Part shown: positions 1 to 64,000 of the stretch, piece by piece
Layout of the letters: each line of letters begins with the position of its first letter
How positions within the stretch are numbered: the stretch's first letter is position 1
Assembly: GCF_018402285.1 (NCBI RefSeq)
Contig: NZ_JAGYJH010000006.1
Location: 558,847-622,846 of the forward strand
Reading direction: 5' to 3'
Length of the DNA: 64,000 nucleotides
Origin: Hyphomonas sp.
Lineage (GTDB): Bacteria > Pseudomonadota > Alphaproteobacteria > Caulobacterales > Hyphomonadaceae
Notes under the pieces: generated by a model
What the model saw: only the letters and a program-made list of their open reading frames with translations
Told to the model about the DNA's origin: nothing
Database searches by the model: none
Translations under genes and position numbers: made by a program

Positions 1-915
1 TTTGAGATCAACGCCATTGTAAGGAAGCAGCGGCGCCACCGAGAGCAGCCTGGTGCCCCGCTCGGGGATCATCACGCCGATCCGCTGGTCGGAGACAGAA
101 TATTCCGCCTTCACAACGCTGGCGATCTGCCGGGCCTGGTCGCCCGCGCCGCTATCAGCCGGATAGAACGCGCTCGACGCCATGCGCCAGCCATTCCTGG
201 CCGCTTCGGCCCGCATCGCCGCTTCCACCTGCCGGCCATAGGTGCTGTCGGGGCCGAGATAGACAAAGGTCCGGGTCCCGCGGCTGGCGGCATAGCCCAT
301 CACGCGGACAACCTCTTCCTCCGGCATGATCGAGGCGAGATAGGCGCCGCCACCGGCTGCATTGGGGTCGTTGGAGAAGGCCACCACAGGGACTGACTTG
401 CGGTTTCCGGCCTGTTTCACCCCGTTCACATTGGCCGAGAAGAGCGGGCCCAGAATAATGTCGGCCCCTTCCTTTATGGCTTCGTCGGCGCGCGCTTCCG
501 CCGTCGAGGCGCGTCCGGCCGTATCCATTGGCATCATCAGGAAATCGGTGCCCGCCAGTTCAAACAGCGCCAGCTCGATCCCGGCCAGCATGCTCTCGGC
601 TTCGGCGCGCACATTGGCGCTCGGATGGGTAAAGGGCAGCAGCACAGCCGCGCGCTTCACATCCTTGCCGCGCATGAATTCCGGCGTCAGGCCCCCGTCA
701 TCCCGGGCAAAAGGCTCCAGTTCGCCTTCCGTGATCACGTCTCCGGGCGAGGCGCGCAGGGGCTCTCCTGTCACCGGATCGACCCTCGGCTGGCCCGTCC
801 CGATGGAGACCGGCGGGCGCGCCGGCGCCGAGGCGCAGGCTGTCGCCAGCAGCAGCGACGCCAGCACAAGGCTTGGCGCCTGCAGTTTCCTGAGTAAGGG
901 TGGCAACAATGTCAT
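1..915 (-). CDS. Penicillin-binding protein activator, LpoA/YraM-like lipoprotein (3' end beyond window)
   Basis: The reading frame is open from an ATG at 913-915 to the window edge, giving 305 codons with no stop. The N-terminus has a hydrophobic stretch ending in a lipobox (LATAC, Cys27), so an outer-membrane or periplasmic lipoprotein is expected. The rest resembles the periplasmic leucine/isoleucine/valine-binding fold used by LpoA-type activators of peptidoglycan synthases, with segments such as AVLLPF, LAGIELALFELAG and GADIILGPLFSANV typical of the first lobe. It is divergent from rsmI, the usual alphaproteobacterial neighbourhood of this family. The C-terminal lobe is outside the window. 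Alternative: a generic ABC-type branched-chain amino acid binding protein, less likely because of the lipobox and context. Confidence 0.8.
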   Translation of the reverse strand, partial: MTLLPPLLRKLQAPSLVLASLLLATACASAPARPPVSIGTGQPRVDPVTGEPLRASPGDVITEGELEPFARDDGGLTPEFMRGKDVKRAAVLLPFTHPSANVRAEAESMLAGIELALFELAGTDFLMMPMDTAGRASTAEARADEAIKEGADIILGPLFSANVNGVKQAGNRKSVPVVAFSNDPNAAGGGAYLASIMPEEEVVRVMGYAASRGTRTFVYLGPDSTYGRQVEAAMRAEAARNGWRMASSAFYPADSGAGDQARQIASVVKAEYSVSDQRIGVMIPERGTRLLSVAPLLPYNGVDLK

Positions 916-962
916 CTTCCGATCCTTCCGACGCCAGTTCGATTCCAGCCGAGGGCAACTCT

Positions 963-1838
963 ATGAGCGCCGCCGGTGCCGGGCAACAGCCCGTTGCCGT
1001 TTCACCGGGCCTCTATGTTGTTTCCACCCCGATCGGCAACCTCCGGGACATCACCCTTCGCGCGCTCGACATCCTGTCCGCCGCGGATGAGGTTCTGGCC
1101 GAAGACACCCGCGTGGCGGCAAAACTAATGTCCGCCTACGGGATTAAAGCCCGTCTCAGCCCCTACCATGACCATAATGGGGCCGAACGGAGACCACAGA
1201 TCCTCTCCCGCCTCGCCGCAGGCGGCCGCATTGCCCTGATTTCCGATGCCGGCACGCCGCTGGTGTCCGATCCTGGCTGGAAGCTGGTGCACGACGCGCT
1301 GGAAGCAGGCCACAAGGTGCATCCCGTGCCGGGCGCCTCGGCGCTTCTGGCGGGGCTCGTCGCCTCCGGCCTGCCCAGTGACCGGTTCCTGTTTGCCGGC
1401 TTTCTGCCGCCCAAACCCGGCGCACGCAAAGCCGCGCTCGAAACATTGAAACACGTTCCTGCCACGCTCGTCTTCTATGAAAGCGGCCCGCGCCTGGCCG
1501 ACAGCCTTGCCGATCTGGCTGCCGTTCTGGGGGGCAGGCGCCCGGCCGCCGTCGCCCGCGAGCTGACCAAGATGTTCGAGGAAACAAGACGCGGCACGCT
1601 GGCGGGCCTTGCCGCGCATTACGAAACCGCCGGCCCGCCCCGCGGCGAAATCGTTCTCCTCGCCGGCCCGCCGGAAGAAAAGTCCGCAACAGCCGAGGAT
1701 CTCGACACGGCCTTGCGCGACGCGCTCCTCACGCTCCCCACAAAAGACGCCGCCGCCAGCGTTGCCGAAGCCCTCGGCCTGCCGCGCCGGGAAGTCTACC
1801 AGCGCGCCCTCCGGCTCAAATCCGGTGATGCCGGCTAA
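963..1838 (+). CDS. rsmI: 16S rRNA (cytidine(1402)-2'-O)-methyltransferase RsmI
   Basis: Tetrapyrrole-methylase fold protein that methylates the 2'-O of C1402 in 16S rRNA with SAM in the cytoplasm. Visible signatures are [11 protein letters not shown] at the N-terminus, AEDTR, the [12 protein letters not shown] loop, [17 protein letters not shown] and FYESGPRL, in the family order. The start is uncertain: ATG 963 (GAGG eight bases upstream) gives 291 residues and leaves a divergent gap to the lipoprotein gene, while ATG 909 would add 18 residues and overlap that gene's start. The stop overlaps the start of the yraN homologue, so the two are probably translationally coupled. Confidence 0.93.
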
Positions 1839-2187
1839 GCGAGAGATCGCCGGGGCGCGCGGGCGCGCTGCCGCGCGCCGCGCCGCCCTCTGGCTGCGGC
1901 TCAAGGGCTATTCCATCCTCGCCATGGGCGTGAAACTTCCGGTGGGGGAGATTGACCTGATCGCCCGCAAGGGCCGCCTCATTGCCTTTGTCGAGGTGAA
2001 GGCCCGCGCCGGCCTGGACGACGCCCTCAGCGCCGCCTCCTGGCAGCGCATGTCCCCGGCCGCCGAGGCCTGGTTGGGTCAGCGCCCGAAATTTGCCGGT
2101 TATGGGCGGCGTTACGACCTCATCACCCTGGCGCCCGGCCAGCTGCCGCGTCACCTGAAAGATGCCTGGCGGCCAGGCCTTGCCTGA
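1828..2187 (+). CDS. YraN family protein (UPF0102), putative endonuclease-like
   Basis: A 119-residue protein whose ATG lies 11 bases before the end of rsmI, so the two are overlapping and co-transcribed. It shows the UPF0102 core: [19 protein letters not shown] followed by [21 protein letters not shown], which is the restriction-endonuclease-like E-D-ExK arrangement (GEID, then VEVK). The frame also runs upstream inside rsmI, but similarity begins only at this start. The cellular role of the family is not established; a Holliday-junction or nuclease role has been proposed from the fold. The rsmI-yraN order is common in proteobacteria. Confidence 0.9.
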
Positions 2188-2193
2188 GGGCCG

Positions 2194-2292
2194 GTAAACT
2201 GGCTCATCCGGTCCCGGATTATCCCTGACCCGAACCAGGGACCTTCAGGCCGGTCTGGTATTTCGTCCCGGCCGGCCGGCCGTCCAGTTTAC
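2194..2292. repeat. Nested inverted repeat between yraN and the S8 protease gene
   Basis: Outer arms GTAAACTGG (2194-2202) and CCAGTTTAC (2284-2292) are perfect inverted copies about 80 bases apart. Inside them, GGTCCC (2210-2215) pairs with GGGACC (2236-2241). A further TCCCTG/CAGGGA pair lies within that. It could act as a transcriptional stop for yraN or be a remnant of a small inverted-repeat element; no T-run follows it. Confidence 0.4.
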
Positions 2293-2391
2293 AGGTGAAG
2301 GGGAGGTCAGTCTGTGATAGGGTCCCCTGGCTGCAAACAGGCAGGAAAGCGCCGGTGCAGCCCGTACATTCAGGATCGGTGGGAGGAAAAC

Positions 2392-4431
2392 ATGAAATTC
2401 AGAGCAGCTGCAACGACGCGCGCATTTCTGTGTGCGTCCTTGCTTGGCATGAGCGCAGCCATAGGCGCCAGCAGCCAGGGCAAGGTTGAGGAAACACCGG
2501 AGAAACAGGTACAGCAGACCCCTGCGGGCAAGGTACCAGAACTCCGGAAGATGACCCCCTCTGTGCCCGTGCAAGGCCCGGCGCCGCGTCTGCAGACCGC
2601 GCCTGGCCCGGTGGTTCCCGGACCCATCACACCGATTCCCGTGCCCGCTCCATTGCCTCAGGCCGTACAGCTTCAGGGGCTCGATCAGCTTCAGCTGAAA
2701 CTTCAGCAGACGGATTTACCCGTCCGTGTGATCGTTCAGTATAATCAGGCGGCTGTCGATCAGGGCGAATCCCGCACAACAGCGGCAAGCGTCACGGCGC
2801 TCAAATCCGACAAGCTCCAGGCGGCAAATAATCAGACCCTGACATTTGTCCAGGCGCGCGGCATCGGTTCATTTCGCCCGATCCCGAACCTGCCTCTTGC
2901 CACAATGGAGGTGACCCGCAATCAGCTTGGCGTCCTTCAGGAGAGCGGCCAGTTTGCCCTGGTCGTCGAAGACAAGCTCTCGGCGCCCATGCTGGCCTCG
3001 TCCGGCACGGTGATCGGCGTGGCTGACGCCCATGCGCTCGAGGCCCGCGGCGCCGGCACGACCATCGCTATCCTTGATACGGGCGTGGACCGCACGCACC
3101 CCTTCTTCGGCGGCCGTGTGGTTGAGGGGGCCTGTTACTCCTCAAATGTCGCATCGCAGGGGGCCACATCCCTTTGTCCGGGCGGGGCAACGAGTGCAAC
3201 CACACTCGTATCGGGCGGCGCCTGCACCGGTTCGACATCCTGCGATCACGGCACACATGTGGCGGGCATCGCTGCCGGCGACGGAGGCGCGTTTGACGGC
3301 GTTGCTCCGCGGGCCGACATCATGTCGGTACAGGTCTTTTCGCTGTTTACCGATTCTCCCGGCGGCCCGCAGAATTGCGCCAATGCCGGCCGTGCGTCTC
3401 CGTGCGTCCTGACATATGATTCCGATCAGATCCGCGGTCTCCAGAGGGTTAATGCAAGGCGGGCAGCGCGCAATATCGTTGCCGCCAATATGAGCCTTGG
3501 CGGCGGCAACAACACCGGCACCTGCAACGGCGATGTCCGCAAGCCGGTGATCGACCAGCTCTGGGCGGCAGGCGTTGCGACCGTGATCGCCTCGGGCAAT
3601 AACAGCCGGGTCAATGCGGTCAGCGCGCCTGGCTGTATCTCGACAGCTGTCACAGTTGGATCGACGACAGATGGCGATGCGGTCTCGGGTTTCTCCAACA
3701 TGTCCAATACGGTCGACCTGCTGGCGCCGGGCTCGAGCATAAATTCATCCGTACCCGGTGGTGGCTTCCAGTCGAAGAACGGCACCAGCATGGCCGCCCC
3801 CCAGGTGGCCGGCGCGATTGCGGCGCTTGTCTCCCTCTCGCCTGACACCTCCATATCCGACATCGTCAACACGCTGCGCACGACAGGTGTGAATGTGACC
3901 GATGGCCGGACGGGCGGCACAGTTACCCGCCGGCGGATCAATCTGGCTGCCGCCGCCGAGCAACTCGCCCCGCGCGACGATTGCATCACCCACAACACCG
4001 CCTCGCTGTCCCTCGTCAACCGCGGCGGCACCGGCGGCTGGACGATCACCGACGGCCGGTCCCTGATGTTTGCTTTCGGCAGCAACAAGGCGGAAGGTGA
4101 AGCGGCGCTCGCGATCATTCGCAAATACGGCTTTGACCGCACCTGCTATGTTGGCCGCCCCAATCCTTCGATGACGTATCTGCTGGCCGGGACCGGTTCT
4201 GCAAACGGCGCGCATGGTTTAGAAGACTGTATCTCCTTCAGCCGGAGCGATCTCTCCGTCGAACGGGTGGGCAGCCAGTGGCGGCTCACTGACGGGCGTT
4301 CATCAATGAAGATGTTCCCGAACAATTCTGAAGCCCAGCAGGCCCTTGATGCCATCAATCGCCACCGCTTCAACCGGCAATGCTATGTCGGCCGGCCGGG
4401 GCCGTCATTCACCTACTGGCTTGCACAATAA
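2392..4431 (+). CDS. Secreted S8 family (subtilisin-like) serine peptidase with two C-terminal Cys-paired repeats
   Basis: A 679-residue protein. The ATG at 2392 is preceded by GGGAGGAAAAC, a strong ribosome site, so it is preferred over an in-frame start 26 codons upstream. A signal peptide covers about residues 1-27, followed by a Pro/Gln-rich stretch and a propeptide-like region (VRVIVQYNQ). The catalytic triad is visible: Asp229 in ILDTGVD, His286 in DHGTHVAG and Ser466 in GTSMAAP. After the protease domain come two about 70-residue repeats, from about 529 and 611, each with a conserved TDGRS motif and a Cys pair (531/585 and 613/664) ending in CYVGRP. They may be binding modules held by disulfides. 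A strong hairpin and an inhibitor-like gene follow directly. Confidence 0.9.
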   Translation: MKFRAAATTRAFLCASLLGMSAAIGASSQGKVEETPEKQVQQTPAGKVPELRKMTPSVPVQGPAPRLQTAPGPVVPGPITPIPVPAPLPQAVQLQGLDQLQLKLQQTDLPVRVIVQYNQAAVDQGESRTTAASVTALKSDKLQAANNQTLTFVQARGIGSFRPIPNLPLATMEVTRNQLGVLQESGQFALVVEDKLSAPMLASSGTVIGVADAHALEARGAGTTIAILDTGVDRTHPFFGGRVVEGACYSSNVASQGATSLCPGGATSATTLVSGGACTGSTSCDHGTHVAGIAAGDGGAFDGVAPRADIMSVQVFSLFTDSPGGPQNCANAGRASPCVLTYDSDQIRGLQRVNARRAARNIVAANMSLGGGNNTGTCNGDVRKPVIDQLWAAGVATVIASGNNSRVNAVSAPGCISTAVTVGSTTDGDAVSGFSNMSNTVDLLAPGSSINSSVPGGGFQSKNGTSMAAPQVAGAIAALVSLSPDTSISDIVNTLRTTGVNVTDGRTGGTVTRRRINLAAAAEQLAPRDDCITHNTASLSLVNRGGTGGWTITDGRSLMFAFGSNKAEGEAALAIIRKYGFDRTCYVGRPNPSMTYLLAGTGSANGAHGLEDCISFSRSDLSVERVGSQWRLTDGRSSMKMFPNNSEAQQALDAINRHRFNRQCYVGRPGPSFTYWLAQ

Positions 4432-4446
4432 GTCCTGCAAACGCAG

Positions 4447-4471
4447 CCGGCCCGGCGTGTCGCCGGGCCGG
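4447..4471 (+). terminator. Strong hairpin between the S8 protease and the inhibitor-like gene
   Basis: CCGGCCCGGCG (4447-4457) pairs perfectly with 4461-4471 around a TGT loop, an 11-bp GC-only stem 15 bases after the protease stop. It is followed by TCTGTCTG rather than a clean T-run. It may terminate or attenuate protease transcription before the downstream small gene, or stabilise the 3' end of the message. Confidence 0.55.
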
Positions 4472-4494
4472 TCTGTCTGCCAAGGGAGACTTTC

Positions 4495-4815
4495 ATGCTG
4501 AAATATTTCGCTATTCTCGCGGCCAGCGCCGCCGCTGCCTGTTCCCAGCCGGGAAGTGCCGGAAGTCCGGGTGAAAAGGAAGCGCCAATGGACCGCTATG
4601 TCATCACCGTCTCCCATGAAGAGGGACAGGCGGCCTCACAGGCGGATATGGACAAGGTTGTTGCCGCCCTGCAGCAACACGAGGCGCACTCCGTTGAAGT
4701 TCTTGAAGGCTTGCCGACAATCATCGTCACAGCGGCGCCGGACGCCATTGAGGCTGCCCGGCAAACAGGGCTTGTAGAGGCCGTTCAGTCCGACAGTCTC
4801 AGCGCTCCGCAATAA
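4495..4815 (+). CDS. Small lipoprotein resembling peptidase inhibitor I9 / subtilisin propeptide
   Basis: A 106-residue protein with a lipoprotein signal (AASAAAAC, Cys16), a short linker, then about 75 residues of the I9 pattern: YVITVSHE at the first strand, a helix with MDKVVAALQQH, a middle strand around VEVLEGLPTIIV, and a closing VEAVQSDS segment. In subtilisins this fold serves as an N-terminal intramolecular chaperone and inhibitor. Here it stands alone, lipidated, 63 bases downstream of an S8 protease gene on the same strand. It is therefore likely to inhibit or assist folding of that protease in the periplasm; this is inference from fold pattern and context. Confidence 0.7.
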   Translation: MLKYFAILAASAAAACSQPGSAGSPGEKEAPMDRYVITVSHEEGQAASQADMDKVVAALQQHEAHSVEVLEGLPTIIVTAAPDAIEAARQTGLVEAVQSDSLSAPQ

Positions 4816-4816
4816 C

Positions 4817-5257
4817 CTATTGGGCTTCTGGCGCCTCCTGAATGCTCACCAGATAGGCCAGCAGCACATCCATCCCGAGATCCCCGAACACGAAGTCCGG
4901 CATGGTCTCATGGCCCACATGAATGCCCGCCCGGAAGTCTTCGGCAAGGTTTTCAGGGGAGTAGAGCGACAGGACATAGCGCAGCGGCGGGGCGTCTGCC
5001 CGCAGGCTGGCATCCTGGCCCATGCCGTGACAGATGGCGCAATGGGTCTGGGCAATCGCCTCGCCATCGGCAATCGAGGCCTCATCCATCGGAATGCCCA
5101 GCGCCTGGGCGTCAAACAGGGGCGGGGCAGGGGCATCCGGGGCGGGCAGCGTCTCTGTGCCGGCCGGCACATCTGGCGGCCCGGGCGGTTTCTGTTCGCA
5201 GGCAGCCATCACCAGCAGGCTGGCGGCAGCAAGGAGAAAGGGCAGGGTGGTTCGCAT
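4817..5257 (-). CDS. Cytochrome c family lipoprotein
   Basis: A 146-residue protein read from the ATG at 5255-5257, chosen because it places a lipoprotein signal peptide (LLVMAAC) at the N-terminus. The longer frame to 5332 has no signal before that point. After a Pro-rich linker there is one haem-binding CAICHGMG motif (CxxCH) and a downstream METMPDF-like region (ETMPDF) that can provide the axial Met. The C-terminal helix resembles that of small class I cytochromes c. It is convergent with the inhibitor-like gene, one base apart. A role in periplasmic electron transfer is expected, but the partner is unknown. Confidence 0.85.
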   Translation of the reverse strand: MRTTLPFLLAAASLLVMAACEQKPPGPPDVPAGTETLPAPDAPAPPLFDAQALGIPMDEASIADGEAIAQTHCAICHGMGQDASLRADAPPLRYVLSLYSPENLAEDFRAGIHVGHETMPDFVFGDLGMDVLLAYLVSIQEAPEAQ

Positions 5258-5270
5258 CGCTTTTTTCCCC

Positions 5271-5300
5271 GGACTAGAGACTGGCGGACTAGAGACTGGC
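5271..5300. repeat. Two tandem 15-bp copies upstream of the cytochrome c gene
   Basis: The unit GGACTAGAGACTGGC occurs twice without a gap, at 5271-5285 and 5286-5300, in the leader of the cytochrome gene. It could be a slippage product or part of its promoter region; no regulator site is recognised. Confidence 0.6.
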
Positions 5301-5468
5301 GGGCCGGAACGGGCGCCAGGGTTCAGCATCACCCTTCAACAAGGCGGGCGCAAGGCAAACCCGTACTTTTCCCTAGTACCGGCAGGTGCCTTCACCCTGC
5401 CGTAATCTTCTATCAGTTAGGCTGCGGGTTTCAGGCGTATTTCAGCATTCAGGCCGGGCCATCCACAT

Positions 5469-7478
5469 ATGACCGACAGCCACCGACCGCCCCGCAAGCC
5501 AAGGGTCATCCGCGTTCCCCCAGCGGCGCTTTCCGCGCGGCGCCTCAGCCCGTTGCGCCTGCTTGTGATCGCCATCGGCGTTCTCATCCTCTGCGGCGGC
5601 GGCTGGGCGCTGTGGAAATGGCAAAGCCTGCACAGCGGCATGCCCAAACTGCCCGAAGTGGCCGATCTCTGGCAGGCCCAGCGCGAGCCTTCCATCGAGT
5701 TCATCGATAGCAAAGGCAACACGCTCGCCGTCCGCGGCCCCCGCTATGGCCGTGCCATCACGGTGGCAGAGCTTCCCAAACACGTCTCCCAGGCCTTCAT
5801 CGCTGCCGAGGACAAGCGCTTCTACGAACATGACGGCGCCGATGAGGCCGCCATCGCCCGCGCGGCCCTCTCCAACGCGGCCGCCGGCGAAACCGTCTCG
5901 GGCGCCTCCACCATCACCCAGCAGCTGGTGAAGAACCTTGTCCTCAGCCCGCGCCAGACGATGGAGCGCAAGGCGCAGGAAATCACGCTCGCCCGCCAGC
6001 TCGAAAAGCGGATGACGAAGGACGAGATCCTCTCCCTCTATCTCAACCGCATCTATTTCGGCGCCGGCCTCTATGGCATCGACGCGGCCTCCCGGCATTA
6101 TTTCGGCAAGGCCCCGGCGGAGCTCAAGATCCATGAGGCCGCTCTCCTCGCCGCCCTCCCCAAGGCCCCGTCCAAGCTAAATCTCCGGGACAATCTCGAC
6201 GGCGCCAAATCCCGGCAGCTTTACGTGCTGAAGGAAATGGAGAGCGAGCGCTTCATCTCCAGACAGGAAGCCGCCGCCGCCCGCGAGGCGGCAATCACCA
6301 TACTTCCCGCGCCGCGCTACGATCCCCAGCTTGGATATGTGCTGGACGCTGCCGCCGAACGCCTTGCCGCGATGCTGCCCCGCGTGCCGGGTGACGCCGT
6401 CGTCCAGCTGACGATCGATCCGGAAATCCAGCAGAAAACGCAAAGCCTGCTCGCCGCGCGCCTCGCCAGGGACGGCAAGGCGTCCTCCGCCAGCCAGGTC
6501 TCCGCCCTGATCCTTGACCGCACCGGCCGCGTTGTCGCCCTGACCGGGGGCGTCGATTACGCGCTCTCCCCCTTCAACCGGGCCACCCAGTCCAGACGCC
6601 AGCCCGGTTCCAGCTTCAAGCCCTTTGTCTTCGCCCTCGCGCTGGAAGACGGCTACTCACCCTATGACGTCTTCAATGACCGCCCGATCACCATCGGCAA
6701 ATGGCAACCGGTGAACTATAGCGGCGAATATCACGGCCCGATGACGCTCTCTGAAGCGCTCACCCGCTCCACCAACACCGTCGCCGCAGAGCTCGGTAAC
6801 GAAACCAGTCCCGAGCGTGTCGCCGCCCTTGCCAAACGGTTCGGCATCGCCAGCGAGCTCAAGCCCTTTCCCTCGATTGCCCTTGGCAGCCAGGAAGTCT
6901 CCCTCTGGGAACTCGTGCGCGCTTACGGCGTGTTCCAGTCAGGGGGCTACCGCACCGAGCCCTTCCTCATCGAGCGCGTCACGGACTCGCGCGGACAGGT
7001 CTATTACGAACACCCCGCCTCCGGGCGTGAACGTGTCTACGCCGAAGACCTTGCCGCCGAAATGAACGCCATGATGATGCGCTCGGTCAGCGCGCCCATC
7101 GGCACCGGCGGGCGCGCCCGCATCAATGGCTGGACCGTCGCCGGCAAGACCGGCACCAGCCAGGAGTCGCGCGACGCCTGGTTCATCGGCTTCACGGCGG
7201 CCTATCTCGGCGGGGTCTGGGTCGGCAATGATGATGATACGCCCATGAAGCGCGTCACCGGCGGCGCCCTTCCGGCCGAGCTCTGGTCAGGCATCATGGA
7301 AATCGCCCATGAGGGCAGGAAACCTGAAGCCCTCATCGGGGCAAACCGCGCCGTCATCCTTGATCCGGCTGCCGAAGAGCGCATCACCTTTTATCGCGGC
7401 ATGGCCCAGGCCTTCTCCGCTGCATCCGGTTCCTCCCGCACCGCCAGCCGCGGCGGCCCGGTCCAGCAGGCCGAATAG
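5469..7478 (+). CDS. Class A penicillin-binding protein (GT51 transglycosylase / transpeptidase)
   Basis: A 669-residue bifunctional peptidoglycan synthase. A cytoplasmic basic N-terminus leads to one transmembrane helix at about residues 32-48. The GT51 domain follows, with catalytic Glu114 in AEDKRFYEHDG, then GASTITQQLVKN and the LYLNRIYFG motif. The transpeptidase domain carries the nucleophile Ser381 in SSFK, the STN triad at 434-436 and KTGTS from Lys560. It is shorter than PBP1A of enterics and lacks the large ODD domain, which is in keeping with PBP1-like paralogues in alphaproteobacteria. It is divergent from the cytochrome gene and convergent with the EAL-domain gene, one base away. 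Confidence 0.93.
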   Translation: MTDSHRPPRKPRVIRVPPAALSARRLSPLRLLVIAIGVLILCGGGWALWKWQSLHSGMPKLPEVADLWQAQREPSIEFIDSKGNTLAVRGPRYGRAITVAELPKHVSQAFIAAEDKRFYEHDGADEAAIARAALSNAAAGETVSGASTITQQLVKNLVLSPRQTMERKAQEITLARQLEKRMTKDEILSLYLNRIYFGAGLYGIDAASRHYFGKAPAELKIHEAALLAALPKAPSKLNLRDNLDGAKSRQLYVLKEMESERFISRQEAAAAREAAITILPAPRYDPQLGYVLDAAAERLAAMLPRVPGDAVVQLTIDPEIQQKTQSLLAARLARDGKASSASQVSALILDRTGRVVALTGGVDYALSPFNRATQSRRQPGSSFKPFVFALALEDGYSPYDVFNDRPITIGKWQPVNYSGEYHGPMTLSEALTRSTNTVAAELGNETSPERVAALAKRFGIASELKPFPSIALGSQEVSLWELVRAYGVFQSGGYRTEPFLIERVTDSRGQVYYEHPASGRERVYAEDLAAEMNAMMMRSVSAPIGTGGRARINGWTVAGKTGTSQESRDAWFIGFTAAYLGGVWVGNDDDTPMKRVTGGALPAELWSGIMEIAHEGRKPEALIGANRAVILDPAAEERITFYRGMAQAFSAASGSSRTASRGGPVQQAE

Positions 7479-7479
7479 C

Positions 7480-9864
7480 TCAGCTCGCGATGGCGTTCGC
7501 GGGCGTTGGCGCCGCCAGCGCCGGCGCCTCGGCCTGGTCTTCAGAAGGCATGCCGCCGGCAGCCTCGATCAGGTGCAACATCCTGTCCATCGGCTGGGGC
7601 TTGCCCACCAGGTAGCCCTGCAACTCGTCGCAGCCATGCTCGCGCAGGAAGCTTGCCTGGAACAGCGTCTCCACGCCTTCAGCCGTACACCGCAGCCCCA
7701 TCAGCTTTGCAAGGCTGAGTGTCGCCTGGGTGATCGCCCGGCTTTCGGTATCGGTCTCGATGTCCCGCACGAAGCTCTGGTCGATCTTGATCTTGTGGAA
7801 CGGGAACATCCTGAGATAGCTCAGTGAGGAATACCCTGTCCCGAAATCATCCAGCGAGATGCGCAGGCCCATGTCGCGCAGCTGGCGCAGCCGGTCGAGC
7901 GCAAAGCCGGTGTCGGCCATCAGCACCGACTCGGTGATCTCCAGTTCGATGCGTGAAGGGTCGAGCCGGTTGGCCGCCAGCGCATGCACGATCGTCGAGA
8001 CAAGGTTCGTCGAGTTCATCTGCAGCGGCGAGATATTGATCGCAACCTTGATGTGCTCCGGCAGGCGCGCCGCCTGCGCCATCGCCGAGCGGATGATCCA
8101 CTCGCCGATCGGCACGATCATCCCGTTTTCTTCTGCAATCGGAACAAATTCCGAAGGCGGGATCATGCCGAGCTTCGGATGGTTCCAGCGCACCAGCGCC
8201 TCAAAACCGACAACCTTGTGCGTCTGCGCGCTTATCTGCGGCTGGTAGACAAGATGCAGCTGGCCAAGCTCGATCGCCTGGCGCAGATCGCACTCCCCGC
8301 GCAGCCTTGCTTCGGCCCGCTCAGCCATCTCGCCCGTGAACATCGCCCACTGGCCCTTGCCCTTCCGGCGCGCGGCATGCATGGCGAGGTCTGCGTGTTT
8401 CAGCGCGGCCGGTGCATCCAGATTGCGGTCATCAAGCCGCCGGACACCAATGGAGGCTGTACAGACAATTGCCGCGCCCCAGACCGAATAAGGCTCGCTG
8501 AGATAGGCCGAGAGCCTGTCGAGGAAGTCCTCAAGCCCGTCTTTCAGCGGCCGCTCGACCGCCAGGACAAATCCGTCACTGGCGATGCGCGCGACGATGT
8601 CGGCGGGAAGGGAGCATTCGGTCAACCGGTTGGTCACCTGCCGCAGGAGCAGATCCGCCGCCTGATGACCCATCGTGTCATTGATTACCTTGAACGTATC
8701 AAGGTCGAGGCACAGAAGTGCCCGCCCGGATGCAGCCGGCAATGGCGCGGTTGCCCAGCCATCCAGCTGCGAAAGGAGGTTGGCGCGGTTGGGCAGGCCG
8801 GTCAGGTCGTCAAAATGCGCCATCTGTTCGATGCGGTCTTCGGCCTGCTTGGCCTGGGTCACGTTGGAGGCAACACCCCGGAACCCCACGAACCGGTCAT
8901 CTTCATGGACGGGCTTGCCCGTCAGCGAGACCCAGCAAGTGTCCCCGCCCGATACGCGCACCTGCAGCACCACGTCCTGAAAGGGCTCGCGCGCCTGCAT
9001 GGTCTCTTCCAGTTTCCGGCGGCTCTGCCCGCTCTGGAACAGCGAGAAGAAACTGCGCCCGGCGCTCATGAACGCCCTGGATTTTTCGTCATTGCTTCCG
9101 CTGCAGGGAACGGCCTCGATCCGGAAATCCGCGCCGGTCTGCCACAGCCAGTCAGAGGAGCTTTCGCCAAAGTCGCGCAGCAGCAGGCTGATCACCTGCG
9201 ATTGCTCGGCAAGGGCTGCTTCACTCAAGTATTGCTGGACAAACTGCCGGTGCGCCCAGCGGACCGAATAAATCAGCACAAAGACATAAACGGCTGACAG
9301 AACGCCGATCAGCTGGCTGGTCAGTCCGCCCCTCAGGAGAGCCGCGCTCACCAGGCCAATTCCGATCGGAACAATGAAACACACCGCCGCAACCGGCACG
9401 CGGGAGAGGAGAAATGTCCCGCCAAACATCATGCCGGCAGTGATGGTCAGGATGGCCATGAATTGCGCTTCGGCCGCGCCGATCGCCACCATCAGGGGCA
9501 GAGCGCCCCAGAACAGGCCGTGCAGGGTTGCGCCCTTGGCCACCGCGTCAATCTTGCGCTCAGCATAGCCAGGCGCCTGACTGTATTTCTGCCCCCGGAG
9601 GTGCTGCAGGAAGGTCAGGCCGTTGAGAAGGATCAGGCCGAAGCCCCAGAAGGCCGCCATGGGGCTCACCCCGCTGATACGCAGCTGCAGCATCACGATG
9701 GCGGTGTTGAGCAGCCCGACCAGCAGCATCACCACGATGAGATGACGAATCGAATTGACCTGCTTGGTCCTCAGGCCAGCCTGAAGCTTTTCTGGCACCG
9801 GAACCGATCTGATGAATTTCACGGCTGCCTCCAGCCGCTCATCAAGCATCTTCAAGGTGAACAT
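7480..9864 (-). CDS. Membrane-anchored PAS-GGDEF(degenerate)-EAL protein, probable c-di-GMP phosphodiesterase
   Basis: A 794-residue protein. About six hydrophobic segments occupy residues 40-210, then a PAS-like domain (about 225-330, ending GFRGVASNVTQ), a GGDEF domain and an EAL domain. The GGDEF signature is replaced by ASDGF near residue 428, so cyclase activity is unlikely; the domain may bind GTP as a regulator. The EAL domain keeps FEALVRWNHP, NISPLQ, ELEITES, DDFGTGYSS and the KIDQSFV lysine, so c-di-GMP hydrolysis is expected. It lies upstream of a diguanylate cyclase gene on the same strand 168 bases away, a pairing that suggests a local c-di-GMP circuit. Confidence 0.9.
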   Translation of the reverse strand: MFTLKMLDERLEAAVKFIRSVPVPEKLQAGLRTKQVNSIRHLIVVMLLVGLLNTAIVMLQLRISGVSPMAAFWGFGLILLNGLTFLQHLRGQKYSQAPGYAERKIDAVAKGATLHGLFWGALPLMVAIGAAEAQFMAILTITAGMMFGGTFLLSRVPVAAVCFIVPIGIGLVSAALLRGGLTSQLIGVLSAVYVFVLIYSVRWAHRQFVQQYLSEAALAEQSQVISLLLRDFGESSSDWLWQTGADFRIEAVPCSGSNDEKSRAFMSAGRSFFSLFQSGQSRRKLEETMQAREPFQDVVLQVRVSGGDTCWVSLTGKPVHEDDRFVGFRGVASNVTQAKQAEDRIEQMAHFDDLTGLPNRANLLSQLDGWATAPLPAASGRALLCLDLDTFKVINDTMGHQAADLLLRQVTNRLTECSLPADIVARIASDGFVLAVERPLKDGLEDFLDRLSAYLSEPYSVWGAAIVCTASIGVRRLDDRNLDAPAALKHADLAMHAARRKGKGQWAMFTGEMAERAEARLRGECDLRQAIELGQLHLVYQPQISAQTHKVVGFEALVRWNHPKLGMIPPSEFVPIAEENGMIVPIGEWIIRSAMAQAARLPEHIKVAINISPLQMNSTNLVSTIVHALAANRLDPSRIELEITESVLMADTGFALDRLRQLRDMGLRISLDDFGTGYSSLSYLRMFPFHKIKIDQSFVRDIETDTESRAITQATLSLAKLMGLRCTAEGVETLFQASFLREHGCDELQGYLVGKPQPMDRMLHLIEAAGGMPSEDQAEAPALAAPTPANAIAS

Positions 9865-10032
9865 TTGCCGGTCTCACAAGGCTTTTTCGTTGCCTTCAGG
9901 ACTACGCGCATTGCGTTAATTTCAAGGTTAGGCGGTGGCGGAAATTTTCGCGATCGCCCTGCCGTCAGCAAAAAAAGGTTGCACGCTCAGGGTTAACACG
10001 CAGGCGTGCTGGCCTGCTGCCGCGCGGACGTT

Positions 10033-11112
10033 TCAGCCGATGCCTGGCGCGCAGACGCGGTTGCGCCCCTTGCCCTTGGCATCATAAAGGCTCGCATCGG
10101 CTTTCTGCAGCACCTCGCGCGCGGTCATTCCGGGTACAAACTTTGCCACCCCGAACGAGGCGGTCACCATTGGCAGGGGCGCAGCGCCCGCTTCGGCTTG
10201 GTGCACCGTCTTGCTCAGCATGTGCTTGATGCTGACGAGCCGGTTATAAGCCGTCATCAGGTCACTGCCGGGGAAGATGATCGCAAATTCCTCACCGCCA
10301 TAGCGCGCCACCATGCGCGGCTCGTCGGCGCTTGCCGAGATCAGCCGGGCAAAATTCTGCAGCACGATATCCCCGGCCTGGTGGCCATGGGTATCATTGA
10401 GCGCCTTGAAGTGATCAAGGTCGGCCATCGCCACGCACAGCGGCTCGCGCGTGCGGGTGGCGTGTTCCATCACTTCCTGGAGCGTCTTGTCGAAGGCGCG
10501 GCGGTTGGGAATGGAGGTCAGCGGATCGCGCAGGCTCTGCGTGCGCACCTCGTCCAGCTGCTCGCTCAGGGTCGTGATCAGGCCCTGCGAGCGGGCAAGG
10601 CCCTGGTTGAGTTCCAGCGTCACCGCGCTCATGCGGCGGTTTTCGGCAATCAGGCCCGAAACGAGGCTCGAGAGCTCTTCCGGGGAAGAGGCTTTCGGCA
10701 AGGTCGTCTCAAGCGTCGAGAGCGTGTCGGTGAAGCTTGTATTCTGCTGCAGGCTCGACCCGATCACGGAGAGCACTTCCTCGATCTCGTCGCCGATGGC
10801 CTGGCTGATGTCATGGGTGGCAAACACCGTCTGCTCCTGGGCAAGATATGCCTGGAAGAGCAGCTCGATGTCATAGGACGAAATTGCGTCCTGCCCGAGC
10901 AGCAGCTCGTCAATCTCGGCCACAAGGCCTGCGTCGGCCTTGGTCGAATAGGCAAACCAAACCGCATACGCATTGGGATAGGGCGCGGTCTTGTACTTCT
11001 CGCTGAGCTGGAACACGCGCACGGCGGCCTTGCACGCTTCCCGGAAATCGAGCTGCGCCCGCTGTTCGGAAGGGGTGGCCGGGGAGGCTCTTTCAATCAG
11101 TTGCGCGCCCAT
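10033..11112 (-). CDS. Diguanylate cyclase (GGDEF domain), cytoplasmic
   Basis: A 359-residue protein starting at the ATG at 11110-11112, with GGAG five bases upstream. A longer frame to 11448 runs through noncoding-looking sequence. Residues 1-180 form a helical N-terminal region of unknown type with a Tyr/Ala-rich start (AYAVWFAYSTKAD). The GGDEF domain follows: DPLTSIPNRRAFD, ADLDHFKALNDTHGHQAGD and YGGEEF, a fully active signature. There is no membrane segment, so it makes c-di-GMP in the cytoplasm; the helical N-terminus may mediate dimerisation or localisation as in other alphaproteobacterial cyclases. Confidence 0.9.
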   Translation of the reverse strand: MGAQLIERASPATPSEQRAQLDFREACKAAVRVFQLSEKYKTAPYPNAYAVWFAYSTKADAGLVAEIDELLLGQDAISSYDIELLFQAYLAQEQTVFATHDISQAIGDEIEEVLSVIGSSLQQNTSFTDTLSTLETTLPKASSPEELSSLVSGLIAENRRMSAVTLELNQGLARSQGLITTLSEQLDEVRTQSLRDPLTSIPNRRAFDKTLQEVMEHATRTREPLCVAMADLDHFKALNDTHGHQAGDIVLQNFARLISASADEPRMVARYGGEEFAIIFPGSDLMTAYNRLVSIKHMLSKTVHQAEAGAAPLPMVTASFGVAKFVPGMTAREVLQKADASLYDAKGKGRNRVCAPGIG

Positions 11113-11446
11113 GGGGGCTCCATTCAAGATATCTTGTTTGAGAAACCTAGCAAAAGAGGGTTTGAGTAGGGTTAATACCGGATGACGTGTTTTTTTTACG
11201 ATCGCGGCGCGCCATACACCCGCGATCTGCCCTGACCTGGCCTGACCTGGCCAGATCAGGCATCTTTTTGGCGCACAAATGCTGCTGGAGTTCTTGGGCT
11301 TCCTGTAAGAGGTTTTGCGGACCTTTCCGAAATGACAGCCAGAGGCCTGCTTCCCCGGGCCGGCCGCTCCGACCGTTCCGCCCGCCCGTGCTTCCCCGGC
11401 CTTCGCAATCACGCTAGCATCCCCAAAACGCCGGGGAGGCACCGCC
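11113..11446. other. Intergenic region with a hairpin followed by a T-run
   Basis: This gap of 334 bases separates the divergent cyclase and nnrU-like genes, so it should hold both promoters. It contains two tandem copies of CCTGACCTGG (11231-11250). The second forms a near-perfect 10-bp hairpin with CCAGATCAGG (one mismatch), followed within five bases by TTTTT at 11265-11269 on the plus strand. No plus-strand gene precedes it, so it could end a short transcript or be chance. No protein-coding gene is seen. Confidence 0.4.
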
Positions 11447-12028
11447 ATGACCTATCTTATCCTGGGGCTCATCATCTTCTTCGGAGCCCACCTGTTCTCC
11501 ACCTTCCGCAGCCGCGCGCCGGGCAGGGATATACGCCAGAAGCTTGGAGAAGGCCCCTATATGGGCCTCTACAGCCTCGTCTCGCTGGCCGGCTTTGTCC
11601 TGATCGTCTGGGGCTTCGGCGCCGCCCGGCCCGCGCCGGTCCTCTACACCCCGCCCCCGGGCCTTGCCCATCTCAACCTCGTCCTGATGCTCCCGGCGAT
11701 GATCCTGCTGGTGGCGGCCTATATGCCCACCGGCCGCATCAAGAAGGCAGCCAAGCACCCCATGCTGCTCGCGGTGAAGATCTGGGCGTTTGGTCACCTT
11801 CTGGCCAATGGCGAGCTCAACTCCGTCCTCCTTTTCGGCAGCTTCCTCGCCTATGGCGTGATTGACCGGATCGCCCTGAAAAGGCGCGGCAATATCGGCC
11901 CGGGCCCGGACGCGCCCGTTTCGGCCATGGGCGACATCGCCGCCGTGGTGATCGGGGCAGGGGTCTACGCGGCCATCCTTCTCTGGCTCCACCCGATCCT
12001 CTTTGGTATGCCCGCCCTGCCGGGCTGA
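11447..12028 (+). CDS. NnrU family membrane protein
   Basis: A 193-residue integral membrane protein with about five to six hydrophobic helices. It starts at an ATG after GGGGAGGCACCGCC. The motifs GAHLFSTF near the N-terminus, LGEGPYMGLYSLVSLAGFVLIVWG and KHPMLLAVKIWAFGHLLANGE match the NnrU family, first described near denitrification genes but widespread and also related to isoprene-type cyclase folds. No denitrification gene is visible here, so a specific role in nitric oxide metabolism should not be assumed. It converges with a small membrane-protein gene ten bases away. Confidence 0.85.
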   Translation: MTYLILGLIIFFGAHLFSTFRSRAPGRDIRQKLGEGPYMGLYSLVSLAGFVLIVWGFGAARPAPVLYTPPPGLAHLNLVLMLPAMILLVAAYMPTGRIKKAAKHPMLLAVKIWAFGHLLANGELNSVLLFGSFLAYGVIDRIALKRRGNIGPGPDAPVSAMGDIAAVVIGAGVYAAILLWLHPILFGMPALPG

Positions 12029-12038
12029 CCTGAAACCC

Positions 12039-12437
12039 TCAGGCCCGGCGGCTGCGTTTCCCCAGGATCGGGGCAAGTGCCATGATCGCCAGTCCATAGG
12101 GAAAAAGGGCCCCCTGCATGAGGTCGTAATGGGCGAGGTATTCGGGCACTGTCTGCCCGATGACGCCCAGAGCCAGCGTGCTTTCCAGCAGGACCAGAAC
12201 AGCCACCCCGCCAGGGCCGAGCAGGATCCCGGGCGGGGAAGCCCGCCGGCCGGCCCACAGGCCGAGCGCCGCGACGAGGCCTGTCACGAGCGGAAACTCG
12301 ATCAAATGCCCCGCCCGCTCGCCGAACGCCGGAATGAGAACAAGTTCACGCAGCATGCCCAGCAGGAAACCGATCGCAAACGCGCCGGCGCCATAGGCAA
12401 CCGGCCATAGAAACAGGGGCGCAATACGAGCCTTCAT
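12039..12437 (-). CDS. Small membrane protein of unknown function
   Basis: A 132-residue protein read from the ATG at 12435-12437, which has GGGAAG upstream. An in-frame ATG 12 codons earlier lacks a ribosome site. Four hydrophobic helices are predicted at about 9-28, 38-58, 69-90 and 105-122, ending in a basic tail (GKRSRRA). I do not recognise the family. It is divergent from panB with about 57 bases between the starts. The pattern [21 protein letters not shown] between helices one and two is the most distinctive stretch. Confidence 0.7.
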
Positions 12438-12494
12438 GCCGGGCTTCCCGTTGTTTTCTTGCGGCAGCGCCATTCAGCCGCTATCGCAGGCGCC

Positions 12495-13322
12495 ATGTCA
12501 AAACAAACCCGGACCGCCCGCAAGACCGTCAAGGACATCGCCGCCGCAAAAGGGGCCACGCCACTTGTCATGTTGACGGCGTATGACGCCCCGACCGCCG
12601 CGATCCTTGATCCCCATTGTGACCTTCTCCTCGTGGGCGACAGCCTGGGCATGGTGGTCCATGGCCTGCCCTCCACCGTTGGCGTGACGATGGAAATGAT
12701 GATCCTCCACGGCCAGGCGGTCATGCGCGGTTCGTCCCAGGCCATGGTCGTCGTCGACATGCCCTTCGGTTCCTATGAAACCAATGCCGATCAGGCCTTC
12801 CTGAACGCGGCGCGGATCATGAAGGAAACCGGCTGCCAGGCGATCAAGATCGAAAGCGGCGCCTATGCCGCCGGCCAGATCGCCCACCTCGTCGAGCGTG
12901 GCATCCCGGTCATGGGCCATATCGGCCTGCGCCCGCAGGCGATCAATGTCGATGGCGGCTTCCGCGCCAAGGGCCGCACCGAAGATGAACGCGAGCGCGT
13001 CCTCGCCGAAGCGCGCGCCGCGGCGGATGCAGGCGCCTTCTGCATCGTGATCGAAGGCGTCGCTGAAGATCTCGCCGCCGCCATCACCGCAGAGGTCAGC
13101 TGCCCGACCATCGGGATCGGCGCCTCGGCGTCCTGTGATGGCCAGGTTCTGGTCACCCAGGACATGCTCGGCCTCTTTGACTGGACGCCCAAATTCGTCC
13201 GGCGCTATGCCGATCTGCGTGAGGCCATCGATATGGCCGCCGCAGAATACGCCGCTGACGTGCGCGCCCGGCGCTTCCCGGGCACGGCTGAAACCTACAG
13301 CCTGCGAAAACAAGGGTCTTAA
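12495..13322 (+). CDS. panB: 3-methyl-2-oxobutanoate hydroxymethyltransferase
   Basis: A 275-residue enzyme of pantothenate (CoA) biosynthesis that transfers a hydroxymethyl group from methylene-tetrahydrofolate to 2-oxoisovalerate, giving ketopantoate. A (beta/alpha)8 barrel is evident from [52 protein letters not shown] and PTIGIGAS, with metal-binding Asp residues in GDS and DMPFG. The start at 12495 gives the family's usual length; the frame could extend 12 codons upstream. The product acts in the cytoplasm; panC is not in the window. Confidence 0.96.
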
Positions 13323-13401
13323 CAGCGCTGATCCGTTGCAGGCCTGCCCTCGGCCGTCTAGGTTCGCGCCCGAGTCCCCAAACCCCCGCCGGAGCGCCAG
13401 C

Positions 13402-14118
13402 GTGAGCGACATTTTCACTGAAGTTGATGAAGGCATCCGCCAGGAAAAACTGGAGGGGCTCTGGAAAAAGTGGCGCCCCTTTGTCTATGGCGGTGTTGCG
13501 GCCCTGATTATCGGCGTCGCCGTCAATGAATTCGTGCTCAAGCCCCAGGCCGAAGCGCGCCGCGAAGCCCGCGCCCTGGCGCTGGAAACCGGCATCCGCG
13601 CGCTCGAAGACGCCGACTATGCGGGGGCCGAAGAAGCCTTCACCAGGATCATGAACGATGATCCAAGGCTTGCCCCCCTGGCTGCCCATTTCCTTGCCCA
13701 GACGAAGTTTGAAGGCGGCGGAGACGCCGCCGCCGCCGCCGAGCTGCTCGCCTCCGTCGGCGGCATCGAAGGCGGCCCGTATGAGCGTCTGGCGCTGCTC
13801 AAATCGGCCTATTTCAAAGCCGACACGATGACGCTTGAGGAACTTGAACTTACGCTCGGCAGCCTCGCCGACGACGAAAGCACGCTTGGCGCGCTGTCGC
13901 GCGAGCTGATCGGGGCCAAGGCGTTCGAAGCCGGCGATCTTGCCCGCGCGCGCACGATCTACAACCGCCTGCGGTTTGATGCCTATGCCCCTCAGGGACT
14001 GGTCCAGCGAGCCGATATCGCGCTCGCCGCGATCCCGGTTCCGCCGGAAACAGAAGAAGCAACAGAGGCCGCGCCCGCCGAGGCGGCGCCGGCCGAGCCG
14101 CAGGAGACCGGCCAATGA
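13402..14118 (+). CDS. Tetratricopeptide-like membrane protein upstream of bamB (YfgM-type)
   Basis: A 238-residue protein read from a GTG at 13402 with GGAG seven bases upstream. It opens with a short cytoplasmic segment containing RQEKLEGLWKKWRPF, then one transmembrane helix (YGGVAALIIGVAV) and a periplasmic helical domain with TPR-like spacing (YAGAEEAFTRIM, AFEAGDLARARTIYN), ending in a Glu/Ala/Pro-rich tail. This is the TPR_21/YfgM arrangement. Its stop overlaps the bamB start by four bases (ATGA), so the two are coupled. A role with BamB or the Sec/chaperone machinery at the inner membrane is likely. Confidence 0.85.
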   Translation: MSDIFTEVDEGIRQEKLEGLWKKWRPFVYGGVAALIIGVAVNEFVLKPQAEARREARALALETGIRALEDADYAGAEEAFTRIMNDDPRLAPLAAHFLAQTKFEGGGDAAAAAELLASVGGIEGGPYERLALLKSAYFKADTMTLEELELTLGSLADDESTLGALSRELIGAKAFEAGDLARARTIYNRLRFDAYAPQGLVQRADIALAAIPVPPETEEATEAAPAEAAPAEPQETGQ

Positions 14119-15464
14119 AGTTTGCCCGCACCATTCTACTGACAAGCGCGCTTGCTGCCGCGCTCGCCCTGTCGGGCTGCAACAGCCTGCCGAGATTTGG
14201 CGGCAACAGCGCCGCCGAAAAGGAAGCAGAAGACAAGGCCGGCCGTCTGGCAATGGTGCTGGACGAGGAACGGGTGGCGCCTGAACCGGGTCTGGCAGGC
14301 GTTGCGATCGAGCTGCCGCCCGCCGTGGCGGTTGAAGCCTGGCCCGAAGCAGGTGGCAGCGCTTCGAAAGTCGCCGGCCATGTCATCGCGGCGCCCGAAC
14401 TCAAGATCGACTGGCGCCGCTCCGCCGGCAAGGGCTCGACCCGCAAGGCGGCCCTGACCGCAACGCCGGTAACCGACGGCAACCTGATCTTCGTCCTCGA
14501 TTCCCTCCAGACCGTCCGTGCCATGCGCCTGTCCGATGGCGGCGCCGTCTGGACCGAAAAACTCGAAGGCCTCTCCCGCCGGGACAAAGGCGCTGTCGGC
14601 GGCGGCATCGCCGTTTCCGGCGATACGGTCATCGTCGCCAGCGGCTATGGCTATGTCGCGGCCCTCGACAAGGCATCGGGCGACCAGAAATGGCAGCGCG
14701 CCCTCGGCGCCCCGATGACCGGTTCGCCCACGGTTGCCGACGGCCGTATCTTTGTCAGCTCCAACAATAACGAGATTTTCGCCCTTGACCTTGCCACCGG
14801 CCAGACGCTCTGGAGCGATCAGGCCATCTCCGAAACCGCCCGGGTCCTTGGCAGCACCAGTGCTGCGGCCGTCGAGGAATTCGTGATCGCGCCGTTCTCG
14901 TCGGGGGAAATCATCGCCTATCTCGCCTCCAACGGCCGCCGTCTCTGGACCGACGCCATCCAGCAGGCAGGGGGCTTTACGCCGATTTCCGAGATCAACG
15001 ACATCGGCTCGCGGCCCGTTCTGGGCGCAGGGCTGGTCTTCGCCTCCAACCAGTCGGGTGCCACCGTCGCCATTGACGGGCGCACCGGCAACCGCATCTG
15101 GGGCAAGGCCGTCGGCTCGACCCGCGCGCCCGCGCTCGCCGGCCGCTACCTCTTCGTCATCGGCCTCAATGGCGAACTCGCCTGTCTCGATGCCCAGACT
15201 GGCGACGCCTTCTGGGTGAGCGATCTGCCGCAGTTCAGGAATGAAGAGAAAAAGAAGAACCGGATCAGCTACACATCCCCGATTGTGGCCTCAGACCGGG
15301 TGATCACTGTGTCTTCTGAGGGGGAAATGCTTGCTTTCTCAACCCAGACGGGGCAGCAGACCGCTTCGCTGAAACTTGGCGATACGGTGTATCTTGAGCC
15401 CATCGTGGCGCAGGGTAAGCTTTACGTCCTGACGGACGAGGCGCGCCTGATCGCCATCAGATAA
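14115..15464 (+). CDS. bamB: Outer membrane protein assembly factor BamB, beta-propeller lipoprotein
   Basis: A 449-residue lipoprotein with a signal peptide ending LALSGC. The mature part is a PQQ-like beta-propeller with repeated blades containing a Trp near each end, for example GGAVWTEKLEG, SGDQKWQRALGAP, TGQTLWSD, NGRRLWTD and TGNRIWGK, plus closing SxDGxVxA-like strands. BamB is part of the BAM complex that inserts beta-barrel proteins in the outer membrane. It is coupled to the upstream TPR gene by overlap and followed by der, the common proteobacterial yfgM-bamB-der order. Confidence 0.93.
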   Translation: MKFARTILLTSALAAALALSGCNSLPRFGGNSAAEKEAEDKAGRLAMVLDEERVAPEPGLAGVAIELPPAVAVEAWPEAGGSASKVAGHVIAAPELKIDWRRSAGKGSTRKAALTATPVTDGNLIFVLDSLQTVRAMRLSDGGAVWTEKLEGLSRRDKGAVGGGIAVSGDTVIVASGYGYVAALDKASGDQKWQRALGAPMTGSPTVADGRIFVSSNNNEIFALDLATGQTLWSDQAISETARVLGSTSAAAVEEFVIAPFSSGEIIAYLASNGRRLWTDAIQQAGGFTPISEINDIGSRPVLGAGLVFASNQSGATVAIDGRTGNRIWGKAVGSTRAPALAGRYLFVIGLNGELACLDAQTGDAFWVSDLPQFRNEEKKKNRISYTSPIVASDRVITVSSEGEMLAFSTQTGQQTASLKLGDTVYLEPIVAQGKLYVLTDEARLIAIR

Positions 15465-15515
15465 TCCGGCCGGGGGCGCGCCTTCCGGCTTTGCACGCTG
15501 CGGAGGGCGCCAGCC

Positions 15516-17042
15516 TTGCCATTGAAGCTCGCCATCGTCGGCCGGCCGAATGTCGGTAAATCGACGCTTTTCAACCGCTTGGTTGGAAAGAAGATCGCTC
15601 TGGTCGATGATCAGCCCGGCGTGACCCGCGACCGCAAGACCGCTGAGGGGCGTCTGGCCTCCCTGCCGCTGTCCCTGATCGACACGGCCGGTTTCGACAA
15701 TGTGAAGGATGACAGCCTGGAAGCGCGCATGCGCGCCCAGACCGAAGCGGCGATTGCCGAGGCAGACCTCGTTCTCTTCCTCGTCGATGCCCGGGTTGGC
15801 GTGACCCCGGAAGACGAAACCTTTGCCACCCTGCTGCGCAAGGCAAACCTTCCCGTCGTACTCGCCGCCAACAAGGCCGAAGGCCGCGCCGGAGAAGCAG
15901 GCGTGTTCGATGCGTTCAGCCTCGGATTTGGCGAACCTGTCGGCCTCTCTGCCGAGCATGGCGAAGGGATGGCAGAGCTTTACGAAGCCATCCGCAACGT
16001 CCTCGGTCCGGAAGCCTTCGAGCGGGCCCTCGAAGAAGCCGAGCCCGATTATGAGCGCGGCGCCGGAGAAGACATTCTCGACAAGCTCGCCCATATCGAC
16101 ATCGAAGACACGACCCTTTCCGATGACGACCTTGTCGCCGCCATCGAAGCGGCCGATGTCGATGCCCCGGCCGCCCCTGTGCAGGCAGACCGCCCGATCC
16201 GTCTGGCCATCGTCGGCCGCCCGAATGCGGGCAAGTCCACGCTCATCAACCAGCTGCTCCAGTCCGAGCGCCTGCTGACGGGGCCTGAAGCCGGGATCAC
16301 CCGCGATTCCATTACCATCGACTGGGAATGGGAAGGCCGCCAGATCCGCCTCGTGGATACCGCCGGCCTGCGCCGCAAGTCCAGGGTCCAGGAGCGGCTC
16401 GAGCGTATGTCGACCGCCGAGACCATCCGTTCCCTGAAATATGCCGACATCGTTGCGCTCGTCATGGACGCGCATGAAGCGATGGAGAAACAGGACCTGC
16501 AGATCGCCGACCTCGCCCTGCGCGAAGGCCGGGGCATCGTCCTCGTCATCTCCAAATGGGATACCGTTCAGGACACCGACGGGGCCGCGCGCCATATCCG
16601 CGACCTTGCCAACCGCCTGATGCCGAATGCGGGCGGGGCGCCGGTCGTGTTCCTCTCCGGCCTGACGGGCCGCAACATCGACAAGCTGATGCCCGCCGTC
16701 GTCAAGGTCTACAAGGACTGGACCGCCCGGGCCAAGACCGGCGACCTCAACCGCTGGCTGCGCCACACCGTCGAGCATCACCCGCCGCCAAGCGTGCAGG
16801 GCAAGCGGATCAAGCCGCGCTACATGGCGCAGATGAAGGCCCGCCCGCCGACATTTGTCCTGATCGCCTCGCGCGGGGACCAGATGCCGGAAGGCTACAA
16901 GCGCTACCTCATCAACGGGATCCGCGAAGCCTTTGACATGCACGGCGTGCCCATCCGCCTGTTCGTTCGGCAGGGCAAGAACCCCTATGCCGGCAAGGTC
17001 GGCGCAGACGGGCCGCCGCGCCACAAGCGCCGCAACGATTGA
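15516..17042 (+). CDS. der: Ribosome biogenesis GTPase Der (EngA)
   Basis: A 508-residue protein with two GTPase domains in tandem. The first has GRPNVGKST, DTAGF and NKAEG. The second (from about residue 227) has GRPNAGKST, DTAGLRRK and SKWD. A C-terminal KH-like domain contains NRWLRHTVEHHPPPS and RYMAQMKARPP. It acts in 50S ribosomal subunit assembly. Translation begins at TTG 15516, since no in-frame ATG or GTG fits the conserved N-terminus; GGAGGG lies about ten bases upstream. It probably belongs to the bamB transcription unit. Confidence 0.95.
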   Translation: MPLKLAIVGRPNVGKSTLFNRLVGKKIALVDDQPGVTRDRKTAEGRLASLPLSLIDTAGFDNVKDDSLEARMRAQTEAAIAEADLVLFLVDARVGVTPEDETFATLLRKANLPVVLAANKAEGRAGEAGVFDAFSLGFGEPVGLSAEHGEGMAELYEAIRNVLGPEAFERALEEAEPDYERGAGEDILDKLAHIDIEDTTLSDDDLVAAIEAADVDAPAAPVQADRPIRLAIVGRPNAGKSTLINQLLQSERLLTGPEAGITRDSITIDWEWEGRQIRLVDTAGLRRKSRVQERLERMSTAETIRSLKYADIVALVMDAHEAMEKQDLQIADLALREGRGIVLVISKWDTVQDTDGAARHIRDLANRLMPNAGGAPVVFLSGLTGRNIDKLMPAVVKVYKDWTARAKTGDLNRWLRHTVEHHPPPSVQGKRIKPRYMAQMKARPPTFVLIASRGDQMPEGYKRYLINGIREAFDMHGVPIRLFVRQGKNPYAGKVGADGPPRHKRRND

Positions 17043-17054
17043 TCCGGAGGCAGA

Positions 17055-18230
17055 TTAGCCAAGGTCGGCTAGCTCCTGACACAGGGCGGCCAGGCCGATC
17101 GCTTCTACATTCTTCGATTTGGGATATCGGTCAGTGCCTGAATAGACGATGAATGCTCGGTCTGGTTGCAAGTGCTCCAGGGCCAGGAAGAAGCCCTTCG
17201 TAACGTTGGGTGCTGACCCCCGCTTGATCTCGATCACCCAGAGTTTGTTTCCTGGCAGTTCAAGCACAAGATCGATCTCTGCGCCGGCGCTTGTGCGATA
17301 AAAGGTTGCGCGCGATCGCTGAGGGGCTGACTGGATCAGGTTTTCGATTGCAAACCCTTCCCAGCTCATCCCGGCAATCGGATGTCCCAGAACATCATCC
17401 AGTGTTTCTAGCCGCAGGAGGGAATGTGCCAGTCCGCTGTCGCGTACATAGGTCTTGGGGGATTTAACGAGGCGCTTGCCTGCATTTGCATGGAAGGGTG
17501 CTAACCGTCGCACAAGGAGAAGATCGACCATAAGATCCAGATAGGCTGCCACCGTCTTGCCGTCGACGGCGAGGCTGCGTGCTAGTTCTGCAGCATTGAG
17601 CAAGCTACCCTGACGATGGGCAAGCATCGTCCAGAACCGGCGCAGCGTTTCTGCTGCAATCCTCGGTCCCAGCTGAGGAATATCACGCTCGAGGTATGTC
17701 GTGATGAAACTGTCCCGCCAAGCTGCACTGGCATCATCAGAGCGTGCTAACAGGCTGCGCGGAAAACCGCCCCGTACCCAAAGATGGGCTTGAGATTCCG
17801 GATTTGTTTCCAGAACATCGAGCGGGGTCATCTCCAGATAGGCGATCCTTCCTGCCAAGCTCTCGCTGGACTGTTTGAGAAGGTCGATGGAGGCAGAACC
17901 CAGAAGCAGAAAGTGTCCTGAAGGCCGCCCGGCTTGGATTCGATCATCAATTACGCTGCGAAGCACCTGGAAAAGGCCAGGTGACCTCTGGATCTCGTCG
18001 ATGATCACGAGCCGGTCCGCCTTGAGGTTCAGATACTCGAGGGGGTCTGACAGCTTCGCCAGATCCGCAGGGTTCTCCAGGTCGAGATAGTCGGCCGGCG
18101 GGCTTGAGATCTGTGAGGAGAGGCTTCGGGCGAGCGTTGTCTTGCCCGCCTGGCGGGGGCCGAGGAGTCCAACTGCAGGAAACTGCTGCAGTCGCTGGCT
18201 GAGTAGCGGTGCGATTCAGCGGGATATCAT
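17055..18230 (-). pseudogene. AAA ATPase with DUF4143 domain, interrupted by an in-frame TGA at codon 5
   Basis: Read from the ATG at 18228-18230 the frame gives MISR, then TGA at 18216-18218, then IAPLLSQRL and an intact Walker A (GLLGPRQAGKTTLA). It continues through VIIDEIQRSP (Walker B) to a C-terminal DUF4143 nuclease-like domain with AEIDLVLELPG and VIEIKRG, ending at 17055. No ATG, GTG or TTG occurs in frame between the stop and a GTG at 18008, which lies after Walker A. A product starting there would lack ATP binding. The rest of the frame is undamaged, so the nonsense change is recent, is a sequence error, or the codon is bypassed. Codon use is less GC-rich than in its neighbours, suggesting horizontal acquisition. 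Members are often prophage- or defence-associated, but the role is not established. Confidence 0.75.
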
Positions 18231-18284
18231 CCTTGCATTTATGGATATGTCTTCCAGAAATGCAAGGTATTATCTTCCATAAAT
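18231..18284. promoter_or_regulatory. Overlapping inverted and direct repeats upstream of the DUF4143 ATPase
   Basis: An AT-rich stretch directly before the ATPase start carries CCTTGCATTT (18231-18240) inverted as AAATGCAAGG (18258-18267). ATTTATGGA (18237-18245) is inverted as TCCATAAAT (18276-18284). TCTTCCA is repeated directly at 18250 and 18273. This is operator-like and probably controls the ATPase gene; the binding protein is unknown. Confidence 0.55.
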
Positions 18285-18353
18285 GGCAAAATACTAAGTT
18301 TTATATACCTTAGATTTAAAATCAACTCCGATCCGGAACTGATCATCTGTCTC

Positions 18354-18722
18354 TCAGCTGACGATCATCACATCACGGATCGTATGGCGCAGCTTTCCGG
18401 CGCAGACGATCTCGATGCTGTCTGGATGACCCGCCTGTGTGCTGCGAAAGCCGGCGCTGCCCGGATACCCGGCCCCGCCGGGCTGAAGATCAAGCTGCAG
18501 CACGGCCGGGCTTTCTTCCTGCGTTATGGCCGTCAGCATCCAGAGCGTGTCTGTATCAAGGCGCAGGGAGACGATCAGGGGAGAGGCTGGCTTCTCCGGT
18601 CCTGGCATCCGGTCCGTCCAGGCTTCAGCGCTGAGAATATCCGGACACGGCGTCTGTGGCGGGAAGAAATGCGCGCACCCGGTCAGGGCTGCGCATGCCG
18701 CTAAAACAACGAGCCCGCGCAT
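18354..18722 (-). CDS. Small lipoprotein coupled to the S8 surface protease
   Basis: A 122-residue protein with a lipoprotein signal (VLAACAALTGC, Cys16), two further Cys residues (CPDIL and EIVCAG) that could form a disulfide, and a beta-rich body. I do not recognise the family. Its ATG shares one base with the TGA of the upstream protease gene (TGATG), so translation is coupled and the proteins are likely made together. It may act as an outer-membrane partner, pilot or inhibitor of that protease; this is inference from gene order only. Confidence 0.7.
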   Translation of the reverse strand: MRGLVVLAACAALTGCAHFFPPQTPCPDILSAEAWTDRMPGPEKPASPLIVSLRLDTDTLWMLTAITQEESPAVLQLDLQPGGAGYPGSAGFRSTQAGHPDSIEIVCAGKLRHTIRDVMIVS

Positions 18723-21103
18723 CAGAACTGCCCTCGCAGGCCAAACCAGAGGATGCCCGCATCATCGGCCGTGGCAACATGGTTGGGCGAGGTGATCCAG
18801 GCAGCGGCGGTTTCGGCGCTCCAGCTTTCCTGCAATTGCCAGCGCAGGCGGGTCTCGAAGTTCAGCTGCCGGCCGCTCGGTGTCAGGGCGATCTGCCGTT
18901 CACTGAAAATGAAGCCGGCTGTGTCCGCGCCCGTCACCGTCTCGAAGGTCAGGACGCCGCGTTCGGCGCGGCGGGGCTGGGCAAGGACAAAGCTGAGCGT
19001 GGCCGGGCCGAGCAAGCGGCTGGCGCCGAGCGACCAGCCGGAGGTCTGAACCGCGCTCGTATCAAGCCCTTCCAGTTCAACAAGGCCAAGTTCTGCCCCG
19101 CCCGAGAGGGACCAGCCCCCGCCGATGTCTGCAGCCGCTTCAGCCGTTAGGGCCGTCAACTGGCCTTCATTCTCCGCGCCGAGACGCGACTGGACCGCCC
19201 CGCCAAGGGCAGTCTGATTGTCTTCGATGGTTTCAAGGCTCGTGCGCGCGCGCCAGCCCAGGCCGCCGCGGCTGATGCCGGCGCCAAACCGGCTGCGGTC
19301 TGCGTCAGATGCTGTGAAGGCGTGCACATCCACGGGGCCAAAAGCATGGGTGATCGAGGCCCAGGTGCCGTCCGGGCTCAGAGCATCGGGCGTGCCAGGC
19401 TCGGTCACGAGGCTCGCAACCGGCGCAATCTGAGGCAGGCTGCCACCCCGGCCGGCCGAAACCGCGCCGCCATCAAAGCGGAAGGTTGCCGAGAGCTGTG
19501 TCTCAGGCTCTGCTTGATAGGGGGCCGCAGGGTCTTCAAACAGTCTGGGCGTGTGCCAGGAAAGCTCGATCCCGCCAGCGCGGACGGCGCGTGTCTCTCC
19601 GGCGAGCGACGCCGTGCGTACACGCAAATCGGCAAGGGGCGCCGTTGGGGCGCGGCTCATCGCGGCTGCATTGAGCTCAAAGGCGCGGTCATACCGGTCG
19701 ATCAGGGCAACGCCTTGAAACAGACCGCCATGCTCTGCCCAGTCACCGAACGCGCCGCCCGGCGCGGCCGGGAGCTGGTCCAGAAAGACACGTTGCCCGT
19801 CGAAATAGGCCGACTGGGCGCCCTGGGGCTGGAAGGCCCGGGCAAGATTGAGCAGGCCAACGCCTGAAACGTCGTCGATGCCCACGCCGGCCGCGATGCC
19901 GAGCACGGGGTCCGGGCTCGGGTCGATGTAATCATCTGCGGTGTCGAGCAGGATGCGCAGGGCGTCTTCCGGCCGTGCCTGCAGGTTCGGAAAGGTCTGC
20001 AGGAGGAGGGCGAGGGAACCCGACACATAAGGCGCGGCAAAGGACGTGCCGCTGATCCGGTAATAATCGCCGATGTCATCGGCGTCATTGGTCGGGTCAC
20101 CGGGGAAGACGACATCATCATCTGGGCCCGTGCTGACCACGCCTTGTCCCGGCGCCAGGATATAGGCGTTCTTTGCGTCAGGCCCTGCGCGGTTTGAAAA
20201 GCCGGCAATCCGGCCAACCTGTTCCACTTCCGGTGTCGAGGGATTGTCCGACGCGATGACGGCGCCGACGGCCACCACGCGCCCGAGGGAGTTTGCATAC
20301 CCGGCTGCGCGCGAGGGGCTGTTGGCGGTGGTTCCCTTGGCGGCTACGGGATTACCGTCTTCATCCGTGGTCGGCGGTTCTGCGTCATTGCCGGCAGAGA
20401 CAACAATGAGGACGCCGCGCGCGGCGGCCGCCGCGATGGCGTTCTCGATGGTCTGGTCGGAACCGGGCTCTGATCCCAGCGACAGGTTGATGACCCGCGC
20501 GCCATTGTCGACCGCGTAACGGATCGCTTCGGCGACATCTGAAACAGGATAGCGGCATCCGTCCGGCTCGGCGCAGCTGCCCGGGCGGTCTGCGCGGATG
20601 TCGAGGATGCGCGCCTCGAACGCCGTGCCGAGGATGCCCTGATTGTCTCGTTTGGCCGCGATGATACCGGTCACGAGCGTGCCGTGTCCTTCCGCGTCAA
20701 TGTCGGGATCCGACCGGTCGGCTGCGTTTACGTCAAAGGTTGGCCCGGTGAACTGGCCGGAGAGGTCAGGATGGGTCTGGTCCGAGCCGGTGTCGATGAC
20801 GGCAACAATAATGCCGCTGCCGGTGGCCCCGCGCGAATAGGCGGTGGACGCATTGATCAGGCCAAGGCCGCGCGTCGTGTTGTATTCGCTGGTCTCGAAA
20901 GACGCAGGCGGAGGGGCCGGTGGCGGCGGAGGCGGCGGGGAGGAGGGGGGCGGGGGAGGCGGCAGCGGCTGGACGGGCGCCGAGCCGCCGCCGCTTCCCC
21001 CGCCGCCACTGGCGCAGGCGGCGAGCCACAGGGGAGAGGCCGACAGCAAAAGCGCCGCCGCCATCGAGACTGTCTTGCGTGTATCGAAATCCGACCGGGC
21101 CAT
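18722..21103 (-). CDS. S8 family serine protease, lipoprotein with C-terminal beta-rich (autotransporter-like) domain
   Basis: A 793-residue protein starting at the ATG at 21101-21103 (GGGAG upstream). The signal peptide ends in a lipobox (WLAAC), followed by Gly/Ser- and Pro-rich linkers. The peptidase domain has Asp104 in VIDTGSD, His140 in GHGTLVTG and Ser354 in SGTSFAAP. From about residue 520 the sequence becomes beta-rich with alternating hydrophobic strands, and the chain ends in an aromatic residue (GLRGQF), as in outer-membrane barrels. The layout is that of SphB1/NalP-type subtilisin autotransporters that stay tethered by lipid and process other surface proteins. The gene is coupled to a small lipoprotein gene downstream. 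Confidence 0.87.
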   Translation of the reverse strand: MARSDFDTRKTVSMAAALLLSASPLWLAACASGGGGSGGGSAPVQPLPPPPPPSSPPPPPPPAPPPASFETSEYNTTRGLGLINASTAYSRGATGSGIIVAVIDTGSDQTHPDLSGQFTGPTFDVNAADRSDPDIDAEGHGTLVTGIIAAKRDNQGILGTAFEARILDIRADRPGSCAEPDGCRYPVSDVAEAIRYAVDNGARVINLSLGSEPGSDQTIENAIAAAAARGVLIVVSAGNDAEPPTTDEDGNPVAAKGTTANSPSRAAGYANSLGRVVAVGAVIASDNPSTPEVEQVGRIAGFSNRAGPDAKNAYILAPGQGVVSTGPDDDVVFPGDPTNDADDIGDYYRISGTSFAAPYVSGSLALLLQTFPNLQARPEDALRILLDTADDYIDPSPDPVLGIAAGVGIDDVSGVGLLNLARAFQPQGAQSAYFDGQRVFLDQLPAAPGGAFGDWAEHGGLFQGVALIDRYDRAFELNAAAMSRAPTAPLADLRVRTASLAGETRAVRAGGIELSWHTPRLFEDPAAPYQAEPETQLSATFRFDGGAVSAGRGGSLPQIAPVASLVTEPGTPDALSPDGTWASITHAFGPVDVHAFTASDADRSRFGAGISRGGLGWRARTSLETIEDNQTALGGAVQSRLGAENEGQLTALTAEAAADIGGGWSLSGGAELGLVELEGLDTSAVQTSGWSLGASRLLGPATLSFVLAQPRRAERGVLTFETVTGADTAGFIFSERQIALTPSGRQLNFETRLRWQLQESWSAETAAAWITSPNHVATADDAGILWFGLRGQF

Positions 21104-21226
21104 GAGCCACTCCCATTCCTGAGGCGCCCTCACGCCTGGCGTGGAGACTGTCGCGATTGCCGCGTGCAGGCAAGTTACCTTCCGCGCAACCGGCCCCGTG
21201 TCAGGCAGAGGTGTCCGGCAGAGGTG

Positions 21227-22298
21227 TCAGAGATAGGTGTCGAGCCCGCGGTCTTTCAGGGCCTGGACGACCTTGCCGACATCCTGGGATTTGTCCCGGG
21301 CGGCCACGAGGACGCGTGTTCCGTCTGCGACAATCACGAGGTTTTCCACCCCGACCAGCGCGACCAGGATGCCCTCGGCGGCATGGACGAGGCAGTCGCC
21401 AGCTGAAACGCTGACCGGTTCGGGCGAGTTCGTGCGGGCGGAAACTTCCCCGATCATCGCCCAGGTGCCGATATCACTCCAGGCGCAGTCGAGCGGGGCA
21501 TAGACGGCCGCGCGGCTGGTATGCTCCATCACGGCATAGTCGATCGATGTGTTCTGGACCGACGCAAAGATGCCGGCATCCAGAAAGAACTTTGCGCCTT
21601 CCTGGCGCGCAGCGGCGAGGGCCTGCGCGGATGTCGCGAGAATTGCCGGCGCATGGACTGCCAGTTCGCCGAGCATTGTGGCCGCGTCGAAGAGGAAAAT
21701 GCCGGCGTTCCAGCTGTACTGGCCGCTGGCAAGATAGCTGGCGGCGGTGGCGGCGTCAGGCTTTTCGCGGAAGGCGGCGACGCGCGCGACCGGGCCGCTG
21801 AGGGGGCTGCCCGCCTGGATATAGCCAAAGCCGGTATCAGGCCGGCTGGGCGCGATGCCGAATGTTGTGATGTAGCCGTCTGATGCGGTTGCAGCCGCTT
21901 GCCTGACGGCGTCGAGGAAGACGCGCGGAAGGCCGATATAATGGTCGGACGGGACGAGCAGGCCGAGACCGCCGGGAAACCTGTCGGCAATGACCCGGGC
22001 GGCAAGCGCTGCGACGGCGGCGGTGTTGCGCCCGACCGGTTCGAGCAGGATGGCGCTCGCCTCGACGCCGATTTCAGCGAGCTGGTCTTCAATGATGCCC
22101 GCATAGGCCGCGTTGCTGATGATGATCGGGGCGGCAAAGACGCCTTCATCCTCTGCTGACCCGGAAGCGCAGGACCGTTTCCTGGAACACCGATTTGTCA
22201 GAGACGAGCCGGTGGAACTGCTTGGGACAGGCCCGGTCAGAGGCAGGCCAGAGCCGCGTCCCCGCGCCGCCGCACATGATCACTGGATGGATGCTCAC
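21227..22298 (-). pseudogene. manC: Mannose-1-phosphate guanylyltransferase, frameshifted
   Basis: The N-terminal part, from a GTG at 22298, reads IHPVIMCGGAGTRLWP and PKQFHRLVSDKSVFQETVLRF, the nucleotidyltransferase signature of GDP-mannose pyrophosphorylases. Near 22160-22163 the frame then changes. The protein continues one base over as GSAEDEGVFAAPIIISN, then VGRNTAAVAALAA, FGYIQ, FREKPD, WNAGIFLF and CAWSDIGTW down to 21227. A single extra base in the CCC run at 22160-22162 explains it. The enzyme makes GDP-mannose, the precursor that gmd at the right edge would use. It is a real knock-out or a sequence error; metK in the same window has the same kind of lesion. It is a short form without the C-terminal isomerase domain. 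Confidence 0.85.
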
Positions 22299-22389
22299 AC
22301 TTCGTCCCCATGTCCGATCTTCCAGACCGCGACAAAGCCCATCTGACAAAAGGAATCAACCGGCAGATGTAAACACAAGCCGGTCCGTC

Positions 22390-24321
22390 TCAGATGCCGC
22401 TCGCCGGACCTTCCCAGATGCTGAGGAAGCCGTTCGTTTCAAGATACACGAAGATCTCCTCGGCGACGTCTTCAGCCGTGCGATCTGCCGTGCTTATTCG
22501 GATTTCAGGGTTGCCCGGCGGCTCGTACGGGCTGTCGATCCCGGTGAAATTGCGGATCTCCCCGGCGCGGGCCTTTTTGTAGAGGCCTTTGACATCCCGG
22601 CTTTCGGCGACTTCGATCGGCGTGTCGACATGGATTTCGATGAACTCGCCGTCCGGCATCAGGTTGCGCGCCAGCTGCCGCTCGGCCCGGAAGGGGGAGA
22701 TGAACGAAACCAGCGTGATCAGGCCGGCATCCGACATCAGCCGGGCAACATTGGCGACCCGGCGGATGTTTTCCACCCGGTCAGCATCGGTGAAGCCAAG
22801 ATCCCGGTTGAGCCCGTGGCGGACATTGTCGCCGTCCAGGATGAAGGTGTGGCGGCCGCAGGCGAAGAGGCGCTTCTGCAGCGCGTTGGCAATGGTGGAC
22901 TTGCCTGATCCTGAAAGCCCTGTGAACCAGAGCACCGCCGCGCGCTGGCCCTTCTGCTCGGCAAGGGCTTCCCGGCTGATGTCAAGCGCCTGCCAGTGGA
23001 TGTTGGAAGCCCGCCGCAGGGCGAAATCGATCAGGCCGAGGGCGACGGTGTCATTCGACTGGCGGTCGATCAGGATGAAGCCGCCGGTTTCCCGGTTATC
23101 CTTGTAGGGATCAAACGGGATCGGCTGGTCGAGCGAAAGCGTCGTGACGACAATCTGGTTGAGCTCGGCGGTCCGCGCGGAGGTTTCCGCCAGCGTGTTG
23201 ACGTCGATGCCATGCTTTGGCGCATTGACGGTGGCGGTCACCGTCTTGGCGCCCGATTTCAGGATATAGCGGCGGCCCGGCAGAAGCGGCTGCTCGCTCA
23301 TCCAGAGGAGGTGTACCTGGAACTGGTCGGAAACTTCCGCAGGCTGATCGGCTGAAGTGATCATGTCGCCGCGGGAGGTATCGATCTCGTCGGCAAAGGT
23401 CAGGGTAATCGACTGGCCGGCCACCGCTTCGGCGAGGTCACCGCTGGCTGTCACGATCCGGGTGACCGTCGTCTCGCGGCCCGATGGAAGCGACCGCACC
23501 CGGTCGCCCGCGCGGATGGCGCCGCTGGAAACCTGGCCTGCAAAGCCGCGGAAATCCAGATTGGGCCGGCTGACCCATTGCACCGGCATGCGGAAGGGGC
23601 GCGATACCTGCTCGTTTGCGATCTCGACGGTTTCCAGGTATTCGATCAGGCTCGGCCCGTCATACCAGGGCGTCTCGGGCGAGCGCTCGGTCATGTTCGT
23701 GCCGGCCAGCGCCGAGAGCGGAATGGGCTGGATAATGACCTTGCCCGGAAGACCTTCGGCAAACGCCAGATAGTCTGCGACGATGTCGTCGAAGATGTCC
23801 TGATTGAAGCCGACCAGGTCCATCTTGTTCACGGCCAGAACCAGATGGCGTATACCCAGCAGGCTGGCGATGAAGCTGTGACGGCGGGTCTGGGTCAGCA
23901 CGCCCTTGCGCGCGTCGATCATCAGGATGGCTGCGTCAGCGGTTGAAGCGCCCGTTGCCATATTGCGCGTGTACTGTTCATGTCCGGGCGTATCGGCCAC
24001 GATGAACTTGCGTTTCTCGGTGGCAAAGAAGCGATAGGCGACATCGATGGTGATGCCCTGCTCGCGCTCTGCGGCAAGGCCGTCGACCAGGAGCGCAAAA
24101 TCAATGCTGTCGCCCTGCGTGCCGACCTTTTTGGAATCGTTCTCCAGCGCCGTGAGCTGGTCCTCGAAGATCATCTTGGAATCGTAGAGCAGGCGCCCGA
24201 TCAGGGTCGACTTGCCATCATCCACCGAGCCGCAGGTGATGAAGCGCAGGAGGGACTTGTTCTCGTGCGCTTCCAGATAGGCGCCGATATCCGAAGCGAT
24301 CAGATCGTCATTGAGGCGCAT
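22390..24321 (-). CDS. cysNC: Bifunctional sulfate adenylyltransferase subunit 1 / adenylylsulfate kinase
   Basis: A 643-residue fusion. Residues 1-430 form the CysN GTPase: [15 protein letters not shown] (G1), DTPGHEQY (G3), NKMDL (G4), then EF-Tu-like barrels. The C-terminal part is the CysC APS kinase with Walker [21 protein letters not shown] and FISPFRAER. With CysD it makes APS and then PAPS. Its ATG shares one base with the cysD stop (TGATG). The fused NodQ-like form is frequent where PAPS feeds sulfation. A PAPS-dependent sulfotransferase is encoded at 41.5-42.7 kb, and no PAPS reductase gene is nearby. Confidence 0.96.
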
Positions 24322-25223
24322 CAGAAATAGCCTTCCTGCTTCTTCTTTTCCATCGAGGCGGTCTGGTCCTTGTCGATGGTCCGGCCCTGGCGTTCGGAGG
24401 TGGTGGTCAGGAGGATCTCCTGGATGACGTCATCGAGCGTGTCGGCGGCACTCTCCACCGCGCCCGTCAGCGGATAGCAGCCAAGCGTCCGGAAGCGGAC
24501 GGATCTGACTTCTGCCTTTGCCGCGATCTCGGCCGGCACGCGGTCATCATCGAGCATGATCAGCGAGTCGTTCCAGGCGACGACCGGCCGGGGCGCTGCC
24601 ATATAGAGCGGCACAAGCTCGATGCCTTCGCGGCGGATGTATTGCCAGATGTCGAGTTCGGTCCAGTTGGAAATAGGGAAGGCCCGCAGGCTTTCGCCCT
24701 TGTGCATGCGTGTATTGTAGAGGTTCCAGATTTCCGGACGCTGCCGTTTGGGATCCCAGCGATGGCCAGCCGAGCGGAACGAGATGACGCGCTCCTTGGC
24801 GCGGGACTTTTCCTCGTCGCGGCGGGCCCCGCCAAAGGCGGCATCGAAGCCGTATTTATCAAGCGCCTGTTTCAGCGCGGCGGTCTTCATCACATCGGTA
24901 TGGTAGGCCGAGCCATGGGTGAACGGGCCGACGCCTTCCTTCACCCCGTCCTCATTCGTATGGACAAGGAGTTCAAGGCCGAGCTCCTTCACCTTGCGGT
25001 CCCGGAACGCGATCATCTCCCTGAACTTCCAGCCCGTATCAACATGCAGGAGCGGGAAAGGGGGCCTTGCCGGATAGAAGGCCTTCAGCGCCAGATGCAG
25101 CATCACAGCCGAATCCTTGCCGATGGAATAAAGCATCACCGGCTTTTCGCATTCGGCCGCTACCTCCCTCAGGATATGAAGGCTTTCGGCTTCCAGCCGG
25201 TCTAGATGGGTCAGGTTGGGCAA
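24321..25223 (-). CDS. cysD: Sulfate adenylyltransferase subunit 2
   Basis: A 300-residue PP-loop ATP pyrophosphatase: the [17 protein letters not shown] loop binds ATP, followed by [28 protein letters not shown] and a closing basic segment with TSERQGR. It forms the catalytic ATP sulfurylase with CysN. The conserved N-terminus ([17 protein letters not shown]) points to the TTG at 25223 as start; no ATG fits. It is the first gene of a cysD-cysNC operon whose promoter lies between 25224 and the divergent glmS gene. Confidence 0.95.
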
Positions 25224-25473
25224 GGGTCTCTGATCCTGTTCTGGTGCTCTGGCGCTTGCTTAGCGGGCCTTGGCTCCGGAATAAAGGCTTCGTGCTAGAT
25301 TGGCAGTCTCCCTTCAGCAAAGCTAAACGAAAGCGGGCCGGGCGCCAGACCTGAATCTGCCGCAATTGGTGTCACAAATGCACATAAATCGTCATTGTGC
25401 AGCCTCAGGTCCATGGGTTTATGGAGACGGTCGGTTTATCGGCTGGGGGCAGCCCGAACGGAGCGCGAAGTTC

Positions 25474-27300
25474 ATGTGTGGTATCGTTGCAATTGCAGGC
25501 AGGGAAGATGTCGCTGGCCGCCTGGTGGAGGGCCTGAAACGGCTTGAATATCGCGGCTATGACAGCGCCGGGGTTGCCGTGGCCGCTGCCGGCGGTGTCG
25601 AGCGCCGCCGCGCCAAGGGCAAGATCGTTAACCTTCAGGCGCGCCTCGATGAAAGCCCGCTCACGGGCCTGACCGGCATCGCCCACACCCGCTGGGCCAC
25701 CCATGGCGCGCCCAACGAGGCCAACGCCCACCCTCACATGTCCGGCCCGGTGGCCATCGTCCACAATGGCATCATCGAGAATTACCGCGAGCTGCGCGAA
25801 GAGCTTGAAGGGCGTGGCCGCACATTCGAGTCCGAGACCGACAGCGAAGTCATCGCCCAGCTGATCGATGCCTACATGGCCGAAGGAAAGGACCCGGTGG
25901 CTGCCTTCGAGGCGGCGCTGAAGCATTTCCACGGCGCCTTTGCCATCGCGGCCATCTTTGCGAGCGACCCCGAGCTTGTGATCGGCGCCCGCAAGGGCTC
26001 GCCCCTGGTGCTCGGCTATGGCGAGGACGAGATGTATCTGGGCTCCGACGCCATCGCGCTCGCCCCCCTGACCCGCGATGTCACCTATCTGGAAGAGGGC
26101 GACTGGGTTGTCCTTCGCCGCAACAGCTTTGACATCCGCAATGCACTTGGGCAGCGGGTCAACCGGGCGCGGGTGACCTCGGCGGTCAATGACGCGCTGA
26201 TCGAGCGCGGCGAGTATGATCACTTCATGCTCAAGGAAATCCATGAGCAGCCTGAATCGCTGGCGCGCTCCATCATGCCCTACATCAACCAGGCGACCCA
26301 GACGGTCAGCGTGCCTGACGCGGCTGAAACCCTGTTTGCCGATGCCGACCGGGCCGTCGCCATTGCCTGCGGCACGGCGTTCTATGCCGCCTTCACAGCC
26401 AAATACTGGTTCGAGCAGCTCGCCCGCCTCGCCTTCGAGCCCGACATCGCATCAGAATTCCGGTATCGCCGCCCGGTCCTGCCGCAGAAGGGCCTGTCGC
26501 TGTTCGTCAGCCAGTCGGGCGAAACGGCCGATACGCTGGCGGCGCTGCGCTATTGCCGCGAGAACCGCACGCCGGCGATTGCGGTGGTCAACGTTCCGGA
26601 AAGCTCGATCGCGCGGGAAGCGGCCTCGATCGTGCCGACCCATGCCGGGCCCGAGATCGGCGTTGCCTCGACCAAGGCGTTCACCGCCCAATTGTCCGTA
26701 CTCGCCATCCTCGCCCTCTCTGCAGCAAAGGCCCGCGGGCACCTTCTGCCCGGAGACGAGGTGAAGTTTGTGCGCAGCCTGCTGGCGCTGCCGCGCAAGG
26801 TGACGCAGGCGCTGGAAGCCGCGCCGCAGGTAAGGGAGATCGCCAGGCGCATTGCCGACAAGCGGGACGTGCTCTTCCTGGGCCGGGGCCGGTATTATCC
26901 CCTCGCGCTGGAAGGCGCGCTGAAACTCAAGGAAGTCTCCTATATCCATGCCGAAGGATATGCCGCCGGTGAGCTCAAGCACGGCCCCATCGCCCTGATC
27001 GAGAAGGGCCTGCCCGTCATCGTCGTGGCGCCAAAGGACGAGCTCTTCGAGAAGACCATCTCCAATGTCGAGGAAGTGCGCGCGCGCGGGGCCGAGATCA
27101 TCCTGATCTCTGATGCTGCCGGCATCAAGGCGGCGGGCAAGCGCGCCGATCATGTGATCGAGCTGCCGGACGGGGACGAGATTTCCCTGCCGATCCTGTC
27201 GGCCATTCCGCTCCAGCTGCTCGCCTATTATGTGGCGCTGACACGCGGGACCGATGTCGACCAGCCGCGCAACCTCGCCAAATCGGTGACGGTGGAATAG
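25474..27300 (+). CDS. glmS: Glutamine-fructose-6-phosphate aminotransferase (isomerizing)
   Basis: A 608-residue enzyme making glucosamine-6-phosphate for peptidoglycan and LPS. The start at 25474 places the catalytic Cys directly after Met (MCGIVAIAG). An in-frame extension 36 codons upstream is rejected for that reason. The N-terminal glutaminase domain has GIAHTRWATHG and HNGIIENYRELR. Two SIS sugar-isomerase domains follow (CGTAFYAAF, SQSGETADT, ASTKAFTAQ; LGRGRYYPLALEGALKLKE, HAEGYAAGELKHGP). The C-terminus DQPRNLAKSVTVE is canonical. glmU is not adjacent, and no glmS ribozyme is seen in the leader. Confidence 0.96.
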   Translation: MCGIVAIAGREDVAGRLVEGLKRLEYRGYDSAGVAVAAAGGVERRRAKGKIVNLQARLDESPLTGLTGIAHTRWATHGAPNEANAHPHMSGPVAIVHNGIIENYRELREELEGRGRTFESETDSEVIAQLIDAYMAEGKDPVAAFEAALKHFHGAFAIAAIFASDPELVIGARKGSPLVLGYGEDEMYLGSDAIALAPLTRDVTYLEEGDWVVLRRNSFDIRNALGQRVNRARVTSAVNDALIERGEYDHFMLKEIHEQPESLARSIMPYINQATQTVSVPDAAETLFADADRAVAIACGTAFYAAFTAKYWFEQLARLAFEPDIASEFRYRRPVLPQKGLSLFVSQSGETADTLAALRYCRENRTPAIAVVNVPESSIAREAASIVPTHAGPEIGVASTKAFTAQLSVLAILALSAAKARGHLLPGDEVKFVRSLLALPRKVTQALEAAPQVREIARRIADKRDVLFLGRGRYYPLALEGALKLKEVSYIHAEGYAAGELKHGPIALIEKGLPVIVVAPKDELFEKTISNVEEVRARGAEIILISDAAGIKAAGKRADHVIELPDGDEISLPILSAIPLQLLAYYVALTRGTDVDQPRNLAKSVTVE

Positions 27301-27337
27301 AGCCTCGGCGAGGAAGTCAGCTACCTGGATAAACTTG

Positions 27338-27886
27338 ATGTCCTTGACCGTGTGCCCCGATCCGATCCTGCCGGAAGTCCTTCACGTGCTTCCTGCCCGT
27401 CATGTCGATGCGCGTGGCTGGTTTTCTGAAACTTATAATTCTGAGGCTTTTCGCAGGGCAGGTATCGAGTGTGATTTTGTCCAGGACAACCAGTCCCGGT
27501 CGGAGAAAGCCGGCACGATCCGCGGCCTTCATTTTCAGAAACCTCCGCACGCGCAGGCAAAACTCATCCGGTGCGCGCGGGGTCGCATACTGGATGTTGC
27601 CGTCGACATCCGGGCAGGGTCCCCGAGGTTCGGGGTGTTTACTCTTGTTGAACTCTCCGCGGACACCGGGCTGCAGCTGTTCATCCCGGCTGGCTTTGCA
27701 CACGGCTTCTGCACTCTGGAAGACGGGTGTGAGGTTGCCTACAAGGTTGACGCATTCTTTGCGCCCGGATGTGACGCCGGGATTGCCTACAATGATCCCG
27801 ACATCGGGATTGGCTGGCCTTTTCCGGAGCATGAGCTGCTTCTGTCCGACAAGGACCGAAAGCTGCCACGGCTGAAAGACCTGTGA
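27338..27886 (+). CDS. rfbC: dTDP-4-dehydrorhamnose 3,5-epimerase family protein
   Basis: A 182-residue cupin-fold enzyme of the RmlC family. The ATG at 27338 is preferred to a TTG immediately before. Family signatures are RHVDARGWFSETYN, DFVQDNQSRSEKAGTIRGLHFQ with the catalytic His in GLHFQ, KLIRCARGRILDVAVDIR, the IPAGFAHGF loop and YNDPDIGIGWP. It converts dTDP-4-keto-6-deoxyglucose to the L-lyxo epimer on the way to L-rhamnose. It overlaps rfbD by four bases (GTGA). rfbA and rfbB are not in the window, so they must lie elsewhere if rhamnose is made. Confidence 0.92.
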   Translation: MSLTVCPDPILPEVLHVLPARHVDARGWFSETYNSEAFRRAGIECDFVQDNQSRSEKAGTIRGLHFQKPPHAQAKLIRCARGRILDVAVDIRAGSPRFGVFTLVELSADTGLQLFIPAGFAHGFCTLEDGCEVAYKVDAFFAPGCDAGIAYNDPDIGIGWPFPEHELLLSDKDRKLPRLKDL

Positions 27887-28809
27887 CCGCAGGATCAGTT
27901 CACCGTGGCGGGCACCAGATGAGGTCGCCTGCCGGGCCAATTCTCGTCATTGGCCGAAATGGCCAGCTCGCCTTGTCGATTGCAGCTCTGGGCAGGCCGG
28001 ATACGAACTGCGTCGGCCGTCCGGAGGCTGACCTTGCAGACCCGGCAAAGCTCGCTGAGCTGATCGCTCGGATGAAGCCGCGCCTGGTGCTCAACGCGGG
28101 TGGTTTCACAAAGGTCGATCCAGCGGAAAGCCAGACAGAGGAAGCCTTCATCCTCAACCGCGATGGCCCGGCCCATCTGGCCCGTCTCTGCGCCGCCGCC
28201 GATATTCCTCTGATCCACGTCTCCACCGATTGTGTGTTTGATGGCCGGAAACAGACGTCCTATGCGCCTGATGATGTGCCTCAGCCACTCAGCGCCTATG
28301 GCCGCTCCAAGCGTGCGGGCGAAGAGGCGGTTGCAGTCAACTGCCGCAAACATCTCGTCGTGCGCGTGTCCTGGGTGTTTTCCGAACATGCTGACAATTT
28401 CGTCCGTACTATGCTGAGGCTCGCCGGGCAGCGAGACGCTGTTCTGGTGGTAAGCGATCAGATCGGCTACCCGACGTATTGCCCGGACCTTGCGGCTGGC
28501 CTTCTGGCGATGGCCGATCAAGTGCTGGCGCCGGGCTTTGACGAATGGGGCACTTATCATCTTGCCGGACGGGAAGAGATCGACCGGGCGAGCATGGCCG
28601 AGGCGATCTTTGCGCAAAGCCGCGCTATGGGAGGGCCATCTGCGCAGGTGATGCCAGTCCTGACGCGGGATTTTCCGACCCCGGCGGATCGCCCCCTGAA
28701 TGCCCGTCTGGATTCGGGCAAGGCTGCGGAGGTTTTTGGGCTACGGTTGCCGGACTGGCGGGCCGGTCTTCAGAAATCCGTCAGGGTTCTTGTGGCAGAG
28801 AAGAATTGA
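27883..28809 (+). CDS. rfbD: dTDP-4-dehydrorhamnose reductase family protein
   Basis: A 308-residue short-chain reductase (296 if the ATG at 27919 is used). The Rossmann motif is slightly altered (VIGRNGQLALSI in place of the usual GxxGQLG). RmlD signatures follow: VLNAGGFTKVDPAESQ, IHVSTDCVFDG, PLSAYGRSKRAGEE with the YxxxK dyad, RVSWVFSEHADNFVRTML and VSDQIGYPTY. It reduces the 4-keto sugar to dTDP-L-rhamnose in the cytoplasm. The start overlaps the rfbC stop, so the pair is coupled. Confidence 0.92.
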   Translation: MTAGSVHRGGHQMRSPAGPILVIGRNGQLALSIAALGRPDTNCVGRPEADLADPAKLAELIARMKPRLVLNAGGFTKVDPAESQTEEAFILNRDGPAHLARLCAAADIPLIHVSTDCVFDGRKQTSYAPDDVPQPLSAYGRSKRAGEEAVAVNCRKHLVVRVSWVFSEHADNFVRTMLRLAGQRDAVLVVSDQIGYPTYCPDLAAGLLAMADQVLAPGFDEWGTYHLAGREEIDRASMAEAIFAQSRAMGGPSAQVMPVLTRDFPTPADRPLNARLDSGKAAEVFGLRLPDWRAGLQKSVRVLVAEKN

Positions 28810-28847
28810 GCCCTCTTGGGGGCAGAGCTGAGGAAGGCGAGGAGACG

Positions 28848-29768
28848 ATGTACCCGATCAGCGAGATAGAAGAACGGATTCTTCAGACCCTTTCGGAAAA
28901 AGGCCCGCAGATCGGCAAGGAGCTTGCCTTTGCGATGCCCGATGTGCCGGTGCTGGCCCTGTGGCAGGCCTGTTTCCGCAGCCAGTCTTTCCTGATCTCG
29001 CACTTTGCGAGCTATTACCTGCGCTACGACATTACCCGCGAGGATCAGGTGCGGCTCAGCCCCTCGATCCTGCGGGACTTTCTTTCCTTCACCCTGTTCG
29101 GCCTGCCCGGGCAGCGGGAGCAGATGATCGAGCGGCAGGGCTCGCTCTCGAACATGCACAGGGAAATCAGCCGCGAGAAGATCGCTCTGGCGCAGGCGGC
29201 GATGAAGGGGGTGTTCCTGAAGCTCACCCGGGAAATCCGCAGCCAGATTTGCGCTTTCATCGCCGGGGACCTTGCCTATTTCCTCGCCCACAATGAGCCG
29301 CGCGAGCATGCTGCTTCGGGCGAGATGGTGAAGGGATCGGATGTCGACATCATCATCATCCTTTCCGACACGCTGCCCGATGAGGTGAAGGAGACGATTG
29401 ATGCCGAGATGATCCGGCTCAAATCCATCTATCTGCGCCATCCCGACCATCGCCAGGAAATCGATTTCATCACCAAGCGCCAGTCCCTGATGGAGCGCCA
29501 GTTCGGCTATTCCACCATCCATGACAAGATCGCCAGCAAGATTGCCTATGAATCGATGTTCCTGGGCGGATCGCTGACGCTCTACATGGAAGTGCGCGAT
29601 GCGATGTCGCGTCTGGGCGTGGACAAGCTGATCGAGGGGGATTTCGATCATGCGCTCAAGGATCGCAAGAATGCGATGCGCAAGCTGCTGCAGGTTGACG
29701 CCACCACGATTGATGACGAAACGCGCTCGCTGTTTTACTTCTCCCAGGAACGCGTAGAATTTTCCTGA
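28848..29768 (+). CDS. Uncharacterised nucleotidyltransferase-fold protein
   Basis: A 306-residue cytoplasmic protein with no membrane segment. The start at 28848 has GAGGAG just upstream; an open frame extends earlier without support. The central part has GSDVDIIIIL (about residues 163-172) and, some 35 residues later, QEIDFITKRQ. Together these match the polymerase-beta-type pattern of G-S, D-x-D and a third Asp. The N-terminus is helical with a winged-helix-like start (ISEIEERILQTLSEKGPQIGKELA). I do not recognise a named family. It sits between rfbD and an aminotransferase gene, so it could act on a nucleotide sugar, an RNA or a protein. Adenylyl- or uridylyltransfer is possible but unproven. 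Confidence 0.75.
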   Translation: MYPISEIEERILQTLSEKGPQIGKELAFAMPDVPVLALWQACFRSQSFLISHFASYYLRYDITREDQVRLSPSILRDFLSFTLFGLPGQREQMIERQGSLSNMHREISREKIALAQAAMKGVFLKLTREIRSQICAFIAGDLAYFLAHNEPREHAASGEMVKGSDVDIIIILSDTLPDEVKETIDAEMIRLKSIYLRHPDHRQEIDFITKRQSLMERQFGYSTIHDKIASKIAYESMFLGGSLTLYMEVRDAMSRLGVDKLIEGDFDHALKDRKNAMRKLLQVDATTIDDETRSLFYFSQERVEFS

Positions 29769-29799
29769 CACAGGCTGAAACCCTGACACAGGCTGAAAC
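29764..29799. repeat. Two tandem 18-bp copies spanning the stop codon of the nucleotidyltransferase-like gene
   Basis: CCTGACACAGGCTGAAAC is repeated exactly at 29764-29781 and 29782-29799. The first copy supplies the TGA stop. It is probably a slippage duplication; no function is evident. Confidence 0.65.
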
Positions 29800-29867
29800 C
29801 AAGTGTGACTGGAAAGAAGGCGCAGGGCGCGCCAGAGAGCGCGCTCAAGCTCATTTGAGGAACCGAC

Positions 29868-31022
29868 ATGCAATTCATCGACCTTCAGGCCCAGCGCCGC
29901 CGCATCGAACCTGAGATCAATGCGGCCGTGCAGTCCGTCATCGAAAGCGGGCGGTATGTTCTTGGGCCCGAGGTTGGCGAACTTGAGAAACAGCTGGCGG
30001 CCTGGTGCGGGGCAAAGCATGCGGTGACCTGCGCCAATGGCACCGACGCGCTGGCGCTGGCGCTGATGGCCTGGGCGCTGAAGCCGGGCGACGCGGTCTT
30101 CTGCCCGAGCTTTACCTTTGTGGCGACCGCGCAGGTGGTTCCGTGGCTTGGCGCGACCCCGGTGTTCGTGGATATTCAAGCGGCCACCTACAACATGGAT
30201 CCGGCAAGCCTTGAGGCGCAGATTGCGCGGGTGAAGGCGGAAGGTAAGCTGAAGCCGAAGGTGGTGATTGCGGTCGACCTTTTTGGTCAGCCAGCTGATT
30301 ATCCGGCGATCAGGGCGATCTGTGACCGGGAAGGGATGAAGCTCATCTCCGACACCGCGCAGGGCTATGGCTGCACGCTGAACGGCCGGCATCCCTCCGA
30401 CTGGGCAGACATTGCCACGACGAGCTTCTTCCCGGCCAAGCCCCTCGGCTGCTATGGCGATGGCGGCGCGATCGTGACCAATGACAGCGCGCTGGCCGAG
30501 CTGATCGAGTCGCTGCGGGTCTACGGCAAGGTGACGCCGACCGATGCGGCGCAGCGCAACTTCCATCATGATCCGAAATATCTGTCGCTGCGCGTAGGTA
30601 TGAATTCGCGGCTTGATACGATCCAGGCGGCGATCCTGCTTGAGAAGCTGAAGATATTTGCCGATGAGATCGAAAAGCGCGAAGCGATTGCCCGGCGCTA
30701 TTCAGCCGCCTTCAAGGGCAATGTGCGCCGTGTGCCGGCAGTCATCGAGGGCGGCCAGTCGGTCTGGGCCCAGTATGTCATCGAGCATGAAAACCGCGAC
30801 GGGCTGCAGGCGCATCTGACAGCCAAGGGGATTCCGAGCATGGTTTATTATCCCGTGCCGATCCACAGCCAGGATTTTGCTGCCCGCTTTGCTCCGCCCG
30901 AGGGGAGCCTCCCGGTTACCGAAACGGCGAGCCGGCATGTTCTTGCCCTGCCGATGCATCCTTATCTGCCTGCGGAAGATCAGGACCGGGTGATCGAGGC
31001 GGTACTCGGGTTTAACGGGTGA
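29868..31022 (+). CDS. DegT/DnrJ/EryC1/StrS family sugar aminotransferase
   Basis: A 384-residue PLP enzyme with a clear SD (TTTGAGGAACCGAC before ATG). It begins MQFIDLQAQRR, then GRYVLGPEVGELEKQLA, CANGTDALALALMA, VDLFGQPADY and SDTAQGYG. The PLP lysine is Lys191 in FFPAKPLGCYGDGGA, followed by RVGMNSRLDTIQAAIL. Such enzymes aminate keto sugars on nucleotide carriers for surface glycans; close relatives include UDP-sugar 3- and 4-aminotransferases. The substrate cannot be read from sequence. It follows the rfbCD genes and the nucleotidyltransferase-like gene on the same strand, with a 99-base gap. Confidence 0.92.
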   Translation: MQFIDLQAQRRRIEPEINAAVQSVIESGRYVLGPEVGELEKQLAAWCGAKHAVTCANGTDALALALMAWALKPGDAVFCPSFTFVATAQVVPWLGATPVFVDIQAATYNMDPASLEAQIARVKAEGKLKPKVVIAVDLFGQPADYPAIRAICDREGMKLISDTAQGYGCTLNGRHPSDWADIATTSFFPAKPLGCYGDGGAIVTNDSALAELIESLRVYGKVTPTDAAQRNFHHDPKYLSLRVGMNSRLDTIQAAILLEKLKIFADEIEKREAIARRYSAAFKGNVRRVPAVIEGGQSVWAQYVIEHENRDGLQAHLTAKGIPSMVYYPVPIHSQDFAARFAPPEGSLPVTETASRHVLALPMHPYLPAEDQDRVIEAVLGFNG

Positions 31023-31158
31023 TCAGGGACAGGTGCCTGAAGATTTTATCAGGATCTTTTCGGGCTAGGGTTCACTCAAAAGAAAGTGGAAGGCCACCCC
31101 TGGCTGATCGGAGGCAGGGTGGGCTCTACAGGCTGGATAGGGTAGGAGTGCCGGATAG

Positions 31159-31413
31159 CTAAACCGGCCTCTTTTTCAGTTCAGCCGACACCAGCCGCAG
31201 AATGTCCGACGGGGCTGCGTCCAGTGCTGAAGTCAGCCTGAGGAACTCGACTACATCGAGTCTGCGTTCACCAAGTTCGATCTTCGCGACGAAAGACTGT
31301 GGAACCCCCAGCATATCGGCGACTTCCTGTTGCGACAGGCCAGCCTTCTGTCGTGAACTCTTCAGCTCACGGACCAGGACACGGTGTGCCGGAGATCGAA
31401 GCGACTTTGACAA
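31159..31413 (-). CDS. XRE family helix-turn-helix regulator
   Basis: An 84-residue DNA-binding protein with a classic HTH: RELKSSRQKAGLSQQEVADMLGVPQSFVAKIELGERR, where LSQQEVADMLGVPQSFVAKIE covers helices two and three. The start is uncertain; TTG 31413 (preceded by GGTGGG) gives a domain-sized protein, while the frame stays open to 31587. It is divergent from an ECF sigma factor gene, and an inverted repeat (31447-31481) lies just upstream, so autoregulation or control of the sigma gene is likely. Confidence 0.8.
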   Translation of the reverse strand: MSKSLRSPAHRVLVRELKSSRQKAGLSQQEVADMLGVPQSFVAKIELGERRLDVVEFLRLTSALDAAPSDILRLVSAELKKRPV

Positions 31414-31446
31414 AGGTCCCACCAGAACAAAAAAGCATTGATTTTC

Positions 31447-31481
31447 TAATCCTGATCGCGGATAATCCCATTTTAGGATTA
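31447..31481. promoter_or_regulatory. Inverted repeat between the XRE regulator and the sigma factor gene
   Basis: TAATCCT (31447-31453) and AGGATTA (31475-31481) are perfect inverted copies 21 bases apart; a further ATAATCCC lies between them. The region is AT-rich compared with its surroundings and sits in front of the XRE gene, as an autoregulatory operator would. Confidence 0.5.
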
Positions 31482-31612
31482 AATGGATTTCGCCATGGAA
31501 TGCGGCGCGACGATACCTGAAGAAACTGGAGGCCAGTGCATCTCGGTCTGGAAGGATGCGCTTCGGCCAGGCATGGAGAAGCTGCATGGCCTGAGTGGCT
31601 TTGCCGACTTTA

Positions 31613-32266
31613 ATGCGCGTGACTGACCCGGCTACTCACCCTAAGCCTGCCGTACACACTTTACGGACTCGGGCACGAATTGAGGATCGCGCAGCGCCCT
31701 GCACTGCCCCGCAGCAACGTGGTGAGCGCGCGCCGTGCGACGGCCTTACCCAAGTCTTTCGCGCTCAGTACCGCCAGCTACTTCGCTTCTGCCGGATACG
31801 GGTGCGCAACGACGCCGATGCAGAGGACATCGTGCAAGCTGCCTTCCTTGCGGCGCGAAGAGCCTATCCGGAAAAGGGAATAGAAGAACTTCGGCCGCTA
31901 TTGTTCACTTTGGTCCGCAACACTGCCTTGAACCATCTCAAGGCCTCATGGAACCGTCGGCGCCATGGAGACGATGTGAGCGCGTTGAGCGAGCAGTTGC
32001 CATGCCCTGCCAGCCCGTGCCCTGAGAAACAACTGATCGACTCCGAGCGCCTTGCCCTTGTCGAGGCAGTGATGTCGGGAATGACTCCGAGGCGGCAGAT
32101 CGCGCTGCGGCTGCACCGGTATGAAGGCTTTTCCTATGAGGAGATTGCGAGGCGCCTGTCGATCTCTCCAACCGCAGTGAAGAAGCATGTGGCCCGCGGT
32201 GTCGCCGAAATAGCAGCGCGTCTTGCAGAGGCCGAAGATCCGGCCGGCAAAGACAGGCAGGGGTGA
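31613..32266 (+). CDS. RNA polymerase sigma factor, ECF (sigma-70) family
   Basis: A 217-residue protein from the ATG at 31613. Region 2 is seen as QVFRAQYRQLLRFC, then DADAEDIVQAAFLAARR and LFTLVRNTALNHLKASWNRRR. Region 4 follows as MTPRRQIALRLHRYEGFSYEEIARRLSISPTAVKKHVARG. The pattern resembles FecI-type factors for iron or polymer uptake, but no fecR anti-sigma gene or TonB receptor follows. Only about 200 bases separate it from metK, which runs in the opposite direction, and a short frame there beginning MTEAGHWASRR might be a decayed fecR start. Confidence 0.88.
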   Translation: MRVTDPATHPKPAVHTLRTRARIEDRAAPCTAPQQRGERAPCDGLTQVFRAQYRQLLRFCRIRVRNDADAEDIVQAAFLAARRAYPEKGIEELRPLLFTLVRNTALNHLKASWNRRRHGDDVSALSEQLPCPASPCPEKQLIDSERLALVEAVMSGMTPRRQIALRLHRYEGFSYEEIARRLSISPTAVKKHVARGVAEIAARLAEAEDPAGKDRQG

Positions 32267-32431
32267 CAGGGCAGGACCCGCGCCATGACGGAAGCGGGCC
32301 ATTGGGCGAGCCGGCGCTTTGCAGCGCTTCGGGCAGTGCTTTGGCAGATGCAAGCCTATCTGCGAGGAACGATCAGCGATCGCATCTGCGCCGCAATGGG
32401 TTGCCCATGCTTTGCAGTTCGGGGAAGGGGC

Positions 32432-32463
32432 CCCGTGGGGACGGCGGTTGCCGTCCCCACGGG
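32432..32463. terminator. Bidirectional hairpin between the sigma factor gene and metK
   Basis: A perfect 14-bp stem, CCCGTGGGGACGGC (32432-32445) with 32450-32463, closed by a GGTT loop. It lies just downstream of metK (minus strand) and downstream of the sigma factor (plus strand). Plus-strand sequence continues TTCGTTT. It is very stable and well placed to stop transcription from both sides. Confidence 0.7.
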
Positions 32464-32468
32464 TTCGT

Positions 32469-33651
32469 TTAGTTGACGAGGCGCGTGAGTTCGCTTGCCA
32501 GGTCGGTCTTTTCCCAGGTGAAGGTGCCGTCCGTGCCCGGAATACGGCCGAAATGGCCGTAGGCGGCTGTCGGCGCGTAGATCGGGCTTGCAAGCTTCAG
32601 ATGCGTGCGAATGCCCTTGGGCGAGAGGTCGAAGAGTTCACGCACGGCCTTGGCGATGCGGGCTTCGTCGGCCTGGCCGGTGCCGTGGGTGTCGACATAG
32701 ATCGAGAGCGGCTGGGCGACGCCAATGGCATAGGACACCTGGATGGTGCAGCGGGTGGCGAGGCCGGCGGCGACGATGTTCTTGGCGAGGTAGCGCGTGG
32801 CATAGGCAGCCGAACGGTCAACCTTCGACGGGTCCTTGCCCGAGAAGGCGCCGCCGCCATGAGGGGCTGCGCCGCCATAGGTGTCGACGATGATCTTGCG
32901 GCCGGTGAGGCCGGTGTCTCCGTCCGGGCCGCCGATAACGAAGCTGCCGGTGGGGTTGACGTAGAACTTGTCTTCCGGCGGGAACCAGCCTTCGGGAAGG
33001 ACCGCCTTCACGACCGGGCGGATGATCTCGCGCAGCTCGTCCTGGCTGACGCCGGCCTTGTGCTGGTGGGAGACGACGACAGCGTTGACGCCAACCGGGC
33101 GCGAGCCTTCATACTGAAGCGTGACCTGGCTTTTCGCGTCGGGCTCAAGCTGCGGGTTCTTGCCCGAATGGCGCAGGCCTGCGAGCTTTTGCAGGATCTG
33201 GTGAGAATAGATGAGCGTGGCCGGCATCAGTTCTGGGGTTTCATTGGTCGCATAGCCGAACATGATGCCCTGGTCGCCGGCGCCTTCTTCCTTGAAGAGG
33301 CCCTGGCCTTCTTCAACGCCCTGGGCAATCTCGGAGGATTGTCCGTGGACGTGGTTTTCAACGGCCATCTTTTCCCAATGGAAGCCATCCTGCTCATAGC
33401 CGATTTTCTTCACGACCGCGCGGGCAGCGGCGTTCATCTCGTCATGGGTGACGACGGCGCCGTTATTGGTGCGCACTTCACCGGCGAGGACAACGCGGTT
33501 GGTAGTGCAAAGTGTTTCGACGGCGACCTTCGCAGGTCGGGTCCCTGCTCAGGAACAGGTCGACGATGGCGTCCGAGATCTGGTCGGAGACCTTGTCGGG
33601 ATGTCCCTCGGCAACGCTCTCGCTGGTGAACTCATGGGATTTCAGGGGCAT
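32469..33651 (-). CDS. metK: Methionine adenosyltransferase, with a 1-base frameshift in this sequence
   Basis: SAM synthetase, read from the ATG at 33649-33651 with GAGAGGAG nine bases upstream. The start reads [19 protein letters not shown] and [15 protein letters not shown]. At 33534 one extra base shifts the frame. Removing it restores [25 protein letters not shown], which joins the intact remainder ([57 protein letters not shown]). As printed, translation would stop after about 50 residues. The gene makes the SAM used by the methyltransferases here and is normally essential and single-copy, so a sequence error is the simplest explanation. It is last in the ahcY-purU-metK operon. Confidence 0.92.
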
Positions 33652-33675
33652 TTCAAAGGCTCCTCTCGGAAAAAG

Positions 33676-34533
33676 TTACCGGGCGAACACGACTGTGCGG
33701 CCGGAATTGAGAAAGATACGGTGTTCGGCATGGGCCTTAACGGCCCGCAGCAGGGCGATGCCTTCAATATGGCGACCGGTTTCGACCATGTCCTCGGGCG
33801 TGAACGTGTGATCGATCGTTTCGGTGGCCTGGGTGATAATCGGGCCTTCATCGAGATCGGCAGTTACGTAATGGGCGGTTGCGCCGATCACCTTCACGCC
33901 TCGGGCGTGGGCCTGGTGATAGGGCCGGGCGCCCTTGAAGCCGGGCAGGAAGGAATGGTGGATGTTGATGACCTGGCCTTCAAGGCGGCTGCAGGCCTCC
34001 TCGCTCAGAACCTGCATATAACGCGCAAGAACGACGAGTTCGGAGCTTGTTTCCTCGATGATCCCGTAAAGACGTGCTTCGGCTTCAGGCTTAGTGGCTG
34101 CTGTCACCGGCACATGAAACCAGGGCAGGCCCCAGTGCGCAAAGGCCGGTTTCAGCGTGTCATGATTTGACACGATGCCTGTGATCTCGACGGGCAGCTC
34201 TCCCCGCCGGGCGGCATAGAGCAGCGTGTTCGCGCAATGGTCCGACTTCGAGACCATGAGCAGGGTGCGCAGCTTCTCATCCGAAGGACGGATCTGCCAG
34301 TCCGCCTTGATCTCTTCAGCCAGGGGCGCCATGGCGGTACTCACCGCGTCGAGCGAGCCGCCATTGCCCGGCGGGCTGAAGACCAGCCGGGCAAAGAAGC
34401 GGTTCGTCTGCCGGTCGCCGAAGGTGCGCGAGGTCACGATGAAGCAGCCATGCTCCTGCATGAGCCGGGCAAGGCTGGCAACAAGGCCAACCCTGTCCGG
34501 GCAGCTCAGGGTAAGGATGAACGACTGCGACAA
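33676..34533 (-). CDS. purU: Formyltetrahydrofolate deformylase
   Basis: A 285-residue enzyme that hydrolyses 10-formyl-THF to THF and formate, balancing one-carbon pools. The N-terminal ACT domain starts FILTLSCPDRVGLVASLARLM. The catalytic formyl-transferase-like domain shows GIVSNHD, NIHHSFLPGFKGARPYHQA and DEGPIITQ, with the Asn-His-Asp set of the family. It sits between ahcY (19 bases) and metK (24 bases) on the same strand, placing it in the methionine/SAM cycle where formyl-THF and methyl-THF balance matters. Confidence 0.95.
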   Translation of the reverse strand: MSQSFILTLSCPDRVGLVASLARLMQEHGCFIVTSRTFGDRQTNRFFARLVFSPPGNGGSLDAVSTAMAPLAEEIKADWQIRPSDEKLRTLLMVSKSDHCANTLLYAARRGELPVEITGIVSNHDTLKPAFAHWGLPWFHVPVTAATKPEAEARLYGIIEETSSELVVLARYMQVLSEEACSRLEGQVINIHHSFLPGFKGARPYHQAHARGVKVIGATAHYVTADLDEGPIITQATETIDHTFTPEDMVETGRHIEGIALLRAVKAHAEHRIFLNSGRTVVFAR

Positions 34534-34552
34534 GTATGTCCCCGGGGCCCGA

Positions 34553-35962
34553 TCAGTAACGGTAATGATCGGGCTTGAACGGGCCGGCCGTGTCGACGCC
34601 GATATAGGCCGCCTGATCGCCCGAGAGTTCGGTGAGCTTCACGCCGAGCTTTTCAAGGTGTAGGCGGGCAACTTTCTCGTCGAGATGCTTGGGCAGGGTA
34701 TAAACCTTGTTTTCGTATTCGGCGCCCTTCGTCCAGAGCTCGATCTGGGCGAGCGTCTGGTTGGTGAACGAGGCCGACATCACGAAGGAAGGGTGGCCGG
34801 TGGCGTTGCCGAGGTTTACGAGGCGGCCTTCCGACAGCAGGATGATACGCTTGCCATCCGGGAAGGTGATCATGTCCACCTGCGGCTTGATGTTGGTCCA
34901 CTGAAAGTTCTTCAACGAGTCAACTTCGATCTCGTTGTCGAAGTGGCCGATATTGCAGACGATCGCCATGTCTTTCATGGCGCGCATGTGGTCGACCGTG
35001 ATGATGTTCTTGTTGCCCGTAGCAGTGACGAAGATATCAAACTGCGACGCGGCGTCGTTCATCGTGGTGACTTCATAGCCGTCCATCGCCGCCTGCAGGG
35101 CGCAGATCGGGTCGATTTCGGAAACGGCGACGCGGGCGCCGGAACCCGAGAGGGAAGCGGCCGAGCCCTTGCCGACATCGCCATAACCGGCGACGAAGGC
35201 GCGCTTGCCGGCCATCATCACGTCGGTGCCGCGGCGGATCGCGTCAACGAGGGACTCCTTGCAGCCATACTTGTTGTCGAATTTCGACTTGGTGACGGAG
35301 TCGTTGACGTTGATCGCCGGGAAGGGCAACTCGCCGCGCTTTTCCATCTGGTAGAGGCGATTGACGCCCGTGGTGGTCTCTTCCGAGACGCCCTTGATGC
35401 CGGCCTTGGTCTTGGCAAACCAGCCGGGGCTGGCGGCGATGCGCTTGCGGATCTGGGCGAAGAGGACCTTCTCTTCTTCCGAGCCCGGATTTTTCAGGAC
35501 CGACGGGTCAGCTTCGGCCTTTTCACCGAGGACGAGATACATCGTGGCGTCACCGCCATCGTCGAGGATCAGGTTGGGCGCGGTGCCGTCATGCCAGTGG
35601 AAGAGACGGTCGGTGTAATCCCAGTACTCTTCGAGGGTTTCGCCCTTGTAGGCCCAGACAGGCGTGCCGTTGGCGACGATGGCGGCGGCGGCGTGGTCCT
35701 GGGTCGAGTAGATGTTGCAGGAGACCCACTGGACGTCGGCGCCGAGCGCTTCGAGCGTCTGGATCAGGACCGCGGTCTGGATTGTCATGTGGAGCGAGCC
35801 GGCGATCTTGGCGCCTTTCAGGGGCTGGCTTGGGCCGAACTCTTCACGGGCGGCCATCAGGCCCGGCATTTCGGTTTCCGCGATGTCCATTTCCTTCTGG
35901 CCGAACTCGGCCAGCGAGATGTCCTTCACGAAATAGTCCTTGGGGAGGGCTTTGGCGCTCAT
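34553..35962 (-). CDS. ahcY: Adenosylhomocysteinase
   Basis: A 469-residue NAD-dependent hydrolase that splits S-adenosylhomocysteine to adenosine and homocysteine, relieving product inhibition of methyltransferases. Signatures include [53 protein letters not shown], the Rossmann [10 protein letters not shown] and the C-terminal PFKPDHYRY. The length and insert match the bacterial long form. AAAGGA lies eight bases before the ATG. It heads the ahcY-purU-metK operon, and a palindrome (ATATCTTGATAT) lies just upstream. Confidence 0.97.
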
Positions 35963-35989
35963 ATCAACGATCCTTTATATCTTGATATG
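35960..35989 (-). promoter_or_regulatory. Palindromic operator-like site upstream of ahcY
   Basis: ATATCTTGATAT (35977-35988) has perfect ATATC/GATAT arms. CATATCA (35960-35966, overlapping the start codon) and TGATATG (35983-35989) form a second pair. The site covers the ribosome-binding region of ahcY. An ArsR-type SAH-responsive regulator (SahR) is a reasonable candidate, but this is inference. Confidence 0.4.
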
Positions 35990-36045
35990 CCGTTATCATG
36001 CGAATATCGTGTCCGCAATCCTGTGCAGCCTAGAGCCTCGCGCTG

Positions 36046-36997
36046 TCATTTGGACGCATAGCCCGCAGCTTTGAAGAAGATCCAGCACTAGGCTGATGTG
36101 AAGAGCTTGCAGATATCCCCGATGGCGTCGTTATTGTCCTCGAAGGTTCGGGCGGCGGCGGCGCGGAGATGGGCTTTCAGCTTTGAGAAAGCCATCTCGA
36201 TCGGGTTGAGGTCGGGCGAGCATTTCGGCTGGAAGAACTATCACGCGCCACATTCAGCGAGGGTGTCTTCGGCGCGCTGGCTGTAGTGGACGCTGAGATT
36301 GTCGAGGATAACGACATCGCCGGGTGAGAGTGTCGGGGCAAGCTGGGTCTCGACATAAACTTCAAAGGCAGTTCGGTTCATGGCGCCTTCGATGATTCAG
36401 GGTGGGGTGAGCTCACCGCAGCGCAGGCCCGCGATGAACGTCTGTGTGCTCCACTTTCCGAACGGCACAGTTGCCTTCAGGCGCTTCCCGCACAGCGACC
36501 GTCCGCGAAGGCGGCACATGTTTGTCTTCACAGAGGTCTCGTCGATGAGCACCAGACGGCCAGGTTCAGCCCGCATGGCAGGCTGGCGATAATGCTTCCA
36601 GTCCGCTTGGGCCGCTGTCATATCAGCTCGTTCCTGCTCCGCTGCCAGAAGCGCTTTTTTATATGTAAGTCCGGTTTGGCGGAGCGCCCGCGAGAGCGAT
36701 GCCGGGGCCACCGTTGCCCCGTGCTCCGACCCCAAGCGGCTTGCCAGTTTCGGCATCGTTACATCCGGCCACGCCTCGACTTCCCTGCTCAGGAAATCGA
36801 GATACGGCGCCAACTTTGCGTGCCGCCGTCCACCCGCTGGGCGAGGCGTGACCCTCCCCATCTACTGCCAAAACCTAAGCAGCTTCACCGCAAAGCTGGG
36901 GCTGACCTCAAACTGGCGAGCAGCAACTTCCCGCGAGTTACTCTGGGTAGCAAGCTCCACAACCCAAAGCCGCATATTCTTAGAATGCCTCAGCCAT
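36046..36997 (-). pseudogene. IS630-family transposase remnant with multiple stops
   Basis: One reading frame carries the whole transposase in pieces: MRLWVVELATQSNSREVAARQFEVSPSF (HTH), then TAG, MGRVTPRPAGG, LVLIDETSVKTNM (first catalytic Asp), TFIAGLRCGELTPP, then TGA, IIEGAMNRTAFEVYVE, VVILDNLSVH (second Asp), [19 protein letters not shown] (catalytic Glu), a TAG, and FFKAAGYASK to the stop at 36046. An extra base after ATGGCT at the N-terminus also breaks the start. The DDE set is still recognisable but the gene is dead. Terminal inverted repeats were not identified. It separates the ahcY operon from the glycan locus. Confidence 0.85.
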
Positions 36998-37283
36998 GAG
37001 CCAACTCCTCCAAGGAGTGAATCACAACCCGCACAAACTGAGAATCTTTGATTCCGCGTGACTGCGCAACGGTCTAGTTGGCGTTGCGCCAGCAACACTT
37101 GGTTTCAGCTTGTGGCACGTCGAAAGGGCAGAATCACGCCAGCTCTGGCATTAATGGGTGATTTCAGGAGGTTGCTGCTGGCGATTGCGAAGCCGAGGCT
37201 GTAAAAAATGCAGGCGCGGAAAAGTTGCCAGATCGGAATTGTCTGGGGTAACGCCATAAGTTCGCTAAATGCGGGAGAGTTTC

Positions 37284-38357
37284 ATGGTGGATGGGACGCA
37301 GATCAGAACGCGGTTTGAAACACTCATCCGCAGAATCAAGGACAGCTTTGTGGATCTCAGGCCTGCCCAGCCAGCAATTGTTACCGGTGCGCCCACGGCG
37401 GAAACGCCGGAGAGCTGGTTGCCCTTTCTCCCGGACAATGTGTCCAAACCTGACCGCCCACTTCCAATTGTAGGCTTGAGGAGTCACGCTGCACATCCGG
37501 TGCTTTGCTCCAGACCTGAGATAAGTGTCGTGCTAGGATCTCTCAACCGCTTCGAATTGCTGAAACTCGCCATTGATTCTGTTCGCAGGGAACTTCGCAA
37601 ACTTGAGGGCGAAATCCTAGTTGTCGATGGCGGCTCGACGGACGGTTCGCTGGAATGGCTCGTTCAGCAGCACGATATCATCACCCTTATCCAGCATAAC
37701 CGCTATGAGGCCGATGGCGTGAAGCGGCGACGGCGGAGCTGGGGCGGTTTCATGAATATCGGATTCCGCGCTGCTGCAGCCCCCAATATTGCCATGATCT
37801 CGGATGACTGTCTTTTGATGCCAGGTAGCCTCAGAAATGCGCTCGAAAGGATGAAGGCAGCCCGCATTGCAGGCGTGCCGGTCGGCGCATGCGCCTTCTA
37901 CTTTCGAGACTGGCCGAATGATCAGCGCTACTTCGTGCAGAGGACCCTTGGCGGTAACCTCATGGTTAATCACGGTATATACACGCGCGAAGCTCTGGAA
38001 GCGGTCGGGTATGCCAATGAGGACGATTACGTCTTTTACAAAGCCGACACAGATCTGTCGTTGAAAATCTGGCAGAGTGGTTTCTGCATCATCGACTCTC
38101 CTGAGTCTGTTTGCGAGCACTATATTGGCGTCGGAGAAACCTTGCGGCAAAGTAATGTCGCTCTCATGGATTACGACCGGGCTCAGATGCGCGCCCTTTG
38201 GTCGGGCTTGGTCCACAAATCGTCAGTGGAAAAGATGGGCAAGATTTATCTTGATACCGAGCCGCTTTCTGAAGCAGACGATCTCTGGAGCGTAAGGTAT
38301 AAAGCCGAAAGCAACCTGTATGCGTCGGCCGCTCATTCTGCAGACAATAGTTGTTAA
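37284..38357 (+). CDS. Glycosyltransferase family 2
   Basis: A 357-residue GT-A enzyme. The ATG at 37284 has GGGAG seven bases upstream; an ATG five codons earlier is possible. After an about 85-residue N-terminal extension comes ISVVLGSLNRFELLKLAIDSV, VVDGGSTDGSLEWL and a DxD-like ISDDCLLMPGSL; the acceptor region contains DDYVFYKADTDLSLKIWQSG. It is cytoplasmic and probably adds a sugar to a lipid-linked glycan. It is followed 24 bases later by the FkbM/coiled-coil gene, so the two probably form a unit. Donor and acceptor are unknown. Confidence 0.88.
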   Translation: MVDGTQIRTRFETLIRRIKDSFVDLRPAQPAIVTGAPTAETPESWLPFLPDNVSKPDRPLPIVGLRSHAAHPVLCSRPEISVVLGSLNRFELLKLAIDSVRRELRKLEGEILVVDGGSTDGSLEWLVQQHDIITLIQHNRYEADGVKRRRRSWGGFMNIGFRAAAAPNIAMISDDCLLMPGSLRNALERMKAARIAGVPVGACAFYFRDWPNDQRYFVQRTLGGNLMVNHGIYTREALEAVGYANEDDYVFYKADTDLSLKIWQSGFCIIDSPESVCEHYIGVGETLRQSNVALMDYDRAQMRALWSGLVHKSSVEKMGKIYLDTEPLSEADDLWSVRYKAESNLYASAAHSADNSC

Positions 38358-38381
38358 AGAGTGTAGATTAAAAAGAGTCGG

Positions 38382-41348
38382 ATGACCAAAGACACAAGTT
38401 TGCCCCGGAAGAAAAACGGGCGCTCCCCGAGCAAGAAGCATCATCAGCAGGGACGTGCTGGAGCCGGACGCGTAAAGATTGGATCTGCTCGCAGTGGTTT
38501 CGCGCGCGGTCAGCCGTTCGAAGACACTGTTCTGACAGGACTCTTCGCATTGCTGGATGATTTGAGCGGCCAGGAAGCGCGCATTGAAGTGAGCCGGATC
38601 GCGCGCGAGCGATTGCGCGCTGCCTTTCCGGCGCACTCGAACAATGTGGAGGTTGTGGCGCTCGCAAATGGATTGGACGTCGCGGTTGATACCGGCTGCT
38701 CGTTCGGCGCAGAGTTTTTTGTCGGCCACCTGAACGAATGGCGTTTTCTGAATGCGATCATCGCCCACATTCCAGTGGGCGCGAAGATTGTTGATGTCGG
38801 CGCAAATTTCGGCCTTTATGCGTTGCATTGCGCCAAGGCTGGAGGCGATAGCGCACGTGTGGTTGCATTGGAGCCGTTGCCGTCGGCGGCGGATCTTCTG
38901 GAGCGGAATGTTCGGGACAACAAATTTGCAGATCAGGTTTCTGTGCTGCGAGTTGCGGCCGGCGCAAAAAGTGGAACTGCGACGCTCTTCGTTGCAGCTG
39001 ACGGCGCGTTCAGCGGATTGCATGATACGCGCCGCTCTACCCTGAAAGAAAAGCTGGATGTACAGATCTGCGCTCTTGATCAGTGCGCGGAGGTTGCTGC
39101 GCTTGGTCCGGTCGACTTCCTGAAAATCGATGTTGAGGGGCATGAGGGCAGCGTGCTCGCCGGGGCGCATGAACTGATAGCGCGTTCCCCTGGTCTGCTG
39201 ATCTCGCTGGAGTACAGTCACAAGAACCTCACCGATAAAACTCGCGCTGAGATATTGGCTGAGATCGGTTACTGTATTGATGCAGGGTACTCAGCCCTGA
39301 TCGCGAGCGACCAGGGCAATTTCAACAATATCAGCGATACGCGCAAGATTCCGCGCAGTTTCGCCGGAACAGTTCTTCTGGCAGCACCGCAGTGCGCATG
39401 GAAGGATGACGTTCTTATGGCGCTCGACAATTCTGTATCGAAAAAGTCGCAAACGGGATTTCAGGAAGCAATTAGCTTTATCGTTCAACGCTCCAAAGCT
39501 GCACTGGAGACTGCGGAGGCGCAAAGGCAGCTGGCGGCCCGACTCGGGCTCGATCAGGCAAAAGATTGTAAATCTTTGGAGAAGTTTGTCAACACACTGA
39601 AGGCAGGTCATGACACCTTGGAGCGCCGGTATGCCGCGCTGATGGAATTGCAGGCCAACGAAACGGCACGGAACAAGGCGCTTGAGGCCGAACTGGCAGC
39701 GGGCCGCAAATTGCTTTCTGAAAAGCAGTCGGTGATTGACCGGATTCAGATAAGATCGGTCGCTCTTGAAGGTCAGCTTGAGGCCGTCCGTTCCAAGGCG
39801 GACCAGCGCGGTGATGCCCTGAAGTTGGCGAAGGAGCAGCGCGACGCGCTGCAGGCCACTCAAGCTTTGAGGGTGCGGAAAATTCAGGACGAGCGGGATG
39901 CGGCGGTAGAACGCCTGGAGGCAGTTTCGGCGACGCTGGACGCTCTCAGGGCGCAAGCCGAGCGGCAGAACGAGAAACTGGAACGGCGTGCGGCGGCATT
40001 GGAGACAGCTGCCGAACAGCAGATTCGACTGAAGTCCGCCAACTCTGAACTGTTGGAAAGGTTGGCGGCAGCCGAGGCTGTTCAGACGGCGGCAACGCAG
40101 AAGCTTAGGGAAGAGCGGGATGCGGCGGTAGAACGCCTGAAGGCAGTTTCGGCGACGCTGGACGCTCTCAGGGAGCAAGCCGAGCGGCAGAACGAGAAAC
40201 TGGAACGGCGTGCGGCGGCATTGGAGACAGCTGCCGAACAGCAGATTCGACTGAAGTCCGCCAACTCTGAACTGTTGGAAAGGTTGGCGGCAGCCGAGGC
40301 TGTTCAGACGGCGGCAACGCAGAAGCTTAGGGAAGAGCGGGATGCGGCGGTAGAACGCCTGAAGGCAGTTTCGGCGACGCTGGACGCTCTCAGGGAGCAA
40401 GCCGAGCGGCAGAACGAGAAACTGGAACGGCGTGCGGCGGCATTGGAGACAGCTGCCGAACAGCAGATTCGACTGAAGTCCGCCAACTCTGAACTGTTGG
40501 AAAGGTTGGCGGCAGCCGAGGCTGTTCAGACGGCGGCAACGCAGAAGCTTAGGGAAGAGCGGGATGCGGCGGTAGAACGCCTGAAGGCAGTTTCGGCGAC
40601 GCTGGACGCTCTCAGGGAGCAAGCCGAGCGGCAGAACGAGAAACTGGAACGGCGTGCGGCGGCATTGGAGACAGCTGCCGAACAGCAGATTCGACTGAAG
40701 TCCGCCAACTCTGAACTGTTGGAAAGGTTGGCGGCAGCCGAGGCTGTTCAGACGGCAGCAACGCAGAAGCTTAGGGAAGAGCGGGATGCGGCGGTAGAAC
40801 GCCTGAAGGCAGTTTCGGCGAGATCTGGACGCTCTCAGGAGCAAGCCGAGCGGCAGAACGAGAAACTGGAACGGCGTGCGGCGGCATTGGAGACAGCTGC
40901 AGAGGCGCAGGCCAAATTACAATCGGCCAACTCCGAATTGTCAGCAACACTATCAGCGGCTCGCGCCGAACTGGAGTCAGAAAGAAAGCAGCACTCGGAT
41001 CATATCAGAAAACTGGATATTGATCTTGATGGTGAAAGGAAGCGCGTTTCCGAAATCGAAGCGTCACTCTCTGTGGTCAGTGAAGAGAAGCGCGATCTTC
41101 AATCTAATATCGCACGCACCATTGATCTTCATAAACAGGAAGTATCAGTTCTGCGGGCTGTGATAGATGACGCAGAGCGCGCGGTGCTGGAAGCGAAACA
41201 GCGCGGGGACCAGCTTCATAAGCAACTTGCCGGTAAGATTGAAGATCTGAGCGCGCTGACGACGACGGTTGAAGCCCTGCGTACCGAATTCCGGCAGCTT
41301 CAGCAACGCGATGCCCTGCGCGCACTCAAGCGTTGGCGCCGCAGTTGA
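38382..41348 (+). CDS. FkbM family methyltransferase fused to a long repetitive coiled coil
   Basis: A 988-residue protein. After a basic, low-complexity start, residues about 80-330 form an FkbM SAM-dependent methyltransferase: IVDVGANFGLYALHCAK (SAM loop), VALEPLPSAADLLERN, then DFLKIDVEGHEGSVLAGA. From about residue 370 to the end the chain is almost wholly charged helix. Residues 504-841 hold four full and one partial copy of a 74-residue unit (AAVERLKAVSATLDALREQ ... LLERLAAAE). Seventy-four equals nine heptads plus one hendecad, so the coil can continue in register. The C-terminus is basic (ALRALKRWRRS). The layout is like WbdD, the O-antigen terminating methyltransferase whose coiled coil sets chain length. 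A kinase domain is not seen. Confidence 0.85.
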   Translation: MTKDTSLPRKKNGRSPSKKHHQQGRAGAGRVKIGSARSGFARGQPFEDTVLTGLFALLDDLSGQEARIEVSRIARERLRAAFPAHSNNVEVVALANGLDVAVDTGCSFGAEFFVGHLNEWRFLNAIIAHIPVGAKIVDVGANFGLYALHCAKAGGDSARVVALEPLPSAADLLERNVRDNKFADQVSVLRVAAGAKSGTATLFVAADGAFSGLHDTRRSTLKEKLDVQICALDQCAEVAALGPVDFLKIDVEGHEGSVLAGAHELIARSPGLLISLEYSHKNLTDKTRAEILAEIGYCIDAGYSALIASDQGNFNNISDTRKIPRSFAGTVLLAAPQCAWKDDVLMALDNSVSKKSQTGFQEAISFIVQRSKAALETAEAQRQLAARLGLDQAKDCKSLEKFVNTLKAGHDTLERRYAALMELQANETARNKALEAELAAGRKLLSEKQSVIDRIQIRSVALEGQLEAVRSKADQRGDALKLAKEQRDALQATQALRVRKIQDERDAAVERLEAVSATLDALRAQAERQNEKLERRAAALETAAEQQIRLKSANSELLERLAAAEAVQTAATQKLREERDAAVERLKAVSATLDALREQAERQNEKLERRAAALETAAEQQIRLKSANSELLERLAAAEAVQTAATQKLREERDAAVERLKAVSATLDALREQAERQNEKLERRAAALETAAEQQIRLKSANSELLERLAAAEAVQTAATQKLREERDAAVERLKAVSATLDALREQAERQNEKLERRAAALETAAEQQIRLKSANSELLERLAAAEAVQTAATQKLREERDAAVERLKAVSARSGRSQEQAERQNEKLERRAAALETAAEAQAKLQSANSELSATLSAARAELESERKQHSDHIRKLDIDLDGERKRVSEIEASLSVVSEEKRDLQSNIARTIDLHKQEVSVLRAVIDDAERAVLEAKQRGDQLHKQLAGKIEDLSALTTTVEALRTEFRQLQQRDALRALKRWRRS
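39891..40905 (+). repeat. 222-bp tandem repeat array inside the coiled-coil gene
   Basis: Unit starts lie at 39891, 40113, 40335, 40557 and 40779, exactly 222 bases apart. Copies two to four are almost identical at DNA level; copy one has a few changes (Glu for Lys, Ala for Glu) and copy five diverges after about 125 bases. In copy five an extra base near 40822 and a missing base near 40838 cancel out, changing six residues only. Such identity implies recent expansion or gene conversion, and the copy number may vary between strains. Confidence 0.95.
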
Positions 41349-41506
41349 CATGCCTGCCAATTCTACCCGGTTTCCTTTCGGGCTCTCCCGTGATTGAAAT
41401 CGGAACTTCAGTCCTGCTGTGTGACGCAAAGCGATTTTGGATGTCGATTGCGGCACCAATTGCAGACCGGTCAACCGATTGCAGGCTTGAGTCTCAGCTT
41501 CGTGTA

Positions 41507-42727
41507 TCACTTGCCTTCAGGGAGAATTACATTCAGGCGTTCAATTCTCTCTCGAAGCGCCGCAATCTTACTAGCCTGATTTTCAGAAAGAGTTCTGAAC
41601 GCATGGAGCGCTTCGTCAGATTGCGCCAGCCGGCTGGAAGCGTCTTCAACCTTGAACATCAGTGAACTGATGGTACCTTTTTCAAGGATGGCAGCTTGTT
41701 TCGCCTTCTCTAATGCGAGCTCGCAAGTGGTCAGTCGTGATATCAACGTTGCAGCGTCCTTCCTGAGCGCTGAGACCAATTCGGCTTTCTTCAGCGCAGC
41801 AGTTCGAAAGGACTCCACAACGTCTTTGAGTTTTGAGTTTTCCTCTCTGAGGTGATTTGCCTGAGCGGTGAATTGTTCAAGCTGTGAATTCAGACTGGCA
41901 ATGATATCTGATTGCTCCTGTATCCGCTGATTTTTCTTGTCGATAATCTCAAAAGCAATCTCTGGAGTAGAACCTTGGTCTTCAGGCCCAAGTGAGACGA
42001 CACTTTCGTCGAGAAATCCGTCACCCGGAAACGGATCCTCGGAGCATGGATTGACATAGGAGAACTGCTCAAGTCGCGCGTCGGGTGCGCCTGTAAAGTC
42101 CTTGCGTGCAATCATTTCCCGCGCGCGTTCGTAAAGCTCGAACTCCGGACTGAGCAGCTTTTCAATTTTTTGACGGTCAGCTTTAGTAACCTGTGTGTAT
42201 TGGATGTCTCGGTCACCGACATTCTGCCTTACTGCCGGTAGATGGATTTTTCCAAGAAGTTCAGACAAATATCCAAGAGTCCCCTGCATGTCGGCGGCGT
42301 CGCCGACGAATAGAAACGATTTCAAGACCTGATCAGCTTTGACATCCGGCCTGAATTGTAGCGAATGCCGATACATGAAGCGATTGTGCCTTATCAGAAA
42401 TTCTCTCAGTGAGCGGATATTCTTTGCCGGTACTTTCTCCTGGTGGTGATAGTAGGCTGATAGCAGGTGATCCAAGGGGTTCCTGAGGATCGTTATGACC
42501 CGAAAATTTGGATTCGATACGGCGCCGGAAAACGTATCCAGAAGGCTGCTTGGATGGCCAGTAAGCAGGGCACCAAAATGGCCGGTAACGCATGAATTGG
42601 AAAGGTCCAGTTCATCGAGGTTTGACTGCGATTCGCGTATCAGTGCACCGTACCAGGATTCAAGCGCACGTTTCAGACTGGTGCCGGCTGTTTTGGGAAT
42701 GTGATAGTGAATCAGTGCAGGTGGCAT
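41507..42727 (-). CDS. Sulfotransferase-family protein with C-terminal coiled coil
   Basis: A 406-residue protein from the ATG at 42725-42727, which has AGAGGA upstream; an alternative ATG at 42769 would overlap the neighbour. The 5'-phosphosulfate loop is HIPKTAGTSLKRAL and the 3'-phosphate site is TILRNPLDHLLSAYYHH, as in carbohydrate sulfotransferases. Residues about 265-400 form a heptad-rich coiled coil (SDIIASLNSQLEQF, NQASKIAALRERIERLN). PAPS would come from CysD/CysNC encoded at 22-25 kb. The gene converges with the FkbM/coiled-coil gene, and sharing a coiled coil suggests that the two proteins meet or compete at the same glycan-finishing site. Confidence 0.85.
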   Translation of the reverse strand: MPPALIHYHIPKTAGTSLKRALESWYGALIRESQSNLDELDLSNSCVTGHFGALLTGHPSSLLDTFSGAVSNPNFRVITILRNPLDHLLSAYYHHQEKVPAKNIRSLREFLIRHNRFMYRHSLQFRPDVKADQVLKSFLFVGDAADMQGTLGYLSELLGKIHLPAVRQNVGDRDIQYTQVTKADRQKIEKLLSPEFELYERAREMIARKDFTGAPDARLEQFSYVNPCSEDPFPGDGFLDESVVSLGPEDQGSTPEIAFEIIDKKNQRIQEQSDIIASLNSQLEQFTAQANHLREENSKLKDVVESFRTAALKKAELVSALRKDAATLISRLTTCELALEKAKQAAILEKGTISSLMFKVEDASSRLAQSDEALHAFRTLSENQASKIAALRERIERLNVILPEGK

Positions 42728-42741
42728 TCGCTGGCGGTCCT

Positions 42742-43425
42742 CTACGCAGAGTAAGATGATCTCTTCCATGTGGGATGATCATCCCGGATAAATAGCATAT
42801 GCATTTGCCAGAGCGCCAGATCTCCTGGGCGGAACAGCGGATCGCACATATCCACACAGCGAAAGCCGAGCGTCTTCATATGAAGGGACATTTCGTCGAA
42901 GGTGAGATTCCTTCCGCCCACAAAGTTGAGCTTGAAATTGTAAACCTCCATCATGATGAGACTGGTATTTTTCAGTGTCTCCACCGCGCCAGCGAGAATA
43001 TCGATTTCAACGCCGTGGGTGTCGAATTTCAGGAAATATGGAGGCCGAAGATTGAATTCCGCGACGAGCGTATCGATCCGGCGAAGAGGTGTCTCCGTCA
43101 CGCTATTACCGGCTGCGACGGGAGCCGACAAAAGCGCGCCGCCTACGTCATTCGATTTCAGGAACTGACCCGTGCCGTCTATTGAAGAGGCGCCACATAC
43201 AACATAATCAGTACCCGGATGTTTATTGGCGATTGATTTCCAGCCGTCGAGGAAACGCGGATCCATATCTATAAGCAGGCTTTTCATGCCGGGCCAATGG
43301 CGCAGAAAAAAACTCAAGTCGTCGCCTCGTCCTGCGCCGATATTCACAAAGCTGGAAACCGCTATGTTCTTGTAGCCAATGCGCCGGATCGCGCCGTCCA
43401 GGCTTGAGTCTCGTTCAAGGCGCAT
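42742..43425 (-). CDS. FkbM family methyltransferase
   Basis: A 227-residue SAM-dependent methyltransferase. Visible parts are SFVNIGAGRGDDLSFFLRHWPGM (SAM-binding loop, variant GAGRGDD), LLIDMDPRFLDGWK, ETPLRRIDTLVAEF and PYFLKFDTHGVEIDILAGA, the FkbM post-II motif. It would methylate a sugar hydroxyl of the surface glycan. It lies 14 bases upstream of the sulfotransferase gene on the same strand, so the two modifying enzymes are probably co-expressed. Confidence 0.87.
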   Translation of the reverse strand: MRLERDSSLDGAIRRIGYKNIAVSSFVNIGAGRGDDLSFFLRHWPGMKSLLIDMDPRFLDGWKSIANKHPGTDYVVCGASSIDGTGQFLKSNDVGGALLSAPVAAGNSVTETPLRRIDTLVAEFNLRPPYFLKFDTHGVEIDILAGAVETLKNTSLIMMEVYNFKLNFVGGRNLTFDEMSLHMKTLGFRCVDMCDPLFRPGDLALWQMHMLFIRDDHPTWKRSSYSA

Positions 43426-43526
43426 GTCAGCTCCGATTGCAAACGTCGATAGAATTACACCAACCTTTATATGCCGGGTATGTCAGGTTGCAAGTATTGT
43501 GGCCGGACGATCGACCTGTCTAGCAG

Positions 43527-43544
43527 ATCGGCCGAAAAGCCGAT
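43527..43544 (-). terminator. Short hairpin downstream of the transketolase gene
   Basis: ATCGGC (43527-43532) pairs with GCCGAT (43539-43544) around six bases, in the 153-base gap after the transketolase stop. The flanks add partial pairing (AGAC/GTCT region). There is no T-run, so it is only a possible stop or pause site. Confidence 0.3.
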
Positions 43545-43578
43545 GCCGTCTGATACGGGGTTGTCCGAGTTTACCTGC

Positions 43579-45495
43579 TCATCGTGCTGGCAAGGTCGCC
43601 GCCGCCGCTCTGGCGATTTCAACTGCGTTCAATCCCACGGCCTCAAGCACTTCGGCGTTTGCTCCAGACGGCGGAGTTGCGTTGAGGCCCAGGCGGACGA
43701 AAGATTTGCCATTGAGCGCGCCCTGTTCGGCCAGTGCAATGCCAATGGCATCGCCCTGGCCGTACCGGCGATAGTGGTTATCAAGCGTGATGATGGATTT
43801 AGATGCGCCGGCCACTTCGGCAAGCCAGCCTCTATCAACGATGTTCAGGAAGGGCAGGGCGATGACGCCGCAGGATACGCCCTTGGTGTCGAGCAAGGCG
43901 GCGGCTTCCATGGCAAGGCTCACGCCCACCAGTCCCGACGTCACAATGACAGCCTCACCAGGTTGCCGGACGACTGTGCCGCGACCTGCCACGATCTTTC
44001 CTGCAGTAGGCTTGTAGCGGGTTTCGAACGGAATTGAGACGAGCCTGAGGAAGGATGGGCCGTCGTGCGTGTTGAGGCACCAATCAAGCAGGGGGCCGAC
44101 CTCATCCGGGTGAGCCGGCTCGACCATCACGAGATTGGGAATTGATCCGAGTACGGAAATTTCGCGTACGGACTGGTGGGAATGTCCGGGACCGGCAGGC
44201 AGGACGCCAGATAGTCCGCCGACGTAGACAATTTTTGTGTCTTCGGTCGCGTTGTTGTAGATTTGCTCGTTCGGCCGTGTCGAGAGAAAGCACGAGAAGG
44301 AGTGCACGACAGGCAGCAATCCCTGCAAAGCCATGCCGCCCGCCTGGCTGACCATGTCCATCTCAGCGATGCCGCATTCTACAAAGCGGTCTGGAAACGC
44401 ATCGCGGAAAGGCTCCAGCCCCATATCGAGCACGAGGTCGGCGTCGAGCGCAACAATCTTGCCATTGCGCTGCGCCTGATCGAGCAGTGCTGCGGTATAG
44501 GCAGGAAACAAGCGAACAGCATCGCCTGCGGGAGGGGCGGCAGGGCGTTCAACGGTTTGGTAGGTGATCGACGATATTCCGGACAACTGAGCCAGTTCAT
44601 TCACCCGTGAGATCAGCTCCTGCGCTGCGCGGGTATAGTCGTCGGCTTTTGGCGCGCCGGAATGAAACTGGAAGCGTTCGACATCGCTATCGATAGAGGC
44701 GCCTTCCATGAATGACACGCCTTTGCCTTTCACCGTGTGCGCGATAATCACGCTGGGCCGCTGCGTTTCAGCTTTCGCAGCCGCCAGCGCTTTGGCAAGA
44801 GCTTCCAGATCGTGCCCGTCGGCCTCCTGCGTGTGCCATCCGAATGCGCGGAATTTTGCCGGCAGATCTCCAAGGCTGGAGGTCCGTTCCACAGAGTAGT
44901 CCGACTGTATCTTGTTGTGATCTACGATCACTGTGATTTCGCTGACCTTGTCATTTGCTGCGGAGATCAGGGATTCCCATATCTGGCCTTCTTGGAGTTC
45001 TCCGTCGCCCGTCATGACGTAGATACGACCCGGCCGGCCGAGCAGCTTGTTCGCAAAGGCCATCCCCTTCGCCTTCGAGATGCCCATGCCGAGGGAGCCC
45101 GTATTGGTCACCATACCGCCAACGTGAACATCCGGATGTCCCGGCAATCCACCCAGCCGGCGCAACTGGTGAATCTTGTCGAAAGGCAGCGTGCCGAGTG
45201 CGGTTAGAACAGCGTACAGTCCCGGCGCATCATGCCCTTTTGAGGAGAAGTAAAGGTCCTCAGCCTTCATTTCATTCAAATAAAGCCAGCTGACGATATC
45301 CATGCAGGAGAAGCTGGAGCCGATATGGCCAGAACCGGCGTTGGCAATCATGTAAAGCGTGTTCAGACGGGCGAGTTCTGCAAACAGTGCGGTGCGCTCG
45401 GCGGGGCCGGCATTTGATTGGAGAATGCGGACGAACTCCTCCCGCCCAGCGAAACATAACGAGCCAGAAACGGCTTCAGTGACCAGATCGCCCAT
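43579..45495 (-). CDS. Single-chain transketolase in the glycan locus
   Basis: A 638-residue thiamine-diphosphate enzyme, started at the ATG at 45493-45495 after an AAGGAGG site. The N-terminal half has GSGHIGSSFSCMDIVSWLY, SKGHDAPGLYAVL and the ThDP motif GDGELQEGQIWES ... DHNKIQSD. The second half has the pyrimidine-binding domain (DADLVLDMGLEPF, FVECGIAEMDMVSQAGGMA, GLSGVLPAGPGHSHQS). It corresponds to the TktA-like/TktB-like split subunits joined in one chain, a form common in secondary sugar clusters rather than the pentose-phosphate TktA. Here it lies 19 bases after the CMP-sugar transferase gene. It may build an unusual ketose or branched sugar; the substrate is unknown. Confidence 0.9.
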   Translation of the reverse strand: MGDLVTEAVSGSLCFAGREEFVRILQSNAGPAERTALFAELARLNTLYMIANAGSGHIGSSFSCMDIVSWLYLNEMKAEDLYFSSKGHDAPGLYAVLTALGTLPFDKIHQLRRLGGLPGHPDVHVGGMVTNTGSLGMGISKAKGMAFANKLLGRPGRIYVMTGDGELQEGQIWESLISAANDKVSEITVIVDHNKIQSDYSVERTSSLGDLPAKFRAFGWHTQEADGHDLEALAKALAAAKAETQRPSVIIAHTVKGKGVSFMEGASIDSDVERFQFHSGAPKADDYTRAAQELISRVNELAQLSGISSITYQTVERPAAPPAGDAVRLFPAYTAALLDQAQRNGKIVALDADLVLDMGLEPFRDAFPDRFVECGIAEMDMVSQAGGMALQGLLPVVHSFSCFLSTRPNEQIYNNATEDTKIVYVGGLSGVLPAGPGHSHQSVREISVLGSIPNLVMVEPAHPDEVGPLLDWCLNTHDGPSFLRLVSIPFETRYKPTAGKIVAGRGTVVRQPGEAVIVTSGLVGVSLAMEAAALLDTKGVSCGVIALPFLNIVDRGWLAEVAGASKSIITLDNHYRRYGQGDAIGIALAEQGALNGKSFVRLGLNATPPSGANAEVLEAVGLNAVEIARAAAATLPAR

Positions 45496-45514
45496 TGAGG
45501 CCTCCTTTTTTGTT

Positions 45515-46279
45515 TTAACGCTTAGAGTACGGGGGCATGTTGACAGTTGGAAGCGTTGCTTCTCCCCCATCAACCATTGCCTCGAGCATGCGCCAGTCGT
45601 GCTGAGAATTGACGTCCAGCCCTTCGTCAGTGTACGTTAGAAACGGCGTCAACACTTCTCCGGAAATTGTGCCGCCTTCGAGTGCCACACGGCTCCACGC
45701 GATCTCGAGACTGGCATTCTGGACATATACTTTCGGCAAGGCCGCATACTGGCTCGAGTGATAGGGCGTAGCGTCCTCATGGGTCATGGGCATCAACGGA
45801 TGCATGCGGTCACCGCGAACGATCCACATCTTGCCAGGGTGCTGCGCACAGAGCTCAACCGCACGCAGACTGTCGACACCAGTCTGCTGGATGAATTGGC
45901 TCCAGGCGCGACGAATCGTTTCCGGTTTGCGGCAGGGACTTGTAGGGCGTAGTAGAGCAAAGCACTCGAACACTTCTTCCTGTGGATTTCTCAGGTGGTT
46001 CAGAGCGTGGAGAATCCATTCGATGTCGGGTGACTTGTCGCCGGAGATTTCAGCCGGCCGCAGGAAAGGGACCTCTGCGCCATAGTACCTAGCAATCGCA
46101 GCATACTCTTCAGAATCAGTAGACACCACAACGCGGGAGAACACGCCGGAATCGAGAGCCGCGCAGATGGTGTAGGCGATCAGGGGGTGGCCAGCGAGCG
46201 GCGCAATATTCTTATGCGCGACGCGCTTGGAGCCTGCGCGTGCGGGAATGAGGGCTATGCATTCGGGAGTTGCGCTCAT
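45515..46279 (-). CDS. Acylneuraminate cytidylyltransferase family protein (CMP-sugar synthetase)
   Basis: A 254-residue enzyme from the ATG at 46277-46279; the frame extends upstream but inside the ALDH gene. It has the activating motif LIPARAGSKRVAHKNIAPLAGHPLIAYTI, then STDSEEYAAIA, LLRPTSPCR and the metal-binding DEGLDVNSQHDW. It couples CTP to a 2-ulosonic acid to give the CMP donor. With the NeuB-type synthase and KdsC-like phosphatase it makes a complete activation branch. The gene starts four bases after the ALDH stop. The sugar could be neuraminic, legionaminic, KDN or another acid. Confidence 0.9.
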   Translation of the reverse strand: MSATPECIALIPARAGSKRVAHKNIAPLAGHPLIAYTICAALDSGVFSRVVVSTDSEEYAAIARYYGAEVPFLRPAEISGDKSPDIEWILHALNHLRNPQEEVFECFALLRPTSPCRKPETIRRAWSQFIQQTGVDSLRAVELCAQHPGKMWIVRGDRMHPLMPMTHEDATPYHSSQYAALPKVYVQNASLEIAWSRVALEGGTISGEVLTPFLTYTDEGLDVNSQHDWRMLEAMVDGGEATLPTVNMPPYSKR

Positions 46280-46283
46280 GGCG

Positions 46284-47750
46284 TCAGAGGCGCTCCGGCT
46301 CAGTAATGAGATAGATGTCTTTGAGCTCTGTGTAGATATCCAGCGCTTCCGTGCCGGGTTCGCGGGTCCCGTTGCCAGAATTGCGAAGTCCGCCAAACGG
46401 CATGTGTGGCTCCGACCCGAACGTGCCAGCATTGACTACGGCAATCCCGGCGCTCAGACGCTGAGTAAAGGTCCATGCCCTGTCCCAGCTCCGTGTGTGG
46501 ATAGCGCCCGTAAGGCCGTAGGGCGAGTTGTTCGCGAGATTGATTGCTTCTTCGAAGCTCCCGACACGGAAGATGATGCCGATAGGACCGAACAGCTCTG
46601 TCTGAGCCATGTGCGAATGGGGTGGCAGGTTAGTCACGAGAGTAGGGTTCAGATAGAATCCGTTGCCGAGTCCAGCGGTTTCAGCCCGTTGCCCCCCGCA
46701 CAGCACTTCCGCGCCTTCCGCCTTGGCGCGTTCCAGAGCGGCTAGCATCGCAGAAAGCTGGCGCAGGTTGATGACCGGACCGAGGTCGCAGTCATCTTCC
46801 ACGCCAAGCCGGAGCGACTTCGCCTTGGCGACAAAACGGTTGACGAAATCATCATAGACATTGTCCATGACTATGAAGCGGCTGCCGGACGCACAGCGCT
46901 GCCCCGCGTTGGAGAAAGCCGAAAGCGATGCCCAGTGCACAGCTTTGTCGATATCAGCATCGTCGCACACAATGAAGGCGTTCTTGCCGCCAAGTTCTAG
47001 CGATACTTTTTTCAGTTCCCGCCCAGCTTGTTCGGCAATCAGACGTCCGACCCGTGTCGAGCCCGTGAACGAGATTACATCCACGCCGGGATGGCTGGCA
47101 AGGACCGGCCCGACTTCCGAGCCAAGGCCATGAACTACGTTCAGCACTCCCGGCGGAATGCCAGCTCCAATCAGTATACGGGCCATCCAGTCTGCCGAAA
47201 CAGGCGTTTCCTCGGCGGGCTTGAGGACAACCGAATTGCCGCAGACCAGCGCGGGAAATACTTTCCAGGCGAAGTTCGGCGCAGGCGTGTTGGCAGCGGT
47301 GATCAGGGCAGCGACGCCGCACGGCTGGCGGACAGTCATCGCGGACTTCTCCGGGGTGCCTGAAGGCATAGTGCGGCCAAACATACGCTGACCTTCGCCG
47401 GCGAAGAAACGGCCACAGAGAATGGCGCCGGCTGTTTCCCCACGAGCGTCCTTTAGAGACTTGCCTGCCTCGCATGCCACGATCCTGGACAACTCTTCCG
47501 CTCGTGCCTCGATCAGGTTGCAGGCTTTATGCAATATGGCGCCGCGTTGTACTGCAGGGACCGCCGCCCACGATGCTTGCGCCTCGCGGGCCGCCGACAC
47601 TGCAGCCGACGCAGTGCTCGCATCGGCCAGGTGCAGCCTTCCAACCTCAGCGCTATCATGAGGGCTCAGGATCGGCTGTGTCGACCCAGATGTCAGAGCT
47701 TCGCCGTTCACTAAGGACCGGACGTTTTGCGGGTCGAAAGACGTCAGCAT
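46284..47750 (-). CDS. Aldehyde dehydrogenase family protein
   Basis: A 488-residue NAD(P)-dependent oxidoreductase of the ALDH superfamily. It shows NTPAPNFAWKVFPALVCGN, KPAEETPVSADWM, FTGSTRVGRLIAEQAG, the general base Glu in LELGGKN and the catalytic Cys in FSNAGQRCASGSR, ending with ELFGPIGIIFRVGSFEEAI and MPFGGLRNSGNG. Its place inside a sugar-acid operon, directly before the CMP-transferase gene, suggests it oxidises a sugar aldehyde or semialdehyde, or makes an acyl precursor for sugar N-acylation. The substrate cannot be read from the sequence. Confidence 0.9.
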   Translation of the reverse strand: MLTSFDPQNVRSLVNGEALTSGSTQPILSPHDSAEVGRLHLADASTASAAVSAAREAQASWAAVPAVQRGAILHKACNLIEARAEELSRIVACEAGKSLKDARGETAGAILCGRFFAGEGQRMFGRTMPSGTPEKSAMTVRQPCGVAALITAANTPAPNFAWKVFPALVCGNSVVLKPAEETPVSADWMARILIGAGIPPGVLNVVHGLGSEVGPVLASHPGVDVISFTGSTRVGRLIAEQAGRELKKVSLELGGKNAFIVCDDADIDKAVHWASLSAFSNAGQRCASGSRFIVMDNVYDDFVNRFVAKAKSLRLGVEDDCDLGPVINLRQLSAMLAALERAKAEGAEVLCGGQRAETAGLGNGFYLNPTLVTNLPPHSHMAQTELFGPIGIIFRVGSFEEAINLANNSPYGLTGAIHTRSWDRAWTFTQRLSAGIAVVNAGTFGSEPHMPFGGLRNSGNGTREPGTEALDIYTELKDIYLITEPERL

Positions 47751-47871
47751 TACCTCAGCCTTCTCAATCTACCGGCTGTTTGGCATCGCTGAAGTACATA
47801 AAAACCCATAAATACGCTCAGCCCCTCGTAAACAGCAGTCTTCGCTAACAAAAGCGACGATATGGTAGAAG

Positions 47872-48453
47872 TTATTGCTCACCCGAGCGCTCGATTACGA
47901 GGCTCACGTCGTTTACGATAATCTCAAGCGGCTGCAGGTCCTGGCTGCGAAGAGTGAGACGAAGGCAGCTATAAGCGGTCTCGAATGTGTGCCTTACAAT
48001 GAAGGTCTCATCACCTCCAGCGAGTAGGAAATTCTCCGACGTGGCATCCGAACCATTCGCGGTATCGCAGTGTCTTTGCAGGATTGCGGTGAGATAGCGC
48101 TCTGCGGGTCCGTTCACTTCGATCGTAGCAATACCTGTATCGCCGGGGGCAACAGCAGTGTCGCTGAACAGGGCAAAGGCATACCCTTCGGACGAATTGA
48201 TTCGGACTGGAGGGCCTTCCTCAACGACTGAAGGCTCGATTGCTTTCCAAACAAATGGTTCCGACGAGGGTTTCAGTTCGGTCTGCGGTGCGGCGCCAGC
48301 GTCCACCGTAGCTGGAGGAAGCGATGCGGGTGCGGCAGTTTCGTCAGGATCAGACCCTTTCAGTAACGGCATGTCACAAGCCGAAATCATCAAAAGACCA
48401 ACAAAGGCGAGAGCATAAAATGGTCTACTGTGCACGATCAACCTCAGATCCAA
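47872..48453 (-). CDS. Hypothetical lipoprotein
   Basis: A 193-residue protein with an N-terminal hydrophobic segment ending in a lipobox (LLMISAC), then a Pro/Ala/Thr-rich linker and a beta-rich domain (VRINSSEGYAFALFSD, GIATIEVNG, YSCLRLTLRSQ). The start is uncertain: TTG 48453, TTG 48441 or GTG 48435 all precede the signal peptide. I do not recognise the family. It lies between the ALDH and SDR genes on the same strand with gaps of about 121 and 93 bases. It could be a periplasmic or outer-membrane partner of the glycan machinery. Confidence 0.6.
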   Translation of the reverse strand: MDLRLIVHSRPFYALAFVGLLMISACDMPLLKGSDPDETAAPASLPPATVDAGAAPQTELKPSSEPFVWKAIEPSVVEEGPPVRINSSEGYAFALFSDTAVAPGDTGIATIEVNGPAERYLTAILQRHCDTANGSDATSENFLLAGGDETFIVRHTFETAYSCLRLTLRSQDLQPLEIIVNDVSLVIERSGEQ

Positions 48454-48546
48454 TATCTAAAAAGCCCGCTGTATTGCAGGCGGTTATCGATAGCGATTTT
48501 AGGGAGTGCGGGCAAGGTGGGCAGGCCAGCTACGGCGCTATCCGGG

Positions 48547-49395
48547 TCAAATTGCCAAGAAACCGCCATCAATCCGAAGGTCGGCGCCCGTCATGTAGGC
48601 CGACGCGTTGGACATCAGAAAAATCGCAGGTCCGACATAGTCACCAGGGGTTGCCATTGAGTGCAGGTGTTCCCTCCCGCTATGCCGCAGCGGTATCTTC
48701 CGGGAATACTGTTCCAGAAACTCGGGATCTTGCCCGTTATAGACCCCCGCAAAAGTCAGCGTATTGGCGCGCACGCCCTTCGGCCCCCAATAGACGGCGA
48801 GGTAGCGGGTGAAATTGTAAAGCGCTGACTTCGAGGCGCAATACGCGACTGGCTTAAAGAACACTTCTCCACGGTCCCGCCGATACTGGTAGAGCGCCTG
48901 GTCCGGCGAAACCGTTCCGTAGATCGAGGCAACATTAGCTATCGAGCCACCACCGTTATCCGCCATGGCTTTGCCGAAGACCTGGCAGGACAGGAAAACG
49001 CCTTTGGCATTGACCGACATGACCTTGTCCCAGGATTCTTCCGGGTAATCTTCGAACGGCCCGTTCTCGGAAGCGGGTGAATCCGGTGGGCTGTCCAATG
49101 CGGCATTGTTGATGAGCCCATAGGGTACTCCCAACTGCTTTGATATAAGAAAAAGAGCAGCTTCTAGGGTGGTCCGCCTTGTGACATCTGCTGCAAACAC
49201 GCCCAACTTAGGGTTGGCAGCGTGAGCGCCGAAAAATGCTGCAGTTTTGTCATCCGATGGAGCAGGTTCAAGCACAGCCACGGCAGCTCCGGCTTGCAGC
49301 AAACCCAGAGTGATGGCACGACCGAGTTGGCCGTAGCCGCCTGTTACAACGATCGTGCGTCCATCGAGAGCGAACGGAGTGGGAGCAGGAGTCAT
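48547..49395 (-). CDS. SDR family oxidoreductase (PtmA-like)
   Basis: A 282-residue short-chain dehydrogenase: IVVTGGYGQLGRAITLGL (Rossmann loop), LINNAALD, a catalytic Ser in NVASIYGTVSP, and YCASKSALYNFTRYLAVYWGPKG with the YxxxK dyad, ending TGADLRIDGG. The long insert before the Tyr and the phrase SPDQALYQYRRDRG resemble PtmA of flagellin legionaminic/pseudaminic pathways. It is probably part of the sugar-acid pathway, working on a nucleotide sugar or its ketose product. It is 30 bases after the phosphatase gene. Confidence 0.87.
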   Translation of the reverse strand: MTPAPTPFALDGRTIVVTGGYGQLGRAITLGLLQAGAAVAVLEPAPSDDKTAAFFGAHAANPKLGVFAADVTRRTTLEAALFLISKQLGVPYGLINNAALDSPPDSPASENGPFEDYPEESWDKVMSVNAKGVFLSCQVFGKAMADNGGGSIANVASIYGTVSPDQALYQYRRDRGEVFFKPVAYCASKSALYNFTRYLAVYWGPKGVRANTLTFAGVYNGQDPEFLEQYSRKIPLRHSGREHLHSMATPGDYVGPAIFLMSNASAYMTGADLRIDGGFLAI

Positions 49396-49425
49396 GGGAA
49401 CTGTTCGCTTGGACGAGTTGAGAGA

Positions 49426-49944
49426 CTAGCCGCCTTTGGCGGCGGCGATGGCGTCGCAGACCTCACGCACGGCACCTTGGCCGCCGGGTTTCAGAGTTCT
49501 GAACGCAGTCAGCGTGTCAAGATCTTCGTGAGCGTCCGCCACGATGACTGGTAGATGCACCTTGCCCAGAACACCCAGGTCGTTGATGTCGTTTCCGATG
49601 AAGGCCGCGTCCTGAAAGCCAAACCCGTGCTCCGAAAGCAGGGCTTCGAGGGCAGCTACTTTGTCTTCTACACCCTGATGGCAGGCGATCTTCAGTTTTC
49701 GTGCACGCGCCGAGACGACAGGGTTTTCCTCGGTCGAGATAATCACGCAGTGCACGCCGGCTGCCATTGCGCGGCGGAGGCCATACCCCTCCAACCGGGA
49801 ACACCGCACAACTTCAGTGCCATCTTCCGACACATAAACGTAGTTGTCCGTCATTACGCCGTCAAAATCTATCGCCAACAGACGCACCTTGCGGGCGCGT
49901 TCTGCAAACTCTGGATGGGTCAGTGCACGAGAGCTTGATTGCAT
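49426..49944 (-). CDS. KdsC-like HAD phosphatase
   Basis: A 172-residue C0-type HAD phosphatase. Motif I is AIDFDGVMTDN (Asp nucleophile and second Asp), motif II is VIISTEE, motif III is the Lys in GVEDKVAALEALL, and motif IV is FIGNDINDLGVL. Relatives remove phosphate from Kdo-8-P or KDN-9-P. Here it would act on the ulosonic acid phosphate made by the NeuB-type synthase. The start overlaps the previous stop by one base (TGATG), so it is coupled to the glycosyltransferase gene upstream. Confidence 0.88.
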   Translation of the reverse strand: MQSSSRALTHPEFAERARKVRLLAIDFDGVMTDNYVYVSEDGTEVVRCSRLEGYGLRRAMAAGVHCVIISTEENPVVSARARKLKIACHQGVEDKVAALEALLSEHGFGFQDAAFIGNDINDLGVLGKVHLPVIVADAHEDLDTLTAFRTLKPGGQGAVREVCDAIAAAKGG

Positions 49945-51605
49945 CAATGTTTATACTCGAATGGTGTTCCTGTGAGGATTCCCGAACAGATGGTGTCGAT
50001 ACCTGGATCGGCCCCAGGGTGCGCAGCGGCGAACGCCCCGGACGCGAGCGTTGTAAGCGGCCATCCTGCGTTGGGGTCAAGAGCCGAAACCGGGATACAG
50101 CGCCGGAAAAAGAAATGATAAGCGTAACGACGAGCACGATCTTGCTCGGATGCAGAAAGCCGCACCATCATTTCGGCGTTTTCCAAAAAGCAAAGGTAGC
50201 TGTCTCGATCCGTTGCATCATGACTGAATCCTTTGCCGCGGATCCATGCATCGCCGGCAACGATAACAGGAAGGCCGCGTGCGGCGATTTCAACTCCGAG
50301 TTTGGTGTTGTAGATTAGCAGCGCCCGGCAGATCTTTGCCAAGCCATAGGTGTTATCAGTCATTTCGGGTGTAATCACACGGATGTTGGGCGGCATCTGT
50401 GGCCACCTTTGCTGGATCGCATCGTCCAGGCGCTGCTGCGCGCGCGGGCTGTTCATTATTTCGCCTGGATGGCAGCGAATGATCAGCTGCCGTTCTGGGT
50501 GCCGGCTGAACCAGTCAACTGTGTCATGTGTCCACGCAATCATGTCGCCATAGGCCGAACCCGGATAGTGCAAACGAGCGTCCCAGGCGACATTGGCGGC
50601 GAGAAGGAAGGTGGACTTTGATGGGTCAAGCTTCAGCTTGTCCCAGACTTTGCGTTCAGGTTGAGGTGCTTGCCGCTGAAACCGTATCCAGTCTGTCGCG
50701 CCGGTTTCTCGCTCTGTCAGGTACCGTTCCAGTGCATTGTCTTCTGCCTCGGTAAGGGGACGGGGGCCCCATCGCGATTCTGGTTCAGCAATCATTTCCC
50801 GATGATAAGTATCGCGATGCTGGTAGATAAGTGTGCTGCGTCGATAGGCCGGGTGCCAGGTTACAAGGCGCTTGCCAGCGGCTCTGGCCGCGCGGGCGAT
50901 CTGGCCTTGCGGCACATATATACCGTGATGAGCAACAACAACGTCATAACCACGTTCCTCAAACAGGCGCTGAGCAGCCCTGTCTACCAGGAATGCTGCT
51001 TGCCGGTAGCGGTTCAGTATTTGGATTTCGGCATCAGAGTTGCCGAGTGTTGACTTTCCAAAGAAGCGAAGGGCCCCAGCCAGCGCATGCTCATCTAGTT
51101 CAGAATTGTGGTGATCTGAGGCGAACGCGTCGGAGTCAAGCATATCATCCGCGCAAAGATAATCACCGAAGCTTCGGACAGGGAGGCCGAGCGGGGTGTA
51201 CACGCGGTTACCAGCGTCCGTGCAGATTGCGCAGAAATCCGCCTGGGGTCCGCGCTGTGCTGCGCGCCGGACGCTGGGGACGAGCGTATGTTCAATCAGC
51301 TGGCAGGCTGGCAGTCTGCCGTCACAAAGCAATATCTCGACCCGCGCGCCGCGAAGGGTCAGCGCTACAGCGATGAGGCTATCGATAGTGTTGATAGTCG
51401 AATGCATACCGAGACTGGAAGCGATACACACCTTAGGCCCGCGTGCGGAGTATACCGACGCCATCCATTCCGCCGCATTGCCTTCGATCAAGGTTGCCCA
51501 GTCCGGCAGGTAGCCTGGCTGCCGGACTGTTTGACTTAAACGCCACCTTCGGAGCGGCGCATAAAGATCCGATTTGCGGATAGTGCTCCGAAGATTGTCT
51601 TTCAA
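49944..51605 (-). CDS. Surface carbohydrate biosynthesis protein, GT-B-like (paralogue of 61166-62842)
   Basis: A 553-residue protein begun at TTG 51605, just six bases after the NeuB-type gene. It has two Rossmann-like lobes: VCIASSLGMHSTINTIDSLIAVALTLRGARVEILLCDG in the first and LIIRCHPGE, LLIYNTKLGVEIAARGLPVIVAGDAWIRGKGF in the second, close to the capsule-type (KpsS/KpsC-like) transferase style. A conserved YAYHFFFRR motif is near the end. It is about as long as, and clearly related to, the plus-strand gene at 61166. It may transfer the CMP-activated sugar. I infer a transferase role; no activity is known to me for this exact group. Confidence 0.8.
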   Translation of the reverse strand: MKDNLRSTIRKSDLYAPLRRWRLSQTVRQPGYLPDWATLIEGNAAEWMASVYSARGPKVCIASSLGMHSTINTIDSLIAVALTLRGARVEILLCDGRLPACQLIEHTLVPSVRRAAQRGPQADFCAICTDAGNRVYTPLGLPVRSFGDYLCADDMLDSDAFASDHHNSELDEHALAGALRFFGKSTLGNSDAEIQILNRYRQAAFLVDRAAQRLFEERGYDVVVAHHGIYVPQGQIARAARAAGKRLVTWHPAYRRSTLIYQHRDTYHREMIAEPESRWGPRPLTEAEDNALERYLTERETGATDWIRFQRQAPQPERKVWDKLKLDPSKSTFLLAANVAWDARLHYPGSAYGDMIAWTHDTVDWFSRHPERQLIIRCHPGEIMNSPRAQQRLDDAIQQRWPQMPPNIRVITPEMTDNTYGLAKICRALLIYNTKLGVEIAARGLPVIVAGDAWIRGKGFSHDATDRDSYLCFLENAEMMVRLSASEQDRARRYAYHFFFRRCIPVSALDPNAGWPLTTLASGAFAAAHPGADPGIDTICSGILTGTPFEYKH

Positions 51606-51611
51606 GTGATA

Positions 51612-52703
51612 TCAGGCCTCGCTCAAAGCTCTCACGGCAGCTTCTTCCGTGGTGCCGAGGTGCTCGAAGGTGATGTTCTCGTCTTCCCGCACCGATGACT
51701 TAAGCTTCATGCCAACCATGACGTCCTGGAAATAGGGTGCAACACCGTCGCCTGGAGACTTGATCGCGATGTCAGCCAGAGTCAAAATGTGGCCGGCTGA
51801 CAGATCACGCGAGGCAACGATCTTCTTGCCCATCTTTATTAGCGGCGCGATCTCCGACGGGTAGGTTCGCTTGATGCCATCCCCGAGCGCAATCCGGGCA
51901 CGCTGCAGGTCCCGAATTAGCCGGCGCAGACCGTTGGGTTCCAGCGAGAAGGCTTGGTCTGTGCCTTTCCAGGCGCGGTTGAGCGTAAAGTGCTTCTCCA
52001 GCACCCGCGCCCCGCACATATAGCCGAGAAGAGCCATAGCGATGCCGCTGTCATGAGACGAGAAACCGATAGGAATATCCGGAAATTCACGGCGATAAGT
52101 TTCCACGACCCGGATGTTCAACTCCTCGAAGGTCGGCGGATAGCCTGAGGTGCACTGCATGATACACAGCTGCGGATTGATCGGCGCAATAGTGTCGTAC
52201 ATGCGCCGCACATCTTCAAGCGATGCGCCGCCCGTCGACACGAACAGAGGCTTTCCGAAGGAAGCTACATATTTGATCAACGGAAGGGTCTTCAGATCTC
52301 CCGATGCGATCTTGTACATCGGCATGTCGAGATCTTCGAGGAAGTCTGCGCTCTTGTAGTCCCAAGCGGTAGAGAAAAGCGTGATGCCGATCTTCTTCGA
52401 GTGATTCCGCAGTTCGATCCACTCGTCGCGGTCGAACTCAAGGAATTCACGATGCTCGCCATATGTGGGGGCGTATGCATTTTCCGAGTTGTACGGAGTA
52501 TTGTAGTACTCTTTGGTGTAAAGGGACCGATTGTCCCGTTTCTGCAGTTTGACAGCTTGGGCGCCGCAGAGTTTTGCAGAGTCAAAAAGCGCTTTGCACT
52601 TTTCCACATCACCTTCGTGATTCTGGCCGATCTCGGCGATCACGTACATATCTTCATTGTCACCAATTTTAACACTATCGACAATAAGCTGACGATCCGA
52701 CAT
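51612..52703 (-). CDS. N-acetylneuraminate synthase family protein (NeuB-like)
   Basis: A 363-residue enzyme from the ATG at 52701-52703 after AAGGAG. The TIM-barrel condensing domain has YVIAEIGQNHEGDVEKCKALF, AVKLQKRDN, STAWDYKSADFLED, KIASGDL, VSTGGASLEDVRRM, QCTSGYPP, GFSSHDSG and LEKHFTLNRAWKGTDQAFSL. A C-terminal SAF (antifreeze-like) domain contains DLSAGHILTLADIAIKSPG. It condenses a sugar aldehyde with phosphoenolpyruvate into a 2-ulosonic acid. No UDP-GlcNAc 2-epimerase (NeuC) is nearby, so the precursor is unlikely to be plain N-acetylmannosamine from that route. It is the first gene of the unit that runs down to the transketolase. Confidence 0.93.
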   Translation of the reverse strand: MSDRQLIVDSVKIGDNEDMYVIAEIGQNHEGDVEKCKALFDSAKLCGAQAVKLQKRDNRSLYTKEYYNTPYNSENAYAPTYGEHREFLEFDRDEWIELRNHSKKIGITLFSTAWDYKSADFLEDLDMPMYKIASGDLKTLPLIKYVASFGKPLFVSTGGASLEDVRRMYDTIAPINPQLCIMQCTSGYPPTFEELNIRVVETYRREFPDIPIGFSSHDSGIAMALLGYMCGARVLEKHFTLNRAWKGTDQAFSLEPNGLRRLIRDLQRARIALGDGIKRTYPSEIAPLIKMGKKIVASRDLSAGHILTLADIAIKSPGDGVAPYFQDVMVGMKLKSSVREDENITFEHLGTTEEAAVRALSEA

Positions 52704-52797
52704 CGAAAGTCTCCTTAACACTGCGTTCTTCGTTGCATCGGCGACACCGCTTCTGCTCCTTGTCGAGTAAACAGTTTCAATGAGGGGTTCAACTCAT

Positions 52798-52833
52798 AAA
52801 AAAAAACGCAGAGAGGACATGTTTGGAATCTGC
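52798..52833 (-). terminator. Weak terminator after the SGNH hydrolase gene
   Basis: On the minus strand GCAGA (52833-52829) pairs with TCTGC (52812-52808) and is followed by nine Ts (52806-52798). The stem is only five bp with a 16-base loop. It would separate the exporter operon from the neuB unit; the 216-base gap also holds the neuB promoter. Confidence 0.4.
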
Positions 52834-52919
52834 TTCGGGCGACGCGAATCCGGCGCATTTTTGACACGTATTTGTCCAAATCCGAACAGAATCCCGGAGG
52901 TGCGCTTCACCTAAAGAGA

Positions 52920-53690
52920 TCAGGAAGTCAGCATCCTCACGCATGCGGCCTTGGAGATGGCGCGGTGGATGGAGATCAGCTCATTGCGGTTTGCCTTTAA
53001 GTTCTGATGCTTATGAAAAGCAAGGATATGCTGTTCTGAAACTTCATGCCCTGTGATGAACGCCAGCAAGGCGCAACTAAGAAAAATTGCGCCTGTCGGA
53101 GCAAGATGCACTCCGTCATCAGCAAACAGATTTTGCAGACCCGCGTTGGCAGCGATGTACTGAAAATCGAAGCATGGGACCTCCAGCATCTGCGCAACAG
53201 CGCGCACAGCGTCATTCGCCGTCGCACCATCGGGAGGCAGGGGGGTGTTCCAGTCCAGATGTATTGGGCAGTTTGACCCGCAAGCAGATGTCATAAGTGC
53301 AAGTTCGGTACCGAACTGCCGAACCAGCAAGGCCCGGGCAGTCCAGAGCGCACGAACACCTTGTGACTGTTCGGATCGGGGACCGCAGTCCTGCAGGATT
53401 GCAATGTCACCTGTTTGGGGCAACAGCACGTCCATAGCCCCGTATAGCACGTCCGCGTTATCGCCGCCAATAACTGCGGCTTGCCATACCGCGCCAGACT
53501 CGACGGCGAGCCAGTTGAACAAGTCCACAATGTGGAAGCCGGTCGCATCTTCATCACCGTTCAGAATACTGTCGCCGACAAGGAAAACAAGACGGGTTTC
53601 CGAACTCCTGCGACGCTGCGACCGCCAAAAACTCTTGCGCACCTGTGCTGCACGGCGTGCTGCAGCCAGCCACTCCGTATGCCAATCCAT
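52920..53690 (-). CDS. SGNH/GDSL-type hydrolase-like protein
   Basis: A 256-residue cytoplasmic-looking protein without a signal peptide. Block I is LVFLVGDSILNGDE (the Ser nucleophile in GDS), an oxyanion-type GGDNAD follows, and block V is DDGVHLAPTGAIFL with the DxxH pair. These match SGNH hydrolases, which act as esterases or acyltransferases on glycans. It is the last gene of the minus-strand exporter/glycosyltransferase series, 32 bases after a GT2 gene, so sugar de-O-acylation or acyl transfer is plausible. Confidence 0.7.
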   Translation of the reverse strand: MDWHTEWLAAARRAAQVRKSFWRSQRRRSSETRLVFLVGDSILNGDEDATGFHIVDLFNWLAVESGAVWQAAVIGGDNADVLYGAMDVLLPQTGDIAILQDCGPRSEQSQGVRALWTARALLVRQFGTELALMTSACGSNCPIHLDWNTPLPPDGATANDAVRAVAQMLEVPCFDFQYIAANAGLQNLFADDGVHLAPTGAIFLSCALLAFITGHEVSEQHILAFHKHQNLKANRNELISIHRAISKAACVRMLTS

Positions 53691-53722
53691 TTGTTTGCCA
53701 CGCTCCGCTCGCTGAAGTGGGA

Positions 53723-54658
53723 TCAGATCAGTTGAACAGGCGGCCGCTTCCCGCGGTACCTCTGTCTTAAGTGGTAGGGCTTGCCAAAACTGAAAAGCGG
53801 GTCGGCGAGACTGATATGTTTGGCCATCACAGTATTGTAGTAGTCTCGCGGCAGGTTGCCGAACACGGGTTTTTCGGAGTTGACATTCAGATCAAGTTTG
53901 CTGGCGAACCGGCCACGAGCCCATTCCCAGATTTGTTTCTTCTTCGACCATAGCCAGGAACTCTGGCTGTACGGTTGGTATGTCTCTTCATAAAGCTTGC
54001 GAAAGCGATCATGCTTCTCCTGCAGCGTCTTGTATTCTGGGCTTTCCTTGTCCTCCGACCAGTTGCGGAAGTGATGGATAGCTACATCGCGAGTGTATAC
54101 GACATCAAAGCCGAGGAAGAGGACTTTTGCTGTAAGATCGGGGTCGATGCCGTAATCTCGGAAATCCTCGCTAAAGCCGCCGAGCGCATGCAGAACCTCC
54201 GTAGGCAGAACGCCTTGATTGACATTTAGAATCCCAATACTCGAAACGCCACCTATATAAGGCGCCTTCACGAACGGTCCAATCATATCGCGGACCTTCA
54301 GCCCGACCATGCCGATACGCCTTTCCCGTTTCAGAATTTCCACAGCCTTGTCGAGCCCTTGATCGACGATCTCGTTATCGTCGCTGACCCAGCACACATA
54401 GGGCGTTTTGACACGCATAAAGACATCATTGTAGGCGCGTGCCTGTCCAAGTCGCTTGCCAACAAAAACGGGATGAATCCGGTCGCTGGTTACGGATCGA
54501 AGGTATTCGACCGTTCCATCCGTTGATCCGGCGTCGGTTATGTAAAGATGGTAGGGAATTCTGGTTTCGCGGATCACCGAGTTGACGAGGCGTTCTAATT
54601 GGTCGCGCCGATTGTAGGTTCCGCAAACGATCGATAAACTATTAGCCTCGTTTGTCAT
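53723..54658 (-). CDS. Glycosyltransferase family 2
   Basis: A 311-residue GT-A enzyme: SIVCGTYNRRDQLERLVNSV, ITDAGSTDGTVEYL and a DxD-like CWVSDDNEIVDQGLD. The acceptor half contains GILNVNQGVLPTEVLHALGGFSEDF and DYGIDPDLTAKVLFLGFDVVY. The C-terminus is basic. It is cytoplasmic and lies in the operon with the ABC exporter. Its organisation parallels the GT2 gene at 37284. Donor and linkage are unknown. Confidence 0.9.
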   Translation of the reverse strand: MTNEANSLSIVCGTYNRRDQLERLVNSVIRETRIPYHLYITDAGSTDGTVEYLRSVTSDRIHPVFVGKRLGQARAYNDVFMRVKTPYVCWVSDDNEIVDQGLDKAVEILKRERRIGMVGLKVRDMIGPFVKAPYIGGVSSIGILNVNQGVLPTEVLHALGGFSEDFRDYGIDPDLTAKVLFLGFDVVYTRDVAIHHFRNWSEDKESPEYKTLQEKHDRFRKLYEETYQPYSQSSWLWSKKKQIWEWARGRFASKLDLNVNSEKPVFGNLPRDYYNTVMAKHISLADPLFSFGKPYHLRQRYRGKRPPVQLI

Positions 54659-54682
54659 GGCATACCCATTATATTTACATCA

Positions 54683-55648
54683 CTACTCAGGCCCAGATTG
54701 ACGGATGAACCATTCTACATAGCGTTTCAAGCCCTCCCCCAGTTGAATGCCAGGCCGGAAGCCTAACTCTGTAAAGCTGCGGGCAGGATTGGCGCACAAA
54801 TGCTCAGGATCGCCTTCGCGGTGGCGGCCGTTGAAAACCAGCTTCGTTTCGTGACCAGCGATTTTCAGCAGTTGCGCAGCCAGATCGCGGACACTGACCG
54901 GACGGCCCGAGGCGCCGTTGAAAATGCAGGTTTCGCCCGGCCGGGCTGCTGCTGCCGCGCGCCGGATGAGGTCGGCCGCATCGTCTGCGTGAAGGAAGTC
55001 GCGCGTCTCTCCACCGTGTCCCCACAGTTCCATGGCTGCTTCAGAATTGGCAGGAGCACGGTTAAGAATGTCCCAGAGAATCTGCTTGCGCAGGCCTTCG
55101 CCGTACACCGAAAAGAGGCGCACAATTGCGGTAGCCAGCCCGGTCATCCGCGCCTCGCCCATAATCAGCTGCTCACAGATATGTTTGTGTAGGCCATAGG
55201 GCGAAACAGGCATCGCCGGATCGGTTTCGCTCAGCGTGGTTTTGTGCTGGTTGCCATAGATTGCCGCAGACGAAACCAGCAGCAGGGACGCGCCTTTGCC
55301 TTCCTGACGGAGGAAATCTAGGATTTCGGCGGTGCTGGCGACCGAGAGTTCGAAGTCCCCGCGCGGGTCTTCCCAGGAGCGGCCGACAGAAGCTCCGCCT
55401 GCAGAATGTATCACGAGATTCGGTTTGCCGTTTTGGCGCATCGCAGCGCTCAACAGGTCCCGGCTGATCAACCCCTCGTGATGGACTACCTGCCGTCCGG
55501 TCTGGCCAGTTGGCCCACCAAGTCCCAGCGTGACCACGCGCCACCCGTGAGCAATATACTGGCGAGCAATCGCAGAGCCGAGAAAGCCTCCGCCACCTGC
55601 AATCACCACCAACGGCGTCGCCGGGCTACCTTTGCCAGTAGTTTTCAC
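54683..55648 (-). CDS. NAD-dependent epimerase/dehydratase family protein
   Basis: A 321-residue extended SDR begun at GTG 55648 with GGAGGAG upstream. It has VVIAGGGGFLGSAIARQYIAHG, VIHSAGGASVG, LLVSSAAIYGNQ, SPYGLHKHICEQL (YxxxK), VRLFSVYGEGLRKQ and GGETRDFLHADDAADLIRRA. Likely substrates are nucleotide sugars (4-epimerase or reductase type). Its start overlaps the methyltransferase gene by 23 bases, so the genes are co-translated. Confidence 0.9.
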   Translation of the reverse strand: MKTTGKGSPATPLVVIAGGGGFLGSAIARQYIAHGWRVVTLGLGGPTGQTGRQVVHHEGLISRDLLSAAMRQNGKPNLVIHSAGGASVGRSWEDPRGDFELSVASTAEILDFLRQEGKGASLLLVSSAAIYGNQHKTTLSETDPAMPVSPYGLHKHICEQLIMGEARMTGLATAIVRLFSVYGEGLRKQILWDILNRAPANSEAAMELWGHGGETRDFLHADDAADLIRRAAAAARPGETCIFNGASGRPVSVRDLAAQLLKIAGHETKLVFNGRHREGDPEHLCANPARSFTELGFRPGIQLGEGLKRYVEWFIRQSGPE

Positions 55649-56339
55649 GCCGGGGCTCCTCCGTCTCAGCCCGTTGGAATCCTTTTATGTCGAGTTCGCG
55701 CCTCGCTGCCAGCCAGATATGCCGGCGTGGAAACCGGTCCGGCAACTCGCGGAAGTCATCATGTGCCACCGGCCGTGTGCACCGATAGACATGGCTGAAG
55801 CCAGCGGCCCACAGCCCCTGGTCTATTGCCTTCGGGCTCAGCAATAGCGCTAGAGGAAGTATCCCCTGCGTTGCGTTCGGGTTTTCGCGTATGACCCGAG
55901 CCAGCGGCAGGTTTGATGGAAAAGTCATGGTCTCGAGCAGGAGAGCGTGCTTCGTCAGCGCGCCCATCATGCGCAGCGCCCTTAGTGGATTTTCGAGGTG
56001 GTAGAGAATACCAAGGCCGAGCGAGAAATCCCGCGGCGGAGGCAGAGTGTCCATGCCCCAGGCGTCGAAGTCGAACACTTCGAATCTGGCTCCCGGTACG
56101 CGCCGGCGGCCTTCTGCGGCTACGGCCTCCCGGCCCTCCAGCGCGACGACATCCAACCCGCTGCGCAGCAGCTTTTCGGCAAACCAGCCAGGGCCGGCGC
56201 CAAGATCATAGGCGGTTTCCATCGCCAGTCCTGCGCCGCGCAGAGAGGCGATTACATCTTCTGCCAGCGCCCATCGGGCCGCGTTTATTTCAAGGTAATT
56301 GGGCGCATCAAACAAGGCGATGCCGTTAGTCTCAGTCAT
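55626..56339 (-). CDS. Class I SAM-dependent methyltransferase (DUF1698/CmoB-like)
   Basis: A 237-residue methyltransferase with AYDLGAGPGWFAEKLLRSGLDVVALEGREA (motif I and acidic end of beta-2), FDAWGMDTLPPPRDFSLGLGILYHLENPLRAL (motif II to III) and a helical C-terminal part. Overall this is similar to the group that modifies glycans or tRNA (the ILYHLENP motif is shared with CmoB-like proteins). Context favours a sugar methylation role. It overlaps the Wzt gene by eight bases and the epimerase gene by 23. Confidence 0.82.
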   Translation of the reverse strand: MTETNGIALFDAPNYLEINAARWALAEDVIASLRGAGLAMETAYDLGAGPGWFAEKLLRSGLDVVALEGREAVAAEGRRRVPGARFEVFDFDAWGMDTLPPPRDFSLGLGILYHLENPLRALRMMGALTKHALLLETMTFPSNLPLARVIRENPNATQGILPLALLLSPKAIDQGLWAAGFSHVYRCTRPVAHDDFRELPDRFPRRHIWLAARRELDIKGFQRAETEEPRRENYWQR

Positions 56340-57663
56340 CAGCGCGCTCTGTTGTCCAATCCAGGCGAGGTCGCAGCCCGCCCGGGAAAGAACGTGCGTA
56401 ACGTCCGCGCGCTACCTTGGTCGTGTCGCCGATCACTTCGTACACAGAGAAGGCGATAGCCTTCTCGACCATCTGATGGCGCACGAGCGGATCTGCGGTA
56501 ACAAGACCAATGGTGACGTAGTGCACCCCCTCGTTAAGCAGATTGGCGGGAAGCTCCGTAATCGTCCGGAAACGTCCGGTTTCATTGAAGGCATCGGGCA
56601 TGCTTGGATCGGTATAGGCGACAACGAACATCATCTCGCCCTTGTCATTTCTGAAGTGTATTGCAGGCTCTATCCGCAATCCCGGCTTCAATACGTCGAA
56701 TAAAATTTCGATGCGCGCCTTCTGATCGATTTTTAGCGACCGTGCCGGCTGATGGGTCTCGTCCATCACCTTGGCCGATACGATAGCGGCCACATCCCCG
56801 TTTGCCATCTCATCAAAAAGCGCTGCCTTCTGGGTCTTGGATGCTTCTACATTGCGCGAGATAGCGGATTGAATCGGTGCCTGAAAGGTGGCCGCAATGT
56901 TCATGGTGCTACCCTCATAGGCATCGCACACATCGCGCACATTACCGTCCATCACGACTTCGCCCTTGCTCAACCAGATTGCGCGATCACAAAACCTGCG
57001 CACAGCACCGATGGAATGCGAGACGAAAATCAGAGTGCGGTGGTTCCCAGTCAGTTCATCCATCCGGCCAAGGCATTTCTGCTGGAAGGCGGCGTCACCT
57101 ACAGACAGGACCTCGTCCAGCATGAGAATCTCCGGGTCAATATGCGCGGCCACCGAAAATCCGAGCCGGGAGCGCATGCCTGTCGAATAGGTCCGAACCG
57201 GCTCATCGATGAACTGTCCGATTTCAGAAAAATCAATGATCGCCTGGATCTTGTCATCCATTTCTGCGCGGCTCATGCCATGCAGCGCGGCATTCATGTA
57301 GATGTTCTGGCGCCCGGTGAGACTGGGTTGGAAGCCCGTTCCTACCTCAAGCAGGGAGGAAGATCGCCCGTACAGAAACGCTTCTCCGGCAGTCGGGTTG
57401 ATGACCCGCGAGAGAATTTTCAGCAGCGTGGATTTGCCGGCGCCATTGTGACCGATGATGCCGAGGCGTTCGCCGGCCTCGAGTTTGAAGGATACGTCCT
57501 TCAGCGCCCAGAAATCGCGCTGGCCAGTCTTTTTTGCGTCTGTAGAAGTAAGCTGGTAGCGTTTCGACAGATTCCGCACATCGACCATAATCTGCTGAGC
57601 CGTGTCAGGCTGCGCCGATTCGCGCGCTGACTGCCCGGGCATTGTGCGTAGAGTTAAGTTCAT
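56332..57663 (-). CDS. Polysaccharide ABC transporter ATP-binding protein with C-terminal domain (Wzt-like)
   Basis: A 443-residue protein from the ATG at 57661-57663; the frame extends upstream only into the permease gene. The ATPase has Walker A IIGHNGAGKST, the signature YSTGMRSRLGFSV, Walker B ILMLDEVLSVGD and the H-loop FVSHS, typical of O-antigen/capsule exporters. Residues about 300-443 form a beta-rich extension (ARIEILFDVLKPGL, AIHFRNDKGEMMF, ITELPANLLNEG), which is the place of the carbohydrate-binding domain in Wzt proteins that recognise a finished chain end. It is coupled to the permease by a TGATG overlap. Confidence 0.92.
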   Translation of the reverse strand: MNLTLRTMPGQSARESAQPDTAQQIMVDVRNLSKRYQLTSTDAKKTGQRDFWALKDVSFKLEAGERLGIIGHNGAGKSTLLKILSRVINPTAGEAFLYGRSSSLLEVGTGFQPSLTGRQNIYMNAALHGMSRAEMDDKIQAIIDFSEIGQFIDEPVRTYSTGMRSRLGFSVAAHIDPEILMLDEVLSVGDAAFQQKCLGRMDELTGNHRTLIFVSHSIGAVRRFCDRAIWLSKGEVVMDGNVRDVCDAYEGSTMNIAATFQAPIQSAISRNVEASKTQKAALFDEMANGDVAAIVSAKVMDETHQPARSLKIDQKARIEILFDVLKPGLRIEPAIHFRNDKGEMMFVVAYTDPSMPDAFNETGRFRTITELPANLLNEGVHYVTIGLVTADPLVRHQMVEKAIAFSVYEVIGDTTKVARGRYARSFPGGLRPRLDWTTERADD

Positions 57664-58499
57664 CAGATTTTCTCTGCACTGTTGCGTGCTGCCTTCGACA
57701 GCACGATCAGACCTGCTAACGAAAGGGCAACTGATATGCCCGCTGCCACTAGCCACGCGAAAAAGTCGATTAGTTCCGGTTCGAACATGGCACCGCGCAC
57801 AGCAGACAGTATGCCGACCATTGGGTTAACAAGATAGTATTCCTGAACAGTTGTGGGGAGAATTTCTTTAGAAAACAATACAGGAGACAGGAATAGACCG
57901 AGATAAAGAATGGTTTCGAGAATCTTCCGGTAATCGGGATGGTAGATCATTAGCCCGGCGAAGAGGACACCAAGGCCAAAGGCTAGCAGCAGCAAAGTGA
58001 CCATTGCTGGTGCAAGATATACAATGTGAAGGCTGAATGGCACGCCCATCGCAAATTGCACGATAGCCACAGCCGCCGAAATGACTGCTAGATCGATCCA
58101 TCGGGAGAGGACCATGGCGATCGGGCTGAGAACTTTCGGGAAGTACACTTTCTGGCTGAGCGCCGAGTCTGTTGCTACTGAGCCGGCGACCTGAACAGCC
58201 GTGTCCTGAAACAGGAACCAAAGACAAAGTCCTGTAAAAATGTGAAGTCCGTAGGGAACGGATGTCCCAAAATCGGCGCCTGAGACATTCCGCAGGAACA
58301 AGAACGCCAAAGTCATGATGCCCGGTCGGATAAAGCCCCACACCAAGCTCATCGGCGAACTCGCGACCCGCGTCTGGAAATTTCGCGAAATCATCTGTCT
58401 GAGCAGGCGCCGGAACTTCCAGATCTCCAGTGGGTTCAGTACGCCCGCGCCGCGTTCAGGGCGGATGTGGACAGCAGGTGGGGCTGGCTTCTGGCTCAT
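57663..58499 (-). CDS. Polysaccharide ABC-2 type transporter permease (Wzm-like)
   Basis: A 278-residue inner-membrane protein with six hydrophobic helices. The N-terminal cytoplasmic part has FRRLLRQMISRNFQTRVASSPMSLVWGFIRPG and the loop SALSQKVYFPKVLSPIAMVLSR, characteristic of ABC-2 polysaccharide permeases. The C-terminal half has GLGVLFAGLMIYHPDYRKILETILYLGLFLSPV. With the downstream ATPase it exports a lipid-linked glycan. The gene shares four bases (ATGA) with the GT4 gene before it and one with the ATPase gene after it. Confidence 0.93.
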   Translation of the reverse strand: MSQKPAPPAVHIRPERGAGVLNPLEIWKFRRLLRQMISRNFQTRVASSPMSLVWGFIRPGIMTLAFLFLRNVSGADFGTSVPYGLHIFTGLCLWFLFQDTAVQVAGSVATDSALSQKVYFPKVLSPIAMVLSRWIDLAVISAAVAIVQFAMGVPFSLHIVYLAPAMVTLLLLAFGLGVLFAGLMIYHPDYRKILETILYLGLFLSPVLFSKEILPTTVQEYYLVNPMVGILSAVRGAMFEPELIDFFAWLVAAGISVALSLAGLIVLSKAARNSAEKI

Positions 58500-60022
58500 T
58501 TTCGCTTTCCTCCCAGCCGGACAAGGCGCCCAAACTTATCGCCTACGCGGAATGCCAGATGAAGAAAGCCCATGAGGGCCTTTTCGTGAGGGTTGGCGAG
58601 CTTTTTTTGCAGATTCTGTAGCTCTGCAGTATTTTCCAGATTCTCTAGACTTGCATTAAAGGCCGCAAACCGCTCCCGGATGTCGGGAGTGCATTTTCCA
58701 AGGGTAGCCTTCACCAGCAGGGTTTCCGTTTCCTTTGAGAATGCTGAGCCATCATTGCAAACATGTGCCGCGATTCGCGCAAGGTCTTCAGGGTGTTCGC
58801 GAAGGAGAAGGCGAGCATTGGCTAGCCAGCGGTCGAAGTCTGATCGTGCAAAGCGCGGGTTTTGCCCGATTTCGTCAAACAAGTCGGGTATTGCCTTTGC
58901 AAGGATCGCTGATGAATCGTGCAATTCAGACCTGTAGGCCTGCCGCGCGCGATGGGCGATCGACATAAACTTCCGGGCTGCAGACAAGGTGTAGGCTTGG
59001 TGTTTCTGCCGGGCATAAGTCAGGCTGGGGCGAAGCGGGCTGGATCCCCAGAAGGCTGATAGCGATGATGCCAGCGCACCGGCATCGTGCGGATCAAAGA
59101 AGATACCACCTTCGGGGGACTGCTCGCGGTGAACAGGGATGTCTGACAGAAGCCCTGGCAGTCCGAGTGCGCGGGCTTCTTCGACAAACGTACTCCAGCC
59201 TTCGAACAGGCTTGGCTGAATATAGCCTGACGCGCCCAGTAGCAGATTCAGTTGCTCATCCCGGCTGATGCGGCCAGTGAGCGTTACGCGGCGCGCGACG
59301 TCCGGCTGTTTTAGTAAGTCCTCGACCTGTTGAGCATAATCAGGCCACCGGCTGTCCTCCAATGCGCCGGTCATGACCACGTGTGCATCCAGTTCTGGCA
59401 CCCTGGACAATGCTTCGGCAACGGCGAGGTGATTCTTATGGCGCCAGAACTGATTGCAGACGATCAGGTACTTGGCGGGTACCGAAAACTTCTTGCGGGT
59501 TTCTGCAATGTCCACTTCAGGACGCAGCCAGGTTTCCTCGTCGAACACAGCGGGGAAGTGAAACACATCCCAGAAGGTTGCCTGAGCTTCGCTCAGCAGC
59601 TTGCGCGTGTCGTCGATGGCCTGCTGGCTGGAAAAAATGCAAGCCACCGGCCGCCTGGCGATCTCGCGATACTGCAGATAGCGGCGGGCGCGCTCTTCTT
59701 CGGGAAACATATCCGGGTGATACTGGCACTGCCAATCGGGAATCCAGCCAGCCCAGGGAGCGCCGAAAGGAGCTTCCGGAAGTTGCGTGGCGGGGTACAC
59801 AAAGTCGAGACCCAGCTGCCGCGTTGAAGCAAACGGTGCAATCGCATCCGCGAGGCTGGTGTGGGCGTGTGCAATCTCTTCTGATTGTGGCGCAGTTGTC
59901 AGGAAAATAATTTCTGGCTGTTCTTCAGGCGGCAGGCTACGTAGCATCCGCGCTATGTTGAGCACATAGTTGACACCTCCCATCCAGCCGGGATTGTAGA
60001 ATAGCCTCAGACCTATGCGCAT
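58496..60022 (-). CDS. Glycosyltransferase family 4 (GT-B)
   Basis: A 508-residue protein read from the ATG at 60020-60022, which has GGAG seven bases upstream. The N-terminal lobe starts RIGLRLFYNPGWMGGVNYVLNIARML. The donor lobe has VCNQFWRHKNHLAVAEAL, TGRISRDEQLNLLLGASGYIQPSLFEGWSTFVEEARALGLPGLLSD, with the Glu and Gly-rich region of GT4 enzymes. About 130 extra residues at the C-terminus are helical and may bind a partner. It is the first gene of the exporter operon and divergent from the acyltransferase gene. Confidence 0.9.
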   Translation of the reverse strand: MRIGLRLFYNPGWMGGVNYVLNIARMLRSLPPEEQPEIIFLTTAPQSEEIAHAHTSLADAIAPFASTRQLGLDFVYPATQLPEAPFGAPWAGWIPDWQCQYHPDMFPEEERARRYLQYREIARRPVACIFSSQQAIDDTRKLLSEAQATFWDVFHFPAVFDEETWLRPEVDIAETRKKFSVPAKYLIVCNQFWRHKNHLAVAEALSRVPELDAHVVMTGALEDSRWPDYAQQVEDLLKQPDVARRVTLTGRISRDEQLNLLLGASGYIQPSLFEGWSTFVEEARALGLPGLLSDIPVHREQSPEGGIFFDPHDAGALASSLSAFWGSSPLRPSLTYARQKHQAYTLSAARKFMSIAHRARQAYRSELHDSSAILAKAIPDLFDEIGQNPRFARSDFDRWLANARLLLREHPEDLARIAAHVCNDGSAFSKETETLLVKATLGKCTPDIRERFAAFNASLENLENTAELQNLQKKLANPHEKALMGFLHLAFRVGDKFGRLVRLGGKRK

Positions 60023-60189
60023 TCTTTTTCTCCGATGACCCAACGCTGGCTTCGGGCGGTGTCACCGTTACGACCTTGATGATATTGCCTTCGCTTTTCC
60101 TTGCATCTAAACAAACGTCTGGATAGTCACAACGTAAGGATTTAACCGGCCCGCGAAGTTAACGTCAGGTTTGGTTATGGAGGCAAAGT

Positions 60190-60876
60190 TTGATCCGCGG
60201 GCCAATGTCAATAAGCGACCATGCCTTTGCCGACGGTTTTGTGTTCCAGCGTGTAACAAGCGAAGATGATGCGCGCGCGCTGATCGAAGCATCCGGTGCG
60301 GCTGCAGATCCGCAAGTGGTTCGCCACCTGGTAGCGCTGTGGTCCCGTTTCGATGCTGGGGCTGAAGTCGCACGTGAAGTGCGCCTTTCGGCGCAGGCGC
60401 GTCTGGTCAACTTTGGAGACCCCGGTTGCGTCAGGATTGATGGCCCGTCTGCAATCCGAGGCATTTTGCGCGCTGAAGCAGGCGGGAAAATCCGCATTGG
60501 CCGCTATGCTTATATCGGTGACGGCGCAATCGTGTCCGCGCGAGCAGCAGTGGATATAGGAGAAGCGACCTTGCTCGCGCATGGGGTGCAGATTTTTGAT
60601 AATGACTCCCATCCGACAGATCCCTTTCAGCGCGAAATTCAGTTTCGTCGGATGCTGGGGGACAAAAGCGTTGTGGCCGCTCTAGACATAGGCGCGGCGC
60701 CGGTCCGGATCGGGAATCGATGCTGGATCGGGATGAATTCGATTGTCCTTAAAGGCGTCAAAATTGGAGACGAAACGATTGTGGCTGCAAGTTCGGTTGT
60801 GACCACAGACCTTCCTCCGAGGGTGCTCGCGGCCGGAAATCCTGCGCGGGTCGTCAAGGAATTGTCACATACATAA
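60190..60876 (+). CDS. Acyltransferase, left-handed beta-helix (hexapeptide repeat)
   Basis: A 228-residue protein begun at TTG 60190 because GGAGG lies six bases upstream; the ATG at 60205 is the alternative. After an about 75-residue N-terminal region come hexapeptide coils (GGKIRIGRYAYIGDGAIV, VDIGEATLLAHGVQIFDNDSHPTDP with the catalytic His) and GNRCWIGMNSIVLKGVKIGDETIVAASSVV, ending AGNPARVVKEL, as in WbbJ/LacA-type O-acetyltransferases. It probably acetylates a sugar of the glycan. It is divergent from the GT4 gene. Confidence 0.88.
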   Translation: MIRGPMSISDHAFADGFVFQRVTSEDDARALIEASGAAADPQVVRHLVALWSRFDAGAEVAREVRLSAQARLVNFGDPGCVRIDGPSAIRGILRAEAGGKIRIGRYAYIGDGAIVSARAAVDIGEATLLAHGVQIFDNDSHPTDPFQREIQFRRMLGDKSVVAALDIGAAPVRIGNRCWIGMNSIVLKGVKIGDETIVAASSVVTTDLPPRVLAAGNPARVVKELSHT

Positions 60877-60923
60877 TTCATCACAGGCGCAATCCGCTGG
60901 TTTGCGATTGGGGAAAAGAGGCA

Positions 60924-61145
60924 ATGAATTCTAAGGCAGAGACACCCGATCCTTATCCGTTTTACTCGTTTGTGACCAAATCGAATGTCGAACTTGTAAT
61001 GTTGGAAGGCCTCCCTTCGAATCTTGAGGCGGCCTATGGCATCAGCTGCGATTTGCTGCTCCCCGCAGCAAAGGCACCGGATTTCACGACCCGCACTCAT
61101 TGCAATTTCGGCGCGGGCGTCAGTTTCGCTATTCGCGAACACTGA
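60924..61145 (+). CDS. Small hypothetical protein
   Basis: A 73-residue frame (ATG with AGAGG only two bases upstream, close for a ribosome site) between the acyltransferase gene and the GT-B-like gene on the same strand. It has no signal peptide or membrane helix. The pattern NVELVMLEGLPSNLEAAYGISCDLLLP is compatible with a short alpha/beta protein. I do not recognise it; it could be chance coding. Confidence 0.35.
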   Translation: MNSKAETPDPYPFYSFVTKSNVELVMLEGLPSNLEAAYGISCDLLLPAAKAPDFTTRTHCNFGAGVSFAIREH

Positions 61146-61165
61146 GCGTTGTTGGGATTCTGATA

Positions 61166-62842
61166 ATGCCTCGTTTGTCTGCGCCACCGCAGTTTCTAGG
61201 AGCTAGCCGCATCGGTGCTCCCGAGAAAGGTTTTCCCGATTGGCCTTCGCTGATTGCGCAGTCGGGCGGCGCCTGGTCTGCGGCTGTTGGTGCAGCGAGC
61301 GGTCCGAAAGTTCTGGTTGCATCAAACACCGGCATGCACGGTGCGGTCTCCACCTTCGACTCTGTGCTCACGGCAGCTTTGACATTGGCAGGTGCGCGCG
61401 TTTCGCGCACTTTCTGCGACGGTGTCCTGCAAGCCTGCCTGATCCCGACATTTGGCGATGCAACGCCGCCGTCCGTGCTGGTTGAGCGCGAACTGCAGGC
61501 AAAGCTCTGCAAAGCTTGTTTCAATCGCGGAACGCACACTCATAGGCCTTCCGGGTTGCCGGAACACCGGTTCAGCGACTGGCTGAAGCCGGAAGATTAT
61601 GCACTGGCAGAGTCGATTGCAGCCTCCGTTCCGTATCCGGACATGCCGTCCTGGCAGATGGACGGCCTTCCGGTGGGAGAGCATGCATATGCTGGCGCGC
61701 TTCGCTACTTCGCAAAGGGTGACATTTCCGACGAGCCTCAGGGAGAAGGCGTTGCGCGCCGCTATCTCGAGGGTGCCATTCTCACGGCATGGGTGTTTGA
61801 CCGGTTGCTGGAAGCCGAGAAACCTGATGTTGCGATTCTTCACCACGCAATTTACAGTCCGCAGGGTGTTGCCGCCGCAGTCTGCCGCAAAAGGAATGTG
61901 CGTGTTGTTTCATGGGTCGTCGCCTACAGGAAATCCTGTTTTATTTTTAGTCATGATGACACCTACCACCATACGCTGATGACAGAACCGGTTGAGACAT
62001 GGTCCGACCTGAAGCTGACGCCTTCGCAGCGCGAGGAGCTGACGGCGTATCTCGCTAGCCGAGCTGATGGTAGCATGGATTGGATATATTTCCATCGCGA
62101 AACCTCGTCGGGTTACGATGAGTATGCGCGCAGCAAGGGAATTGACCGGTCAAAGCCCCTGATCAGTGTGCTGACAAACGTCATGTGGGATGCACAGCTT
62201 CACTATCCGGCGAATGCCTTCCCCGGAATGAAGGACTGGATTGTCGAAACGGTTCGTCTCCTGAGGGATCGCACCGATCTGGAAGTTGCAATTCGGATCC
62301 ACCCGGCTGAGGCGCGCGGCGCGATCAAGTCACGTCAGCGTGTCGCTGATGTGCTGCGTGAAGCCTTTCCGGTCTGGCCTTCGCATATCCACCTGATTGA
62401 GCCTGAAGAAGAGGCGAGCACGTACGATCTCGCTCACCACTCAAATGCTGTCATAATCTACGGCACCAAGATGGGCACGGAGTTAACCCCGCTGGGCAAG
62501 CCGGTCATCGTTGCTGGTGAAGCCTGGATCCGGAACAAGGGACTGACCGAAGATGTTCACAATCGTGACCATTACGCGGAAATCCTGTCCCGGTTGCCGC
62601 TGGCGCCCGGCCAGGCGGAGCCTGACCGTGAGCGAGCGTTGCTATATGCCTATCATTTCTTTTTTCGCCGGATGATCCCGCTGCCCTTTCTCGAGCCGAA
62701 TGGAACGGGCGCGATGTTTGACGTGGGTGTCAGGTCCGTTATGGACCTGTCGCGGGGGCGATTTGGCGGGCTCGACACGATCACCAAGGGTATTCTGGAA
62801 GGAACCCCCTTCATCTATGAAGCCGAACGTGCACCTGCCTAG
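61166..62842 (+). CDS. Surface carbohydrate biosynthesis protein, GT-B-like (paralogue of 49944-51605)
   Basis: A 558-residue protein from the ATG at 61166 (the frame runs 22 codons earlier). It aligns by eye with the minus-strand gene at 49944-51605: KVLVASNTGMHGAVSTFDSVLTAALTLAGARV, HHAIYSPQGVAAAV, VAYRKSCFIFSHDDTYHH, VMWDAQLHYPANAF, AIRIHPAE, AVIIYGTKMGTELTPLGKPVIVAGEAWIRNKG and YAYHFFFRRMIP. The RIHPAE and GTKMGTEL segments are like those of capsule-type transferases. Two such proteins on opposite strands of one locus suggest two linkages or an ancestral duplication. Confidence 0.8.
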   Translation: MPRLSAPPQFLGASRIGAPEKGFPDWPSLIAQSGGAWSAAVGAASGPKVLVASNTGMHGAVSTFDSVLTAALTLAGARVSRTFCDGVLQACLIPTFGDATPPSVLVERELQAKLCKACFNRGTHTHRPSGLPEHRFSDWLKPEDYALAESIAASVPYPDMPSWQMDGLPVGEHAYAGALRYFAKGDISDEPQGEGVARRYLEGAILTAWVFDRLLEAEKPDVAILHHAIYSPQGVAAAVCRKRNVRVVSWVVAYRKSCFIFSHDDTYHHTLMTEPVETWSDLKLTPSQREELTAYLASRADGSMDWIYFHRETSSGYDEYARSKGIDRSKPLISVLTNVMWDAQLHYPANAFPGMKDWIVETVRLLRDRTDLEVAIRIHPAEARGAIKSRQRVADVLREAFPVWPSHIHLIEPEEEASTYDLAHHSNAVIIYGTKMGTELTPLGKPVIVAGEAWIRNKGLTEDVHNRDHYAEILSRLPLAPGQAEPDRERALLYAYHFFFRRMIPLPFLEPNGTGAMFDVGVRSVMDLSRGRFGGLDTITKGILEGTPFIYEAERAPA

Positions 62843-62915
62843 GGGCAGATAGTGCGGGCGGTTTCCATGTTTCGTGCGGCTCAGGCCGCACGGTTAGAAC
62901 TGAAATGAGGAAAGT

Positions 62916-64000
62916 ATGACAATGGCCAGCACTAAGTCGGCGAAAGCCAAAACCGCGCTCATCACCGGGGTGACGGGTCAGGACGGTGCTTACCTTGCGC
63001 GCCTTCTTTTGTCCAAGGGCTACGATGTCCACGGCGTCAAGCGCCGCTCCTCCAGCTTCAATACGGGCCGGATCGAAGACATCTACGAAGATCCGCATGT
63101 CGAGAACCAGCGCTTCCGCTTGCATTATGGCGACATGACCGACGCGACTAACCTCATCCGCATTGTTCAGGAGACGCGGCCGGATGAGATCTACAACCTC
63201 GCGGCCCAGAGCCATGTGCAGGTAAGCTTCGACACTCCGGAATACACCGCCAATGCAGATGCTGTCGGGACCTTGCGCCTCCTCGAGGCAATCCGCATCC
63301 TCGGCTTGGATAAATCCTGCCGGTTCTACCAAGCCTCGACCTCTGAACTCTACGGTCTCGTCCAGGAAGTTCCGCAGTCCGAGACGACGCCCTTCTATCC
63401 GCGCTCACCCTACGCGGCAGCTAAGCTCTATGCCTACTGGATTGTTGTGAACTACCGCGAAGCTTATGGAATTCACGCCTCCAACGGTATCCTCTTCAAT
63501 CATGAAAGTCCGCTGCGGGGTGAGACTTTCGTGACTCGCAAGATCACGCGCGCGGCGGCCGCCATCAAGCTCGGCCGGCAGGAGAGGTTGTATCTTGGCA
63601 ATCTCAACGCCGAACGCGATTGGGGCCATGCCAAGGAATATGTCGAAGGCATGTGGCTGATGTTGCAGCAGGAAGTCGCCGATGATTACGTGCTCGCTAC
63701 CGGCAAGACCACGCATGTGCGCACCTTTGTCGAGTGGGCGTTCGAGGATGCGGGCATAAGCCTCGAATGGAAGGGAACAGGCGTGTTCGAAAAAGGCTAT
63801 TGTCAGAAGACTGGCAAATGCCTCGTCGAAGTCGATCCGCGTTATTTCCGTCCTACGGAAGTCGACCTGCTTCTGGGTAATCCGGCGAAGGCGCGCGACA
63901 AGCTGGGTTGGACGCACAAGACATCCGTGCGCGACCTTGCCCGAGAGATGGTGATGGAAGACATTCAGCTGATGCAGACCGCACCGATCATGAGGGATGC
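62916..64000 (+). CDS. gmd: GDP-mannose 4,6-dehydratase (3' end beyond window)
   Basis: The frame opens at ATG 62916 (GAGG five bases upstream) and stays open to the window edge, giving 361 codons. It has [84 protein letters not shown] with the YxxxK pair, [19 protein letters not shown] and [12 protein letters not shown]. These are diagnostic of GMD, which converts GDP-mannose to GDP-4-keto-6-deoxymannose for fucose, rhamnose or perosamine. The next gene is cut off; a reductase or aminotransferase would be expected. The manC copy at 21-22 kb would supply its substrate but is frameshifted here. Confidence 0.95.

Follow-up and report, generated by a model that had tools for sequence, protein, structure and literature searches.

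Gene content of the locus

We analyzed a window of 64,000 nucleotides from Hyphomonas sp. (contig NZ_JAGYJH010000006.1), the source genome of which comprises 3.04 Mb in 6 contigs and is ~91% complete. The gene under study encodes a protein, referred to here as the FkbM-coil protein, in which a long coiled coil with a tandem array extends C-terminally from an FkbM methyltransferase domain (Table 1). It is accompanied by glycosyltransferase genes, a second FkbM gene, genes with NeuB and cytidylyltransferase signatures and the Wzm/Wzt exporter pair, which the earlier note had placed in the same locus and which we recovered there.

Table 1. Genes and sequence features of the window (positions counted from its first nucleotide).
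Feature	Position	Strand	Remarks
GT2 glycosyltransferase (GT2a), upstream neighbor of the FkbM-coil gene	37269..38357	+	PF00535
FkbM methyltransferase with long C-terminal coiled coil (proposed terminator/ruler)	38382..41348	+	ORF, ATG start, 988 aa
FkbM methyltransferase domain, residues 138-289	38793..39248	+	PF05050 E 2.8e-16; TIGR01444 E 3.9e-28
Coiled coil, residues 358-986	39453..41339	+	Custom heptad/hendecad model and coil scorer; AlphaFold2 (AF2) helix, low pLDDT
222-bp (74-aa) array	39887..40900	+	Tandem Repeats Finder (TRF); full units at 39887, 40109, 40331, 40553; partial unit at 40775
Compensated +1/-1 indel patch in partial fifth unit	40822..40837	+	Unit comparison
Basic C-terminus QQRDALRALKRWRRS	41301..41345	+	Resembles QQ-x-x-[AS]L...GLGKHL of six orthologues
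Sulfotransferase-like protein, 420 aa, own short C-terminal coil (270-418)	41507..42769	-	
Second FkbM methyltransferase (FkbM2), without long coil	42742..43425	-	
Cytidylyltransferase, PseF-like	45515..46432	-	Under the cut-off of that model
553-aa protein related to the Capsule_synth-like 580-aa protein	49944..51605	-	No Pfam match
NeuB-type synthase	51612..52721	-	PF03102 E 6.7e-72
GT2 glycosyltransferase (GT2b)	53723..54658	-	
Wzt ATPase with C-terminal Wzt_C-like domain (~56335-56862)	56332..57756	-	ABC_tran, Wzt_C
Wzm permease	57663..58499	-	PF01061
GT1 glycosyltransferase	58496..60043	-	
Capsule_synth-like protein, 580 aa	61100..62842	+	PF05159 E 8.6e-6

The enzyme domain scored 60.5 bits against Pfam PF05050 (cut-off 22.7) and the protein 98.7 bits against NCBIfam TIGR01444 (cut-off 37.7), which assigns it to the FkbM family above both curated cut-offs. 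A Pfam scan detected no kinase domain, and phmmer returned six PDB matches, with no WbdD chain at E<=0.1. Given its FkbM domain, the protein is thus WbdD-like in layout and not a WbdD. In E. coli O9a, Wzt C-terminal domains read chain ends. The corresponding tail of the window's Wzt matched Wzt_C at E 5.5e-5 and 23.6 bits, which is below the Pfam cut-off of 30.4; its last 176 residues gave chance-level matches in PDB (best E 0.17) and no related chain, and a single-sequence AF2 model of Wzt reached a pLDDT of 33. Elsewhere in the source genome we noted two Wzy_C family proteins, among which there could be an O-antigen ligase.

A long coil that keeps its register

We found no proline beyond residue 336, and the heptad model assigned the coil a score of 238, as compared with 137 +/- 9 in 60 shuffles (maximum 158). 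It places one +4 break in each full unit of 74 residues, which amounts to nine heptads plus one hendecad, so that the earlier note was right both in describing a methyltransferase followed by about 600 residues of helical coil and in proposing that units could be added without loss of coil phase. The layout of an N-terminal methyltransferase and a long C-terminal coil, typical of WbdD, is thus present on computational evidence. Structure modelling, suggested in the same note, went part of the way: AF2 run on the single sequence returned mainly helix for residues 356-987, with interruptions at 388-395, 470-478, 618-630, 812-820 and 876-884, at low confidence (pLDDT ~50-70), and this model backs helix only, the enzyme domain lying outside the modelled part. 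Fourier periodicity was not significant for the single 74-mer (285 of 5000 shuffles were equally high) or for two 35-mers and one 39-mer (1106, 981 and 1986 of 5000); the whole tail peaked at 102 degrees, a value given without shuffle comparison. The coil claim rests on the register model and not on the Fourier analysis. At ~1 nm per heptad (PMC5082667), 74 residues correspond to ~10.6 nm, in agreement with the predicted ~11 nm per copy, and the spacer of ~640 residues (639) would span ~90 nm if straight.

The 222-bp tandem array

TRF delimited the array at period 222 with 4.6 copies and 98% matches, that is, the four full and one partial near-identical 74-residue units described before. Any two full units differ at between 0 and 4 of their 222 bases, with unit 3 the same as unit 2, unit 4 one base off them and unit 1 three bases off. 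Near-identical repeats in frame, one of the features by which phase-variable contingency loci are recognized, are therefore found here. Since the units are nearly identical and the N-terminal part shares 31-43% identity with orthologues, the expansion must be recent, or have been homogenised, relative to orthologue divergence. The indel patch of the fifth unit turns ATLDALRE into ARSGRSQE and brings a glycine into the coil, at the point where the AF2 helix breaks (812-820).

Could the repeat count be an assembly artefact, the array having collapsed or expanded in this genome? The identity of units 2 and 3, an array length of ~1 kb that exceeds typical short reads, the suspicious compensated indel pair and the incomplete, six-contig state of the assembly all speak for caution; yet the reading frame is open throughout the array and similar in-phase arrays occur in complete plasmid records, and we regard this explanation as very improbable.

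We searched for relatives of the array at several levels. No second strain of the source species was found, and the 41 other genomes of the genus yielded no orthologue; at E 1e-12 or better, the FkbM domain matched only twice in them. A contig scan with the FkbM-coil protein as query detected no orthologue, and one with a GT2a alignment pointed to a single contig, that of genome G260. The plasmid tblastn search with the FkbM-coil protein gave 61 records, all below 60% identity, the best 20 of which match residues 107-325 only. Among the nine orthologues described below, the 74-residue array is absent from all; G537 and G438 possess a weak 75-bp repeat of 1.9 copies, and repeats in the G506 tail are limited to one 21-bp row of 2.0 copies.

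GT2a led also to a Leisingera plasmid encoding an FkbM-like coil protein with a 105-bp array. Between strains M527 and NJS204 the orthologues share 92.7% identity and are set apart by a single gap of exactly 35 residues (105 bp). Unit copy number differs between Leisingera strains, but the protein concerned is an analogue of that of the window, with orthology unproven. Similar proteins, with an FkbM-like N-terminus and a C-terminal coil, are encoded on roseobacter and rhizobial plasmids (Leisingera, Salipiger, Thalassovita, Gemmobacter, Ensifer); of the eight, seven lie in loci annotated for polysaccharides or on plasmids with such genes. Six of these eight proteins carry in-phase arrays with units of 35, 35, 35, 39, 42 and 35 residues, and the other two have no array of period >=60 bp. 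The roseobacter group was named FkbM-like from Pfam matches (PF05050 in two of the four members scanned, best E 8.9e-5) and visual inspection, and the two methyltransferase groups, compared as profiles, matched weakly (probability 4.7%, E 0.0086). These proteins differ from the window protein by a distant N-terminal domain and by other unit lengths.

Distribution of the FkbM subfamily and its link to Wzt

A two-row profile search for the FkbM subfamily in 299 genomes of the order found matches at E 1e-18 or better in 25 genomes, which split into two distinct sets: nine carriers at 7.2e-51 or better, and the remainder at 5.7e-22 or weaker. The nine are the window's genome, six of the 29 genomes of genus g285, G672 and G467; G260, which belongs to another order of the same class, is a tenth carrier. 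When the same 299 genomes were queried with the C-terminal 176 residues of the window Wzt, ten matched at 1e-5 or better, and the nine strongest (E 4.5e-14 or better) are exactly the nine carriers of the FkbM subfamily. The tenth genome, G012 (E 1.5e-8), did not show the FkbM subfamily in the profile search. With one shared cluster and six of the genomes in one genus, this pattern reflects co-inheritance and not separate gains. Weaker Wzt C-domain matches were detected in G138, G252 and G360 of the same class; FkbM had no match in them at 1e-12, and the 20 kb taken around each contained no coil of >=90 residues.

The genetic context is conserved. Genes for Wzt, NeuB, GT2a, GT2b, an epimerase and an SDR protein occur in all eight other loci of the order, and wzm was seen in five of them, the other three stretches ending inside wzt. 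A GT2a homologue adjoins the FkbM gene in seven of nine other loci. The six g285 loci all contain genes for FkbM2 and the 553-aa capsule-like protein, and the sulfotransferase was seen in five of the six within the stretch taken. In G260, homologues of GT2a, GT2b, FkbM, Wzm, Wzt and a capsule-like protein are spread over two contigs, the Wzt C-domain (43-44%) lying on another contig than FkbM, beside Wzm and the capsule-like protein.

Coil length among orthologues

All nine orthologues possess the methyltransferase, a domain that can be aligned across the whole set, and 46 columns of the N-terminal part are invariant across the ten proteins. The tail behind the methyltransferase measures 654 residues in the window protein and 127 to 452 in the orthologues, namely 452 in G501 and G438, 439 in G439 and G537, 407 in G690, 306 in G506, 271 in G672, 226 in G467 and 127 in G260. 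Spacers of 285, 388, 420 and 431 residues occur among the species of the related genus. In G260 ~54 residues of the tail are coil and the linked genes are kept, so the coil need not be long. The five close g285 species (74-86% identical) show coil gaps of 11 and 32 residues only, i.e., one hendecad, and three heptads plus one hendecad, both of which are coil-compatible. Their methyltransferase domain contains zero gaps, several gaps fall in the N-terminal extension, and there is a difference of two at the last residues. Five of the six g285 species share the conserved C-terminus QQREAL[HY]EIGLGKHLR[RQ]R, of which G506 and the window protein have recognizable variants; of the nine orthologues compared, G672, G467 and G260 lack it. 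This basic end of the window protein is a possible dock to the membrane or the polymerase.

Variation of coil length among relatives was thereby supported, with no such change in the enzyme or, for one clade, in the C-terminus. As far as sequences can tell, the relatives would support the ruler idea, though not the specific claim about repeats. Taken together, in-phase unit expansion and coil-length variation among orthologues suggest that evolution resizes the spacer, which appears to have been both lengthened and shortened by coil-compatible segments. We collected 11 segment lengths (74, 35, 39, 42, 35, 67, 25, 11, 32, 32 and 7), all of which are 0 or 4 modulo 7; the naive probability of this is 1e-6, for a list that was gathered post hoc and has some related entries, and the same outcome is expected if selection merely favors a coil that stays intact. 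The list leaves out repeats with periods <60 bp (plasmid proteins) or <45 bp (orthologues), four gaps towards the C-terminus of the NJS204/caerulea pair (6, 3, 1 and 50; 65% identity), every gap of G506 against its relatives and the 1- and 5-residue gaps of G672/G467 near the tail ends. We consider the segment lengths suggestive of coil-phase keeping.

Comparison with known coiled-coil terminators

WbdD of E. coli O9a/O8 shares with the window protein the N-terminal methyltransferase, the C-terminal coil and the ABC-exporter locus. A coil carries its methyltransferase(-kinase) at one end and keeps it ~20 nm from the polymerase; coil changes alter the modal length, and capping is required for export (PMC5082667, PMC3482155). 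The window protein differs in its FkbM-family enzyme, its recent tandem DNA array and its putative capping function, as well as in size: its coil comprises ~630 residues, in contrast to ~250 of the WbdD C-terminal domain (WbdD residues 460-708), and a straight spacer would reach far beyond the ~20 nm of WbdD. While WbdD of the O9a type has a kinase domain, the window protein has none, and in this resembles O8 WbdD, which is also kinase-less (PMC3482155).

The logic of a terminator joined to a coil has also been described for Klebsiella O4, O7 and O12 (PMC11231755). O7 ORF6 and O4 ORF7 resemble the window protein as modular terminators with a coil in an ABC-exporter cluster, and O7 terminator orthologues were reported in alphaproteobacteria; yet the O7 protein carries a kinase-like domain in addition, as well as fused glycosyltransferases, the O4 protein is a Kdo transferase, and the term "FkbM" is absent from the main text of that report (PMC11231755). 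An E. coli O101/O162 protein likewise combines an N-terminal methyltransferase with a C-terminal coil and was proposed to be a ruler; unlike for the window protein, a tandem array is not mentioned in the accessible portion of its description (PMC13168486). A literature search by title and abstract opening gave, among the matches listed, no paper on tandem-repeat variation of a glycan ruler.

Proposed role of the FkbM-coil protein

We favor, at about an even chance, the view that the window protein is a WbdD-like, kinase-less chain terminator of the FkbM type with a built-in spacer, acting on a surface glycan exported by the ABC transporter; we rank this role as the most likely one and a plain scaffold second. 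With its C-terminus at the membrane or the polymerase, the coil would keep the methyltransferase at a set distance. Once the growing chain reached the enzyme, its non-reducing end would be methylated and growth would stop, and the capped end, by the precedent of WbdD and Wzt, may then be recognized by the Wzt C-terminal domain and the chain exported through Wzm/Wzt. The FkbM protein would in this way cap the chains, and coil length would set glycan length.

As a scaffold or tether, the coil would instead oligomerise the enzyme at a glycosyltransferase complex, methylation by FkbM would fall on internal or side-chain sugars, and the length of the coil would drift nearly neutrally. We consider this rather less probable. 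The roughly five-fold span of tail lengths in the ten orthologues is in keeping with such drift, but both coil gaps in the five close species preserve the coil phase. The sulfotransferase, likewise a coil protein, is conserved in the neighborhood, much as roseobacter plasmid loci contain several coil proteins; its own coil, however, is near-constant (359 aa for the protein in four of the five close g285 species, 379 aa in the fifth) while that of FkbM changes. Disruption of the methyltransferase-coil protein of E. coli O101 removed the PS2 repeat units, one part of the glycan (PMC13168486), which would suit a scaffold; the tight link of the FkbM subfamily to the Wzt C-terminal domain argues for a terminator.

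Another enzyme of the locus might be the true terminator, for instance a Capsule_synth-like protein adding a nonulosonic acid or the coiled-coil sulfotransferase, with the FkbM-coil protein as an accessory. The presence of NeuB (78-80% identical in the six g285 loci) and of the PseF-like cytidylyltransferase is compatible with this, as are the Kdo-type caps known in Klebsiella O4 and O12 (PMC11231755). Given that no other coil of the locus comes near that of the FkbM protein in length and that the sulfotransferase coil is short, we hold such an assignment to be quite unlikely.

Within the terminator reading, recombination between identical 222-bp units might change the coil in steps of ~10.6 nm and make glycan length a heritable, reversible strain-level trait, and terminators of this kind might generally evolve their chain length by gaining or losing coil-compatible units. 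Judged jointly, as a repeat-tunable ruler including its generality, these two propositions strike us as unlikely.

The glycan ruler model rests on few studied systems, chiefly on engineered coil changes in E. coli O9a. The orthologues described here form a natural series with common neighbor genes and a common enzyme domain and with tails of 127 to 654 residues. A comparison of glycans across this series, in which some close species are only 11 or 32 residues apart, would bear on whether coil length sets chain length in nature, and also on whether the gain and loss of repeats is how bacteria change chain length.

Repeat arrays

On the strand opposite the FkbM methyltransferase gene, an ORF of 517 aa runs without a stop over most of the 222-bp repeats, and it is probably a by-product of the stop-free repeat unit. 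In the fifth repeat unit, a compensated +1/-1 indel replaces ATLDALRE with ARSGRSQE without disturbing the reading frame; it is either real or a consensus error. In Rhodobacterales plasmids, the FkbM-like coil proteins of six loci (L035, L036, L037, L038, L041, and L043) contain in-phase tandem arrays of 105, 117 or 126 bp, and a comparison of those from two Leisingera strains shows a difference of exactly one array unit. Salipiger abyssi encodes, beside its FkbM-like coil protein, a coiled-coil protein with an array of 2.2 copies of a 201-bp unit, i.e., 67 residues, which is also coil-compatible.

Wzt_C-like and Wzy_C proteins

In G439, a genome with an orthologue of the FkbM-coil protein, we found a sulfotransferase-like and a Wzt_C-like domain in one chain, possibly a fusion of a modifying enzyme with a domain that reads the glycan end. 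Additional weak Wzt_C-like matches occur in G690, G501, and G506. Two Wzy_C family proteins, encoded elsewhere in the genome of the window (G000), are candidates for an O-antigen ligase or polymerase.

Coordinates of the additional features
Feature	Location	Position	Strand	Length
Antisense ORF	window	39291-40844	minus	517 aa
Compensated indel	window	40822-40837		
Sulfotransferase-Wzt_C ORF	L060 (G439)	about 1690-2817	minus	422 aa
Wzy_C protein	G000:C3	560167-560619		
Wzy_C protein	G000:C2	84973-85431		
Coiled-coil protein	L044 (S. abyssi)	4347-5969
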